Positions 1-56,735 of a stretch of 56,735 nt of DNA are shown one piece after another. The stretch lies in contig CANKRG010000004.1 in NCBI GenBank assembly GCA_947485165.1, positions 1-56,735 of the forward strand. The letters run 5' to 3'. Position numbers and translations under genes: made by a program. Origin of the DNA: Comamonadaceae bacterium. Lineage in GTDB: Bacteria; Pseudomonadota; Gammaproteobacteria; Burkholderiales; Burkholderiaceae_C. How positions within the stretch are numbered: the first letter of the stretch is position 1; the number at the start of each line of letters is the position of its first letter. Under the pieces are notes generated by a model. It did no database searches. It was not told the origin of the DNA and saw only the letters and a list, made by a program, of their open reading frames with translations.

Positions 1-927
1 AAGTTGCACCGTATTTTGTATGATGCCGTGGTCAAGCGCTTGGGCGCTGATCGTGTTCATACCAACCACCGCTGTGTTGGCGTGTCGCAAGACAGCGCTG
101 GCGCTACGGTGAATTTTGTGCAAGGATCCGATGGCGCAGCTTTACCATCCGCGCAAGCCGATATCGTGATTGCTTGTGATGGCATCCATTCCGCCATCCG
201 TAAGCAGTTTTACCCGAATGACAAACTCGCGTTTGCAGGTATCAACACTTGGCGCGGTGTGACGCGACACAAGCCGATATTGACGGGCAAAAGCTACATG
301 CGCGTGGGTTCCATCAAAACCGGCAAGATGGTGATTTACCCGATTGTTGACAGTATTGATGGTGAGGGCAACCAGCTCATCAACTGGATGGCAGAAATCG
401 AAGGTGATAGTCGCGATATGAACGACTGGAATACAGGCGGCAAGATTGAAGACTTCATGCCGATTTTTAAAGATTGGAAATTTGATTGGTTGGATGTGCC
501 GGCATTGATCCGCAATGCCGACCAAGTGCTGCAATACCCCATGGTGGACAAAGACCCGATTCCACAGTGGACTTTCGGCCGCGTCACACTGATGGGCGAC
601 GCCGCGCACCCCATGTACCCGCGCGGCTCCAACGGCTCGGCTCAGGCCTTGATCGATGCACGCACGCTGGCCGCCGAGCTAGCCAGCCAAGACGACCCGT
701 TGGCTGCGCTTCAGAGCTATGAAGCCAAACGCCGCGAAACAACCTCGCGCATCGTGCAAACCAACCGCAGTTTGCCACCAGACTTCATCAACATCAAGGT
801 TGACGAGCTTGCGGGTGACAAACCGTTTCGGCATATCGATGATGTGATCAGTCAGCACGAGTTAGGCGCTATTTCTGAGCACTACAAAAAAATCGCTGGA
901 TTTTCATTGTTGTCATCGGAAATCTAA
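1..927 (+). CDS. FAD-dependent aromatic-ring monooxygenase, 5'-truncated by the window edge
   Basis: The reading frame is open from the first base, so the N-terminus with the FAD GxGxxG motif lies outside the window. The visible ~308 residues hold the two later landmarks of group A flavoprotein hydroxylases. These are the DG motif (IACDGIHSAIR), which contacts FAD and NADPH, and the GD motif (LMGDAAHPMYPRGSNG), which binds the FAD ribityl chain. The MYPRGSNG wording resembles the PhzS / salicylate-hydroxylase-like branch more than the MhpA branch. The family is normally about 380-410 residues, so roughly a quarter is missing. It is a soluble enzyme that would hydroxylate an aromatic acid or heterocycle with NAD(P)H and O2; the substrate cannot be told. 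It ends 129 bases before clpB. Confidence 0.8.
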   Translation, partial: KLHRILYDAVVKRLGADRVHTNHRCVGVSQDSAGATVNFVQGSDGAALPSAQADIVIACDGIHSAIRKQFYPNDKLAFAGINTWRGVTRHKPILTGKSYMRVGSIKTGKMVIYPIVDSIDGEGNQLINWMAEIEGDSRDMNDWNTGGKIEDFMPIFKDWKFDWLDVPALIRNADQVLQYPMVDKDPIPQWTFGRVTLMGDAAHPMYPRGSNGSAQALIDARTLAAELASQDDPLAALQSYEAKRRETTSRIVQTNRSLPPDFINIKVDELAGDKPFRHIDDVISQHELGAISEHYKKIAGFSLLSSEI

Positions 928-993
928 AAAGCACTGTGATAAGTATATTTGGATGTGTTCGTCCTACACATGATCTAAGTCAAAAGCGCTAAT

Positions 994-1020
994 CTTGAAT
1001 TTTTTCTGTTTATCCCAAAT
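994..1020 (+). promoter_or_regulatory. Heat-shock (sigma-32) promoter of clpB
   Basis: CTTGAA at 994-999 and CCCAAAT at 1014-1020 are separated by 14 bases and sit about 37 bases ahead of the clpB start. The sigma-32 consensus is CTTGAA, 13-15 bases, then CCCCATnT, so the -35 is perfect and the -10 nearly so. ClpB is a classical sigma-32 target, which supports the assignment. Confidence 0.7.
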
Positions 1021-1056
1021 TAGGAGGTAATTCAGAAAATATTCAGGAGTAAACAG

Positions 1057-3642
1057 ATGCGTGCTGACAAACTAACCACCAAATTTCAAGAAGCGCTTAG
1101 TGAGGCGCAAAGTTTGGCTGTTGGGCAGGACCATCCCTATATCGAACCCGCCCATCTACTGCTCGCCATGCTGCGCCAAGACGAAGGGCCAAAAGCGCTG
1201 TTGCAGCGTGCGGGCGTCAATGTGAGCGGTTTGCTGAGCGGCACTGAGGAGCAGATTAAAAAACTGCCGCAAGTGCAAGGCCAGGAACTGGTGCAACCCG
1301 GGCGTGATTTGCTCAGCTTGCTGCAAAGCACTGAAAAAGAAGCCATGAAGCGCGGCGACCAGTTTGTCGCCAGCGAGTTGTTCTTGCTCGCCTTGTGCGA
1401 CTTCAAGGGTGATCTGGGTAAACTCGCCAAAACCAATGGTTTGAACCGCAAGTCGCTGGAGTCTGCCATTGACGCGGTGCGTGGCGGCCAAAACATGGAC
1501 AGCGCTGACGCTGAAGACCAGCGCGAATCGCTCAAAAAATACTGTGTTGACCTGACAGAGCGGGCTCGCCTGGGCAAGCTAGACCCGGTGATCGGCCGCG
1601 ACGATGAAATCCGCCGCGCCATCCAGGTGCTACAGCGCCGCACCAAAAACAACCCGGTGCTGATCGGCGAGCCCGGTGTGGGTAAAACCGCGATTGTGGA
1701 AGGCTTGGCGCAGCGCATTGTGGCGGGTGAAGTGCCTGAATCGCTCAAAGGCAAGCGGGTGCTGAGCTTGGACATGGCTGCGCTGCTGGCCGGGGCCAAG
1801 TTTCGCGGTGAGTTTGAAGAGCGTCTAAAAACGGTGCTGAAAGACCTGGCCAAAGACGAAGGCCAAACGATAGTCTTCATCGACGAGCTGCATACCATGG
1901 TCGGTGCCGGCAAGGCCGAAGGCGCGATGGATGCCGGCAATATGCTCAAACCCGCCTTGGCTCGCGGTGAACTGCACTGCGTGGGTGCGACCACACTTGA
2001 CGAGTACCGCAAATACATCGAAAAAGATGCAGCCCTGGAGCGTCGTTTCCAGAAAATCTTGGTGGGAGAGCCGACCGTTGAAGCGACGATTGCTATTTTG
2101 CGTGGCTTGCAAGAAAAATACGAAGTGCATCACGGCGTTCAAATCACCGACCCGGCGATTGTCGCCGCCGCTGAACTCAGCCACCGTTACATCACCGATC
2201 GGTTTTTACCGGACAAGGCGATTGATTTGATCGACGAAGCCGCTAGTAAGATTGCCATCGAGCGTGACTCCAAACCAGAAGTTATCGATAAACTCGACCG
2301 TCGGCTGATTCAGCTAAAGATTGAGCGCGAAGCAGTACACCGCAACAAAGACGAGTCGTCGTTGAAACGTTTTAGCTTGATTGAAGAAGAAATTTTGACC
2401 TTGCAAAAGGAAATTTCTGACCTGGACGAAATCTGGCAAGCTGAAAAAGCGCAAGCACAGGGTTCCAAAACGGTCATGGAAGACATAGAAAAGGTCAAAT
2501 TTCAGATAGAAGATTTCACTCGTAAAGGTGATTTAGCTAAAGTCTCAGAGCTTACATATGGCACACTCCCGGAGCTTCAGAAGCGCTTGAAAGAAGCACA
2601 ATCGATTGAAGAAAAAGGCGGAGGCTCTGCTCCGCGGTTGTTGCGCACCCAAGTCGGCGCTGAAGAAATCGCCGAAGTCGTCGCGCGTGCGACGGGCATC
2701 CCTGTGAGCAAGCTCATGCAAGGCGAGCGTGACAAGTTGTTGGTGATGGAGGACAAATTGCATGACCGCGTGGTGGGGCAAGAAGAAGCCATCACGGCGG
2801 TTGCCAATGCGATTCGCCGTTCGCGTGCTGGCTTGTCTGACCCCAATCGCCCAACCGGCTCGTTCTTGTTCCTTGGCCCAACGGGTGTGGGTAAAACCGA
2901 GCTGTGCAAAGCTCTGGCTGGCTTTTTGTTTGACTCTGAAGACCATTTGATCCGCATAGACATGAGTGAATTCATGGAAAAGCACAGCGTTGCACGCTTG
3001 ATAGGCGCACCGCCGGGCTATGTGGGTTACGAGGAGGGCGGCTACTTGACCGAGGCCGTGCGCCGTAAACCCTACAGCGTGATTTTGCTGGATGAGGTTG
3101 AAAAAGCGCACCCCGATGTGTTCAATGTGCTCTTGCAGGTGCTAGACGATGGCCGTTTGACCGATGGGCAAGGTCGCACCGTGGACTTCAAAAATGTCGT
3201 GATCGTGATGACCAGCAACATTGGTTCGCACAAAATACAGGCGATGGTTGGTAAACCTTATGATGACATCAAAGACGCCGTGTGGGATGAGTTGAAAGAC
3301 CATTTCCGCCCTGAGTTTTTGAACCGCATTGACGAAACCGTGGTGTTCCATGCGTTGGGCGTGAAAGAGATCGAGTCGATTGCGGGCATCCAGCTCAAAA
3401 TCTTGCAAGCGCGCCTGGCTAAGATGGAGCTGACCTTGGATGTGTCAGCGGCTGCCTTGGCTGAACTGGCCAAAGTTGGTTTTGACCCGGTGTTTGGTGC
3501 GCGACCTTTGAAGCGGGCGATACAGCAACGCATTGAAAACCCGTTGTCCAAGCTGATTTTGGAAGGCAAGTTTTTGCCTAAGAGCAGTATTGCGGTGAGC
3601 GTAGACCCCATTCACGCGCCAGGACAGTTTGTCTTCAAGTGA
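1057..3642 (+). CDS. clpB: ATP-dependent disaggregase ClpB
   Basis: Hexameric AAA+ chaperone that, with DnaK/DnaJ/GrpE, pulls polypeptides out of aggregates after heat stress. The 861-residue product has the full ClpB plan. It starts with a Clp N-terminal double repeat (about 1-145) and a first AAA+ domain with Walker A GEPGVGKT (K210) and Walker B VFIDELH. A long charged coiled-coil middle domain (about 400-520) follows; this separates ClpB from ClpA. The second AAA+ domain has Walker A GPTGVGKT (K613) and pore motif GYVGYEEGG, ahead of the C-terminal D2-small domain. Length matches the family (~860). The ATG is preceded by AGGAGT at a good distance and by a sigma-32-like promoter. It appears to be monocistronic. 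Confidence 0.97.
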
Positions 3643-3708
3643 ACCGAAGCGTAACCTAAGCTTATTTAGGCGACAGCATAGCCTAGGCAGTCTTGTTATC
3701 ATGAAGGC

Positions 3709-4971
3709 ATGAGTACTGACACATTTTCTGCCTCGATAGATAGCAAGCCGGTTCCCCTGTCGCAAGACGCCAAAATCATCGGCTTGGTGAGCATGGCGCA
3801 TGCCATCTCGCACTTCTCGCACATGCTGCTGGTGCCTTTGTTTCCGGTGTTTCAACAAGAGTTTGCCCTGAGTTTCTCGCAGTTGGGATTCTTGGTCACC
3901 GTCTTTTTTGTCGTGTCCGGGGTTGGGCAAGCCCTGTCGGGGTTTTGGGTAGATCGCGTGGGCGCACGACCTGTGCTGTTTTCTGCCATTGGCGTGTTTA
4001 TGTTGGCGGCGCTTGTGGCTGCGTCTGCCCAAAGTTACGCTTGGTTGATAGCAGCGGCCGCTTTGGCAGGTTTGGGTAATTCGCCGTTTCATCCTTGCGA
4101 TTTCACGATATTGAATCAGCGCGTGTCACAACCTCGCTTGGGGCATGCGTTCAGCACCCATGGTATTTCAGGGAGCCTGGGTTGGGCGCTTGCACCATTG
4201 TTTTACGCGGGTTTGACGTCGTGGGTGGGCTGGCGTAATGCCTATTTAGCCGCAGCCATGCTGTATGCCGTGGTACTGATGATTTTGTGGTTGAACCGGG
4301 AGTGTTTTTTGACAGAAGTGGTTCGCCAGAATCCAAAAACCGTACCGCTTCACGCTGAAAAAGAAAGCGATTTTGCGTTTCTAAAGCTCCCCGTCGTGTG
4401 GTGGTGCTTCGGGTTTTTCATGCTGTCCACGGTGACATTGGCGATGGTACAAAGCTTCTCAGTGCCTATCCTCAAAGCCCTGCATGGCGTCAGCTTTGAA
4501 ATGGCGACGCTGACCTTGACCGCTTATTTGTTGTGCGGCGCATTGGGTATTTTGGTCGGTGGCTTTATTGCCTCCAGCCAAGCCAAGCGTGGCATCAGTA
4601 GCGACAAAGCCATCATGATTTGCTATGCGGTCGGTTCATTTTTACTGGTGCTTTGCGCAACTGGAATTCTAGGTGCAGTCGGCACCATGGTTGCCTTGGC
4701 TGCTACTGGTTTTGTCGTAGGTATTGGCAACCCCAGCCGTGACATGATGGTTAAAAACGCAACCCCCAAGGGCGCATCGGGCCGCATGTATGGCACGGTT
4801 TACTCGGGTTTTGATGTGGGTTTTGCAGTGGCACCTTTGATTTTTGGCGCATTGATGGACAGGCAACTTTACAGCGCTTGTCTGTACGCCGTGGCTTTCG
4901 TGCTGTTGGTCAGCATTGGTTTTGCCAGAAGCGTAGAGCATCAAAAAAAGCCGCAAACAAAACAAGCATAA
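3709..4971 (+). CDS. MFS transporter
   Basis: 420-residue inner-membrane protein with about twelve hydrophobic segments. The major-facilitator signature between TM2 and TM3 is visible as GFWVDRVGARPV. The two halves are separated by a polar loop near residues 205-220. The opening (IGLVSMAHAISHFSHMLLVPLFP) resembles the fosmidomycin-resistance-like / organic-anion branch of the MFS, but substrate is not evident. It is the first gene of a same-strand row with gaps of 31, 17 and 4 bases to the following enzymes. That suggests it imports or exports a compound handled by the TPP enzyme and the hydrolases downstream. Ribosome-binding site is weak. Confidence 0.85.
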   Translation: MSTDTFSASIDSKPVPLSQDAKIIGLVSMAHAISHFSHMLLVPLFPVFQQEFALSFSQLGFLVTVFFVVSGVGQALSGFWVDRVGARPVLFSAIGVFMLAALVAASAQSYAWLIAAAALAGLGNSPFHPCDFTILNQRVSQPRLGHAFSTHGISGSLGWALAPLFYAGLTSWVGWRNAYLAAAMLYAVVLMILWLNRECFLTEVVRQNPKTVPLHAEKESDFAFLKLPVVWWCFGFFMLSTVTLAMVQSFSVPILKALHGVSFEMATLTLTAYLLCGALGILVGGFIASSQAKRGISSDKAIMICYAVGSFLLVLCATGILGAVGTMVALAATGFVVGIGNPSRDMMVKNATPKGASGRMYGTVYSGFDVGFAVAPLIFGALMDRQLYSACLYAVAFVLLVSIGFARSVEHQKKPQTKQA

Positions 4972-5002
4972 AAATAAAAAACTTATAAGTAGACAGAACA
5001 GC

Positions 5003-6736
5003 ATGAGAACACAATTAGCCGGTCACTTGTTGGTCGAATGCCTCGTTGCCCAAGGTGTGACACACGCTTTTGGCGTTCCCGGCGAGAGTTTTTTAGCCGT
5101 CCTGGACGGCTTTCATGCCTACAAAGATGACATCGAATTCGTCATCAACCGGCAAGAGGGCGGCGCCGCGTTCATGGCCGAGGCCGCTGGCAAGCTCACT
5201 GGCCGGCCAGGTGTGTGTTTTGTGACACGCGGCCCTGGTGCTACGAACGCCTCTATTGGCGTGCACACCGCCTTTCAAGATTCCACGCCCATGGTGCTTT
5301 TTGTCGGTGACGTGGCCAGCGACACCCGCGACCGCGAAGCCTTTCAAGAAGTTAACTATCTGAGTTTTTTCGGCCCTTCCACGGGTGGCATGGCCAAACG
5401 GGTCGAGCGTATTGACGATGCTAAACGCATCCCCGAATACGTCGCCCGCGCCTTTGCCACCGCCATGAATGGCCGTCCTGGTCCTGTCGTCATCGTCTTG
5501 CCTGAAGATATGCTGACGCAGATGGTAGACGTTGTACCATTGCCTAAAGCCATGCCGGTAGAGGCATGGATTACACCTGAGTCGGCGAATTTATTGCGTG
5601 ATATGCTATTAAAATCAGAGCGACCTTTGGTTATCTCAGGTGGCAGCGGTTGGACAGTGCAGTCCGCGCAAGCGCTGCAACGATTTGCCGAAAACTGGTC
5701 GCTGCCGGTCGGTAATGCCTTTCGCTTTCAAGACACGTTTGACAATTTTCACCCGTTGTATGCGGGCGATGTGGGCATCGGCATCAACCCCAAGCTGGCG
5801 GCGCGCATCAAGCAAAGTGATCTGATCATCGCCATCGGCCCACGTTTGGGCGAGATGACCACCGGTGGCTACACCCTGTTGCAAGCGCCCAAATCTGCGC
5901 AAAAGCTGGTGCACATCCACGCCAGTGCGGAAGAGCTTGGCCGCGTTTACCAAGCAGATTTAGCCATTCATGCCAGCATGCGTGCCGCTACACGCTCGCT
6001 GGAGGCGTTGTCTGCGCCGCCAACTTTGCCGTGGCAGGCTTGGGTGAAAGAGGCAAATAACGATTATTTGGCAAATATTGATCCCGCCAATGGTGGCCTC
6101 AAACTCCCAGGCACCATCGATATGCCAGCTATCATCGCCACTCTCCAAAAGCATCTGCCTGCAGATGCGGTGCTGACCAATGGCGCTGGCAACTTTGCCA
6201 GCTGGTTGCACCGTTTTTATCAATACCACGGCTTGGCTAAAGGCTTCAAAACCCAGCTCGCCCCGACCAATGGCGCGATGGGCTACGGCGTGCCAGCAGG
6301 CATTGCAGCGAATATCTTGACCAAAAACGCAGCCACAGGTCCACGCGTCGCCTTCACCATCGCGGGCGATGGCGATTTCATGATGAATGGTCAAGAACTG
6401 GCCACCGCAGCGCAAGTCGGTGCAAAAAGCATTGTTTTGCTGCTCAACAACGGCATGTTTGGCACGATACGCATGCACCAAGAGCGTGAGTACCCACGCA
6501 ATGTCAGCGGCACTAAGCTGGCCAACCCCGACTTTGCTGGCCTCGCACGCGCCTATGGCTACGCGGGTGTGCGCATCACCCATACGCACGAGTTTGAAGC
6601 CGAGTTGTTGGCTGCACTCGCGCGTCCACAAGGCACTTTGATCGAGGTTACTTTGGATCCCGAAGTAATATCTACCCGTGGCAGTTTGGCTCAAATCACA
6701 CAAAATGCTTTGGCAAGTGTTGCAAAGTCTGCTTAA
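5003..6736 (+). CDS. Thiamine-pyrophosphate-dependent enzyme, acetolactate-synthase/decarboxylase family
   Basis: 577-residue member of the ALS / benzoylformate decarboxylase superfamily. It carries the N-terminal PYR domain with the cofactor-activating glutamate (E52 in NRQEGGA), a central domain, and the C-terminal PP domain. The metal/TPP motif is GDGD at 455-458 closed by NN at 482-483. The stretch after it (GMFGTIRMHQEREYP) is typical of uncharacterised homologues. It has no partner small regulatory subunit gene beside it, as biosynthetic ilvB would, so a catabolic 2-oxo-acid decarboxylase, carboligase or lyase is more likely. It lies between the MFS transporter and a serine hydrolase. 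The substrate is unknown. Confidence 0.85.
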   Translation: MRTQLAGHLLVECLVAQGVTHAFGVPGESFLAVLDGFHAYKDDIEFVINRQEGGAAFMAEAAGKLTGRPGVCFVTRGPGATNASIGVHTAFQDSTPMVLFVGDVASDTRDREAFQEVNYLSFFGPSTGGMAKRVERIDDAKRIPEYVARAFATAMNGRPGPVVIVLPEDMLTQMVDVVPLPKAMPVEAWITPESANLLRDMLLKSERPLVISGGSGWTVQSAQALQRFAENWSLPVGNAFRFQDTFDNFHPLYAGDVGIGINPKLAARIKQSDLIIAIGPRLGEMTTGGYTLLQAPKSAQKLVHIHASAEELGRVYQADLAIHASMRAATRSLEALSAPPTLPWQAWVKEANNDYLANIDPANGGLKLPGTIDMPAIIATLQKHLPADAVLTNGAGNFASWLHRFYQYHGLAKGFKTQLAPTNGAMGYGVPAGIAANILTKNAATGPRVAFTIAGDGDFMMNGQELATAAQVGAKSIVLLLNNGMFGTIRMHQEREYPRNVSGTKLANPDFAGLARAYGYAGVRITHTHEFEAELLAALARPQGTLIEVTLDPEVISTRGSLAQITQNALASVAKSA

Positions 6737-6753
6737 TATAAATTCGGTTTCAT

Positions 6754-7950
6754 ATGCTTAAAAAATTCTTTACGCGCCTGGGCTTGGCTTTGCTTGCGTT
6801 GCTTGTTTCATTGGCTTTGGCAATTCAGCTCACCGGGCATGGTTATTTTTGGAAAGCCCTGTCAGCCACCTATTTGCAAGGGCATTCAACCGCGCATATT
6901 GACGATGCAGGTAATTTTGCACAGCGCACAATCGCCACCGCTAAACCACTTCCTTGGGAAAAAGACGCTGCGTTTAACAAATCTTCCTTAAACAGTGTCA
7001 TGTTGAGCTACCTGCAACAATACAAATCAGCCGCTTTTGTGGTCGTCAAAAATGGCAAATTGCTGCATGAAACGTATTTTTCGCCGTACACCGAAAGCAG
7101 CCGTACCAATTCATTCTCAATCGCCAAAACCATCACGACGATGCAGGTGGGCTTGGCGGTGCAGCAAGGGCTGATTCCAAGTTTTGACACGCCGATTACC
7201 CAGTTTTTACCCGAATTCGCTGGCAACGCCAGAGCTTCAAAAGCCACGATTTCGCAAGTCTCAGCCATGAAAGCCGGCCACGACTGGACCGAAAACTACA
7301 AGCTGCCGTTCAATGTGACGACCGATCTTTACTACGGCAAAGATGCTGAAAATCTGGTGTTGAAGCAAGACTTTGAGCGTGAGCCAGGCACAGAATACGA
7401 ATACAGCAGCGGCTCGACCCAGTTGTTGGGTGTGATTTTGAAGCGGGCGATTCAGAAAAAGAACCCGCAATCCAACATCAGCGAACACTTGTCGCAATCA
7501 CTGTGGCAACCGTTGGGCATGGAGAAAGACGCTATTTATACGCTGGACAGAGCCGGTGAAGATGGTGGCATGGAGCGCACTTATTGCTGCATTTTTGCGA
7601 CCGCCAGAGACTTTGCTAAATTGGGGCAACTGCTGCTACAAGACGGTCAGTGGGGCGGCAAACAGCTGCTGGACAAAGCCTTTGTAGATCGCATGCGAAA
7701 GCCCGATTTGCAACCCTACTATGGCCATTCGCTGTGGATGGATTGGACGTACAAACACCCGTTTTACGCCTTGCAAGGGCACCAAGGGCAGTATGTGGTT
7801 GTGGTTCCCTCGTTGCAACTGGTTGTGGTGCGCGTGGGCCAATATCGCAACAAAGTCGTGTTGGGGCCCAATGGTCGGATACCGCTTGAGGTTTACAGCT
7901 TTGTCGATGAAGCGGTTCGTATAGCACAGGCGACAACGCCATCTAAGTAA
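6754..7950 (+). CDS. Serine hydrolase, class C beta-lactamase / family VIII esterase fold
   Basis: 398 residues. An N-terminal hydrophobic stretch (about residues 10-27) should act as a membrane anchor or uncleaved signal, placing the enzyme in the periplasm. The catalytic motifs are S122-x-x-K125 (SIAK) and Y217-S-S219. A late HxG-like segment (GHQGQYV) stands in for the KTG triad. Such proteins are esterases, amidases (for example 6-aminohexanoate-dimer hydrolase) or D-peptidases; true beta-lactamase activity is not implied. It is 17 bases after the TPP enzyme and 4 bases before the M29-like gene, so the three are probably cotranscribed. An ester or amide bond in the transported compound could be its target; that is inference. 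Confidence 0.85.
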   Translation: MLKKFFTRLGLALLALLVSLALAIQLTGHGYFWKALSATYLQGHSTAHIDDAGNFAQRTIATAKPLPWEKDAAFNKSSLNSVMLSYLQQYKSAAFVVVKNGKLLHETYFSPYTESSRTNSFSIAKTITTMQVGLAVQQGLIPSFDTPITQFLPEFAGNARASKATISQVSAMKAGHDWTENYKLPFNVTTDLYYGKDAENLVLKQDFEREPGTEYEYSSGSTQLLGVILKRAIQKKNPQSNISEHLSQSLWQPLGMEKDAIYTLDRAGEDGGMERTYCCIFATARDFAKLGQLLLQDGQWGGKQLLDKAFVDRMRKPDLQPYYGHSLWMDWTYKHPFYALQGHQGQYVVVVPSLQLVVVRVGQYRNKVVLGPNGRIPLEVYSFVDEAVRIAQATTPSK

Positions 7951-7954
7951 AAGT

Positions 7955-8971
7955 ATGAACGAGATTGCCGAAAAAAACATTGCTGAACTGTTGACACAGG
8001 TGTTCCATCACACCAACCAACACAAGGCCGTGGTGGTGTTTGATACGAACTGCGAACTCGCCAGCATCCTGACAGACGCCTACAGGCACTGCCTGCCCGA
8101 TGCGCAATTCATCGACTTTGCGGCCCACACACCCGAAGCCGTACTGGACATATTTGCGGCTTTGGCGGCGTCAGACTTGGTTGTCTTGGTTCAATCGACC
8201 AATTTCAGGCTAGAGGCCTTTCGTATCCGTGTGGAGCTGTTCAAACGCGGGCTCAAAGTGATCGAGCATCTGCATTTGGTGCGCATGCAAGGGCTTGAGC
8301 TAGGGTATTACATCGATGCGTTGGCTTACGATGCTGCGTATTTTCGCGGTGTGGGTCATGGCCTAAAAACCGCCATAGACAATGCTAAAAGCGGCTGGCT
8401 GGACAGTGGTGGCGCACAGTTTCCAGATGCTAAACTGGTCTTTGGCTCGTCGTTTGAATCAGCCAAACTCAATGTGGGCGACTACAGAGACATGCCTAAC
8501 GTAGGCGGGCAGTTCCCGATTGGTGAGGTGTTTACCGAGGCGAAAGTCCTAGAGGCTGTGCAGGGGCGCGTACGCATCCATGCCTTTGGCGACACCGCGT
8601 TCAAAGTCAACCGCCCCGCCAAGCCCATCACCTTGATTGTTGACAAAGGCCAAGTCGTCGCCACCGAAGACAGCACGCCAGAATTTGACACCGTGCTGGC
8701 CAATATCCGCGCTGAGGAGCAGGTCGTCTGGTTGCGCGAAATCGGCATGGGCCTCAACCGCGCGTTCACCCAAACCCGTACCGTCAGCGACATTGGCAGC
8801 TACGAACGCATGTGCGGCATGCACCTATCCTTGGGCGCGAAACACGGCATCTACGGTAAACCCAACTTCAAACGCGGTGACGGCACCTACCACATCGATG
8901 TTTTTGCCGTGACCGAAGAAGTCGCGTTGGATGAGCAAGTGATTTATCGGGATGGTGCTTGGGTGGTGTAA
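7955..8971 (+). CDS. M29-family (aminopeptidase T-like) metallo-protein
   Basis: 338 residues, related to leucyl aminopeptidase M29 (AmpS, aminopeptidase T). The five expected metal-binding side chains are all present: E191 (PIGEVFTE), E262 (REIGMGLN), H290 (GMHLSLG), H313 and D315 (YHIDVF). The fold family also contains 2,5-dihydroxypyridine 5,6-dioxygenase (NicX), a non-heme iron enzyme. In a cluster rich in catabolic genes a ring-cleavage role is therefore a real alternative to peptidase. It starts 4 bases after the serine hydrolase stop. No signal peptide, so cytoplasmic. Confidence 0.7.
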   Translation: MNEIAEKNIAELLTQVFHHTNQHKAVVVFDTNCELASILTDAYRHCLPDAQFIDFAAHTPEAVLDIFAALAASDLVVLVQSTNFRLEAFRIRVELFKRGLKVIEHLHLVRMQGLELGYYIDALAYDAAYFRGVGHGLKTAIDNAKSGWLDSGGAQFPDAKLVFGSSFESAKLNVGDYRDMPNVGGQFPIGEVFTEAKVLEAVQGRVRIHAFGDTAFKVNRPAKPITLIVDKGQVVATEDSTPEFDTVLANIRAEEQVVWLREIGMGLNRAFTQTRTVSDIGSYERMCGMHLSLGAKHGIYGKPNFKRGDGTYHIDVFAVTEEVALDEQVIYRDGAWVV

Positions 8972-8997
8972 TTTAATTTGTTTGATGCCATTCATTA

Positions 8998-9051
8998 TGC
9001 TATGAATAATATAGCAATATAAATAATAAATACAACGGCTAGAGGTTAAAA
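8998..9051 (+). repeat. AT-rich dispersed element, copy 1 (intergenic)
   Basis: Begins with the hairpin-forming GCTATGAATAATATAGC and ends with AATAAATACAACGGCTAG, matching the element consensus described in the findings. It lies between the M29-like gene and the convergent Bug receptor gene, just downstream of both. Confidence 0.7.
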
Positions 9052-9067
9052 TGGCATGTTTTCAGGG

Positions 9068-10057
9068 CTAATCTAGCTTCGCGCCTGATTCTTTCACCAC
9101 TTTTGCCCATTTGACGGTTTCGACTTGAATCAAGCTGGCGAGTGACTCAGGGCTGGCTGGGGCGGCGTCTAGCCCCAAGGTTGAAAGTTTTTCTTTCACG
9201 TCTGGCAAGGTCATAACGCGGATCGTTTCAGCGTTGATGCGGGCTAAAACGTCTTTGGGCATGCCAGCCGGTGCCATCAAGGCAAACCACGAGGTCGCTT
9301 CAAAGCCGGGCAAACCAGCTTCAGCAATCGTCGGAATATTCGGTGCGGCGGGTGAACGCGTAGCGCTGGTGATGGCGATGGCGCGGATATCGCCAGATTT
9401 GACCAATGGCAGTGCCGAAGGCATATTGTCAAAAATCATCGAAATACGGCCACCCAACAAATCCGGAATCGCCTGCGCACGGCCTTTGTAAGGGATGTGC
9501 TGCATTTTGACGCCAGCCAAGGTGTTAAACAGCTCGCCAGACAGGTGAATGGATGTGCCGCTACCAGAAGATCCAAATGTCAATGGCGTCTTGCCTGCTA
9601 GCGCAATCAGCTCTTTGACGGTTTTGGCGGGGACGTTGTTGTTGACGACCAGCAAGTTAGGCGTGCTGGCCAAAAAGCTCACCGGTGTGAAGTCCTTGAT
9701 GTTGTCATAAGGCATTTTGGCGTACAAGGCGGGGTTGATCGCGTGGGTGCCAACGGTGGCGATCAGCAGCGTGGTGCCGTCAGCTGCGCTTTTCGCCACA
9801 AAATCAGCACCTATGTTGCCGCCTGCGCCGGGTTTGTTGTCTACGGTAAATGTCAGCCCCGTCGCCTGCCCCCATTTGTCCGCCAGAATGCGCGCCAAAG
9901 TATCAGGTGCGCCACCAGGCGGGAAGGTAACGACGATTTTTACGGGTTTGGTCGGCCAAACGGCGGTAGCTGCGGTTTGTGCTTGAGCTGATTGCATCAC
10001 AAGCCCCATGAATAAACTTGATACGGTCAGTACTTGTTTGAATAAAGTGCGAGTCAT
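9068..10057 (-). CDS. Bug/TctC-type periplasmic solute-binding receptor
   Basis: Tripartite tricarboxylate transporter receptor family; binds a carboxylate in the periplasm. The start chosen at 10057 has GGAGG eight bases upstream and gives 329 residues with a cleavable signal peptide ending near AQA (residues ~22-27). The mature part opens with WPTKPVKIVVTFPPGGAPD, and shows the loop DNKPGAGGNIGADFVAKS that is diagnostic of Bug proteins, and PYKG. No TctA/TctB membrane genes are nearby; orphan Bug receptors are usual in Comamonadaceae and Bordetella. The ligand is unknown. It is followed on the same strand by a second, decayed Bug gene end (10104-10270). Confidence 0.88.
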   Translation of the reverse strand: MTRTLFKQVLTVSSLFMGLVMQSAQAQTAATAVWPTKPVKIVVTFPPGGAPDTLARILADKWGQATGLTFTVDNKPGAGGNIGADFVAKSAADGTTLLIATVGTHAINPALYAKMPYDNIKDFTPVSFLASTPNLLVVNNNVPAKTVKELIALAGKTPLTFGSSGSGTSIHLSGELFNTLAGVKMQHIPYKGRAQAIPDLLGGRISMIFDNMPSALPLVKSGDIRAIAITSATRSPAAPNIPTIAEAGLPGFEATSWFALMAPAGMPKDVLARINAETIRVMTLPDVKEKLSTLGLDAAPASPESLASLIQVETVKWAKVVKESGAKLD

Positions 10058-10103
10058 AAAAAAAGCCTCCAAATTTAAGTCATCAAAACTAACCGAACTA
10101 CGC

Positions 10104-10270
10104 TCAATCCAGTGTCACACCCGCGTCTTTCACCACTTTGCCCAAACGCACGGTGTCGCGTTTGATCAACTCACCAAACTGCGCAGCCGTGCCGCCCACC
10201 ACGGGTGTGCCAATCGCTTCCCATTTTTTATGAAACTCTACATCGCTGGTTGCTGCCGATTTGGTGGTGA
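10104..10270 (-). pseudogene. C-terminal remnant of a second Bug receptor
   Basis: Reading the minus strand gives a tail with WEAIGTPVVGGTAAQFGEL and then KVVKDAGVTLD. That is the usual last ~50 residues of a Bug/TctC receptor and is paralogous to the tail of the intact gene at 9068-10057. The homology stops near base 10270, where a fasciclin-domain fragment on the opposite strand takes over, so the rest of the gene has been deleted. The open frame continuing to 10376 is the antisense of that fragment and is not real coding sequence. Confidence 0.7.
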
Positions 10271-10284
10271 CCTTCCAAGTCAAC

Positions 10285-10624
10285 ACGTCTTGCACCTTGT
10301 TTGCGCTTAACAACGCAGCTTTCGTTGCCGCGCTTGTCGAATTAGGTATGACCAAAGACCAGCTTTTTGCCAACAAACCTTTGCTTACAGCGGTTCTGAC
10401 GTATCACCTGCTTCCCGGTAAGATCAGTTTTGGTGATATTTTGTTGAACACTCCGCTAAAAACCGTTCAAGGCGCGACGCTGACAGTTGACAGTTGACAA
10501 TCTTGGTGGCGTTTTAACCATCACTGATAGCCGAAGCCGCACATCGCGGATTATTCAGAACAACTTAGACGCTAGAAACGGCGTGGTTCATATCGTTGAC
10601 AAAGTACTCTTGCCACCGGTCTAA
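10285..10624 (+). pseudogene. Fasciclin-domain protein remnant, frameshifted by a 7-base duplication
   Basis: The plus strand encodes the C-terminal two-thirds of a fasciclin (FAS1) domain: TLFALNNAAF, then ELGMTKDQLFANKPLLTAVL, then YHLLPGKISFGDIL. The frame breaks at about 10480-10497, where GACAGTTGACAGTTGAC contains a 7-base tandem copy. Removing one copy restores LTVDNLGGVLTITD, which reads on through ARNGVVHIVDKVLLPPV to a stop at 10622-10624, the normal end of such proteins. The signal peptide and first part of the domain are missing at the junction with the Bug remnant. FAS1 proteins are secreted adhesion-type proteins; this one is dead. Confidence 0.75.
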
Positions 10625-10628
10625 AGTA

Positions 10629-10680
10629 TGCTATAAAAATAGCAGCATCTTAGGCAATAAATACGCCGTCTAGATGCTTA
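10629..10680 (+). repeat. AT-rich dispersed element, copy 2 (intergenic)
   Basis: GCTATAAAAATAGC hairpin followed by TTAGGCAATAAATACGCCGT and CTAG. It starts five bases after the fasciclin remnant's stop and ends 12 bases before the stop of the convergent small gene. Confidence 0.75.
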
Positions 10681-10692
10681 TTTTAAGGGGAA

Positions 10693-10905
10693 TCAAGTGG
10701 TTTCATAACTTTCAGCGGCTTTGCTGCTTTGATTGCATTGGGTTTGCGCCTGCGCGATCAGCGTCAGCACCTGAGCTGCGCTTGGGCTGTGCGCCATGAG
10801 TGAGAGGGCGAACATCGCTAAAAACGACTGCGCTTGCGCCTCGCCCACGCCGGCGAGTGCATTGCACAGAGCGGTGTAGGTTTGGTCTAATTCGCTATCA
10901 GTCAT
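10693..10905 (-). CDS. Small DUF2783-like protein
   Basis: 70 residues, acidic, no signal or membrane segment. The pattern LDQTYTALCNALAGVGEAQA followed by FLAMFALSLM matches my recollection of DUF2783. That is a small family found next to MhpA-type flavin hydroxylases in Burkholderiales. Its start codon overlaps the stop of the hydroxylase gene by four bases (ATGA), so the two are translationally coupled and the protein probably assists or accompanies that enzyme. Function is unknown. Confidence 0.65.
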   Translation of the reverse strand: MTDSELDQTYTALCNALAGVGEAQAQSFLAMFALSLMAHSPSAAQVLTLIAQAQTQCNQSSKAAESYETT

Positions 10906-12494
10906 GACATCACTCCCGTTTGCTTCATCGCCGTCAACACAGGCGCAATATCCGAGCCTTTCCAGCGTCCCATCACATAGCCGTCGGGTCGCACCAGTAT
11001 CAGCGCTGACTCGGTCTGATTTGACAGACCAAACTGGCTGTAGCCGGCGTATTTATTGCCTGAGAAGCTATGAATTTTGATGCTATTGTGCGCTAATTCT
11101 GTTTGTTTTGGCTTGTCTAATGAATCGCCAAAGACGATGCACACAAAGCCTTTGCCAAACTGTTGCGTTAAATGAGAGCCATTGTCGAGCAAAACCTCAG
11201 GTGCCGGCATGCCCGGCGCGGCCAAGTCGCTGCTCCAAATGTCACTATCTGGCAAGTTCAAGGACGAACCGACGTAATGAATCGGCATCGATTGCCGCGG
11301 GTTAATCAGCGAACGCACTTTCTCGTCTGCCAGTGCCAGCTTCAAAGTCGCCTCTCGCATCAGTTTGAACGCAAAGTTGGGCGGTGCCATGAACTCCGTG
11401 CTTTTTGCGCCGAAAACCATGTTTTCATGCGCGGCGTGGACGCGCTCTGTTGAATACGTGTCCAGCAAGCTGTCTGGCGACGTGCCGTTGATGACGCGCG
11501 CCAGCTTCCAAGCCAAGTTTCCCGCATCGTCCAGCCCAGAATTCAACCCGCGCACGCCAAAAATCGGCACCAAATGCGCCGCATCGCCCGCAAACAGCAC
11601 GCGGTTGTGTCGGTATTTCTCCAAACTCAGGCATTTGGCGTTGTAGATCGAAATCCACAGCGGCTCCCATGGCTCGTTTTCACCAATCATGGACAAATGG
11701 CTTTGCACGCGGGGCAGCACGTTCTCGGGCTTGATGGCCTCCACCGGGTCTTCATCGTCCCGAATCTGGTAATCAATCCGCCACACGTCCTCAGGCTGGC
11801 GGTGCATCAAAATGGTGGAGCCGGGGTTGCTGGGCGGGTCAAACCAAGCCAGCCGCTCGACGTCACGCTTGGTTTTTTGGCGGATATCGACGATGACGTA
11901 CTTGCCGTCGTACTGCATACCCTGCAGTTGCAGCCCCAGCTGCTCACGCACCGTGCTGCGGCCACCATCGCAGGCGACCAGCCAATCGGCTCGTATGGTC
12001 TGCGTTTTGCCGTCAGCATCAACCACATCCACTTCATTGAAGTCTGCTTGTTGGCGCACCGCTTCGACTTTGCAATTCCACCGCACATCCACCAAATCAC
12101 CGTAGTTGTCTTGGTATTTTTGAGCCGCTTCATGCGCAAATTGCTCCGCAAAATACTGCTGAATGTTGACCATGGGCGCAAAGCGCTGCGTGGGGTCGCT
12201 GGGCATTTGAAAGTGCAGCACCTCGGTATCGCGGTAATAACTGCGCCCACCCACCCACGACAACCCTGTTTCGACCAACGGCTTGTCCGCACCCACCCAG
12301 CCCAAAATCTCCTGCGAGCGCCGCGACATGCAAATCGCCCGGCTGCCGGTGCAGTAAGACGGGTCGTTTTCAATCACCACGCTGCGAATGCCAAAACTGG
12401 CCAGCAGCGCGGCAAGCGTCAACCCCACTGGACCGCCGCCGGCGATAAGTACGGGCGTATTTACGGGGAACGGTGAGTTGGTTGGCTTATTCAT
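10902..12494 (-). CDS. FAD-dependent hydroxylase, MhpA/phenol-hydroxylase type
   Basis: 530 residues. N-terminal FAD fold with GGGPVGLTLA (about residues 18-27), DG motif VACDGGRSTVREQ (~175) and GD motif FAGDAAHLVPIFGVRGLN (~300). A C-terminal thioredoxin-like tail ends in LVRPDGYVMGRW. This architecture is that of 3-(3-hydroxyphenyl)propionate hydroxylase and related NAD(P)H-dependent ring hydroxylases; the substrate cannot be read from sequence. It overlaps the DUF2783-like gene downstream. The nearest upstream gene on the strand is ygiQ, separated by an AT-rich repeat. No regulator gene adjoins it. Confidence 0.85.
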   Translation of the reverse strand: MNKPTNSPFPVNTPVLIAGGGPVGLTLAALLASFGIRSVVIENDPSYCTGSRAICMSRRSQEILGWVGADKPLVETGLSWVGGRSYYRDTEVLHFQMPSDPTQRFAPMVNIQQYFAEQFAHEAAQKYQDNYGDLVDVRWNCKVEAVRQQADFNEVDVVDADGKTQTIRADWLVACDGGRSTVREQLGLQLQGMQYDGKYVIVDIRQKTKRDVERLAWFDPPSNPGSTILMHRQPEDVWRIDYQIRDDEDPVEAIKPENVLPRVQSHLSMIGENEPWEPLWISIYNAKCLSLEKYRHNRVLFAGDAAHLVPIFGVRGLNSGLDDAGNLAWKLARVINGTSPDSLLDTYSTERVHAAHENMVFGAKSTEFMAPPNFAFKLMREATLKLALADEKVRSLINPRQSMPIHYVGSSLNLPDSDIWSSDLAAPGMPAPEVLLDNGSHLTQQFGKGFVCIVFGDSLDKPKQTELAHNSIKIHSFSGNKYAGYSQFGLSNQTESALILVRPDGYVMGRWKGSDIAPVLTAMKQTGVMS

Positions 12495-12511
12495 TTAATT
12501 AGGGGCAAATT

Positions 12512-12563
12512 TGCTATAAATTAAGTAGCAAATTAGGGAATAAATACGCCGGCCGCAGCCTTA
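12512..12563 (+). repeat. AT-rich dispersed element, copy 3 (intergenic, touching the ygiQ stop)
   Basis: GCTATAAATTAAGTAGC then TTAGGGAATAAATACGCCGG. The 3' end of the element abuts the stop codon of the minus-strand ygiQ gene, so the element forms the first transcribed sequence after that gene. Confidence 0.75.
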
Positions 12564-14900
12564 TTTCAATGAATTTTTAGGCTTCACAGACTTAAACGGC
12601 TTGGAGCCATTATCCCGAGGCGGCAGGCCTGTATGCTGGGTCAATATCCGTCCCGGTTTGGCTTGCACATTCAACGCCGCTGACGTTCCCGAATCTGACG
12701 TCGAGTTCTTTTTACGGGCGCTGGTGTAGCCGGTGCTGTTGAGCGGCTGGAAGGTGGGGATGAGGTGGTGTTTGCCGTTGCCTATGAGGTCTGAGCGGCC
12801 CATGGTTTTCAGGGCTTCGCGCAGGAGTGGCCAGTTGTTGGCGTCGTGGTAGCGGAGGAAGGCTTTGTGTAGGCGGCGGCGTTTGTCGCCGCGGACGATG
12901 TCTACTGTTTCACTGTCGCGGGTGATTTTGCGCAGCGGGTTTTTGTTGGTGTGGTACATCGTCGTGGCGGTGGCCATGGGCGATGGGTAGAAGGTTTGCA
13001 CTTGGTCGGCGCGGAAGCCGTTTTTCTTCAGCCAGATGGCCAGATGCATCATGTCCTCATCGCTCGTGCCGGGGTGGGCGGCGATGAAGTAGGGGATGAG
13101 GTACTGCTTTTTACCGGCTTCGGCGCTGTACTTTTCAAACAAGGTTTTGAACTTGTCGTAGCTGCCGATGCCGGGTTTCATCATCTTTGTGAGCGGCCCT
13201 TGCTCGGTGTGCTCGGGCGCGATTTTCAGGTAGCCGCCGACATGGTGCGTCACCAGTTCTTTGACGTACTCAGGGCTTTGCACGGCCAGGTCGTAGCGCA
13301 GGCCGGAGCTGATCAGGATCTTTTTAACGCCTTTGAGCGCACGGGCGCGGCGGTACATGTTGATCAGCGGGGTGTGGCTGGTGTTCAGGTTCGGGCAAAT
13401 GCCGGGATAAACGCAGCTCGGTTTGCGGCAGGCAGCTTCAATCTCGGGCGTTTTGCAGCCGATGCGGTACATATTGGCGGTCGGGCCGCCCAGGTCTGAA
13501 ATCGTGCCGGTGAAGCCTTTGACAGAATCACGAATGGCTTCGACTTCTTTGATAACCGAGTCTTCACTGCGGCTTTGGATGATGCGGCCTTCATGCTCGG
13601 TGATCGAGCAAAAGGTGCAGCCGCCAAAGCAGCCGCGCATGATGTTGACGCTGAAGCGAATCATCTCCCACGCAGGGATTTTGGTGCTGTGGTCATGGCT
13701 GCCATTGGCGTCGGCATAAGAAGGATGCGGGCTGCGTGCATAGCCGAGGTCGAATACCAAATCCATCTCAGCGGTGGTCAGTGGAATTGGCGGCGGGTTG
13801 ATCCACACGTCTTTCGCTGTCGTTCCCTCGCCGTGGGCTTGCACCAGGGCGCGGGCGTTGCCTGGGTTGGTCTCCAGATGCAGCACGCGGTTGGCATGGG
13901 CGTAGAGCACAGCGTCAGATTTGACTTTTTCGTAAGAGGGCAGGCGGATGACAGTTTTGTCGCGCGCCGTTTTGACCATGTTGTTTTTGTGCGTCAATGA
14001 CGGATTAACGACGAATTTGATGGGCTTGATGTTGCCATCCAGCAAGCCGATTTTCGCATCAGGCGCAGCTGGGTCTTGCACACACGTGCCGCCCTGTTCA
14101 CGCGCCACGTCGGCGCTCATCATGTAGGGGTTCACCAACTGGTCCACGCGGCCCACTTCGTCCACGCTGGTGGAATCAATCTCAAACCAGCCTTCCACGC
14201 TGCTGCGCTGCACAAACGCCGTGCCGCGTACGTCGGTGATGGACGTGATCGGCTCTTTGGCAGCCAAACGATGCGCAATTTCTACAATCGCGCGTTCGGC
14301 ATTGCCGTACAGCAGCAGGTCAGACTTGGCGTCCACCACCACCGAGCGGCGTACTTTGTCCGACCAGTAATCGTAATGCGCGATGCGGCGCAGCGAGCCT
14401 TCAATGCCGCCCAGAATGATCGGCACGTCGTTCCAGGCCTCGCGGCAGCGCTGGCTGTAGACAATCGCCGCGCGGTCGGGGCGCTTGCCGCCTATGTCGC
14501 CGGGGGTGTAGGCGTCGTCGCTGCGGATTTTGCGGTCCGCCGTGTAGCGGTTGATCATGGAGTCCATGTTGCCCGCCGTCACGCCAAAGAACAAATTGGG
14601 TTTGCCCAGCGCCTTAAATGGCTCGGCGCTTTGCCAGTCGGGCTGCGCGATGATGCCGACACGGAAACCCTGGTTTTCCAGCATGCGGCCAATCACGGCC
14701 ATGCCAAAGCTGGGGTGGTCGACGTAGGCGTCGCCCGTCACCAAAATGATGTCGCAGCTGTCCCAGCCTAAAGCGGTCATCTCTTGGCGGCTCATCGGTA
14801 AAAATTTGGCCGTGCCAAAGCGGGCCGCCCAGTGCTTTTTGTAACTGGCGAGCGGCTTGGCAGCGCGAGCGAAGAGGGAGACGTCAACAGGGGCGTTCAT
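12561..14900 (-). CDS. ygiQ: YgiQ family radical SAM protein
   Basis: 779 residues, the usual size of YgiQ. N-terminal B12-binding-like region (about 1-380) and a radical-SAM core whose cluster ligands are C424, C428 and C431 in [13 protein letters not shown] basic low-complexity C-terminal tail (KKNSTSDS.. to [10 protein letters not shown]) follows. It should bind a 4Fe-4S cluster and cleave S-adenosylmethionine; its cellular reaction is not established. No Shine-Dalgarno sequence is evident before the ATG. It diverges from the chromate-transporter pair with a ~130-base promoter region between. Confidence 0.93.
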
Positions 14901-15030
14901 ATAGGGGGGTGGTTCTAACTGACTTGGGGTAACCCCCTAGTGTAAGGTTTAACGCTGTTTTCTGCTAATTTGTCTCTGAAATCCGTTGCTTGAAGGGCAT
15001 TTGAAGACTTTGCAAGGTTAAGATTGAAGT

Positions 15031-15651
15031 ATGTCTGCTGTGTCTGAACCATCCCCCCGCACCGTCCCACGCCCCCAACCCACCTCGCTATCCGACCTGT
15101 TTTGGTCAATGACCTGGCTGGCTTTGCAGGGTTTTGGTGGCGTTTTGGCGGTAGTACAGCGCGTGTTGGTCGATGAAAAAGGCTGGTTGACCAACGAAGA
15201 ATTCATCGAGGATTGGGCGGTTGCGCAAATTCTGCCCGGTCCGAATGTGGTGAATCTGGCCCTGATGATTGGCGACCGCTACTTTGGCCTGCGCGGTGGT
15301 TTGGCGGCATTGGCGGGGATTCTGACTTTTCCGCTGCTGGTTGTTTTGGTGGTTGCCGCCTTGTTTGCCAGTGTTGCCGATATGCCCATGGCGCAGGGCG
15401 CGCTCAAAGGCATGGGCGCTGTGTCGGCGGGGTTGATTGCAGCAGTCGGGCTACGATTGGTCACCGCTTTGAAGGCAAATGTGATGTCAGCCGGCGTATG
15501 TATTGCCTTAGCCACTATGACATTTATAGCCATTGCGATACTGCGGATTCCGCTGGCGTGGGTTTTGCTGGGCTTGGGGGCGCTTGCAACGCTCTGGGCT
15601 TACCGACAGATCGGTGCGATAGAACAATCTAACAAAGGAGGCAAGTCATGA
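15031..15651 (+). CDS. chrA: Chromate transporter half (ChrA, short-chain CHR), first subunit
   Basis: 206 residues with about six hydrophobic helices. The CHR signature is visible: QGFGGVLAVVQRVLVDEKGW, then LPGPNVVNLALMIG. Short-chain CHR proteins come as tandem homologous pairs that together make the two halves of the long ChrA chromate/sulfate-type antiporter in the inner membrane. This is the N-terminal-half homologue. It overlaps the next gene by four bases. Neither half need transport chromate; many CHR pairs are uncharacterised. Confidence 0.88.
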   Translation: MSAVSEPSPRTVPRPQPTSLSDLFWSMTWLALQGFGGVLAVVQRVLVDEKGWLTNEEFIEDWAVAQILPGPNVVNLALMIGDRYFGLRGGLAALAGILTFPLLVVLVVAALFASVADMPMAQGALKGMGAVSAGLIAAVGLRLVTALKANVMSAGVCIALATMTFIAIAILRIPLAWVLLGLGALATLWAYRQIGAIEQSNKGGKS

Positions 15652-16244
15652 TTTTGAACTTAACTGCCGCCGATTGGTTGAGCCTGTTTACCCATTTCGC
15701 CACCTTGTCGCTGTTGGCCGTGGGCGGCGCTATCACGACAGCGCCAGACATGCAGCGCTACTTGGTGACTGAGCAACATTGGTTGACCGACGCCCAGTTC
15801 ACTTCCAGCGTCGCCCTGGCGCAAGCCGCACCGGGGCCGAATGTGTTGTTTGTCGCGCTGATGGGTTGGAACGTGGGTTTGAACGCTGGCGGCGGCTTGG
15901 CCGCGGGGTGGATGGGCTTGGGCTATGCGCTGTTTGGCGTATTTGTCACCATGTTTGGCATCATGCTGCCCAGCACCACGCTGACTTTCATGGCTGCGCG
16001 CTGGGGCCACCAAAACCGCGAGCTGCGCATCGTTCGTGCTTTCAAGCAGGGCATGGCACCTATTGTGATTGCTTTGTTGATAGCGACAGGCTGGCTGCTG
16101 ATTGCCGGCCACAGCCAGCCAGCGAAAGATTGGCCGCTGTGGCTGTTAGCGGTAACTTGTATGCTTTTGGTGTGGAAAACCAAGATTCACCTGCTCTGGC
16201 TGCTGGGTGCAGGGGCGCTGCTGGGGGCGTTTGGCTTGGTTTGA
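15648..16244 (+). CDS. chrA: Chromate transporter half (ChrA, short-chain CHR), second subunit
   Basis: 198 residues, homologous to its upstream partner and to the C-terminal half of long ChrA. Shared CHR elements are VGGAITTAPDMQRYLV, then APGPNVLFVALMGW, with about six membrane helices. A strong AGGAGG lies inside the end of the upstream gene, seven bases ahead of the ATG, and the genes overlap by four bases. Production of both halves is therefore coupled, consistent with a heteromeric antiporter in the inner membrane. Confidence 0.88.
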   Translation: MILNLTAADWLSLFTHFATLSLLAVGGAITTAPDMQRYLVTEQHWLTDAQFTSSVALAQAAPGPNVLFVALMGWNVGLNAGGGLAAGWMGLGYALFGVFVTMFGIMLPSTTLTFMAARWGHQNRELRIVRAFKQGMAPIVIALLIATGWLLIAGHSQPAKDWPLWLLAVTCMLLVWKTKIHLLWLLGAGALLGAFGLV

Positions 16245-16273
16245 TGCCTATTTTTAGGGCTTATCCTTTAAAC

Positions 16274-16453
16274 TTACGCTGAGATTTTTGTCGGCACGGC
16301 AAACTTGGCGATCGGGTCTTCTTGACCCGCTGCTGCTAACTTTTCTTTCTGATTGACGTCATAAAAAGCCGTGAAAACTTGGTCGATCGAGCGTGTTTCA
16401 GGCAAAACGTAAACCATGCCATCCGACTTTTTGAACGAGGCATGCAACGCCAT
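16274..16453 (-). CDS. Small hypothetical protein, 59 residues
   Basis: An open frame reading MALHASFKKSDGMVYVLPET and ending in KFAVPTKISA. The composition is protein-like (mixed polar and hydrophobic residues, little low complexity), and it fills a stretch with no other gene. No ribosome-binding site is visible and I recognise no family. It could instead be the end of a decayed gene. It sits 39 bases downstream of the lipoprotein gene on the same strand. Confidence 0.35.
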   Translation of the reverse strand: MALHASFKKSDGMVYVLPETRSIDQVFTAFYDVNQKEKLAAAGQEDPIAKFAVPTKISA

Positions 16454-16492
16454 TTTTAAGCTAAAAATTTCAAAAAACTGTAAAAAATGGTA

Positions 16493-16837
16493 TCACCGTG
16501 GATTCTCAAAAAACACGTAATTCGTCGCGTAGTCACTGATTTCAAAATAGACTTTTTTCTCGCCCGCATCAGCGATCATGTTCAGGTTTTCGTCCAAGAT
16601 ACCGTAGCCGTAGCGGTAGGTGCGCGCTTTGCCGTCATCGGTGCCTAGGGCGGTGCTGATTTTGTCGATTTTTAGGAAGCGGCGGACGACTTTGTCGCCA
16701 GCGTAGATTTCTAAAACGCCGTTGGTTCCGGTGTAGTTTTGAATGTCTCGGCTGATTTTGTTTTGTTGCTCTTGCGTACAACTAGCCAGCGTAAATACTA
16801 CCAAAACTGCTATTAAAAGTGTAGCTATTATCTTCAT
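16493..16837 (-). CDS. Small lipoprotein of unknown function
   Basis: 114 residues. Residues 1-20 form a lipoprotein signal peptide with lipobox L17-A18-S19-C20; C20 would be lipidated. The mature part (QEQQNKISRDIQNYTGTNG...) is a small soluble domain of ~94 residues, possibly periplasmic, with the conserved-looking RTYRYGYGILDENLN. I do not recognise a family. The coding sequence for residues 5-19 matches the AT-rich dispersed element in sequence, length and frame (see findings), so the export signal may derive from a repeat. It lies downstream of rlmB. Confidence 0.7.
   Translation of the reverse strand: MKIIATLLIAVLVVFTLASCTQEQQNKISRDIQNYTGTNGVLEIYAGDKVVRRFLKIDKISTALGTDDGKARTYRYGYGILDENLNMIADAGEKKVYFEISDYATNYVFFENPR
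16782..16830 (-). repeat. AT-rich dispersed element, copy 4, coding for a lipoprotein signal peptide
   Basis: On the minus strand it reads GCTACACTTTTAATAGC, then GGTAGTATTTACGCTGGCTAG. Compared with the gcvT copy the spacing is identical (15 codons from GCT to GCT AGT). The core variant with TATTTACGC also occurs in the intergenic copy at 51427. The similarity is partial, so common origin is likely rather than proven. Confidence 0.5.
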
Positions 16838-16865
16838 GGATCAATTTTTTGTTATGTTGATGACC

Positions 16866-16888
16866 TCGACAAGCTCAGTCCGAACGGG
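16866..16888. repeat. Half-copy of the GTTCG/CTGAGC palindromic repeat
   Basis: CGACAAGCTCAGTCCGAACG is one arm of the repeat that is present as a full inverted pair at 19706-19781. It lies between the lipoprotein gene and rlmB. Confidence 0.6.
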
Positions 16889-16922
16889 GTTGGTAAATTT
16901 AGGTCAAGTTTGTTTAAAATGA

Positions 16923-17696
16923 TTATGCCGAAATACGCTGCCGCATCGCTTCGTACAGGCAAACACCACTGGCAACCGACACGTTCAAGCTCTCGACCGC
17001 ACCCATCATAGGGATACTGATCAGCTCGTCGCAGGTCTTGGCTGTCAGCTGGCGGATGCCGTCGCCTTCTGCGCCTAAAACCAAGGCAACTGGGCCTTTG
17101 AAGTCGGTTTGGTAGAGCGTTTTGGTGGCTTGGTCGCTGGTGCCGATGATCCAGATATTGCGTTCTTTCAGCTCATTCAGCGTACGCGCCAAGTTGGTGA
17201 CCATGAAGTAGGGCACGGTTTCGGCCGCGCCGCTGGCAACTTTGGCGACCGTGGCGTTGATGCCGGCGGCGTTGTCTTTGGGGGCGATCACCGCGTGCAC
17301 GCCAGCGCCGTCGGCCACGCGTAGGCAAGCGCCCAGGTTGTGCGGGTCGGTCACGCCGTCCAGCACCAAAATCAACGGGTTGACGCGTTCAGCCAGTGGC
17401 ACGTCTGCATTAGCCGCTTCCAAATTTTCGAGCAATTCATCAAGCGAATGCACTAGGGTGACGGCTTCAACCTTGGCAACAACGCCTTGGTGACCGTGGC
17501 CGCCCGCCAGTTTGACGAGGCGTTCGCCATCGGATTCGATCAATTTCATGCCCATATCGGACGCTTTGGCGATGAATTGGCGCATGCGCGCATCGCGGCG
17601 GCTGGCGTCGTGGTAGATCTCGATGACGGATTTAGGGGCGGTTTTGAGGCGCACATTGATGGCATGGAAGCCGAAGAGTACTTTTGAGGATGACAT
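16923..17696 (-). CDS. rlmB: 23S rRNA 2'-O-ribose methyltransferase RlmB (G2251)
   Basis: 257-residue SpoU/TrmH-family enzyme that methylates the 2'-OH of G2251 in the 23S rRNA peptidyl-transferase loop using SAM. An N-terminal substrate-binding domain (about 1-80; LFGFHAINVRLK) precedes the knotted SPOUT domain. That domain carries the three family motifs NLGACLRVADGAGVHAV, VLGAEGDGIRQL and ESLNVSVASGVCLYEAMRQR. Length is normal (~245-260). It diverges from the glycine riboswitch. Usually found after rnr in beta-proteobacteria; here rnr is not next to it. Confidence 0.93.
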   Translation of the reverse strand: MSSSKVLFGFHAINVRLKTAPKSVIEIYHDASRRDARMRQFIAKASDMGMKLIESDGERLVKLAGGHGHQGVVAKVEAVTLVHSLDELLENLEAANADVPLAERVNPLILVLDGVTDPHNLGACLRVADGAGVHAVIAPKDNAAGINATVAKVASGAAETVPYFMVTNLARTLNELKERNIWIIGTSDQATKTLYQTDFKGPVALVLGAEGDGIRQLTAKTCDELISIPMMGAVESLNVSVASGVCLYEAMRQRISA

Positions 17697-17728
17697 GGGG
17701 CTAATTATCGGGCTTTAGAAGTCAGCTT

Positions 17729-17758
17729 TTGGCCACGGCGTTTTGAATTGGTTAGAAT
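17729..17758 (+). promoter_or_regulatory. Candidate sigma-70 promoter for the gcv operon
   Basis: TTGGCC (17729-17734) and TAGAAT (17753-17758) with an 18-base spacer, ending a few bases before the first riboswitch aptamer. Position fits; sequence match is moderate. Confidence 0.4.
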
Positions 17759-17760
17759 TC

Positions 17761-18020
17761 AGGCTGTCAGGAGAGCGTTTTAGACAATATCGTCAAGATT
17801 AAACATCACGATGTGTCGTAAAACCGCCGAAGGCGCAGGAGATTTCCAGATGGGAAACTCTGAACGCTCAGGCACCAAGGACTGACAAGACGCTTGAAAT
17901 CATTTTTTGAGCGTTCCTTGCTGGAGAGAGGTGACCCCTTGAGGTCATCCACCGAAGGAGCAACCAAGTTACCTATTTAACTTGCGAATCTCTCAGGTAA
18001 AGAGGACAGCCGGGGCATTG
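17761..18020 (+). ncRNA. Tandem glycine riboswitch
   Basis: Two consecutive glycine aptamers precede gcvT. Aptamer 1 runs from GTCAGGAGAGCG (17766) to GGCACCAAGGACTGAC (17886). Aptamer 2 runs from GCTGGAGAGAGGTGACCCC (17920) through CACCGAAGGAGCAACC to CTCAGGTAAAGAGGACAGC (18010). A linker of about 30 bases containing CATTTTTTGAGCG joins them. Terminal pairings GTCAG/CTGAC and GCTG/CAGC close the two domains. Glycine binding is expected to switch on the glycine cleavage operon, probably at translation initiation, because the ribosome-binding AGGAG follows at 18042 and no terminator hairpin with a T-run is seen. Confidence 0.95.
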
Positions 18021-18052
18021 ATCGACCGATTTTCATGCCCTAGGAGTCTGTT

Positions 18053-19249
18053 TTGTCTACTGAATTTGCCACTTCCGCATTGCCAATGCCGCTTTTAAAG
18101 ACGCCTTTGTACGACTTGCACGTCGCACTTGGCGCTCGGATGGTGCCATTTGCGGGCTACACCATGCCTGTGCAGTACCCCAGCGGCTTGGTCGCCGAGC
18201 ACCACCACACCCGCAACCACGCCGGTTTGTTTGACGTCTCCCACATGGGCCAGTTGCGCCTGGTCGGCCTGGACGCCGCCGCCGCCTTTGAAACCCTGAT
18301 GCCGGTGGATGTGATCGACCTGGCGGTGGGCAAGCAGCGCTATGGGCTGCTGACCAACGAGGCGGGTGGCATTATTGACGATTTGATGTTCTTCAAGGTC
18401 GCGGATGACGAGATTTTTGTCATCGTCAACGGTGCTTGCAAGGTGGGTGATATTGCGCACATTCAGCAACATATCGGTAATCGCTGCCAAATCATCACCA
18501 TGCCAACCCACGGTTTGCTGGCCTTGCAAGGGCCGCAGGCGGTGACGGTGATGGCCAGATTGACGCCCGGAATTGAGAAGCTGGTGTTCATGACCGGCGG
18601 ACGTTTCAACATCGCCGGTGCAGATTGCTTTGTCACGCGCAGTGGCTACACGGGTGAAGATGGCTTTGAAATCTCGGTATCTGCCGAGCAAACCGAGATG
18701 CTTGCCAACGCGCTGCTGGCAGAGCCTGAGGTCAAACCGATTGGTCTGGGCGCGCGCAACTCGCTGCGCTTGGAGGCCGGGCTGTGTTTGTACGGCCAAG
18801 ACATAGACGCGACGACCAACCCCGTCGAGGCCGGGCTGGGCTGGGCCATGCAAAAGGTACGTCGCGTGGAGGGTGCAAGAGCGGGTGGCTACATAGGTGC
18901 TACAAATATAATAGCTTCACAGGCAATAAATACGCCGGCTAGTGTCCAAAATGAGCCTAGAAATAGGCAATTATTAGCCAAATCACTGAAAAAACGCGTC
19001 GGTTTGATCGCTTTAGACCGTGTCCCTGTGCGCGAACACACCGAATTGCAAGACTTGAATGGCAAATGCATCGGTGAAGTCACCAGCGGCTTGTTAGCGC
19101 CGACTATCGATAAACCGATTGCGATGGGCTACGTTAGCGCTGAATTCTCTGCGGTAGGCACCCGAATCAACGCCATTGTTCGCGGTAAAGTCGTGGCTAT
19201 GGAAGTTGCGTCTATGCCGTTTGTACCAAACCGTTATTTCCGTGGCTAA
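18053..19249 (+). CDS. gcvT: Glycine cleavage system T protein (aminomethyltransferase), with an element-derived insertion
   Basis: T protein takes the aminomethyl group from lipoyl-H protein and transfers the methylene to tetrahydrofolate, releasing ammonia. The start is TTG at 18053, six bases after AGGAG; no ATG is well placed. Family landmarks are VALGARMVPFAGYTMPVQYP, then FDVSHMGQ, GYTGEDGFEI, LRLEAGLCLYG and the C-terminal barrel (VPVREHTELQ to the end). Residues 283-302 are encoded by an AT-rich dispersed element, lengthening the loop between the catalytic domain and the C-terminal barrel by about 15 residues. The product is 398 residues where ~365-380 is usual. The frame is intact and flanking sequence is well conserved, so it should be functional. 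Confidence 0.95.
   Translation: MSTEFATSALPMPLLKTPLYDLHVALGARMVPFAGYTMPVQYPSGLVAEHHHTRNHAGLFDVSHMGQLRLVGLDAAAAFETLMPVDVIDLAVGKQRYGLLTNEAGGIIDDLMFFKVADDEIFVIVNGACKVGDIAHIQQHIGNRCQIITMPTHGLLALQGPQAVTVMARLTPGIEKLVFMTGGRFNIAGADCFVTRSGYTGEDGFEISVSAEQTEMLANALLAEPEVKPIGLGARNSLRLEAGLCLYGQDIDATTNPVEAGLGWAMQKVRRVEGARAGGYIGATNIIASQAINTPASVQNEPRNRQLLAKSLKKRVGLIALDRVPVREHTELQDLNGKCIGEVTSGLLAPTIDKPIAMGYVSAEFSAVGTRINAIVRGKVVAMEVASMPFVPNRYFRG
18898..18960 (+). repeat. AT-rich dispersed element, copy 5, inside gcvT
   Basis: GCTACAAATATAATAGC, then CAGGCAATAAATACGCCGGC and TAG out of frame. It is read as A-T-N-I-I-A-S-Q-A-I-N-T-P-A-S. The other two forward frames of this element contain stops (TAA; TAG). Confidence 0.85.
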
Positions 19250-19306
19250 TTTTTCAAAGCAGAATAATTAGAATCTGACCCCAATTAATTTTTTAGGAGA
19301 AATCAC

Positions 19307-19693
19307 ATGACATTGAAATACACCGAAGACCACGAATGGCTGAAGATTGATGGCGATACCGCCACGACCGAAGGGGTTGTTGTTACCGTGGGCATCACCC
19401 ACCACGCGCAAGATGCCTTGGGTGATGTGGTGTTTGTGGACTTGCCCGAAGTAGGCGCTCTGTTTGCCCAAAAAGAAGTGGCTGGCGTGGTGGAGTCTGT
19501 CAAAGCCGCAGCGGATGTGTACATGCCTGTGGCTGGCGAAATCACCGAGGTGAACGAAGCCTTGCGTGCTGACCCGGCATTGGCAAACTCCGACCCACTG
19601 GGTGCGGGCTGGTTCTTCAAGGTCAAACTGTCCGATGCATCGCAACTGGCTGCGTTGATGGATGAGACCGGTTACACCAAGTTTTCAGCCTGA
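19307..19693 (+). CDS. gcvH: Glycine cleavage system H protein
   Basis: 128-residue lipoyl carrier that shuttles the aminomethyl intermediate between P and T proteins. The lipoylation site is K66 in [14 protein letters not shown], inside the hammerhead fold. N-terminal [13 protein letters not shown] and the glycine-rich turns are typical. The ATG follows AGGAGAAATCAC. It is 57 bases after gcvT and is followed by a palindromic repeat before gcvP. Confidence 0.97.
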
Positions 19694-19705
19694 CTGTACA
19701 AGTAT

Positions 19706-19781
19706 CCCGTTCGGGCTGAGCCTGTCGAAGCCTTCTGTTTTTTACGTATCGCCAGCCCTTCGACAGGCTCAGGGCGAACGG
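19706..19781. repeat. Inverted pair of GTTCG/CTGAGC palindromic repeats between gcvH and gcvP
   Basis: CCGTTCGGGCTGAGCCTGTC at the left is mirrored by GACAGGCTCAGGGCGAACGG at the right around a ~30-base spacer. The transcript can fold into a long hairpin. No T-run follows, so it is more likely an mRNA-stability or processing structure than a terminator. The sequence type is common in proteobacterial genomes. Confidence 0.85.
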
Positions 19782-19801
19782 TGTAGTTTGAGATTTTTGC
19801 C

Positions 19802-22771
<2,970 letters not shown>

Positions 22772-22804
22772 GGCAAAAAATGGCTACAGGCGGGTAGTTA
22801 TTTC

Positions 22805-23638
22805 TTATGCACTTGTCAAATACGGCTTCAACCATCCCAGCCCGCTAGACGTGCCATTCGTCTGACCACCCAGCTTGGGTTTATATTCGCAGCCAATCCA
22901 GCCAGCATAACCCAAACTGTCAATCAGATCGAACAAATACGGGTAGTTCATTTCCCCAATATCTGGCTCTTGCCGCTCGGGCACGCCGGCGATTTGGAAG
23001 TGGCCTACGTTGCCCGTTGGCAGGTATTGCCGGATTTTCGTGGCGACGTCGCCTTCTACGATTTGGCAGTGGTACAAATCCATTTGCACTTTGACGTTGG
23101 GTTGTCCGATTTCGGCAATCAGCGCATGCGCCTCGTCTTGGCGGTTTAAGAAAAAACGGGGGATGTCGCGGGTGTTGATGGGTTCTAGGAGCAGGTTGAT
23201 ACCTTGTTTTGCTACCAATTGACTAGCAGCTTTGGCATTATTGATATAGGTTTCACGCACATTTTCTTTGTTTTCACCGAAGGGAACCAAACCCGCCATC
23301 ATGTGCAATCTGGGGCAATGTAAGGCTTCGGCGTAGCGCAGTGCCAAGTCAGCACCGGCTGCAAATTCCGCCTCGCGCCCAGCTATGCAGGCGATGCCGC
23401 GCGTGCCACTGTTCCAAGCGGCGTCTATGGAGGCTGGATCCACACCGCCGGGTGGCAGGTTGAACAAAACTTGCTGCAGACCGTTGTTTTTCAGCCTTGC
23501 TGCCAGTTCTTTGGTCTCAAAAGCGTAGGGAAACAAGTATTCCACCGCTTTAAAACCATCTTTAGCCGCTGCTTCGAAGCGGTCTAAAAACGGCAGTTCG
23601 GGGTACATCATCGTCAAATTGGCGGCGAATTTTGGCAT
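22805..23638 (-). CDS. otnI: 2-oxo-tetronate isomerase (hydroxypyruvate isomerase family)
   Basis: 277 residues from the ATG at 23638 (MPKFAANLTMMY); the open frame continues upstream but the extra 30 residues overlap otnK and look non-coding. TIM-barrel sugar isomerase of the Hyi/OtnI type. Landmarks are LFPYAFE, then EPINTRDIPRFFLNRQ, QMDLYHCQIVEGD, GHFQIAGVPERQEPDIGE and GWIGCEYKP, with the metal-binding E/D/H/E set in those motifs. In the tetronate route OtnI interconverts 2-oxo- and 3-oxo-tetronate. It is 7 bases after otnK on the minus strand, last in the otnI-otnK-denD-ltnD row. Confidence 0.88.
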   Translation of the reverse strand: MPKFAANLTMMYPELPFLDRFEAAAKDGFKAVEYLFPYAFETKELAARLKNNGLQQVLFNLPPGGVDPASIDAAWNSGTRGIACIAGREAEFAAGADLALRYAEALHCPRLHMMAGLVPFGENKENVRETYINNAKAASQLVAKQGINLLLEPINTRDIPRFFLNRQDEAHALIAEIGQPNVKVQMDLYHCQIVEGDVATKIRQYLPTGNVGHFQIAGVPERQEPDIGEMNYPYLFDLIDSLGYAGWIGCEYKPKLGGQTNGTSSGLGWLKPYLTSA

Positions 23639-23645
23639 GTTGTGT

Positions 23646-24971
23646 TTACTGTAATAGTTTGAACACTTTGACAAAGAAATCAGAACTTCCGAAATTTCCT
23701 GATTTGAGTGTGAGGTGGATGTTGACACCGGCTGTCTCTCGCGCCTTAGAACTCAGCCCGTAGCACCATGGCACGCCGGGGTCGATTTGAGGGCCGATTT
23801 GCATCTGCTCAACACCCAGTGCCAGCACGCAAGCACCCGATGTTTCACCACCGGCAAGCACCAGTTGTTGCACGCCGAGTTCAACCAAGCCCTTGGCAAT
23901 CGCGCTCAGCGCCTGCTCAACCCGAGCACCTGTGGCGTCGCTGCCCAGCAAGGTTTGGGTGGTTTTGACGGATTCAACATCTGCCGTTGAGTAGATCAGC
24001 ACCGGTCCACGCGTCAGAAACGGTTTCGCCCACGACAACACGCTTTGCACTTCTGCTTGGCTTTGAGCATCACTACCCAGCACGGCAGCTAAGTTCAATG
24101 CTTTGTGTGGTTGACCGCTGGCCTGCCATGCCGCAACCTGTGCATTGGTTGCTTGCGAACAGCTGCCAGACACGACCGCTTGCCAACCTTTGGCAGCAGG
24201 TAGGGCGGCGGCCTGTGCTGCTGACTCGCCAGTGGCTTGAATGCCAAAATTCTGTGGCAAACCAATCGCCACGCCTGAACCTGCCGTTACCAGTGGCAGG
24301 TCTGCCAGCGCAGGGCCAAGCCGCATCAAATCATCGTTTGAAATAGCATCAACAATGGCGATGCCAACGCCTTGGGCTCGTAGCTCGGCGATGCGGGCAG
24401 TCACAGCATCGAAGCCCGCCGCAACGCTGCGGTAGTCAATCAGCCCAACTTTGCGCTGGCACTGCGCTTGCATCACGTTGACCAGATTGGCATCCAACAT
24501 TGGCGTGAGCGGGTGGTTTTTCATGCTGGACTCGGACAGCAACACATCACCCACAAACAAGTGGCCTTTGAAAACGGTGCGTCCATTATCTGGAAAGGCT
24601 GGCGTGGCGATGGTGAAATCTACGTCCATGGCATCCATCAGCGCTTCCGTTACAGGGCCAATGTTGCCACGTTTCGCGTCATCATTAGCACCGTACCAGC
24701 TATCAAATGTGGAGCAATACTTGAAGTATATTTGCCGACTACCTGCTTGTTTTAACCAATTCAGAGCAGTAAGAGACTGGGCAATGGCATCTGTTGGCGC
24801 GATAGTTCGTGTCTTTAACGCAATGACAACCGCATCGACCTCAGCCGTCAGCGCTTGGGCTGGTATGCCGTTGGTTTGCACCACCCGCATACCTGCGCGT
24901 ACGAGGTTGTTGGCCAGGTCGGTTGCGCCCGTGAAATCGTCCGCAATGCAGCCCAGCAGAATCTTGCTCAT
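23646..24971 (-). CDS. otnK: 3-oxo-tetronate kinase (four-carbon acid sugar kinase)
   Basis: 441-residue DUF1537-family kinase. The N-terminal domain opens with GCIADDFTGATDLANNLV, then KYCSTFDS. The C-terminal nucleotide-binding domain has VLAGGETSGACVLALG and PGVPWCYG. Size matches the family (~420-440). It phosphorylates 3-oxo-tetronate at O4 so that an aldolase (OtnC) can decarboxylate it to a triose phosphate. It follows denD by 18 bases and overlaps nothing; translation of otnI starts 7 bases after its stop, indicating an operon. Confidence 0.88.
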   Translation of the reverse strand: MSKILLGCIADDFTGATDLANNLVRAGMRVVQTNGIPAQALTAEVDAVVIALKTRTIAPTDAIAQSLTALNWLKQAGSRQIYFKYCSTFDSWYGANDDAKRGNIGPVTEALMDAMDVDFTIATPAFPDNGRTVFKGHLFVGDVLLSESSMKNHPLTPMLDANLVNVMQAQCQRKVGLIDYRSVAAGFDAVTARIAELRAQGVGIAIVDAISNDDLMRLGPALADLPLVTAGSGVAIGLPQNFGIQATGESAAQAAALPAAKGWQAVVSGSCSQATNAQVAAWQASGQPHKALNLAAVLGSDAQSQAEVQSVLSWAKPFLTRGPVLIYSTADVESVKTTQTLLGSDATGARVEQALSAIAKGLVELGVQQLVLAGGETSGACVLALGVEQMQIGPQIDPGVPWCYGLSSKARETAGVNIHLTLKSGNFGSSDFFVKVFKLLQ

Positions 24972-24989
24972 GTTGTTCCTAAAACCGAG

Positions 24990-26003
24990 TTATGCAGTGA
25001 TTTTGAGTTTGATCGCTTCTGGATTTTCGCGGATGTAGTCGCGAATGATTTTTTCGTAATCGGTGTCCGCCTGCAGCCCGAGCTTGTTAGCGCGGCTGGA
25101 CGAGACAACGCCTGGCCAGGTTTCTACCAATTTCAAAATGGCGGGGTCGGGTGTCCAATCGATCAAATCAGTCGCGGCTTTGCCGGCAACACGTTCAAGC
25201 GCGGCCGCCATCTCGCCCACGCTGGTGCACAACGCAGGTAAATTCACAGCTTTTAAAGGTCCCCACGCTTCGCTGGTGACTTCTGCAGCGCGGATGATGC
25301 CTTCCACCGTACGCGCGGGGGAGGACAGGGCGATCAAGGTGTCCGCCGGCACAGGGCAGGCGGCTTTGAGGCCAGCCAGTGGCTCGCGAACCATGCCACT
25401 TAAAAAGCCTGAAGCTGCACCATTAGGCCTGCCAGCACGCACGCTGACGGTCATCAAACGCACACAGCGAGCAGTGATGAAGCCTTTGCGGCCAAAATCT
25501 GCCACCAAATTTTCGCCGATGAGTTTTTGTGTACCGTAACTGCTTTGCGGCGTGGGCAGCGAGTCGTCTTCAATCAGTTCAGGCATGGGGAAGCCCGGCA
25601 CTTTGCCAAACACGGCCAGTGAGCTGGCGAATACAAACCTTGGTTTGGTTTTTAAGGCGCGACACGCTTCCAGCAAAGAACGCGTCGCTTCGTAATTGCT
25701 GCGCATGCCCAAGTCAAAATCAGCTTCGCATTCGCCACTGACTGCGGCAGCTAGGTGGAAAACGAGGCTGGTGTTTGCTGACGGTAATTTATTTTGCTGC
25801 AGTAAATCATTCAAATCACCCACTTGAGACACAATTCTTGCATCTGCCAGCAAATCTGCTGGTGGCGCAACTCTATCGGCCAAAGTGATGGTTTGAATGC
25901 TTTGCGCTGCAGCACCATTCAAGGCTAAAGTGCCCTGCGCCAATAGCGTGCGTGCAAGACGAACGCCTAAAAAACCTGCACCGCCTGTGATCAAAATATG
26001 CAT
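24990..26003 (-). CDS. denD: D-erythronate dehydrogenase (SDR family)
   Basis: 337-residue extended short-chain dehydrogenase. NAD motif ITGGAGFLGVRLA at residues 4-16 and active-site Y-x-x-x-K in SSYGTQKLIGE, preceded by the catalytic-serine region FVFASSLAVFGK. The DenD subfamily marker APPADLLADARI is also present. It would oxidise D-erythronate to 2-oxo-tetronate with NAD+. It lies between ltnD and otnK. Some homologues are annotated as NAD-dependent epimerases; the operon context favours DenD. Confidence 0.85.
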   Translation of the reverse strand: MHILITGGAGFLGVRLARTLLAQGTLALNGAAAQSIQTITLADRVAPPADLLADARIVSQVGDLNDLLQQNKLPSANTSLVFHLAAAVSGECEADFDLGMRSNYEATRSLLEACRALKTKPRFVFASSLAVFGKVPGFPMPELIEDDSLPTPQSSYGTQKLIGENLVADFGRKGFITARCVRLMTVSVRAGRPNGAASGFLSGMVREPLAGLKAACPVPADTLIALSSPARTVEGIIRAAEVTSEAWGPLKAVNLPALCTSVGEMAAALERVAGKAATDLIDWTPDPAILKLVETWPGVVSSSRANKLGLQADTDYEKIIRDYIRENPEAIKLKITA

Positions 26004-26036
26004 ATTTAGTCCTTTTGCTGTAACTACTTTTCGCTG

Positions 26037-26960
26037 TTATTTTTTCTTGGGTAATTCAATACCGGGGAAGATTTTGATAACCGCGCTGTCGTCTTCTTTG
26101 GCAAAGCCCGCTGTCGATGCTTGCATGAACATCTGATGTGCTGTGCTGGACAGCGGCAGTGGGAATTTGGTGGCGCGCGCCATGTCCAAAACAATACCCA
26201 AATCTTTGACGAAAATATCGACCGCAGACAACGGCGTGTAGTCTGCCGCCAAAACATGTGCCATGCGGTTCTCAAACATCCAGCTGTTACCCGCGCTGTT
26301 GGTGATCACTTCGTACAAAGCGTCAGGATCAACCCCTTCGCGTAAACCCAAAGCCATGGCTTCTGCTGCGGCTGCGATGTGCACGCCCGCGAGTAGTTGG
26401 TTGATGATTTTGACTTTGCTGCCTGCGCCCGCAGAATCACCGAGTTTGTAAACTTTGGCAGCCATGGCGTTCAAAAAAAGCTCGGCAATGGCGTAGGCTT
26501 CAGGTTTGCCGGCCGTCATCATGGTCATTTGACCTGAAGCTGCTTTGGCAGCGCCACCTGAGATGGGGGCATCTAGGTACAAAATACCCAATGCGGCCAA
26601 TCGGGCTTCGACTACAACCGACCAATTGGGGTCAACCGTGGAGCACATCACAAACACGCTGCCCGGTTTCATCGTGGCTGCGCAGCCATCTGCACCGAAC
26701 AAAACGGATTCTGTTTGCGCTGCATTCACCACGACTGAAACGATGACGTCACAGCAGTTGCCGAGTTCAGCTGGTGTTTTGCAGGCTATTCCGCCGTCTT
26801 TGGCAAAAGCTGCAGAAACGTCTGCGCGAATATCAAAGACGGATGGCGAATGGCCAGCACGGCGCAGCGATTGCGCCATACCGTTGCCCATGGCGCCTAG
26901 GCCGATCAAACCAACTGTGCAGTTTGATTCCGCAGAATTTTGAGGATGTATTGTCGTCAT
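26037..26960 (-). CDS. ltnD: L-threonate dehydrogenase-like (3-hydroxyisobutyrate dehydrogenase family)
   Basis: 307-residue beta-hydroxyacid dehydrogenase. N-terminal Rossmann motif VGLIGLGAMGNGMAQSL, substrate loop DAPISGGAAKAASGQMT, and catalytic-lysine helix GAGSKVKIINQLLAGVH. The ATLN-type end (STAHQMFMQAS) is that of the LtnD/YgbJ branch. It would oxidise L-threonate to 2-oxo-tetronate, feeding the same intermediate as DenD, which lies 33 bases downstream. First gene of the minus-strand tetronate row. Without a biochemical test, D-glycerate/tartronate semialdehyde activity cannot be excluded. Confidence 0.8.
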   Translation of the reverse strand: MTTIHPQNSAESNCTVGLIGLGAMGNGMAQSLRRAGHSPSVFDIRADVSAAFAKDGGIACKTPAELGNCCDVIVSVVVNAAQTESVLFGADGCAATMKPGSVFVMCSTVDPNWSVVVEARLAALGILYLDAPISGGAAKAASGQMTMMTAGKPEAYAIAELFLNAMAAKVYKLGDSAGAGSKVKIINQLLAGVHIAAAAEAMALGLREGVDPDALYEVITNSAGNSWMFENRMAHVLAADYTPLSAVDIFVKDLGIVLDMARATKFPLPLSSTAHQMFMQASTAGFAKEDDSAVIKIFPGIELPKKK

Positions 26961-27008
26961 CCAATCATCATACCTTTAGTTGATGATTGGATAAAGCGCT
27001 TGCAAAAA

Positions 27009-27872
27009 TTATTTCAATCCAAGTAAGCGAACTGCGTTGTCTTTCAAAATGCCGGGCATGACTTCGGGCTTAAAACCCGCTTCTTCAAAGTCTTTCATCC
27101 AGCGGTCTGGCGTGATGAGTGGGTAGTCAGATCCAAACAAAATGCGGTCTTTCAAGAGCGTGTTGGCGTATTGCACCAGCTGTTTGGGGAAGTATTTAGG
27201 GCTCCAGCCAGACAGGTCAATCCAGACGTTGGGCTTGTGCGTCGCCACGCTCAGCGCTTCGTCTTGCCATGGGAAGCTAGGGTGCGCCATGACAATTTGC
27301 ATGTCGGGGAAGTCAATTGCCACATCGTCCAAATGCATGGGGTTGCTGTACTCCAGACGCAGACCACCACCACAGCGCATGCCACTGCCAATGCCGCTGT
27401 GGCCGGTGTGGAAGATGGCGGGCAGTTTGTATTCTGCTATCACTTCATAAATCGGCCAGGCCATCTTGTCGTAAGGGTGGTAGCCCTGCACGGTGGGGTG
27501 GAATTTGAAACCTTTGATGCCAAATTCTTCAATCAAACGCCGTGCCTCGCGCGCACCCATCTTGCCTTTATGTGGGTCTATGCTGCCAAAGGCCATCATC
27601 ATGTCGGAATTATTCTTCGCAGCTTCGGCGATTTCCTCGTTGGGGATGCGCCTACGTCCCATTTTTGACTCTGCATCGACGGTGAACATGACAAGTCCAA
27701 TTTTGCGTTCTCGGTAGTAGGCAATGGTTTCGGCAATGGTAGGCCGCTTGCCGTTTTTGAAGTATTTGTCAGCAGCTTTGTCGTACTCCTCACCATAGTT
27801 GTCAAACGGGTTCCAGCAGCTGACTTCAGCGTGGGTGTGGATGTCAATAGCGATGAGGTTTTTATGATCCAT
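27009..27872 (-). CDS. Amidohydrolase family 2 (ACMSD / resorcylate decarboxylase-like)
   Basis: 287-residue TIM-barrel metal-dependent enzyme. Metal/catalytic motifs are IDIHTHAEVS (residues ~9-18), HTGHSG (~157), MAHPSFPW (~198) and GSDYPLITP (~250). This family includes nonoxidative decarboxylases (ACMSD, gamma-resorcylate, 5-carboxyvanillate) as well as hydrolases. It diverges from the crotonase/feruloyl-CoA synthase operon across a 135-base promoter region with two palindromes. A role in hydroxycinnamate breakdown is therefore likely, perhaps decarboxylating or hydrolysing a ring product. It is 49 bases upstream of ltnD's start on the same strand but probably belongs functionally to the aromatic module. 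Confidence 0.8.
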   Translation of the reverse strand: MDHKNLIAIDIHTHAEVSCWNPFDNYGEEYDKAADKYFKNGKRPTIAETIAYYRERKIGLVMFTVDAESKMGRRRIPNEEIAEAAKNNSDMMMAFGSIDPHKGKMGAREARRLIEEFGIKGFKFHPTVQGYHPYDKMAWPIYEVIAEYKLPAIFHTGHSGIGSGMRCGGGLRLEYSNPMHLDDVAIDFPDMQIVMAHPSFPWQDEALSVATHKPNVWIDLSGWSPKYFPKQLVQYANTLLKDRILFGSDYPLITPDRWMKDFEEAGFKPEVMPGILKDNAVRLLGLK

Positions 27873-27940
27873 GAAATACTCCGGTGAAAGCTTTGTCTAG
27901 GGTAAATACTAATAAATTGGCTGGAAATTGGCTTGAAATA

Positions 27941-27970
27941 GTTATCAAATATAACCATAATTCAATTATG
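27941..27970. promoter_or_regulatory. Two abutting palindromes in the divergent promoter, probable MarR operators
   Basis: GTTATCAAATATAAC (27941-27955; 5+5+5) is followed directly by CATAATTCAATTATG (27956-27970; perfect 7+1+7). They lie between the divergent starts at 27872 and 28008. A MarR-family gene closes the operon at 31852. The size and AT-rich dyad symmetry suit a MarR dimer. Confidence 0.55.
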
Positions 27971-28007
27971 CAAGAAATTAAAGACAAACACAACAGCAAG
28001 TTAAACC

Positions 28008-28805
28008 ATGACAAAGAATAAAGCAAATTCAAATTTAATCTCTTTAGAGTTCACCGGAGATGCACAAGAAGTTGCGGTGATTCGCCTGACGCGTCCCACC
28101 AAACGCAATGCGATCAACGATGCTTTGATGGCCGCCATCCGGACTGTATTTGAAACAATGCCAAGCCATGTTCGCGCAGCTGTAATAGCAGGCGATGGCG
28201 ATCATTTTTGCGCGGGTTTAGATTTGAGTGAGCTGCAAGACCGCGATGCAGGGCAGGGCTTGATGCATTCGCGCTCTTGGACAGTGGCGTTGGATCGTGT
28301 GGAATCTGGTCCTGTGCCAGTCGTTGCCGCCTTGCATGGCGCTGTCGTGGGTGGTGGCTTAGAGTTGGCCAGCAGTTGCCATATTCGTGTGGCAGATGAA
28401 TCCACTTTTTACGCATTGCCAGAAGGAAGTCGCGGTATTTTTGTAGGCGGCGGCGGCTCAGTGCGTATTCCAAAACTGATAGGTGCATCGCGCATGGCGG
28501 ACATGATGTTCACGGGTCGCGTTTACAACGCGGTCGATGGCGAAAAAATTGGCTTGGCGCAATACTTGGTGCCGAAAGGCCAAGCTTTTGAAAAAGCTTT
28601 AGAACTTGCCAAACGCATCGCTCAAAACGCACCACTGACCAACTACGCATTGATGCATGCCTTGCCCCGTATTGCCGAGCAAAATGCAGACCACGGCTTT
28701 TTTACCGAATCCATGATGGCTGCCATCGCGCAAAGCGCACCGGAAGCGAAAGCGCGCGTGAAAGCGTTTTTAGATGGCAAAGCTGCCAAAGTTCAAGCTA
28801 AATAA
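28008..28805 (+). CDS. Crotonase-fold enoyl-CoA hydratase/lyase
   Basis: 265-residue crotonase-superfamily member. Oxyanion-hole segments are HFCAGLDLSEL (~residue 65) and HGAVVGGGLELASSCHIRVA (~110). A catalytic-glutamate region reads YALPEGSRGIFVGGGGSVRI, with E in the position used by hydratases. Placed directly before feruloyl-CoA synthase, it most likely hydrates a hydroxycinnamoyl-CoA, and may split it to an aldehyde plus acetyl-CoA. The sequence is not clearly the classic HCHL (hydroxycinnamoyl-CoA hydratase-lyase). First gene of the plus-strand operon; ATG with weak ribosome-binding site. Confidence 0.85.
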   Translation: MTKNKANSNLISLEFTGDAQEVAVIRLTRPTKRNAINDALMAAIRTVFETMPSHVRAAVIAGDGDHFCAGLDLSELQDRDAGQGLMHSRSWTVALDRVESGPVPVVAALHGAVVGGGLELASSCHIRVADESTFYALPEGSRGIFVGGGGSVRIPKLIGASRMADMMFTGRVYNAVDGEKIGLAQYLVPKGQAFEKALELAKRIAQNAPLTNYALMHALPRIAEQNADHGFFTESMMAAIAQSAPEAKARVKAFLDGKAAKVQAK

Positions 28806-28830
28806 ACCTAGACTGTTCACACTGATTTTT

Positions 28831-30756
28831 ATGACGATCGCCACTGCCAATGCCAATGCCAATGCCAATGCCAATGCTACAGCCGCAGCATCACCCAAAT
28901 ACCGCGAATTCAAATACGGCGTCACGCGTGCCATCGTTTCTACATCCGGCGATGCGACTTATCTGCAAGCTGAAAATGACTTAGATCCGTATGGCGTCAG
29001 ACTCACGGATAGACTAGAACACTGGGCAAAACACCGCCCTGACCGCACCTGGATGGCGCGTCGAGACGCTGTCACCAAAGAGTGGGTACACGTGAGCTAT
29101 GCACAAGCCTGGGAAAAAGCGCAGCGCATTGGTCAGTCTTTTTTAGACATGGGTTTGAGTGTTGACCGACCTGTGGCAATTTTGAGTGAAAACAGCTTAG
29201 AGCATGCTTTGATTGCAATCGGTGCGATGACAGTGGGCATTCCGTATTGCAGTGTATCTACCGCTTACAGCTTGTTGAGCCAAGACTTTGAAAAACTCAA
29301 GCATATATTTGCAACCATCACGCCAGGTTTTGTTTACGCCAGTGACTGGGAGAAATACAGCAAGGCGATCAACACTGTCGTTCAAACAGACACGATAATT
29401 GCTACAAATAATATATCTACACAGACAATAAATACGCCGACTACAGCCAAAAATTACGTTAAATTTGATGATTTATTTGCAAATACGGCAAATGATCGCG
29501 TTGGCCATGCCATGCAAGCCACAGGGCCAGATACGATCGTTAAATTCCTTTTCACCAGCGGCTCAACCAAATTACCCAAAGGCGTGATCAATACGCAAAA
29601 AATGATTTGCGCGAATGTCCAGCAAATCAGCCAATCCATCCCTGCAATGGCGGAAGATCCCCTGGTGTTGGTCGATTGGACACCTTGGAACCACACTTTT
29701 GGCGGCAACCATGATTTCAATTTGATTTTGCACCATGGCGGCACCATGTACATTGATGATGGCAAGCCCGTGCCCGCGTTGATTGGCGAGACCTTAAGAA
29801 ATCTACGTGAAATTTCACCGACGATGTACTTGAATGTACCCACTGGATTTGAGTGTGTGGCCGCCGCCATGAAAGCCGATGATGAAGACGGCAGACAGTT
29901 GCGAAAATCATTGCTGTCACGCTGCAGAATGTTTTTTTACGCTGGGGCATCGTTGGCGCAACCGATTTGGGACAGTTTGTTTGAAAGCGCTGAAAAGGAA
30001 ATTGGCGAGCGCATCGTGATGACCACCGGTTTAGGCATGACTGAAAGCGCACCTTTTGCTATTTTTGTGACCAGTCCGAACGTGAAGGCCGGTGATCTTG
30101 GTTTGCCGGCCCCAGGTATCAGTTTGAAACTCGTACCTAGTGGCGACAAAGTGGAAGTACGTTACAAGGGCCCCAACATCACATCGGGCTACTGGCGCAA
30201 CGACGAAGCTACCAAAGAGAGTTTCGACGAAGATGGCTACTTTTGCACGGGCGATGCCGTGAAATGGATCGACGAATCCGACCATCACAAAGGTTTGAAG
30301 TTTGATGGTCGCATTGCCGAAGATTTTAAATTATCAACAGGAACATTTGTGAGCGTAGGCCCCATGCGCGCAAAAATCATTGCCGCTGGCGCGCCTTTTA
30401 TTCAAGACGTTGTCATCACAGGTTTGAATGAAAAAGAGGTGGGGGCTATGATTATTCCCGCGCTGATTCCGTGCAGGAAAGCTTTTGGTTTGGCTGATAG
30501 CGCGTCTATGGCTGATATTGCTATGCATCCGCCCATGCAGCAATCCATGGCAAAAGTCATCACAGAATTAGCAAAAACAGCTACAGGTTCAGCCAGCAGA
30601 GTTGCGCGAGCCATCGTGCTGACAGAGCCGCCGAGTATCGACAAAGGTGAGATCACCGACAAAGGCAGTATCAACCAACGTGCGGTGTTGAAAGAGAGGG
30701 CTGCATTGGTTGCTGCACTTTATGACGATACCGCTTTGAATATTCTTAAATCTTGA
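28831..30756 (+). CDS. Feruloyl-CoA synthase-like AMP-forming ligase
   Basis: 641 residues from the ATG at 28831; an in-frame ATG at 28774 would overlap the crotonase gene and neither start has a clear ribosome-binding site. ANL-superfamily adenylating enzyme. P-loop FLFTSGSTKLPKG near residue 245, A5-type motif TGLGMTESAP, and A8-type region GYFCTGDAV. It activates a hydroxycinnamate (ferulate, caffeate, p-coumarate) with ATP and CoA. Two oddities: residues ~6-15 are an Ala-Asn repeat encoded by five TGCCAA units, and residues 191-206 come from an AT-rich dispersed element placed just before the core P-loop. It has an unusually AT-rich codon choice around the insertion. Confidence 0.87.
   Translation: MTIATANANANANANATAAASPKYREFKYGVTRAIVSTSGDATYLQAENDLDPYGVRLTDRLEHWAKHRPDRTWMARRDAVTKEWVHVSYAQAWEKAQRIGQSFLDMGLSVDRPVAILSENSLEHALIAIGAMTVGIPYCSVSTAYSLLSQDFEKLKHIFATITPGFVYASDWEKYSKAINTVVQTDTIIATNNISTQTINTPTTAKNYVKFDDLFANTANDRVGHAMQATGPDTIVKFLFTSGSTKLPKGVINTQKMICANVQQISQSIPAMAEDPLVLVDWTPWNHTFGGNHDFNLILHHGGTMYIDDGKPVPALIGETLRNLREISPTMYLNVPTGFECVAAAMKADDEDGRQLRKSLLSRCRMFFYAGASLAQPIWDSLFESAEKEIGERIVMTTGLGMTESAPFAIFVTSPNVKAGDLGLPAPGISLKLVPSGDKVEVRYKGPNITSGYWRNDEATKESFDEDGYFCTGDAVKWIDESDHHKGLKFDGRIAEDFKLSTGTFVSVGPMRAKIIAAGAPFIQDVVITGLNEKEVGAMIIPALIPCRKAFGLADSASMADIAMHPPMQQSMAKVITELAKTATGSASRVARAIVLTEPPSIDKGEITDKGSINQRAVLKERAALVAALYDDTALNILKS
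28845..28874 (+). repeat. Five-unit TGCCAA tandem repeat at the start of feruloyl-CoA synthase
   Basis: Five perfect hexamers plus a partial sixth code for alternating Ala-Asn. Slippage would change length by two residues without altering frame. Confidence 0.9.
29401..29453 (+). repeat. AT-rich dispersed element, copy 6, inside the feruloyl-CoA synthase gene
   Basis: GCTACAAATAATATATCTAC then CAGACAATAAATACGCCGAC. Read as A-T-N-N-I-S-T-Q-T-I-N-T-P-T-T, the same frame as in gcvT. Confidence 0.8.
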
Positions 30757-30816
30757 TTGCAAGTTATTTATCAGTTAAATTTTGTTCGTTTTTCGTTAAC
30801 TTAAAGGAGACTCGTG

Positions 30817-31812
30817 ATGGATAGGCGTTTATTTACCCAAGCTAGTATTGGTGCAGCTATTGCAGCAGCACTCAACCCAAGCGCATTTGCGCAATCTGCC
30901 ATGCCGTTTGAGCAGGTCAAAGTGTTCTATGGCTTTCCGCCAGGTAGCGCTGGCGATATTTGTGCGCGTCGCGTGGCAGATAAATTTGGCGGTTCAAATT
31001 ACACCAAAAATGCAGGCGTGATCGACAGCAAGCCAGGTGCGGGTGGTCAAATTGCCTTGAATTTGCTCAAGTCCGCGCCTACTGATGGTTCAGTGATTGC
31101 CATGACACCTTTCTCGGCGATTTCACTGTATCCACATATTTTCAAGAATTTGCAATACAAACCGTTTGAAGATTTTCAACCCATCAGCACAGCTTCGATG
31201 ATTCATCATGGTTTGGCCGTTGGGCCAATGGTTCCCGCAACCGTTAAAACAGTGAAAGACTTTTTGGCATGGGCAAAAGCCAACCCTGCACAAGCCAGCT
31301 ATGGCTCGCCTGCAGCGGGTTCTACGCCTCATTTTATTGGTGCACTTTTGGGTTTGAATTACAACGTTGAGTTAAAACATGTGCCTTATCGCGGCTCTGT
31401 GCCAGGCGTGACCGACGTGGTGGGCGGCCAAATTGCTGCGATGGTGACCCCGCATGGTGACTTTATTGCCAACCACAAAGCAGGCAAGATGCGTATTTTG
31501 GCAACGTCTGGCAAAACACGTTCACCTTTTGTACCGGAAGTGGCTACCTTTGCAGAACAAGGCTTTCCAGAGTTGACAGTGGAAGAGTGGTTTGGTTTTT
31601 ACGCGCCTGCTAAAACACCAGCCAACGTGGTTGCTGCAGCCAATGCCGCTATCAATGCTGCTGTTAAAGACAAGGCTGTTCAAGATTCTTTCACAGTCGT
31701 CGGCTTGATTCCCTTTGCAGGAACGGTAGCAGAGCAATTGAAGAGCTCACAAGTGGAATTCGAACGCTGGGGTCCGCTGATCAAGCGTATTGGTTTTACA
31801 GTTGACTCCTGA
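30817..31812 (+). CDS. Bug/TctC-type periplasmic solute-binding receptor
   Basis: 331 residues from ATG 30817, six bases after AAGGAGA (a GTG immediately upstream is less likely). Signal peptide with a basic start and hydrophobic core ends near SAFAQSA. The mature domain has VFYGFPPGSAGDICARRVA, the Bug loop DSKPGAGGQIALNLLKS, and HVPYRGSVPGVTDVVGGQI. Located 60 bases after feruloyl-CoA synthase and 39 before marR. It probably captures the hydroxycinnamate or a related acid in the periplasm, though no TctAB membrane genes are present. Confidence 0.88.
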   Translation: MDRRLFTQASIGAAIAAALNPSAFAQSAMPFEQVKVFYGFPPGSAGDICARRVADKFGGSNYTKNAGVIDSKPGAGGQIALNLLKSAPTDGSVIAMTPFSAISLYPHIFKNLQYKPFEDFQPISTASMIHHGLAVGPMVPATVKTVKDFLAWAKANPAQASYGSPAAGSTPHFIGALLGLNYNVELKHVPYRGSVPGVTDVVGGQIAAMVTPHGDFIANHKAGKMRILATSGKTRSPFVPEVATFAEQGFPELTVEEWFGFYAPAKTPANVVAAANAAINAAVKDKAVQDSFTVVGLIPFAGTVAEQLKSSQVEFERWGPLIKRIGFTVDS

Positions 31813-31851
31813 TAATTAAAGAAAATACATTAAAGAAAGTTCATTACCAGC

Positions 31852-32280
31852 GTGGAAAAAATAGATACAAGCTACCTTGAAACCCTACTCGGGTACAACG
31901 CCCGTCGAGCCGCGCTGGTCATCATTGAGCAGTTTTTAAAGAGAATGGCTGTGTACGATTTAAGACCGGTCGATTTTTCGGTTTTGTCATTGATCACGCA
32001 CAACCCTGGCATCAGTTCACGTCAGCTATGTTCTGCGTTAAATATCATGCCGCCCAATTTGGTCGGCATGATCAACACCTTAGAAAAACGCGAATTGATC
32101 CTGCGCAAACCTCATCCCAGCGATCGGCGTATCCTCGGGCTGCATTTGTCGGACGCAGGTGGTAAGTTGATGAAAAATGCGGAGCAAACTGCGAAAGAGC
32201 TTGAAAACGATGCGGCTTCGAAATTATCAGCCAGTGAACGCAAAACTTTGACGCGCTTGTTGCAGAAAATCTATACTTAA
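31852..32280 (+). CDS. MarR family transcriptional regulator
   Basis: 142 residues starting at GTG. Winged-helix DNA-binding domain: LSLITHNPGISSRQLCSALNI, then the recognition helix region NLVGMINTLEKRELI and wing KPHPSDRRILGLHLSD. Last gene of the crotonase-fcs-Bug row, so it most likely represses that operon. It may sense a hydroxycinnamoyl-CoA thioester, as CouR/FerR-type regulators do. The candidate operators at 27941-27970 are its probable target. It converges with livF. Confidence 0.85.
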   Translation: MEKIDTSYLETLLGYNARRAALVIIEQFLKRMAVYDLRPVDFSVLSLITHNPGISSRQLCSALNIMPPNLVGMINTLEKRELILRKPHPSDRRILGLHLSDAGGKLMKNAEQTAKELENDAASKLSASERKTLTRLLQKIYT

Positions 32281-32310
32281 ACAGCGCAATTTCAGCACTG
32301 TAAGCATTTA

Positions 32311-33063
32311 TTAGACGCCAAGATGCTGTTGCAATATTTCAGGTTGCGCCAATAGCTGTTCAGAGCTTCCTGTAAAAACGACTTGGCCTTTCACCAAAAT
32401 CACATTGCGATCGGTGATTTGTGTGACATGCTTCCAGTTTTTATCAACAATGATGCTGCTGATGCCTGATTCGCGAATCACCCCGCAAATGCGCCAAATT
32501 TCTTTCGCAATCAAAGGCGCCAAGCCTTCGGTGGCTTCGTCCAAAATCAGCACATCCGGGTTGGTCATCAGCGCTCTGCCAATGGTCAGCATTTGCTGTT
32601 CACCGCCTGACAGCTGCTGCCCACCATGATTCAGGCGTTCTTTCAAACGTGGAAACGTGTCTAAAACTCTGTCGTAATGCCAATCTTGCTGCTTGTCTGC
32701 ACGCAGCTTGGCCGCTGCAGATTTACCTGCTCGCGCTGTCATTTTCAGGTTTTCAGTGACACTCAAATTGCCGAAAATACCGCGACCTTCTGGCACATAA
32801 GCCACACCTAGTTGTGCAATTTTGTACGGTGGCGCTCCTGTCATGTCTTGACCCATGATGCTCACATCGCCAGCGCTGGGTTTGACCAGGCCCATGATGC
32901 TTTTCAGCAAAGTGCTTTTGCCCATGCCATTGCGTCCCATCAGCCCAATCGTCTCACCCCTAGCTACTGAAAAATCTATCCCCTGCAAAATATGGCTCGC
33001 ACCATAATGCGTGTTCAAACCTTGAACGTCTATGAGGAGATCGGGCATGTTTTTGTCAGACAT
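32311..33063 (-). CDS. livF: Branched-chain-type ABC transporter ATPase LivF
   Basis: 250 residues from the ATG at 33063, which overlaps the livG stop by eight bases. Walker A GRNGMGKST, Q-loop, signature LSGGEQQML, Walker B PDVLILDEATEGLAP, and an H-loop replaced by a short switch (VDKNWKHV). The EATEGLAP wording is typical of LivF. Cytoplasmic ATPase partner of LivG in a hydrophobic amino/aromatic acid importer. Last gene of the five-gene operon. Confidence 0.9.
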   Translation of the reverse strand: MSDKNMPDLLIDVQGLNTHYGASHILQGIDFSVARGETIGLMGRNGMGKSTLLKSIMGLVKPSAGDVSIMGQDMTGAPPYKIAQLGVAYVPEGRGIFGNLSVTENLKMTARAGKSAAAKLRADKQQDWHYDRVLDTFPRLKERLNHGGQQLSGGEQQMLTIGRALMTNPDVLILDEATEGLAPLIAKEIWRICGVIRESGISSIIVDKNWKHVTQITDRNVILVKGQVVFTGSSEQLLAQPEILQQHLGV

Positions 33064-33829
33064 GTTCTTCACCCAAATAGGCGGCTTGCACGTTGGCATC
33101 GGCACGCACTGCGGCCGGTTTGTCGCTTGCGATGACTTGACCGTTGACCATCACGGTGAGTTTGTCTGCCAAGGCGAAAACGGCATCCATATCATGTTCT
33201 ACGAGCAGCATGGCATGGTCTTTTTTCAGGGTGTGCAGCAATTCAATCATGCGTTCAGCCTCGGCCACTCCCATGCCAGCCAGGGGTTCATCTAACAATA
33301 GAACTTGTGGTTGGGTGGCCAAAGTCATCGCAATCTCTAGTTGCCGCTGCTCGCCATGGCTGATGGTTCCGGCTACAGTGTGCATGCGATTTTCTAGCTT
33401 GCACAAGGCTATAGACAACGCAGTTATCTCTTGAGCTGCTATTGATTGTGTAGCAGTTTGGGTATTTTGAAGCCATAGTATCGGGTTCCAAGGCTGCTGC
33501 ACGTCACGCGACTGGGCAGCCAAGCGCACATTGTCCCAAACGCTGAGAGGTAGAAACACATTGGTTTTTTGGAAGCTGCGCCCCAGGCCTTGTCTTGAAA
33601 TTTTCTCGGCCGACCAACCCGTGACGTCGTGCCCGTTTAGTTGAATGCTGCCTGATGTCAACGTCAAATCGCCAGAAACCAAGTTGGTAAGGGTTGATTT
33701 TCCCGCACCATTGGGGCCGATCACGGCATGGATTTGACCTCGGTACAAATCAATCGACACATCGTTCACAGCAGCCAAGCCACCAAAATGCTTGGTTAGG
33801 TTTTTGGCGGACAAAAGTAATTCAGTCAT
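33056..33829 (-). CDS. livG: Branched-chain-type ABC transporter ATPase LivG
   Basis: 257 residues from ATG 33829, eight bases inside the livM end; a GTG at 33850 is less likely. Walker A GPNGAGKST, signature ISHGEQRQLEIAM (SHGEQ is usual for LivG), Walker B VLLLDEPLAGMGVAEAERM, H-loop VEHDMDAVFALAD. Residues ~126-141 (TATQSIAAQEITALSIA) have a coding sequence resembling the AT-rich element, in a variable region ahead of the signature. It pairs with LivF. Confidence 0.9.
   Translation of the reverse strand: MTELLLSAKNLTKHFGGLAAVNDVSIDLYRGQIHAVIGPNGAGKSTLTNLVSGDLTLTSGSIQLNGHDVTGWSAEKISRQGLGRSFQKTNVFLPLSVWDNVRLAAQSRDVQQPWNPILWLQNTQTATQSIAAQEITALSIALCKLENRMHTVAGTISHGEQRQLEIAMTLATQPQVLLLDEPLAGMGVAEAERMIELLHTLKKDHAMLLVEHDMDAVFALADKLTVMVNGQVIASDKPAAVRADANVQAAYLGEEHV
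33408..33454 (-). repeat. Possible degenerate AT-rich element inside livG
   Basis: On the minus strand GCTACACAATCAATAGC then a diverged core. It shares the 5' hairpin and frame of the gcvT copy but only about 60 percent overall, so this is tentative. Confidence 0.25.
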
Positions 33830-34859
33830 CTTGCACTCCAGCTTTGGCACGCTTGCGCTGCAAAAAGCGCTCAGCCAAACCCATCAAGCCACGCGGTGCA
33901 AACATCACCACCAGCACGATGAAGGTTCCCATCCACAGTTGCCAGTGCTTGCCTAGGCTGATGTCTTTGCCGAACAGTTGAACGGTTGGCAAGTCCTTCA
34001 GCGCATGAAGCACATATTCAAACGTAAATGCACCTAAAAACGCACCAGCAAAGTTGCCCATGCCACCCAAAATAACCATCATGATGGCGTGCGCGCTCAT
34101 GTGAAAACCCATCAGCTCTGGGTTGATATAGCCACTTTGTGCCCCCCACAAGTAGCCCGCTAATCCCGCCAAACCACCGGCAATGGTGAATGCAGTCAGT
34201 TTGTAGCCGAAGGTGCCAAAACCCATAGCACGCATACGGTGTTCATTGATGCGAATGCCTGACAAGGCACGACCCAGCGGACTCCACAACAAGCGGCGTA
34301 AAAACACATAAACCAGCAAAGCAAAAGCCAAAGTGACGTAGTAAAAAGTGATCTTGTTATCCAAATCAAACAGGGTCACCCCAAAAACCTGTGCGCTGGG
34401 TTTGAAGTTGATATACAAGCCGTCCGACCCGCCCAAGGCTTTGTTGTCAAAAAACAAGAAAAACACCATCTGCGCAAAGGCCATGGTCACCATGATGAAG
34501 TAAATACCATGCGTGCGAACGACAAAAAAGCCGATGATCAAAGCGGCAAGGGCAGATGCCAACACGGCTACCGGTAGTGTCCACCACAGGCTAACGGCGG
34601 CATCTTGCGGCATTAAAAAAGCCAAGGCATAACCCGCCAAGCCAAAATATGCTGCGTGACCTAGCGATACCAAACCCGTCACACCTTGCAGCAAATCCAA
34701 GCTCATCGCAAATATCGCCATGATGAGCATACGTGTCACCATTTGCGTGTAAAAGTCCGTTCCTACCCACGGGAAGGCGAGCAGAGCGACCAAGCCCAGC
34801 CCCAACGCGATCTGCACACCGCGTGGCAGTATTTCTAAGTTTGCTTTTGGTGAACTCAT
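33822..34859 (-). CDS. livM: Branched-chain-type ABC transporter permease LivM
   Basis: 345 residues with about ten hydrophobic segments. LivM landmarks are SLDLLQGVTGLVSLGHAAYF, then VRTHGIYFIMVTMAFAQM, and the EAA-like GRALSGIRINEHRMRAMGF that contacts the ATPase. Inner-membrane partner of LivH, 16 bases downstream of it. The C-terminal RFLQRKRAKAGVQDD is cytoplasmic. Confidence 0.92.
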   Translation of the reverse strand: MSSPKANLEILPRGVQIALGLGLVALLAFPWVGTDFYTQMVTRMLIMAIFAMSLDLLQGVTGLVSLGHAAYFGLAGYALAFLMPQDAAVSLWWTLPVAVLASALAALIIGFFVVRTHGIYFIMVTMAFAQMVFFLFFDNKALGGSDGLYINFKPSAQVFGVTLFDLDNKITFYYVTLAFALLVYVFLRRLLWSPLGRALSGIRINEHRMRAMGFGTFGYKLTAFTIAGGLAGLAGYLWGAQSGYINPELMGFHMSAHAIMMVILGGMGNFAGAFLGAFTFEYVLHALKDLPTVQLFGKDISLGKHWQLWMGTFIVLVVMFAPRGLMGLAERFLQRKRAKAGVQDD

Positions 34860-34875
34860 AGTTTCAATAGGTTCA

Positions 34876-35739
34876 TCATGCTTTAAACAAGCCTTCTGGC
34901 TTCCACAACAACACTGCCGCCATCAGGATATAAACCAACATGCCAGACATGGATGGCAGCAAAACCTTGCCAAAGGTATCTACCAAGCCGACCAGCAGCG
35001 CTGCAATCAAGGCCCCGCGGACCGAGCCAATACCACCAATAACCACAACCACAAAGCACATGATGAGCACTTGTGAGCCCATGTTTGGGTAAACGCTAGA
35101 AATAGGCGCTGAAAGTATGCCGGCAACTGCTGCAAGACCCACGCCCAGCGCGAACACCACGGCGTGAATCAGTTTGATGTTGATGCCTAGCGCCTCCGTC
35201 ATGTCGCGGTTGAATGCGCCTGCGCGAATTTTCATACCCAAACGTGTTTTTGCAATGAGCCAGTACAAACCCAAGGCCAAGGCAACACAAACGGCCGACA
35301 TAAAAAGCCGGTAAACGGGGTAAGACAAGTTATCAGTCAACGGAATTGACGCGCTCAACGCTTCAGGAATGGTGACGCCATGTACGTCATCGCCCCACAA
35401 AATCGACCGCAGTTCTTCAAAAATGTAGATCAACCCGAAGGTCAGCAGCACTTGGTCTAAATGGTCGCGTTCATAAAAATGCCTGAACAGCAACCATTCC
35501 AGTGCCAAACCAAATAGCACTGCAAGCGCGATACCCACGACGATGGCCAGCGTCAAGCTACCCAGCAGCGTACTTAACCAATAAGCCAGATACGCGCCCA
35601 GCATATAAAAGCTGCCATGCGCCAAATTCACCACGCCCATGATGCCGAAAATCAGCGTCAACCCAGCCGCCAGCATGAACAGCAGCAGGCCGTATTGCAC
35701 GCTGTTCAGCAGCTGAATAAGAAAAGTAGGGAAGTCCAT
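34876..35739 (-). CDS. livH: Branched-chain-type ABC transporter permease LivH
   Basis: 287 residues, about eight membrane segments. The start ..LLNSVQYGLLLFMLAAGLTL, then GVVNLAHGSFYMLGAYLAY, and the EAA-like loop KTRLGMKIRAGAFNRDMTEAL identify it. Forms the membrane channel with LivM. Separated from the upstream binding-protein gene by 90 bases containing a strong stem-loop. Confidence 0.92.
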   Translation of the reverse strand: MDFPTFLIQLLNSVQYGLLLFMLAAGLTLIFGIMGVVNLAHGSFYMLGAYLAYWLSTLLGSLTLAIVVGIALAVLFGLALEWLLFRHFYERDHLDQVLLTFGLIYIFEELRSILWGDDVHGVTIPEALSASIPLTDNLSYPVYRLFMSAVCVALALGLYWLIAKTRLGMKIRAGAFNRDMTEALGINIKLIHAVVFALGVGLAAVAGILSAPISSVYPNMGSQVLIMCFVVVVIGGIGSVRGALIAALLVGLVDTFGKVLLPSMSGMLVYILMAAVLLWKPEGLFKA

Positions 35740-35770
35740 GAATGCGCTGGAGAATTGACGAAGCTATGGT

Positions 35771-35793
35771 AATAGGGAGGAAAACTCCCTATT
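35771..35793 (-). terminator. Stem-loop between the binding-protein gene and livH
   Basis: AATAGGGAG and CTCCCTATT pair perfectly around a five-base loop. On the minus-strand transcript it lies after the binding-protein stop and before livH, with only a short U-tract behind it, so partial attenuation or 3'-end protection is likely. Read from the plus strand it is followed by TTTTTT and would be a good terminator for antisense transcripts. Confidence 0.6.
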
Positions 35794-35829
35794 TTTTAGA
35801 CTAGACGGTAAGCTTTTTTTTCGATCAGA

Positions 35830-37029
35830 TTAAGACATCTTGCAACCCGCGCCAGAGTCGGCTAAGGCTTTAGCCGCAACACCCAAGACTTTGTTTTCTT
35901 TGTTTTCAACAACGCGCAAGTAAATATCTTGCACTGGGTTGTGTGATTTGCTCATAGTCCATTTGCCGCGCGGGCTGTCAATCTTGGCGGATTCCATGGC
36001 TTTGTACAACTCAACCTTTTTAGTCATATCGCCTTTGACAGCATTCATGCCTTGAATCAACAACAAACCTGTGTCGTAGCCTTGCACCGCGTAAACGTCT
36101 GGCTGCAGCTTGAAGGTTTTGGCGTAATTCAGACGGAATTCTTTGTTGCGCGGTGTGTCGAGTGAATCGCTGTAATGAAGCGTCGTCATCACGCCATTGG
36201 CGGCTGGGCCTGCGGCATCGAGCACGCCTTCAGTCAAAAAGCCTGAGCCATAAAGTGGAATCTTGCCTTGAAGACCCGCTGCAGCGTAGTCTTTCATAAA
36301 TTTAGCTGCTCCACCACCTGCGAAGAAGCAAGCCACGGCGTCAGGCTTCAAGGCTGCAATTTCTGTCAACAGCGCTTGAAATTCCACATTGGGGAAGGGC
36401 AAGCCGAGCTCTTTGATAATCGTGCCGCCAGCCGCCGTGTAGCCTTCTTTGAAACCCTCAAAAGCTTCGTCACCAGCGGCGTATTTCCAAGTGATCCACA
36501 CGGCTTTTTTGTGGCCTTTGGCGATCATCGCAGGGCCAAGCGCGCGCGTTGGTTGCGAGTTGCTGAACGATGTGCGAAACACGTTGGGCGCGCATTGCGC
36601 ACGTGTCGCAGCGTGTACGCCTGCGTTAGGAATCAAGCTCAACACACCGCTATCACGCGCCACTTTGTGAATGCCCATTTGCACGCCTGAGTGCACCGTG
36701 CCTACCAGCACGTCCACCTTGTCGCGCTGTACCAGTTTGTTGGCGTTTTCAATGCCTTTGGATGGATCAGATTCGTCATCCACCTTGAAAAACTCAATCT
36801 CGCGGCCACCCAGTTTGCCACCTTGTTCATTGATAGCCAAGCGAAAACCGTTTTCAATCGCCACGCCTAGTTGTGCAAACGTACCGGTGTACGGCAGCAT
36901 CAAGCCGACGCGTAATTTGCCGGTTTGCGCTTTGGCTTGCTCAGTAACAAGCAGACCCGTTGAAGCCGCGCCAATGAGGGCAGCGCTGCGCGATAAAACT
37001 TGACGACGAGAAGTAGAACTTGTTTTCAT
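35830..37029 (-). CDS. Branched-chain-type ABC transporter periplasmic binding protein
   Basis: 399 residues. Signal peptide with a twin-arginine-like start (TSRRQVLSRSAALIGAA) and cleavage near AKAQ. Type-1 periplasmic fold of the LivK/Leu-Ile-Val family: LRVGLMLPYTGTFAQLG, then DDESDPSKGIENANKLVQRD and VQGYDTGLLLIQG. Members near aromatic genes bind benzoate-like acids. Its position, divergent from the fused monooxygenase, suggests uptake of that pathway's substrate. First and probably most abundant product of the operon, helped by the stem-loop after it. Confidence 0.9.
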   Translation of the reverse strand: MKTSSTSRRQVLSRSAALIGAASTGLLVTEQAKAQTGKLRVGLMLPYTGTFAQLGVAIENGFRLAINEQGGKLGGREIEFFKVDDESDPSKGIENANKLVQRDKVDVLVGTVHSGVQMGIHKVARDSGVLSLIPNAGVHAATRAQCAPNVFRTSFSNSQPTRALGPAMIAKGHKKAVWITWKYAAGDEAFEGFKEGYTAAGGTIIKELGLPFPNVEFQALLTEIAALKPDAVACFFAGGGAAKFMKDYAAAGLQGKIPLYGSGFLTEGVLDAAGPAANGVMTTLHYSDSLDTPRNKEFRLNYAKTFKLQPDVYAVQGYDTGLLLIQGMNAVKGDMTKKVELYKAMESAKIDSPRGKWTMSKSHNPVQDIYLRVVENKENKVLGVAAKALADSGAGCKMS

Positions 37030-37056
37030 GGAGTCTCCTGGTGGAATGGATGAAAT

Positions 37057-37074
37057 TAATTCAAATATGAATTA
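37057..37074. promoter_or_regulatory. Palindrome TAATTCA-4-TGAATTA, candidate operator
   Basis: Perfect seven-base arms around AATA, 28 bases upstream of the binding-protein start and within the divergent region before the fused monooxygenase. Size fits a MarR dimer; a MarR gene is the second gene of the divergent operon. Confidence 0.45.
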
Positions 37075-37111
37075 TTGTGCATGCATGTTAAACGTATCAG
37101 TCATTTTTTTT

Positions 37112-37129
37112 CCTAGGATAAACCCTAGG
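37112..37129. promoter_or_regulatory. Pair of CCTAGG palindromes, candidate regulatory site
   Basis: CCTAGG at 37112-37117 and again at 37124-37129 are 12 bases apart (start to start), close to one helical turn, in the middle of the divergent promoter region. Confidence 0.35.
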
Positions 37130-37220
37130 TGAATGAGTCTTCCATACAAGCAATTATTGTCCACAGAGTAAGAATGTTAAGTACTTTTTAAAAAAAATGA
37201 ATACTGTCATACCCGATGCG

Positions 37221-37289
37221 TTTGTCAAAACATTTTTGGAGATTTAATTGTCAAGAGAAGTTTGACAAAATATAGTTTATGTTTAAAAT
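37221..37289 (+). promoter_or_regulatory. Candidate promoter with flanking dyad, driving the fused monooxygenase operon
   Basis: TTGACA (37262-37267), 16 bases, TAAAAT (37284-37289). The -10 ends eight bases before the ATG at 37298 and no ribosome-binding site is visible, which points to a leaderless message. TTTGTCAAA at 37221-37229 is the inverted copy of TTTGACAAA at 37261-37269, which overlaps the -35; their 40-base spacing would put them on one helix face. Confidence 0.45.
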
Positions 37290-37297
37290 ATTTAACC

Positions 37298-39757
37298 ATG
37301 AATATACTATGTCTAGGCGGTGGCCCCGCTGGTCTTTACTTTGCGGTGCTCATAAAGCAGCAAAACCCAGCCAACGTTGTCACCGTGGTGGAACGCAACC
37401 GCCCATTTGACACCTTCGGCTGGGGCGTTGTGTTGTCAGACCAGACCTTGGCCAATCTGCAAGTGGCAGATCCCGCAAGTGCGCAACTGATTGGCGAGTC
37501 CTTTCACCACTGGGACGACATTGAAGTTTTTTTCAAAGGGCGCGATGTTCGCTCAGGTGGACATGGCTTTTGCGGTATCGGACGTAAAAAGCTGCTCAAT
37601 ATCCTGCAAGACCGTTGCTTGGCGCTGGGCGTGAACCTGGTGTTTGAGGCCGATGTGCAAGACGACCAGGCCATCGCCACAGAGTACAACGCGGACTTGG
37701 TCATCGCCTGCGACGGCTTGAACAGCCGCATCCGTACTCGGTATGCAGATACCTTCCAGCCCGATATCGATAACCGCCAGTGTCGCTTCGTCTGGCTGGG
37801 CACCAAGAAAAAATTCGATGCTTTTACCTTCGCTTTCGAGCAAACCGAGCATGGCTGGTTTGCTGGCCATGCCTACCAATACGACAGCGAGATGTCGACG
37901 TTCATCGTCGAAACCCCCGAAGCTGTGTGGCGGGCGCATGGTTTGGACACGATGGAGCAGGTTGATGCCATCGCCTTTTGCGAAAGCTTGTTTACCAAGC
38001 ATTTAGATGGAAATGCCTTGATCAGCAACGCCACGCACTTGCGCGGCTCGGCGATCTGGATTCGTTTTCTACGCGTGATTTGCAAAAAATGGGTGCATAA
38101 CGTGTCGATTGAAGGCCGAAGCGTACCCGTCGTTTTGATGGGCGATGCCGCCCACACCGCGCACTTCTCCATCGGCAGCGGCACCAAGCTGGCGCTTGAG
38201 GATGCGATCGACCTGGCGGATGAATTTAAAAAAGCAGCAGGCAATGGCGAAGACATGACGCAGGTGCTGCAAGGTTACGAAGCCCGCCGCAGCGTGGAGG
38301 TGTTGAAAATCCAGAACGCCGCCCGCAACTCGACCGAGTGGTTTGAAAACGTGCAACGCTACAGCGGCATGGAGATCGAGCAGTTTGCCTACTCGCTGTT
38401 GACCCGTTCCCAGCGCATCAGCCATGAAAACCTGCGCCTGCGGGATGCAAACTGGTTGGGTGGTTATGAAAACTGGCTGCAACACGCCGTTCCGGCTGAG
38501 CCCTTCGACGGGCTCAGGACAGGCTCTGTCGATGCCTTCATCGACAATTCCACGCAAACCCTTAGCCAAGCTCAGGGCGAACGGATGAATTTGCCACCGA
38601 TGCTGCTGCCCTTCAACGTGCGCGACATCATCCTCAAAAACCGCATCATCGTCTCCCCGATGGCGACCTACAGCGCGGTGGACGGCGTGGTGCAGGACTT
38701 TCACCTCGTCCACTTGGGCGCCAGAGCTTTGGGCGGCGCGGCCTTGGTGATGGTGGAAATGACCAGCCCGACGCCCGAAGGCCGCATCACCCCCGGCTGC
38801 ACCGGCTTGTGGAACCATACGCAAACGCTGGCTTTCAAACGCATCACCGATTTCGTCCACACCAGTAGCAGCGCCAAAATCGGCTTGCAACTCGGACACA
38901 GCGGCTCCAAAGGCTCTACACAATCAGGTTGGGAGGCGACGGACGAGCCGTTACCGAGCGGAAATTGGCCTTTGCTCTCAGCCAGTGCGGTGGCTTACGG
39001 CGAACAAAACCAAACGCCCAAAGCGATGACACGTGCTGATATGGACCTGATGACGCAGCAGTTTGTCGATGCCGCAAAACGGGCTATCGAAGCGAATTTT
39101 GACTGGCTGGAGCTGCATTGCGCCCATGGTTACCTGCTCGCTAGTTTCCTGTCACCCCTGACGAATATCCGCACAGACGAGTACGGCGGTGCTATAGAAA
39201 ACCGCTGCCGCTACCCGCTGGAAGTCTTCGCCGCCATCCGCGCCGTTTGGCCCGCACATCTGCCGATGAGTGTGCGCCTGTCTGCGCACGACTGGGCGGA
39301 AGGCGGCAACACGGCGGATGATGGCGTGGCGATGGCCAGGCTCTTCAAAGCCGCCGGCTGCGACATGGTAGACGTGTCCTCTGGCCAAACCACGCGTACC
39401 GCCAAACCCACCTACGGCCGCATGTACCAAACCCCGTTTGCCGACCGCATCCGCAACGAAGTGGGCATCCGCACCATCGCCGTGGGCGCGATCACCGAGG
39501 CAGACCAGGTCAACAGCATCATCGCCGCTGGCCGCGCCGACCTGTGCGCCATCGCGAGGCCACACTTGGCCGACCCCGCTTGGACGCTGCATGAAGCCGC
39601 CAAGCTGCAAAAGCAGGTCGATTGGCCCCAACAATACTGGAGTGGTCGCGACCAGCTCTACCGCGAGCTGGCCAAGCAAAATACAGTATCAAATACAGGT
39701 GTAGGCAGCGTATTTATTGCCCCATTAGCTATGAAAAATACAGCAAATGAAGAATGA
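37298..39757 (+). CDS. Fused flavin monooxygenase / Old Yellow Enzyme reductase, 2-aminobenzoyl-CoA (or salicylyl-CoA) type
   Basis: 819 residues from ATG 37298 (the open frame extends 12 codons upstream). Residues 1-~385 are a group A flavin hydroxylase: LGGGPAGLYFAVLIKQ, DG motif IACDGLNSRIR, GD motif VLMGDAAHTAHFSIGSG. Residues ~436-800 are an NADH:flavin oxidoreductase of the Old Yellow Enzyme family: RIIVSPMATYSAVDG, then ELHCAHGYLLASFLSPLTN and TDEYGGAIENRCRYP. This fusion defines 2-aminobenzoyl-CoA monooxygenase/reductase, which hydroxylates and then reduces (dearomatises) the CoA-bound ring. Databases also call such fusions salicylyl-CoA 5-hydroxylase/oxidoreductase. The linker (397-429) is repeat-derived and the tail (801-812) comes from an AT-rich element. 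Start lacks a ribosome-binding site. Confidence 0.88.
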   Translation: MNILCLGGGPAGLYFAVLIKQQNPANVVTVVERNRPFDTFGWGVVLSDQTLANLQVADPASAQLIGESFHHWDDIEVFFKGRDVRSGGHGFCGIGRKKLLNILQDRCLALGVNLVFEADVQDDQAIATEYNADLVIACDGLNSRIRTRYADTFQPDIDNRQCRFVWLGTKKKFDAFTFAFEQTEHGWFAGHAYQYDSEMSTFIVETPEAVWRAHGLDTMEQVDAIAFCESLFTKHLDGNALISNATHLRGSAIWIRFLRVICKKWVHNVSIEGRSVPVVLMGDAAHTAHFSIGSGTKLALEDAIDLADEFKKAAGNGEDMTQVLQGYEARRSVEVLKIQNAARNSTEWFENVQRYSGMEIEQFAYSLLTRSQRISHENLRLRDANWLGGYENWLQHAVPAEPFDGLRTGSVDAFIDNSTQTLSQAQGERMNLPPMLLPFNVRDIILKNRIIVSPMATYSAVDGVVQDFHLVHLGARALGGAALVMVEMTSPTPEGRITPGCTGLWNHTQTLAFKRITDFVHTSSSAKIGLQLGHSGSKGSTQSGWEATDEPLPSGNWPLLSASAVAYGEQNQTPKAMTRADMDLMTQQFVDAAKRAIEANFDWLELHCAHGYLLASFLSPLTNIRTDEYGGAIENRCRYPLEVFAAIRAVWPAHLPMSVRLSAHDWAEGGNTADDGVAMARLFKAAGCDMVDVSSGQTTRTAKPTYGRMYQTPFADRIRNEVGIRTIAVGAITEADQVNSIIAAGRADLCAIARPHLADPAWTLHEAAKLQKQVDWPQQYWSGRDQLYRELAKQNTVSNTGVGSVFIAPLAMKNTANEE
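38487..38584. repeat. GTTCG/CTGAGC palindromic repeat forming the inter-domain linker
   Basis: CGTTCCGGCTGAGCCCTTCG and GGGCTCAGGACAGG at the left and CAAGCTCAGGGCGAACGG at the right are arms of the same repeat seen between gcvH and gcvP. Translated as VPAEPFDGLRTG..SQAQGERM between the two enzyme domains. Confidence 0.8.
39699..39733 (-). repeat. AT-rich dispersed element, copy 7 (reverse orientation), at the end of the fused monooxygenase gene
   Basis: GCAGCGTATTTATTGCCCCA and TTAGCTAT are the reverse complement of the element core and 5' arm. It codes for the G-S-V-F-I-A tail, ends 14 bases before the overlapping marR start at 39747, and may be partly truncated. Confidence 0.65.
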
Positions 39758-40280
39758 CCTAATCATCGCCAATGTGGAGAACAACTTGGATCTAGAAGCC
39801 CGCTTGAACGACAGCAGCAGCAATGGCACCGCCCACAGCGAACACCCGCAGGAACTGCGGCTGTGGCTGCGCCTGTTGACCTGCACGCAGCTGATTGAAA
39901 AACGCATCCGCACGGCGTTGCGCGTCCAGTTTGACACCACCTTGCCGCGGTTTGACCTGCTGTCGCAACTGGAGCGCTCACCCGACGGCCTGAAAATGAA
40001 CGAACTGAGCCGTCGCATGATGGTCACCAGCGGCAACATCACCGGCATCACCGACCAGCTGGTGACCGAGGGTCTGGTCGAGCGCATCACCGTCGACGGC
40101 GACCGCCGCGCCTACCGCGTGCGGCTCACTGCCGAAGGCCGTGCGTTGTTTGCCGAGATGGCGCATCAGCATGAATTGTGGATTGTGGCGGCCTTTGCCA
40201 CCTTGAAAGACATCGACATCGCCACGCTTTACAAGCTGTTGGGTAACGTGAAACAACATTCTTTGAAAGACATCACATGA
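39747..40280 (+). CDS. MarR family transcriptional regulator
   Basis: 177 residues. An N-terminal acidic extension (about 1-30, rich in Asn/Ser/Glu) precedes a winged-helix domain: [40 protein letters not shown] (recognition helix) and [16 protein letters not shown] (wing). The start overlaps the end of the fused monooxygenase by 11 bases, and its stop overlaps the crotonase start (ATGA), so it is embedded in the operon it probably controls. Ligand is likely the aryl-CoA or the free acid. Confidence 0.87.
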
Positions 40281-41146
40281 AGCAATTTGTCAGCCACACG
40301 AACCCGATGCGTGCGCAATTTGACGCCAAAGCCGCCTACACAGCCACCCATTTCGCTTGGAGCTACGAACAAGTCGACGAGAAGGGCGGCGTCGGAACGA
40401 TCACCCTGAACCGCCCGGAGCGCAAAAACCCGCTGACCTTTGGCTCTTACGCCGAGCTGCGCGACCTGTTTCGCAACCTGAGCTACGCCACCGATGTGAA
40501 AACCATCGTCATCACCGGCGCGGGCGGCAACTTTTGCAGCGGCGGGGACGTGTTTGAGATCATCGGCCCACTGACCCAAATGAGCATGCCCGAAATGCTG
40601 GAATTCACCCGCATGACCGGTGATTTGATCAAAACCATGCGCAACTGCCCACAACCCATCATAGGCGCGATAGACGGCATCTGCGCTGGCGCGGGCGCGA
40701 TGATGGCGCTGGCCTGCGACCTGCGTTACGGCACCGAGAAGACCAAAACCGCCTTTTTGTTCACCCGCGTCGGCTTGGCGGGGGCAGACATGGGCGCTTG
40801 TGCGTTGCTGCCGCGTGTGATCGGGCAGGGCCGCGCCTCTGAATTGCTGTTCACAGGCAGAGCCATGACGGCGCAGGAAGGTCTGGCGTGGGGCTTTTTC
40901 AACGGTTTGGTTGATAGCGCAGACTTGCTCGCCAAAGCGCAAGCCATGGCCAAAGATCTGGCGATGGGCCCAACCTTTGCCCACAGCATGACCAAAACCA
41001 TGCTGCAGCAAGAATGGGCGATGACGATAGAGCAAGCCGTCGAAGCCGAAGCCCAGGCGCAGGCCATTTGTATGCAAACGCAGGACTTCAAACGCGCGTT
41101 TGAGGCATTTTCAACTAAACAAACCCCTGTCTTTGGAGGTGATTGA
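40277..41146 (+). CDS. Enoyl-CoA hydratase/isomerase family protein
   Basis: 289-residue crotonase. Landmarks: [20 protein letters not shown], oxyanion loop [16 protein letters not shown] (~residue 80), second oxyanion segment [19 protein letters not shown] (~135) and [20 protein letters not shown]. It should act on the ring-reduced or ring-opened CoA intermediates produced after the fused enzyme, as in aerobic 2-aminobenzoate metabolism. Translationally coupled to marR (4-base overlap) and followed immediately, with no gap, by the acyl-CoA dehydrogenase gene. Confidence 0.87.
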
Positions 41147-42442
41147 ATGTCCAATACTTTGAAATCAAACGTCATTTTCTCTACGGCGCAGTATGACCTG
41201 CCGTTCTTCGACACCGCCCATGCCGATTTAGCACGCGGTCTGGCAGACTGGGCAGCGCAACAGCAGGTTGACGAGTCTGACGACCGCCGCGCCTGCAAAG
41301 ACTGGGTCAAGCGCCTGGGGCAGGGCGGCTGGTTGCGCTACTGCGTCCCCGCCGAACATGGCGGCGCGTTGCCGCAACTCGATTCCCGCGCGCTGGTGAT
41401 TTTGCGTGAAACGCTGGCTTTTCATTCCCCGCTGGCGGATTTTGCCTTTGCCATGCAGGGCCTGGGCAGTGGCGCGATCACCCTGGCAGGCACGCCGGCG
41501 CAGCAAGCCGCCTACCTGCCAGCGGTGGCGCGGGGCGAGAAAATCGCCGCGTTTGCCTTGAGCGAGCCTGATGCCGGCTCTGACGTGGCGGCGATGCAAA
41601 CCAGAGCAGTCAAGGTGACTGGAAATGACGCTATAAATAATAGTGCACCTCAGGCAATAAATACGTCGGCTAGAGGTAAATTTGACGGTGAAAATGACTT
41701 AAATGACGAGTTTTATGCCCTCAACGGCGTCAAAACCTGGATCAGCAACGGCGGTTTGGCTGATTTTTACCTCACCTTCGTTAAGACAGACTCCGCTGTC
41801 GGAACCAAAGGCATCAGCGCCTTCATTGTTGATGCCAGTTCAAAAGGCTTGGATACCTCAGAGCACATTCAAGTCATGGCACCGCATCCGCTGGCAACGC
41901 TGCGGTTTACCGATTGCCAGATTCCTGCCAGTGCCTTGCTGGGTGAGGAGGGCGAAGGTTTCAAGCTGGCGATGCGGACCTTGGACATTTTCCGTGCCTC
42001 CGTCGCCGCCGCCGCGCTGGGCATGGCGCGCCGCGCGATGGCCGAGGCGCTGCATTTTGCCAAAACCCGTCGTATGTTTGGCGGCACTCTGGCCGACATG
42101 CAGCTCACGCAGGCCAAGTTTGGCGACATGGCAGCGTTGATCGACAGCGCCGCGCTGCTGACCTACCGCGCCGCGTGGATGCGCGACAAATTGGGTACGG
42201 CAAACAAAGAATCTGCAGCCACCTACAGCCGTGCCTCCGCCATGGCCAAGCTGGTCGCCACCGAAAACGCGCAAAAAGTCATAGACATGGCGCTGCAAAT
42301 GCATGGCGGGCAGGGCGTTCAGGTGGGCAGCATCGTCGAGCACTTGTACCGCGACATCCGCTCCTTGCGCATCTACGAGGGCGCAACCGAGGTGCAGCAG
42401 CTCATCATTGGTAAATCGGTGCTCAAGGATGTCGTTATTTAA
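41147..42442 (+). CDS. Acyl-CoA dehydrogenase carrying an element-derived insertion
   Basis: 431 residues; ATG lies directly after the crotonase stop, with GGAGG upstream. FAD-dependent acyl-CoA dehydrogenase fold: [15 protein letters not shown] (FAD/substrate motif, ~residue 140), [16 protein letters not shown], helical domain [20 protein letters not shown], and [14 protein letters not shown] at the C-terminus. The catalytic base position cannot be fixed by eye. Residues ~162-176 ([15 protein letters not shown]) are encoded by an AT-rich element. With an adjoining Asp/Glu/Asn-rich stretch they add about 27 residues in the loop before GVKTWISNG; family members are usually ~380-400. The frame is intact. 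Confidence 0.87.
41629..41680 (+). repeat. AT-rich dispersed element, copy 8, inside the acyl-CoA dehydrogenase gene
   Basis: GCTATAAATAATAGTGCACC then CAGGCAATAAATACGTCGGC and TAGAGG. Same reading frame as the gcvT copy. Confidence 0.85.
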
Positions 42443-42449
42443 AAGAGAT

Positions 42450-42515
42450 CGTCATTCCCGCGGAGGCGGGAATCCACACACACGGCGATGGATTCCCGCC
42501 TTCGCGGGAATGACG
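42450..42515. repeat. Inverted pair of CGTCATTCCCGCG repeats
   Basis: CGTCATTCCCGCGGAGGCGG then GAATCCA is mirrored by TGGATTCCCGCC and TTCGCGGGAATGACG with a ~12-base spacer. This can form a long GC-rich hairpin in the mRNA between the acyl-CoA dehydrogenase and the CoA ligase genes. The motif is a widespread proteobacterial repeat; here it may lower or uncouple expression of the ligase. Confidence 0.85.
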
Positions 42516-42553
42516 TGGTTGGTTTTATAAAATTATTGAGGAAGAACTCAGCC

Positions 42554-44179
42554 ATGAATTCAGCCCAGTCCGACAGTTTCATCCGCGACAAACTGCCCTC
42601 CGCCGAGCAGTGGCCGCAACACATGTACGACTTCCCGCCGGCTGTTCTGGATGATATCCTGCAGCCGCAGCTCAATCTGGTGACCGAGCTGCTCGACAAA
42701 GCCAGCATCAAAGGCTTTTCTGAGCGCCCGCTGCTGCGCAGCCCGCGCATCACCCTGACGTACCACGACGTCGGCGACCGGGTGAATCGCATCGCCCAGG
42801 TGCTGACCGAAGATTACGGCTTGGTTCCCGGCAACCGCATTTTGCTGCGTGGCGGCAACTCGGTCGGCATGGCGCTGGCCTGGCTGGCCGTGGTCAAAGC
42901 TGGTTTGATAGTGGTTGCCACCATGCCGCTGTTGCGCGCCAGTGAGCTGGGCGACATCATTGAGAAAGCCCAGCCCACGCTGGCACTGTGCGACATCAAG
43001 CTGCTGGACGAACTGGTCACAGCGCAAGGCCAGCACCCGGTGTTGAAGACCATTCTGCCCTTCAACGTCATGGTCCACCCGCAGGGGCTGGCCACGCTGT
43101 CGTCGCAAAAAGACGGTCATTTCAGCGCCTGCCCGACGCTGGCCACCGACATTGCACTGCTGGCCTTCACCTCGGGCACCACCGGCAAACCCAAAGCCGC
43201 CGTCCACACCCATCGCGATATTCTGGCCGCCTGCGAGGCCTGGCCGCGCCATGTGCTGCAAGCCACGCCGGACGATATCGTGGTCGGCTCGCCGCCGCTG
43301 GCCTTCACTTTCGGCTTGGGTGGTTTGTTGATCTTCCCGATGTGGGTGGGCGCCTCGGTCTACTTCCCAGACGCAGCCTATACGCCCGAGGTCATGGTCA
43401 ATTTCATGAGCGAGGTCGGCGCGACCATCTGCTATACCGCCCCCACGTTTTACCGTCAGATGGCCCCGTTTGCCCAAGCGGTCGGTTTGCCCAAACTGCG
43501 CATCTCGGTCAGCGCTGGTGAAGCCTTGCCCGACGCGACGCGCCAGCTCTGGAAGCAAGCCACCGGCCTGGAGATGCTAGACGGCATAGGCGCGACCGAG
43601 ATGTTCCACATCTTCATCTCGTCCGCCGGCAAAGACGTCAAAGCCGGTGCGATCGGTAAAATCGTGCCGGGCTACAGCGCCAAAGTGGTGGACGATGCAG
43701 GCAACGAAGTACCACGCGGCACAGTCGGCAAACTGGCCGTCATCGGCCCCACAGGCTGCACGTATTTTGACGATGTGCGCCAGTTGAACTACGTCAAAAA
43801 CGGCTGGAACTACCCCGGCGATGCCTTCATTCAAGACGCGGACGGCTACTTTTGCTTCCAAGCGCGCGACGATGACATGATCATCACCGCCGGCTACAAC
43901 GTGGGCGCACCTGAGGTGGAAGACGCGCTGCTGAAGCACCCAGCCGTGTTGGAGTGCGCAGTGATCGGTCAAAAAGACGACGAGCGCGGCATGCTGGTGC
44001 GGGCGTTTGTGGTGCTGAAACCTGACACTTTGGCCAACGACGCCATGGTCAAAACCCTGCAAGACCACGTCAAAGCCGCCATCGCGCCCTACAAATATCC
44101 CCGCATTGTCGATTTTGTCGACAAACTACCACGTACCGAAACGGGTAAGTTGCAGCGCTTCAAGCTGCGGCAGTTGTAA
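42554..44179 (+). CDS. Aryl-CoA ligase, benzoate/2-aminobenzoate-CoA ligase family
   Basis: 541 residues from ATG 42554, after GAGG; the upstream extension runs through the palindromic repeat and is not used. ANL-superfamily ligase: P-loop FTSGTTGKPKAAVHTHRD (T206 onward), GIGATEMFHIFIS, YPGDAFIQDADGYF, DDDMIITAGYNVGAPEVED and the C-terminal catalytic lysine region PRTETGKLQRFKLRQL. Size and motifs fit benzoate-CoA ligase relatives, including 2-aminobenzoate-CoA ligase. It would make the aryl-CoA substrate of the fused monooxygenase. Whether the acid is anthranilate or salicylate is not decided by sequence alone. Confidence 0.85.
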   Translation: MNSAQSDSFIRDKLPSAEQWPQHMYDFPPAVLDDILQPQLNLVTELLDKASIKGFSERPLLRSPRITLTYHDVGDRVNRIAQVLTEDYGLVPGNRILLRGGNSVGMALAWLAVVKAGLIVVATMPLLRASELGDIIEKAQPTLALCDIKLLDELVTAQGQHPVLKTILPFNVMVHPQGLATLSSQKDGHFSACPTLATDIALLAFTSGTTGKPKAAVHTHRDILAACEAWPRHVLQATPDDIVVGSPPLAFTFGLGGLLIFPMWVGASVYFPDAAYTPEVMVNFMSEVGATICYTAPTFYRQMAPFAQAVGLPKLRISVSAGEALPDATRQLWKQATGLEMLDGIGATEMFHIFISSAGKDVKAGAIGKIVPGYSAKVVDDAGNEVPRGTVGKLAVIGPTGCTYFDDVRQLNYVKNGWNYPGDAFIQDADGYFCFQARDDDMIITAGYNVGAPEVEDALLKHPAVLECAVIGQKDDERGMLVRAFVVLKPDTLANDAMVKTLQDHVKAAIAPYKYPRIVDFVDKLPRTETGKLQRFKLRQL

Positions 44180-44190
44180 AAAAGGAAATC

Positions 44191-44586
44191 ATGAGAAAAC
44201 TCCTCCAACCCGCAGGCTGGCTCGCCCCCAAAGGCTACGCCAACGGCATTGCCGCCCGTGGCACGCTGGTCTTCGTCGGCGGTCAAATCGGCTGGAACGC
44301 TCAGCAGCAGTTTGAAACCGACGACTTCATCCAGCAAACCGTGCAAACCCTGCGCAACATTGTCGCCGTCCTCAAAGAAGCCAGCGCCGGCCCCGAGCAC
44401 ATGGTCCGCATGACTTGGTACGTGACCGACCGTGTCGAGTACAACAGCCGCCTGAGTGAGCTGGGCCAGGTCTACCGCGAAGTCATGGGTAAAAACTTTC
44501 CCGCCATGGCCTGCGTGCAAGTGGCCGGGCTGATGGAGGAGCGGGCGAAGATTGAGATTGAGGTGACGGCGGTTGTGCCGGATTAA
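44191..44586 (+). CDS. RidA (YjgF/YER057c/UK114) family protein lacking the usual catalytic arginine
   Basis: 131 residues, one chorismate-mutase-like trimer-forming domain; AAGGAA precedes the ATG by 5 bases and the gene is 11 bases after the ligase. RidA proper deaminates enamine/imine intermediates using Arg105 in its PARSCVEVA motif. Here the equivalent reads FPAMACVQVAGL, so that arginine is replaced by methionine, as in the non-deaminase Rid subgroups. RidA-like genes occur in 2-aminobenzoate CoA clusters, where an amino-substituted ring intermediate is formed, so the context is suggestive but classic imine deamination is unlikely. Confidence 0.85.
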   Translation: MRKLLQPAGWLAPKGYANGIAARGTLVFVGGQIGWNAQQQFETDDFIQQTVQTLRNIVAVLKEASAGPEHMVRMTWYVTDRVEYNSRLSELGQVYREVMGKNFPAMACVQVAGLMEERAKIEIEVTAVVPD

Positions 44587-44639
44587 GGAATCTTGGCGTT
44601 AATATTCGATCAAATTAAATTTAAAGGGGGGGAGTAAAA

Positions 44640-44732
44640 ATGCATCAATTTAACCAAGTTTCTCGCGCAGCCCTGTTGTTACTGGTGCTGACAGCCACGT
44701 CACAAGCTGCCTTTGTGACAGTGAGAGTGTAA
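44640..44732 (+). CDS. Possible 30-residue exported peptide
   Basis: ATG preceded by a strong GGGGGGAG; product MHQFNQVSRAALLLLVLTAT followed by SQAAFVTVRV. It is almost entirely a signal peptide with a cleavage site near SQA, leaving a few residues. It is either a tiny secreted/membrane peptide, a leader ORF for the HD-domain gene 51 bases downstream, or the start of a decayed exported protein. Confidence 0.35.
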   Translation: MHQFNQVSRAALLLLVLTATSQAAFVTVRV

Positions 44733-44783
44733 ATTTTGAACGATACTGCAACAATTGCTTGATTCACCCAAAGGACAATCACT

Positions 44784-45365
44784 ATGAACGCCAGAGCCAA
44801 TTTCACCCGCATGGAAGACAGCACGCAGGCTGACTGGGTCGGTTTGATCGTGCCCGAGGCGATGAAAATGGCCAAATCACTGCCGGACCGCGTGCTGGAT
44901 CATCTCAAAATGCTGGATGGCGATTTTGGTGGTTTTCCGATTGACCGCTACAGTCACTGCCTGCAAACCGCCACGCTGGCTTTGAGGGACGGGCGGGATG
45001 AGGAATATGTGTGCTGCGCACTCTTACACGATATTGGCGACACGCTGGGTTCGTTCAACCACCCGGACATTGCGGCGGCGATTTTGAAGCCGTTCGTCTC
45101 TGAAGCGAACCTGTGGATGGTGCAAAACCACGGGATTTTTCAGGGCTACAACTTCTTCCACTACATCGGCCTGAACCGCGACATGCGCGACATGTTCAAA
45201 GACCACCCGTTTTACAAGCAGGCGGAGGAGTTTGTCGAGAAGTACGACAACCCCGCGTTTGACCCCCAAGGCGAGACGCTACCCATCAGCACCTTTGAGC
45301 CCATGCTGCGGCGCTTGATGGCGACGCCGAAAAACTCGGTTTACAAGGCGGCGATGAAAACGTAA
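44784..45365 (+). CDS. HD-domain protein, PhnZ/MIOX-like
   Basis: 193 residues. Metal-ligand pattern H58 (YSHCLQT), H82-D83 (LLHDIGD), histidines at 93, 116 and 126, and D155 (KYDNPAFDP). The 24-residue spacing between the first His and the HD pair resembles the HD-type mixed-valent diiron oxygenases (PhnZ, myo-inositol oxygenase relatives) as much as HD phosphohydrolases. I therefore do not assign a reaction. No signal peptide. AAAGGA lies upstream of the ATG. Same strand as the aryl-CoA operon but separated by ~200 bases. Confidence 0.65.
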   Translation: MNARANFTRMEDSTQADWVGLIVPEAMKMAKSLPDRVLDHLKMLDGDFGGFPIDRYSHCLQTATLALRDGRDEEYVCCALLHDIGDTLGSFNHPDIAAAILKPFVSEANLWMVQNHGIFQGYNFFHYIGLNRDMRDMFKDHPFYKQAEEFVEKYDNPAFDPQGETLPISTFEPMLRRLMATPKNSVYKAAMKT

Positions 45366-45385
45366 GCTAAGTGATGATGTGCACC

Positions 45386-45435
45386 TCGTTCGCCCTGAGC
45401 TTGTCAAATGGTTTCGACAGACTCAACCCGAACGG
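45386..45435. repeat. Inverted pair of GTTCG/CTGAGC repeats
   Basis: CGTTCGCCCTGAGCTTGTC on the left and GACAGACTCAACCCGAACGG on the right around a short spacer, between the HD-domain and class II aldolase genes. Confidence 0.75.
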
Positions 45436-45488
45436 CAGTATTTGATTTATAAGTAGAAATTATTATTTAACCAAAAGGAAAAATACAC

Positions 45489-46250
45489 ATGTTAAACATT
45501 TCTTCCCTCATCGACAAGGTCAGCGCTGAAGAATGGCAACTCCGCGTTGACTTGGCCGCCTGCTACCGCCTGATCGCCGCCTACGGCTGGAGCGATCTGG
45601 TCTTCACCCACGTCAGCGCGCGCATCCCGGGGCCTGAGCATCACTTCCTTATTAATCCCTACGGATTGATGTTTGACGAAATCACAGCTTCCAGCTTGGT
45701 GAAAATCGACCAAAGCTGCAACAAATTGAGCGAATCTGCCTACCCCGTAAACCCTGCGGGTTTCACGATTCACAGCTGCGTGCACGAGCTGCGGGAAGAC
45801 GCGGGCTGTGTGCTACACACGCACACGAGGGCGGGCATTGCGGTGAGCGCGCAAAAGGGCGGTTTGCTGCCGCTCAGCCAGCAATCGACCTTTGTGTTGG
45901 CGTCTTTGGCCTACCACGACTACGAAGGCGTAGCCCTGAACGCTGCCGAGAAACCCCGCCTGCAAGCCAATTTGGGCAAAGCCAACTACCTGATTTTGCG
46001 CAACCATGGCTTGCTGACCGTGGGCAGAACGATTCAAGACGCGTTTTTGCACATGTACACCTTTGAAAACAGCTGCCGCATCCAAATCGACGCTCAAGCC
46101 GCCGGCGGCCCGCTGAATATGATTCCGCAAGCGGTGTGCGATGCAAACTTGGGTATCATGAAAGTAGCGACAGCCGGGCAGGGGGCGGCGCTGGCTTGGC
46201 CGGCGTTGCTGCGCAAGTTGGATCGGATGGATGAGAGTTATAAGACTTGA
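45489..46250 (+). CDS. Class II aldolase/adducin domain protein
   Basis: 253 residues, aldolase II/adducin fold. Zinc ligands are likely in VLHTHTRAGIAVS (two His) and RNHGLLTVG (third His); substrate side GWSDLVFTHVSARIPG. AAAGGAAAAA precedes the ATG. Homologues of this size are common in proteobacteria and mostly uncharacterised. It is not the OtnC type (~215 residues with SAGNIS motif) missing from the tetronate cluster. Followed by a GC hairpin (46265-46283) and an AT-rich repeat. Confidence 0.8.
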   Translation: MLNISSLIDKVSAEEWQLRVDLAACYRLIAAYGWSDLVFTHVSARIPGPEHHFLINPYGLMFDEITASSLVKIDQSCNKLSESAYPVNPAGFTIHSCVHELREDAGCVLHTHTRAGIAVSAQKGGLLPLSQQSTFVLASLAYHDYEGVALNAAEKPRLQANLGKANYLILRNHGLLTVGRTIQDAFLHMYTFENSCRIQIDAQAAGGPLNMIPQAVCDANLGIMKVATAGQGAALAWPALLRKLDRMDESYKT

Positions 46251-46264
46251 TTTTTTTCATGCCT

Positions 46265-46283
46265 CCCCCTTTAAAAATGGGGG
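46265..46283. other. Hairpin CCCCC-9-GGGGG after the class II aldolase gene
   Basis: CCCCCTTTAAAAATGGGGG folds into a five-pair GC stem. No T-run follows on the plus strand, so termination is uncertain. Confidence 0.4.
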
Positions 46284-46322
46284 AACAATTCACTTCTGGG
46301 TGTGAAAAAAAAGTTTTCAAAA

Positions 46323-46378
46323 TGCTATATTTTTTATAGCGCATTAGGCAATAAATACGCCGGCTAGAGTCGTATTTA
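46323..46378 (+). repeat. AT-rich dispersed element, copy 9 (intergenic, best two-hairpin example)
   Basis: GCTATATTTTTTATAGC forms the first stem (6 pairs). TTAGGCAATAAATACGCCGG and CTAGAGTCGTATTTAT form a second stem through ATAAATACG/CGTATTTAT. It lies about 49 bases before the helicase start. Confidence 0.85.
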
Positions 46379-46426
46379 TGGGTATAAATACGGGTTTACG
46401 CGTATTTAAGCGGTTACAATGGCTGC

Positions 46427-47806
46427 ATGACATCAACTTTCGACTCCTCATTCGACCAACTCGGCCTCAGCCCAGCCATTCTCAACGCCGTCAAACTGCA
46501 AGGCTACGAAGTGCCCACCGCCATCCAAACCGAGGCGATTCCTGCGGTTTTAGCGGGCAAAGACGTTTTAGGCTCGGCGCAGACGGGTTCTGGCAAAACG
46601 GCGGCGTTTTGTTTGCCGTTGTTGCAGCAGCTGCTTCAACTGCAAGAAGGCAATGCACGCAGCGTTCGTCATGCGGGGCGTTACACCTCAGCCTTGATTT
46701 TGGTGCCCACGCGCGAACTGGCAGCGCAAACGGGCGAGTCGATTCGCAGTTTGGCGCAGCACTTGCCGATGCAGTTGAAAGTTGCCGTGTTGTTCGGCGG
46801 CGTTTCCATCAACCCGCAGATGATGAATTTGCGCGGCGGGGCGGACATTGTGGTCGCTACGCCGGGGCGTTTGTTGGATTTGGTGGCGCACAATGCGCTG
46901 AAATTGGGCTCGGTGCAGATGCTGGTGCTCGACGAAGCAGATAGATTGCTGGACATGGGCGGCAATCCTTCGGCAGGAGGCACGATTCGCACAGGTGGCT
47001 TTGCCGAAGAACTGGCCGCGATTTTGGCTTTGCTGCCTGAAAAGCGCCAAAGCTTGTTTTTCTCAGCGACATTCCCCAAGGACGTGCAGGCTTTGGCGGA
47101 CACGTTGTTGCGTGATCCGGTCCGGATTGCGGTCGAATCAACGCCATCCACCGCACCGATTATTTTGCAGCGTGCGATTCAAGTTGACCCGAAACGCCGC
47201 ACCATGTTGCTGAAAAAACTCGTTGAAACCAGCGATTGGGAGCAGGTGCTGGTATTTGTGGCGACCAAGTACGCTGCAGAATTGGTAGCCACCAAGCTTT
47301 ACAACGCGGGGATGAACGCTGTGCCTTTCCACGGCGAGCTAAGCCAAGGCAACCGCACACAGACGCTGGCTGACTTCAAGGCGAAGAAGTGGCAAGTGGT
47401 GGTGGCGACCGACGTAGCCGCACGCGGTATCGACATCGCCAACCTAGCCGCCGTGGTGAACTACGACCTGCCGCGCTCCAGCGTGGACTATATCCACCGC
47501 ATTGGCCGCACTGGCCGCGCGGGCGAGAGCGGGGTCGCGATCAGCTTTGTCAGCGTGGAAACGGAAGCGCATTTTCGCTTGATTGAAAAGCGCCAGGGTT
47601 TGAATTTGATTCGCGAGCAGATTGAAGGGTTTGAGCCTGAGATTGTCTTAGCGCCATTGAAACCGGCTGTTGTGAATGAAGACGGCAGCTCGGATGAAAG
47701 TTTGAAATCGCCGAATAACCCGAAAAACGGCGGCATCAAAGGCAAGCGTCCGAGCAAGAAGGACAAACAGCGCGCTTTGGCTGCCAAAGGGCATGGACAG
47801 GGCTAA
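46427..47806 (+). CDS. rhlE: DEAD-box ATP-dependent RNA helicase, RhlE type
   Basis: 459 residues. Q-motif [19 protein letters not shown], Walker A AQTGSGKT (K57), [19 protein letters not shown] box D169-E-A-D172, motif [17 protein letters not shown] and [10 protein letters not shown]. The C-terminal tail is lysine-rich ([17 protein letters not shown]), typical of RhlE-like helicases. It remodels rRNA or mRNA in ribosome assembly and RNA decay. 26 bases before ispF on the same strand; an AT-rich element sits in its leader. Confidence 0.9.
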
Positions 47807-47832
47807 ATTTTTGGAAATTACTTCGTAAACTT

Positions 47833-48309
47833 ATGAACATTCGTATTGGTGAAGGCTGGGACGTGCATGCGCTGGTGGCGGGGCGCAAGCTTGTCATTGG
47901 CGGGGTCGAGATTCCGCACACCACCGGTTTGCTGGGGCATTCAGATGCGGATGTGCTGTTACACGCGATCACCGATGCGCTCTTGGGCGCGGCGGGTTTG
48001 GGCGATATTGGCAGGCATTTTCCTGATACGAGTGAAGACTTCAAAGACGCTGATTCGTGGGTGCTGTTGCAGCTGACGGGGCAACAGATCGAGGCCAAGG
48101 GTTACACCATCATCAACATTGACAGCACGGTGATTGCCCAAGCGCCCAAACTGGCACCGTATATCAACGACATGCGCGAACGCATTGCCGATGCGCTGGG
48201 CATCACAGTTTCACAAGTCAATGTCAAAGCCAAAACGGCTGAAAAAATGGGACCTGTGGGTGAGCTCAAAAGCATGGAAGCCCGAGCTGTTGTGCTGCTC
48301 AGCTTCTGA
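47833..48309 (+). CDS. ispF: 2-C-methyl-D-erythritol 2,4-cyclodiphosphate synthase
   Basis: 158-residue trimeric zinc enzyme of the MEP isoprenoid pathway, converting CDP-ME 2-phosphate to MEcPP with loss of CMP. N-terminal [11 protein letters not shown] supplies the D-x-H metal ligands; [21 protein letters not shown] and DIGRHFPDT follow, and the C-terminal [11 protein letters not shown] closes the site. Full length. ispD, its usual partner in Burkholderiales, is not adjacent; the upstream gene is a helicase. It converges with the sensor kinase gene, 9 bases away. Confidence 0.95.
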
Positions 48310-48318
48310 CGCTGAAGA

Positions 48319-49884
48319 TTAAGCATTTTTCTTCTTCTTGGATTCAAGTGCAGCCTTTTGAGCCAACAATTTGTGCGCAGGACGCATCAAGCTGATTTCT
48401 GCTAAAAAACCGCCATCTTGGTTGGCATGCCGTTTGACTTGCACCTGCTGACCGTCTTGGTCTTTGGCGTTTGGCACGCCCCAATTACTCAGGGTTAATT
48501 TGCCTTGCATGCCTTGAACGGCCTTCTCCACAATCGCTAAGCCCAAGCCCGTGCCCGTCACGTTGCTGCGCGCTTGGTTGGCTCTGAAAAAAGGCATATT
48601 GAGATGCTTTAAGGCTTCGGCAGGCACGCCACCGCCGTGGTCACGCACGGACAGCACCACCCAATCGCCTTGTATATAAGCGTCAATGTCTACTTTGGCA
48701 ATTTCATCAGGCTCTTCAAACAAACGTGTGGCTGACCAGGCTTCGTCAAGCGCATGGCCTGGCTTGTCTTCGTCAGAGCTCACTGGCGCTGTTTCCATCG
48801 CGTAAGCTGGGTAAATGGTTGACTTGCCATAGCGACGTGCATTTTCGAGCAAATTGGTCAGCACACGCTGCAGCTCTACAGCATCAGCCATGACTTGCAA
48901 ATCCGGCGGGATGTGGTGTGTCACCTCAATATCTTGCGCATCTTTGGCGTTGAGATTCAGGATTTGCGCAGCGGTGGAGACGACATTGGCCAGATTGATC
49001 ACTTGCAGCTGCGAGACATGGGGGCGGGCATAGTCTAAAAATTTGCCCAGAATGGCATTGATTTGCTCAATGTCTTGACTCATTTCTGCACGCGCACCGC
49101 TGTCCGACACGCTCAGCTCGGTTTCCAGTCGCAACCTTGCCAACGGCGTACGCAGATCATGCGAAATGCCCGCCAGCATGACGGTTCGGTCAATTTCAAC
49201 TTTTGACAGTTGCGTCGTCATGTTGTTGAAACCACGGTTCACTTGGTGAATTTCAGTCGTGAGCACGTTTTCATTTAATTTCACGCGGTCAAAATGCCCC
49301 AAACGCACATGGTTGGCGGCTAATGAAAGCTCTTTGAGGGGGCGATTCAGTAAACCACCAATCACCAGTGAACCAATCAGCGACATCGCAATCGCCAGAG
49401 CCACCCAGTACAACCAGGCTTGGCTGTTGATGGTTTCAATCCGTACCAAATCGGTCTGCAGCCAATAGGGATCGCCCTGAATCGCAAAGCTGACCCATAA
49501 ACCTGGCACGCCGTTGACTTGGTCTGACACCACAGTATCTTTGCCCAGTCGGGTTTTCAGTTCGCGCTCCAAGAGAATCCGAAAGTGATCAACCGCGTAA
49601 GTGGCAATTTGGTCCTCGGGCTCGCGCGGGCGGATGTACAAACCTTCTTGCTCTGAGATGTTTTTGATCAGCGCGGTGCGGTAAATGGCATCGGCATGCA
49701 CCAGCGAACTTCGCGTTAAATTGACCGCAGAGCTGATTTGTCGCGCTGAGAGCTGTGCGCGAGACTCAGATTCCAGTGTTTTAAAACTGATGTACCAAAC
49801 CAAAGACGATGCCAAAATCAGCATCACCAGCATCACAAAGGTGCGCCAAAATAGGCTGATTTGGAACAGTTGGCGGAGTTTCAT
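48319..49884 (-). CDS. EnvZ/RisS-type sensor histidine kinase
   Basis: 521 residues. TM1 near residues 12-32, periplasmic sensor (~33-165), TM2 (~165-185), HAMP, then the H-box AGISHDLRTPLARLRLE with phosphoacceptor H242. N-box LENARRYG, G1 VRDHGGGVP and G2 GTGLGLAIVEK follow. Longer than E. coli EnvZ (450), in part through an Asp/Glu-rich insertion between the N and G1 boxes (DEDKPGHALDEAWSATRLFE). Partner of the downstream-encoded OmpR-type regulator at 50046-50792. Position beside ispF fits the ris-type locus of Burkholderiales. Confidence 0.9.
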   Translation of the reverse strand: MKLRQLFQISLFWRTFVMLVMLILASSLVWYISFKTLESESRAQLSARQISSAVNLTRSSLVHADAIYRTALIKNISEQEGLYIRPREPEDQIATYAVDHFRILLERELKTRLGKDTVVSDQVNGVPGLWVSFAIQGDPYWLQTDLVRIETINSQAWLYWVALAIAMSLIGSLVIGGLLNRPLKELSLAANHVRLGHFDRVKLNENVLTTEIHQVNRGFNNMTTQLSKVEIDRTVMLAGISHDLRTPLARLRLETELSVSDSGARAEMSQDIEQINAILGKFLDYARPHVSQLQVINLANVVSTAAQILNLNAKDAQDIEVTHHIPPDLQVMADAVELQRVLTNLLENARRYGKSTIYPAYAMETAPVSSDEDKPGHALDEAWSATRLFEEPDEIAKVDIDAYIQGDWVVLSVRDHGGGVPAEALKHLNMPFFRANQARSNVTGTGLGLAIVEKAVQGMQGKLTLSNWGVPNAKDQDGQQVQVKRHANQDGGFLAEISLMRPAHKLLAQKAALESKKKKNA

Positions 49885-49990
49885 GGCTTTGACTTGGTAT
49901 TAATCTTGGGTTTAAAGCCAAGTTTAAGTCCAAACATCCGTCTGCAAAGTCTAAAACACACTGACAATTTAAGTTAAGGAGTCAGTGACC

Positions 49991-50051
49991 CAATTGAACA
50001 CCTGTTCAATTGTTCAATTGTTTAATTGTTTAATTGTTTAATTGTTTAATG
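49991..50051. repeat. Palindrome and 8-base tandem array at the response-regulator stop codon
   Basis: CAATTGAACA-CC-TGTTCAATTG (49991-50012) is a perfect 10+2+10 palindrome. From 50005, TTCAATTG occurs twice and TTTAATTG three times in direct tandem, then a partial unit that supplies the stop codon region of the minus-strand regulator gene. Confidence 0.9.
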
Positions 50052-50792
50052 TTGGGCTAAAGACTGCTCAGTATCTGGCACAAACACGTAGCCCACACCC
50101 CAAACAGTTTGGATATGGCGTGGTTTGGCGGGGTCAACTTCGATGAGTTTGCGTAAACGTGAAATTTGCACATCCAAACTGCGGTCAAACGCTTCAAACT
50201 CGCGTCCACGCGCTAATTGTGCCAATTTGTCACGCGACATAGGAATACGTGGGTGGCGAACCAGCGTTTTCAACATGGCAAATTCACCGGTGGTGAGGGG
50301 CAAATCTTCACCGTTTTTGGTCAAGCTACGGGCTGCCATGTCGAACACATAGTCGCCAAAACGCACGGGCGTGTCGTCTGTTGACGGCGCGCCTGGCGCT
50401 TCTGTCGTTGGGCGGCGGCGCAGCACAGCATGGATGCGCGCCAGCAGTTCGCGCGGGTTGAAGGGTTTGCTCAAATAATCGTCAGCACCCACTTCTAAGC
50501 CCACTATACGGTCGACATCTTCGCTTTTCGCTGTGAGCATGATGATGGGGATGCGGTTGTTCGCAGAGCGCAAACGGCGGCAGATCGACAAGCCGTCCTC
50601 GCCGGGCAGCATCAGGTCCAACACGATCAGGTCAATCGCGTCGCGCTGCATAAACCTGTCCATGGCCTTGCTGTCTTCCGCCAAGATCACATCGAATCCT
50701 TCCTGCGTCAGGTATCTGCGCAACAAGTCTCGAATTCGGGTGTCGTCGTCAACGACCAAGATACGGGTGGTTTGAGTGGTAGTTTGGTTCAT
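50046..50792 (-). CDS. ompR: OmpR-type response regulator
   Basis: 248 residues. Receiver domain with acidic pocket D15-D16 and phosphoacceptor D59 (IVLDLMLPGEDG), then K in MLTAKSEDVDR. A short linker (TTEAPGAPSTDDTP) leads to a winged-helix DNA-binding domain (LTTGEFAMLKTLV; RGREFEAFDRSLDVQISRLR; GVGYVFVP). Transcribed with the sensor kinase 162 bases downstream. In Bordetella/Burkholderia relatives (RisA) it controls virulence or osmotic-response genes. The stop codon lies in an 8-base tandem repeat, so slippage could vary the last codons. Confidence 0.92.
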   Translation of the reverse strand: MNQTTTQTTRILVVDDDTRIRDLLRRYLTQEGFDVILAEDSKAMDRFMQRDAIDLIVLDLMLPGEDGLSICRRLRSANNRIPIIMLTAKSEDVDRIVGLEVGADDYLSKPFNPRELLARIHAVLRRRPTTEAPGAPSTDDTPVRFGDYVFDMAARSLTKNGEDLPLTTGEFAMLKTLVRHPRIPMSRDKLAQLARGREFEAFDRSLDVQISRLRKLIEVDPAKPRHIQTVWGVGYVFVPDTEQSLAQH

Positions 50793-51011
50793 AGTAAGTT
50801 CTTGCCTAGATTGAAGAAGTTTGACGATCAGCGACCATCAAAACGCAGTTACATTTACAGAACTGTATTTTGTACCCTGCAAAGCTGAATACGCAAGCTT
50901 GCGGGCTTACTTTGACAAATTCTTACAACTCTTGCGACTTTGTGTATATAGTTTTTGACAACAAGAACGCGTTTGGTACACCAATACATTACAGTTAGTA
51001 CTATCAATTTT

Positions 51012-51371
51012 ATGAAAACTTATAGTGCTCGTCTTCAGTTTGGTTTATGGTTGGCAGCTTGTCTACCGCTGCCTAGTCACGCCGAAGCCGAGGTGCCATA
51101 TTGGCTTTATCCAGAGTGGATTGCATCCAAGGTGATGGCGTTTCATACCCGTAATACTGAACGCATCTTGTTGACCCAAGCACAAGCTCAGGTTAAAAAT
51201 AACGCCCAGGGCACGCTGAATGTTGCTTCAAATAACACCCTAAAAAATGAACAAACCGTTCGCAAAAAAAACTTGGCACCTGTAGAAACAGCGACAGCCA
51301 AGATCAATGAAAAACACCTCAGCAAAGAAGAGCTCATAGAGTTGCGCAAGCAGTTGCGTCAAAAGCCGTAG
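51012..51371 (+). CDS. Hypothetical secreted protein
   Basis: 119 residues from ATG 51012; the frame opens earlier at 50955 but the signal peptide (MKTYSARLQFGLWLAACLPL, cleavage near SHAEA) sets this start. The mature part has EVPYWLYPEWIASKVMAFH, then an amphipathic Gln/Asn/Lys-rich region ending in EELIELRKQLRQKP. No family recognised. It diverges from ompR, and 162 bases separate the two open frames. Confidence 0.6.
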   Translation: MKTYSARLQFGLWLAACLPLPSHAEAEVPYWLYPEWIASKVMAFHTRNTERILLTQAQAQVKNNAQGTLNVASNNTLKNEQTVRKKNLAPVETATAKINEKHLSKEELIELRKQLRQKP

Positions 51372-51426
51372 CGGTTTTTAAAAAGTAATTAAAAAATCAA
51401 AAATGGTGAAAGATAACATCTTCTTT

Positions 51427-51480
51427 ACTATTAAATTAATAGTAATTTAGGAAATATTTACGCCGGCTACAGTCATATTT
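51427..51480 (+). repeat. AT-rich dispersed element, copy 10 (intergenic)
   Basis: ACTATTAAATTAATAGTAAT then TTAGGAAATATTTACGCCGG and CTACAG. The 5' stem is ACTATT/AATAGT and the core has the TATTTACGC variant. Confidence 0.7.
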
Positions 51481-51501
51481 GCGAAAAATAGTCAGGATTC
51501 A

Positions 51502-51712
51502 ATGCGCTGCCGAGAGTCGTTGAATATTGTGCAGCTCAGTGCCAATGCCGCGGTTGAAGTCCAGCAAGATATCCTCACCATAAGGTTACCCACCCCGTCC
51601 ACGCAGTGCAGAAATGGCGATGAAAATAGCGTCTGCCGATGCGGCTGTACCCGTTGAAGCGGGGAAAAACACGGTAATTGTGACCGTAAGCGGGTCTGTG
51701 CAGCTGAGGTAA
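51502..51712 (+). pseudogene. SIMPL-domain protein remnant with an internal deletion
   Basis: The 5' part reads ESLNIVQLSANAAVEVQQDI followed by LTI, the usual beginning of a mature SIMPL (periplasmic oxidative-stress-type) protein. About 60 bases later, one frame over, PRPRSAEMAMKIASADAAVP and then VEAGKNTVIVTVSGSVQLR stop, which is the usual C-terminus. The ~200 residues normally in between are gone, with the junction near 51580. An AT-rich element lies just upstream. The rest of the 51372-51740 gap shows no other gene. Confidence 0.6.
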
Positions 51713-51740
51713 ATTTGGCTAGAAGGTAAAATTAGGCGCA

Positions 51741-52826
51741 ATGCAGCCTAATCTTCTCGCGTCAATTCACACTTCAACTCTCACGTCATTCCCCACACCG
51801 CATAACCGCTGGCGACTGTCGGTTGCCCCGATGATGGATTGGACCGACCGGCATTGTCGGTACTTCCATCGCCTGCTGACCAAAAACACGCTGCTTTACA
51901 CCGAGATGATCAACGCTGGCGCGATTGTGCATGGCGATGTGCCACGGCATTTGCGCTTTAACACCGAAGAGCACCCGGTTGCCTTGCAGCTCGGCGGTAG
52001 CGAGCCCGACAAATTGGCGCAAGCCGCCAAAATCGCTGAAGCATGGGGTTACGACGAGGTCAATATCAACTGCGGCTGCCCGTCTGAGCGGGTGCAAAAG
52101 GGCGCTTTTGGCGCGTGTTTGATGGCCGAGCCAGACTTGGTTGCTGATTGCATCAAAGCCATGCTGGATGCGGTGAAAGACCCGGTCAAAACGCCCATCA
52201 CCGTTAAACACCGCATTGGTATCAACAAAACCGAAGACACCCCTGAAGGCTATGCGTTTGTGCGCGACTTTATCGGCACGGTGGCCGATGCAGGCTGCCA
52301 AACCTTCATCGTGCATGCCCGCAACGCCTGGCTGAAAGGTCTGTCGCCCAAAGAAAACCGCGACATTCCACCGCTGCGCTATGAAATTGTGCATCAACTG
52401 AAGGCGGATTTTCCGCATCTGAACATCGCCATCAATGGCGGCCTCACCACGAATGTGCAAATTGCAGAGCAATTATCGGTTTTGGATGGTGTCATGGTAG
52501 GGCGTGAGGCGTATCACAACCCGTGGTTGCTGGCTTCGTGGGATAAAACGTTTTTCGCATCATCCGTTCGCCCTGAGCTTGTCGAAGGGTCTGCTAGCGA
52601 AATAACCCGCGAATCCATCGAATCCCAAATGGTCAGCTACATGGAACGCGAACAGGCGCTGCACGGCACGCCTTGGGCGACGATTGCTCGGCACATGCTG
52701 GGTTTGCGACATGGTTTGGCCGGTTCTCGGCGTTGGCGTCAGGTGTGGAGTAACCACCGCTTGAAAAACATGCACCCCCGCGATGTGATGGCGCTTGCAC
52801 ATGACGACATGCGCGAAGCCGATTGA
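51741..52826 (+). CDS. dusA: tRNA-dihydrouridine(20/20a) synthase DusA, with a repeat-derived insertion
   Basis: 361 residues. FMN-dependent TIM barrel that reduces U20/U20a in the tRNA D-loop. SVAPMMDWTDRHCRYFHRLL, catalytic cysteine in NINCGCPSERVQKGAFGACL, TVKHRIGIN, HARNAWLKGLSPKENR, and GVMVGREAYHNPW; then the helical tRNA-recognition domain. Residues 275-283 (S-V-R-P-E-L-V-E-G) are encoded by a GTTCG/CTGAGC repeat, inserted at the junction between barrel and helical domain. Frame intact. The ATG may lie further downstream, since the first ~15 residues are not conserved in type. Confidence 0.92.
   Translation: MQPNLLASIHTSTLTSFPTPHNRWRLSVAPMMDWTDRHCRYFHRLLTKNTLLYTEMINAGAIVHGDVPRHLRFNTEEHPVALQLGGSEPDKLAQAAKIAEAWGYDEVNINCGCPSERVQKGAFGACLMAEPDLVADCIKAMLDAVKDPVKTPITVKHRIGINKTEDTPEGYAFVRDFIGTVADAGCQTFIVHARNAWLKGLSPKENRDIPPLRYEIVHQLKADFPHLNIAINGGLTTNVQIAEQLSVLDGVMVGREAYHNPWLLASWDKTFFASSVRPELVEGSASEITRESIESQMVSYMEREQALHGTPWATIARHMLGLRHGLAGSRRWRQVWSNHRLKNMHPRDVMALAHDDMREAD
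52564..52590 (+). repeat. GTTCG/CTGAGC repeat translated within dusA
   Basis: CCGTTCGCCCTGAGCTTGTC GAAGGG is a single arm of the palindromic repeat, read in frame as V-R-P-E-L-V-E-G. Confidence 0.8.
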
Positions 52827-52853
52827 TGCTTTAAAAGTGCTTAAATACGCCTT

Positions 52854-52896
52854 TAGACGGCGTATTATATACATATACTGCTATAAAATACATAGC
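52854..52896 (-). repeat. AT-rich dispersed element, copy 11 (reverse, intergenic)
   Basis: Reverse complement reads GCTATGTATTTTATAGC, then ATAATACGCCGTCTA. With the bases beyond it, AATACGCC/GGCGTATT form a perfect second stem (52844-52866). Lies between dusA and the truncated transporter. Confidence 0.65.
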
Positions 52897-52950
52897 TAAA
52901 TATATTTATGCCAGATTTCCTACAAAAACAAACCCGCTGGGCGCTGGGGT

Positions 52951-53202
52951 TTGGCTGCACTGGTTTTAGTGGTTTTAGCCCGAAGCGAGCTGTGGATGCA
53001 GCGTGCCAACATCGCCAAAACGTGGTGGCAATACTTGATTTTGGGCGCTAACCGCACAGCCGTAGCCCTGTACCTAGGCCCTCTGTATGCCGCCTTCATG
53101 ACCTGGGCTTTTTTAGGCGAAGCCCCCGGTTGGCATCACCTTGTAGGTGGGTTGTTGATTTTGCCAGGGGTATTTTTGGTGATGAAACAGACCAAAAAAT
53201 AG
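52951..53202 (+). pseudogene. DMT/EamA transporter, C-terminal remnant
   Basis: Codes for the last ~80 residues of a drug/metabolite transporter: GANRTAVALYLGPLYAAFMT, WAFLGEAPGWHHLVGGLLIL, PGVFLVMK. These are the final two to three membrane helices. The first ~200 residues of the usual ~290 are absent. It is bracketed by two AT-rich elements in the same orientation (52854 and 53217), as if the rest had been lost by rearrangement. Confidence 0.7.
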
Positions 53203-53216
53203 GCCATAAATATGAA

Positions 53217-53261
53217 CCTAGCTGGCGTATTTATTGCCTAAGATGATTTTAAATTTATAGC
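53217..53261 (-). repeat. AT-rich dispersed element, copy 12 (reverse, intergenic)
   Basis: CCTAGCTGGCGTATTTATTG then CCTAAGATGATTTTAAATTT and ATAGC, the reverse complement of the consensus. It lies between the transporter remnant and the end of the GntR gene. Confidence 0.85.
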
Positions 53262-53267
53262 AATAAT

Positions 53268-54038
53268 TTACCCCGCCGCTTCCAAGCCACTCTTAAAATG
53301 CGCTTGCATCGCCGCCACAGTCGCAGTTGCATCACGTGCATAGAGTGCCGACATGATGGCGCGGTGTTCGTCTAGGGATTCGGCTATGCGTCCCGTTTTG
53401 AGTAAGGAGTTGTGCCGATTCAGCTTCATCACCTTGCGCAAATCGGCCACCATTTGGTCGCGCCAGCGGTTGTTGGCGATGGCTAACAGGCGCATGTGAA
53501 ATTGCTCGTTCACCGAGAAAAACTGTTCAGTATTAATGGCGGATGTGTGGGCTTGCATTTTTCCAGAGGCTGGCACGGCAGCCTCCAGCGCTTCGTGCAA
53601 CTTGCCTAGCTCGGTCATCTGCGCATCCGTCGCAGTAACCGCAACCACGCCGGCGGCGTCGCTTTCCAACAAGCTTAGCAAATGGTAAACATCACTTAAA
53701 TCCTGCTCAGAAACCTCGGTCACATACGCACCGCGTCGCACTTTCATGGTGACCAAGCCTTCTGTCGCCAGCACTTTGAGCGCTTCACGCAGCGGGGTGC
53801 GGCTGATGCCGTATTCTTCGGCCAGTTTCAGTTCGTCAATCCAACTGCCAGGCTCTAAATCACCAGCAGTGCATTTAAAAATGCGCTGGCGCAGCAATTC
53901 GGCCACTTCTATATAGAGGGCTTTGGGCGACAGCGAGCGCACGGGGGGTTCTTTTTCATCCGTATTCGACGCATCTGTGGCTAATGTGGGCTCTTTAGGC
54001 ACAGATTGGGGTTGTTTTAGCTGAATGACTGCGGGCAT
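53268..54038 (-). CDS. GntR family regulator, FadR/FCD subfamily
   Basis: 256 residues from ATG 54038 (MPAVIQLKQPQ); upstream codons in the frame lie in the AT-rich divergent promoter. Low-complexity N-terminus (to ~40), winged helix (GSWIDELKLAEEYGISRTPL, REALKVLATEGLVTMKVRRG), then an all-helical FCD ligand-binding domain (DVYHLLSLLESDAAGVVAV ... NEQFHMRLLAIANNRW), whose His/Asp set binds metal and small acids. It diverges from methylmalonyl-CoA mutase and likely regulates it in response to a propionate-pathway metabolite. Confidence 0.88.
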   Translation of the reverse strand: MPAVIQLKQPQSVPKEPTLATDASNTDEKEPPVRSLSPKALYIEVAELLRQRIFKCTAGDLEPGSWIDELKLAEEYGISRTPLREALKVLATEGLVTMKVRRGAYVTEVSEQDLSDVYHLLSLLESDAAGVVAVTATDAQMTELGKLHEALEAAVPASGKMQAHTSAINTEQFFSVNEQFHMRLLAIANNRWRDQMVADLRKVMKLNRHNSLLKTGRIAESLDEHRAIMSALYARDATATVAAMQAHFKSGLEAAG

Positions 54039-54146
54039 GGTGTGAATTGTAAGCTCAGAATAATTTTTTGCATTAATAATTATAAATAACGTAGAATAAA
54101 ACCAACAGCAGTAAATTACACACGATTGCAGCGAGTACAGCACACC

Positions 54147-56330
<2,184 letters not shown>

Positions 56331-56334
56331 TACG

Positions 56335-56735
56335 GTGGTATCTGCTGGCTTGATCGACGGCGTGTTGCAGCCGGCTGCTTCAGCCGCGCAACGCCGCGCC
56401 ATCGCCAAAGCCATCACCTTGCTGGAATCGACCCGCGCCGACCACCGTGCACAGGCGGACGAGTTGTTGACGGCGCTTCTGCCACACACGGGCAAATCAT
56501 TGCGGCTGGGCATCAGCGGTGTGCCGGGTGTGGGCAAATCGACCTTTATTGAAGCGCTGGGGTTGTATTTGATTGAACTCGGTCACCGCGTCGCTGTGTT
56601 GACGATTGATCCATCTTCCACGGTCTCAGGCGGCTCGATTTTGGGTGACAAAACGCGTATGGAGAAACTCTCCGTTGACGAGCGAGCATACATTCGCCCC
56701 AGCCCGAGCAGCGGTACCTTGGGCGGCGTGGCGGA
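56335..56735 (+). CDS. meaB: MeaB/ArgK-family GTPase chaperone of methylmalonyl-CoA mutase, 3'-truncated by the window edge
   Basis: GTG start four bases after the mutase stop. 133 residues are visible: an N-terminal helical part ([20 protein letters not shown]), Walker [19 protein letters not shown], and [20 protein letters not shown] followed by [16 protein letters not shown], all typical of the G3E GTPase MeaB. MeaB gates cobalamin loading and protects the mutase from inactivation. The remainder (~200 residues) is outside the window. Confidence 0.93.

Follow-up and report, generated by a model that had tools for sequence, protein, structure and literature searches.

Rickettsia palindromic elements (RPE) were reportedly described by Ogata et al. 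in 2000. Palindromic repeats lying in frame within proteins have been reported in Rickettsia (PMC2229807, PMC10969869), and Delihas has reported that, in Yersinia, the signal peptide predicted for YPO1552 is formed in part by the RU-2/YPAL repeat (PMC2759123, PMC2229807). Pairs of short motifs have been found in Polaromonas naphthalenivorans (ATAGCT(N)22CAAAAG, 125 copies) and in Acidovorax ebreus (GCTTAT(N)5AAGCG, 114 copies), mostly in intergenic DNA (PMC5217627); their role is given as unknown, and signal peptides are not discussed in the part of that paper available to us. The BRE repeat occurs in Bordetella and Comamonadaceae, at times inside coding sequences, and has been described as 75-91 bp long, with a GC content of ~69% in Bordetella, often in tandem and with 29 copies or fewer per genome (PMC3110155). 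The repeats treated in the accessible portion of PMC2755013 are CRISPR only. A literature search on the element analysed here, on repeats in these genera and on repeat-made leaders, with subscription papers largely outside its scope, returned nothing closer, and six stretches of element sequence had no match in a text search of 5.39 million papers.

The locus compared here with these systems lies in a window of 56,735 nucleotides, the whole stretch of DNA that was analysed, which is one of the contigs that make up the draft genome G000 (2.2 Mb, 86% complete). The closest named relatives of this genome, among the data used, are Polaromonas sp. (L062, L063). The window contains a small lipoprotein gene, the signal peptide of which is very probably a domesticated copy of a dispersed repeat of ~58 nt (hereafter, the element), having replaced the leader of an already exported protein. 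The features of this gene are the following:

16493..16837, minus strand: small lipoprotein gene, 114 aa, from the ORF, with the signal peptide at residues 1-19, a putatively lipidated Cys20 and a conserved mature domain
16781..16825, minus strand: element-derived segment, codons 5-19 (ATLLIAVLVVFTLAS), in element reading frame S0
16778..16780, minus strand: codon TGT of Cys20, immediately 3' of the element's GGCTAGT, from the sequence, the ORF and the orthologue alignment

In the ORF translation, the N-terminus of the protein reads MKIIATLLIAVLVVFTLAS-C-TQEQQNKISRD..., with codons 5-19 being GCT ACA CTT TTA ATA GCA GTT TTG GTA GTA TTT ACG CTG GCT AGT (16825 down to 16781). The lipobox motif of bacterial lipoproteins ends in an invariant Cys, and the arrangement MKII-ATLLIAVLVVFTLAS-C, with its basic n-region, hydrophobic core, lipobox and invariant Cys, has the layout of a type II signal peptide, which would be processed by Lgt and LspA. 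The protein matches no Pfam or NCBIfam family above cut-off and no PDB chain at E<=1, and its AlphaFold2 model is poor (mean pLDDT 51.7, pTM 0.25). The gene is flanked by rlmB (16923-17696, minus strand) on one side and by chromate-transporter-like genes on the other, and a small ORF of 59 aa (16274-16453, minus strand) lies downstream of it on the same strand. A second, different repeat, of the CGTTCGCCCTGAGCYTGTCGAAGG type, is also dispersed in the window (19708-19790, 38495-38593, 45387-45412 and 52560-52594), and a likely part of it can be recognised by eye at ~16866-16889, just 5' of the lipoprotein start.

The own-genome consensus of the element, ~58 nt in length, is ATTTGCTATAAATTTAATAGCA..TTAGGCAATAAATACGCCGGCTAGAGCCATATTT, and in four other genomes it is GCTATNAATTTAATAGCT..TT(A/G)CGC....GCGCTAGAGGCCAATTT or nearly so. 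Apart from the leader copy, the window holds the following copies, found with a position matrix and, in all cases except that of gcvT, also with a calibrated model:

5573..5621, minus strand: copy antisense in a coding region
8999..9047, plus strand: copy
10630..10678, plus strand: copy
11035..11083, minus strand: copy
12513..12561, plus strand: copy
15482..15530, minus strand: copy antisense in a chromate-transporter gene, in the hydrophobic frame
18899..18947, plus strand: copy in frame in gcvT (ATNIIASQAINTPAS)
21011..21059, plus strand: diverged copy in frame in gcvP
29401..29449, plus strand: copy in frame in a coding region
33406..33454, minus strand: copy in frame in a coding region
39696..39744, minus strand: copy antisense in a coding region
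41630..41678, plus strand: copy in frame in a coding region
46324..46372, plus strand: copy
51427..51475, plus strand: copy of the TATTTACGC variant, as in the lipoprotein
52848..52896, minus strand: copy
53213..53261, minus strand: copy
55633..55681, minus strand: weaker copy (15.3 bits) antisense in a coding region

Both gcvT and gcvP hold an in-frame copy (18899-18947 and 21011-21059, plus strand), and GcvT is longer by an insertion of ~16 residues than the solved GcvT 1wsr. Just 5' of gcvT there is a tandem glycine riboswitch (17758-18019, plus strand) made of two RF00504 aptamers (43 and 57.4 bits), which are the only two hits in an Rfam scan of the window, where the element had no match above the gathering score. 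The gene holding the copy at 15482-15530 matches the NCBIfam chromate efflux transporter below cut-off. Counterparts of this antisense copy lie similarly far downstream of the lipoprotein in several genomes (L063 5001, L071 4977, L072 4482, L101 4076, L119 4501, L120 4564 and L129 4072), which may point to a long retention in coding DNA.

The repeat belongs to the Polaromonas/Rhodoferax side of the Comamonadaceae. A degenerate element pattern, allowing up to two mismatches, has 219 matches in the own genome and between 108 and 507 in 15 of the 24 genomes searched (own genome included), with 0 in the other 9, and the reversed pattern used as a control gives 0-2 matches per genome across the 24. 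Most copies in other genera escaped profile searches whose seeds came from the window alone, and models specific to each genome were therefore made. The samples taken from six genomes carrying the element (2.46 Mb) hold 594 copies above the threshold; leaving the leader copy aside, 276 of the remaining 593 fall inside called genes, 273 are intergenic and 44 lie across a gene edge, the gene calls being those of a simple script, with approximate start codons and N-terminal positions. Coding copies use mainly sense frame 0 (99 of 276) and one antisense frame (100), a preference that is partly forced by stop codons. The TAG stop of the genus consensus is present in 30 of 51 intergenic own-genome copies versus 0 of 26 in-frame coding copies; as called genes cannot contain stops, this absence arises by construction and was dropped as a sign of selection. 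When folds are compared with those of shuffled sequences, the G015 consensus forms two hairpins (z -2.9), while z is -1.3 for the own-genome consensus and +0.3 for that of G121.

As far as the accessible descriptions of RPE go, the element is like them in being a short repeat located between genes and also in frame in conserved protein genes, where it adds a peptide segment: its copies lie in frame in unrelated conserved genes (276 of 593 in called genes, and 199 of these 276 in two frames). Unlike RPE, of ~150 bp, it measures ~58 nt, is found in a different bacterial class, has two preferred coding frames and supplies signal peptides. The likeness is proposed as an analogy and not as membership. 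It shares with RU-2/YPAL, as seen in the available parts of those papers, the contribution of a mobile repeat to a predicted signal peptide, with homologues elsewhere carrying unrelated signal peptides. However, the case of RU-2/YPAL concerns one main locus and a putative protein and was made by prediction, whereas the element is found in 44 distinct leaders of one family and in ten other hydrophobic starts, and was compared with a null at the nucleotide level. The motif pairs of Polaromonas and Acidovorax, compared by eye, are probably fragments of the element family (ATAGCT core; GCTTAT..AAGCG hairpin). BRE, with its greater length, its high GC content in Bordetella and its far lower copy number, is set apart from the element by its published description only. 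In-frame repeats and one partly repeat-made signal peptide were, thus, already known; the recurrent reuse of a repeat across one lipoprotein family is new.

That the lipoprotein leader is a copy of the ~58-nt dispersed element, far beyond chance, has been confirmed in several ways. Its codons 5-19 align without gaps to the element (e.g., to the copy at 18899), and TGT, encoding Cys20, comes next. A position matrix built without the leader copy gives 21 matches above 10 bits in the window, with the leader copy at 41.9 bits and the other 20 between 29.5 and 60.9 bits. With a calibrated model built from 16 other copies, the leader copy scores 22.9 bits (E=4.7e-6 for the window), a significant match that nevertheless lies below the 16 building copies (35.5-54.2 bits), and it should therefore be considered a real but diverged copy. 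This divergence is also seen in the nearest single copies, from the own-genome and G031 samples, which are identical to it at 36 of 47 nt. Against a model of 114 own-genome copies, from which the leader copy was excluded, the score rises to 43.7 bits. Models built from 114, 119 and 135 copies of three genomes, again leaving out the leader copy, were applied to the starts of 1128 unrelated genes from those three genomes, 256 of which have hydrophobic N-termini: 1123 of them score 9.3 bits or less, and the five above 15 bits are all element copies called by the same models.

The nucleotide sequence itself carries this ancestry. The 45 nt of the leader score 43.9 bits, with 44.7 as the ceiling for any coding of that peptide. 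When the 15 amino acids were kept and synonymous codons were drawn by the usage of hydrophobic N-termini, the recodings averaged -2.3 bits (sd 8.0), and none of 200,000 reached 43.9, which indicates that the leader DNA, beyond its peptide, is element-like. Applied one by one to the 49 loci with an element leader, counting duplicates, this null yields p values that never exceed 4.5e-4. An earlier sequence-only reading of this DNA had proposed that codons 5-19 match the element in order, length (15 codons) and frame, and that the element's terminal GGCTAGT supplies the Leu-Ala-Ser of the lipobox directly before the Cys. Both proposals hold, the former by the gapless alignment at 41.9-43.7 bits and the latter by the position matrix, the models and the recoding null, and the profile scoring that it had suggested as a check places the leader far above other hydrophobic N-terminal coding sequences.

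Orthologues of the lipoprotein were found in 37 of 200 family genomes and in three of four genus genomes, and 295 relatives were confirmed in a collection with one genome per species, the named loci being the best 80 of these 295. Because one of the six search words used for the last set contains the Cys, these best 80 lean towards Cys-bearing relatives, the family- and genus-genome sets being free of that. Eight lower family-genome matches, from seven genomes plus a second copy in G063, stand outside the scored loci; this second copy (G063:C12:189198-189473) matches only from residue 22, and its start may differ. In the alignment of 38 orthologues there are 51 invariant columns, the first being Cys20 and none lying in the leader. 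One of the 111 orthologue loci is without full upstream DNA, and a Cys codon (TGC or TGT) is present in all the other 110. Once 14 duplicates were dropped, 96 distinct leaders were left, comprising 44 derived from the element (above 15 bits, the lowest at 20.1), 2 in a grey zone (7.0 and 9.0) and 50 at -0.1 or lower. The sequence [LVI][ASTVI][GAS] precedes the Cys in 31 of the 44 element leaders and in 33 of the 50 others, and among the leaders without it, one with LEG and two with LQG depart from a more permissive pattern as well. Leaders of the ordinary kind are seen in homologues from records titled Hydrogenophaga, Comamonas, Limnohabitans and Herbaspirillum.

Taking into account that the Cys is kept in 110 of 110 loci though 50 of the 96 leaders lack the element, it is very probable that the protein was already a lipoprotein, irrespective of the repeat. 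Judged on sequence evidence, the repeat took over an existing signal peptide, and no cytosolic protein was converted. This goes against the sequence-only reading at its most ambitious point, the turning of a cytosolic frame into an exported lipoprotein, given that none of the 38 aligned orthologues lacks the Cys, nor does any of the 110 loci, and the route to new secreted proteins that it envisaged becomes, as seen here, the replacement of an old signal peptide. The comparison of orthologous leaders that it had suggested counts against the cytosolic step only: all six scored leaders from genomes without pattern matches have no element and are of lipoprotein type, and they are unrelated in sequence.

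The element leader is found in 12 of 14 scored element-bearing genomes, three of the 12 sharing the window's genus, versus 0 of 6 element-free ones (Fisher p=0.0007). The element-bearing genomes without a clear element leader are G064 (214 pattern matches; grey) and the Variovorax G207 (360 matches; none). In G157 the element is present and no lipoprotein orthologue was found, and G058, G133 and G081 hold orthologues outside the scored loci. The element type of the own genome scores best for four of six leaders, and a closely similar type does so for the other two, which is what one would expect of local capture or of later conversion.

Two main registers can be distinguished by the distance from GCT to the Cys. 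It is of 15 codons in 6 distinct leaders (those of the window's genus, L070, L101 and L020), where the element's GGCTAGT or its equivalent abuts the Cys, and of 22 codons in 32, where most of the element is retained and followed by about seven further codons; in another 6 it is of 21, 24, 25 or 26. In a tree of RlmB and the mature lipoprotein, which used 78 of the 98 loci considered (40 with the element and 38 without it, with RlmB adjacent, identical rows taken once and two grey rows counted as 'none'), the presence of the element changes at least six times and the register at least nine times. Grouping all 40 element rows in one clade is disfavoured (AU p=0.031), as is one clade for the six 15-codon rows (AU p=0.021), tests that are modest, being based on a quick tree, on groups picked after seeing it and on data in which two element rows, L025 and L095, sit on long branches. 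It is thus probable that the repeat captured the leader of this lipoprotein more than once, the number of independent captures being one that we infer from these sequences.

The element also forms the starts of other proteins. In the six samples (2.46 Mb), ten copies constitute the N-termini of genes with hydrophobic starts, and nine of these were scanned: MlaA, two TctC receptors (one of them started by the antisense frame), a TupA-like protein, a small cytochrome c, MltB, an M14-type peptidase, RseB/MucB and L230. Eight of the nine match known families, whose members we take to be typically exported, L230 being without family and L197, the tenth, lying outside the scan. The PBP-like protein among them is nearest to TupA, below the cut-off of that model, and its start is made by the antisense frame, which gives hydrophobic starts at L158:9161, L209:10702 and L215:16584, in TupA-like, RseB-type and TctC proteins. 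MlaA is found in 24 of 24 genomes, and its leader is an in-frame element copy in five of them, namely the four that belong to the window's genus, at 27.4-47.6 bits, and the Variovorax G207, at 26.8 bits; the copy in G009 is out of frame (27.9 bits), and the other 18 genomes score -4.2 or lower. The distribution of MlaA element leaders between element-bearing and element-free genomes (5 of 15 versus 0 of 9, p=0.12) is not significant alone.

Regarding coding copies overall, no enrichment at N-termini was found (23 of 276 observed versus 21.5 expected, p=0.74), and a general targeting of the element to leaders is unsupported. Hydrophobic N-termini hold 10 copies versus 5.3 expected (p=0.048), an excess that is weak and partly circular. 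The lack of a general excess makes leaders look like sites where copies are tolerated, and sometimes useful, rather than targeted. The repeat would thus behave like a spare-part signal peptide, forming the starts of several proteins of exported type.

The replacement of the leader could have proceeded as follows. Two open frames of the repeat are in common use, the sense frame (A-[IT]-x-x-I-A-x-x-A-x-x-x-x-A) and an antisense one, and the peptides that they encode are rich in Ala and Ile. An in-frame copy would land in the leader of a protein already exported, and its Ala/Ile-rich helix would serve as the hydrophobic core and cleavage region. Non-synonymous changes, judged against typical in-frame copies, would then raise its hydrophobicity (CCT-CAG to GTT-TTG, AAT to CTT or TTT, and CCG to CTG), and loss of the old core would leave the length of the leader little changed. 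In the window's genus, the copy covers codons 5-19, ending in the Leu-Ala-Ser of the lipobox. The movement of the element and the order of insertion, tuning and loss of the old core are what we infer from these comparisons.

Some observations bear on the tuning of the peptide. The hydropathy of the 15 codons is 2.55 in the window and averages 1.06 over the 44 leaders versus 0.31 over 83 internal in-frame copies (p=2e-8), a gap that may partly be one of composition, since the mean is already 0.66 for intergenic copies when that frame is read. Pairing in the first stem is lower in the leaders (0.71, n=44) than in intergenic copies (0.80, n=273; p=0.001) and similar to that of other sense coding copies (0.74, p=0.33), and the RNA of the window copy folds worse than most shuffles (z +1.84). 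The higher hydropathy and the weaker pairing of the leaders, together with the poor folding of the window copy, suggest that selection may have acted on the peptide and not on a hairpin. Element leaders are slightly longer than the others (mean 21.6 versus 19.8 residues to the Cys, p=0.007), in a comparison of 49 and 61 loci with duplicates included and approximate starts. Beyond the replacement itself, it is possible, and we propose it tentatively, that the repeat is a mobile signal-peptide cassette, both of whose coding frames are near to a working leader and which has independently overwritten leaders many times (that of the lipoprotein several times, and those of MlaA, TctC-type, TupA-like, MltB and RseB-type proteins and a cytochrome), while gene conversion may keep these leaders in step with the repeat pool.

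Other explanations have to be weighed against a copy that replaced an older leader. It could be thought that the insertion gave a cytosolic frame both its signal peptide and its lipobox, creating a new lipoprotein, as the repeat does supply the Leu-Ala-Ser ahead of the Cys and the second copy in G063 matches only from residue 22. This is barely credible: an origin from a cytosolic frame is rejected on account of the Cys of the 110 loci, more than half of whose distinct leaders (50 of 96) have no element, and the homologues of Hydrogenophaga, Comamonas, Limnohabitans and Herbaspirillum are provided with ordinary leaders. Hardly more can be said for convergence, by which an AT-rich sequence coding for a signal peptide would resemble the element by chance, both encoding runs of Ala, Ile and Leu. 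Leaders and the open frame of the element are indeed alike in their richness in these residues, and the calibrated model of 16 copies gives the window copy no more than 22.9 bits, but a chance likeness of hydrophobic leaders is rejected on the basis of the synonymous and unrelated-gene nulls, with 0 of 200,000 recodings for the window, p at most 4.5e-4 at each of the 49 loci and only 5 of 1128 unrelated gene starts reaching 15 bits; moreover, the element leader tracks the presence of the element across genomes.

A single ancient insertion at the base of the Polaromonas/Rhodoferax group, followed by register shifts and losses instead of repeated captures, seems unlikely, although it deserves more consideration. 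The 22-codon register is common to 32 of the 44 distinct element leaders, and most element rows fall in one part of the tree; however, the two main registers (15 and 22) place different ends of the element before the Cys, the AU tests disfavour one clade in both cases (p=0.031 and 0.021), L020 is placed, with weak support, among rows without the element, and the element leaders of MlaA occur in the genus of the window and in Variovorax G207, with none in 18 other genomes. It is improbable that a DNA or RNA function, such as a protein-binding site or a translation-control hairpin, explains the retention of the element in the leader, with the peptide merely tolerating it. The two hairpins of the G015 consensus (z -2.9), the almost perfect agreement of third positions with the element and a first-stem pairing like that of other sense coding copies would be in accordance with such a function, but this pairing is lower than in intergenic copies, the window copy's RNA shows the poor fold given above, and the leader codons are more hydrophobic than those of other in-frame copies. 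The takeover of an existing signal peptide by a copy of the repeat, very probably followed by its domestication, is the reading preferred here.

Orthologous proteins often differ in their signal peptides, which change quickly and can seldom be traced to a source. In this family, the nucleotide ancestry of the leader can be read, and an interspersed repeat appears to have come to serve as leader for one lipoprotein across many species, and also for exported proteins unrelated to it. The source of new leaders thereby becomes testable, and the case illustrates how repeats compatible with a protein can be maintained within coding sequences. It is also a warning that similarity between leaders in this lipoprotein family may reflect the repeat and not protein homology. 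If the reading of the repeat as a cassette maintained by conversion were true, part of the evolution of signal peptides in these bacteria would consist of copying from donors dispersed by the hundreds, and not of point mutation.
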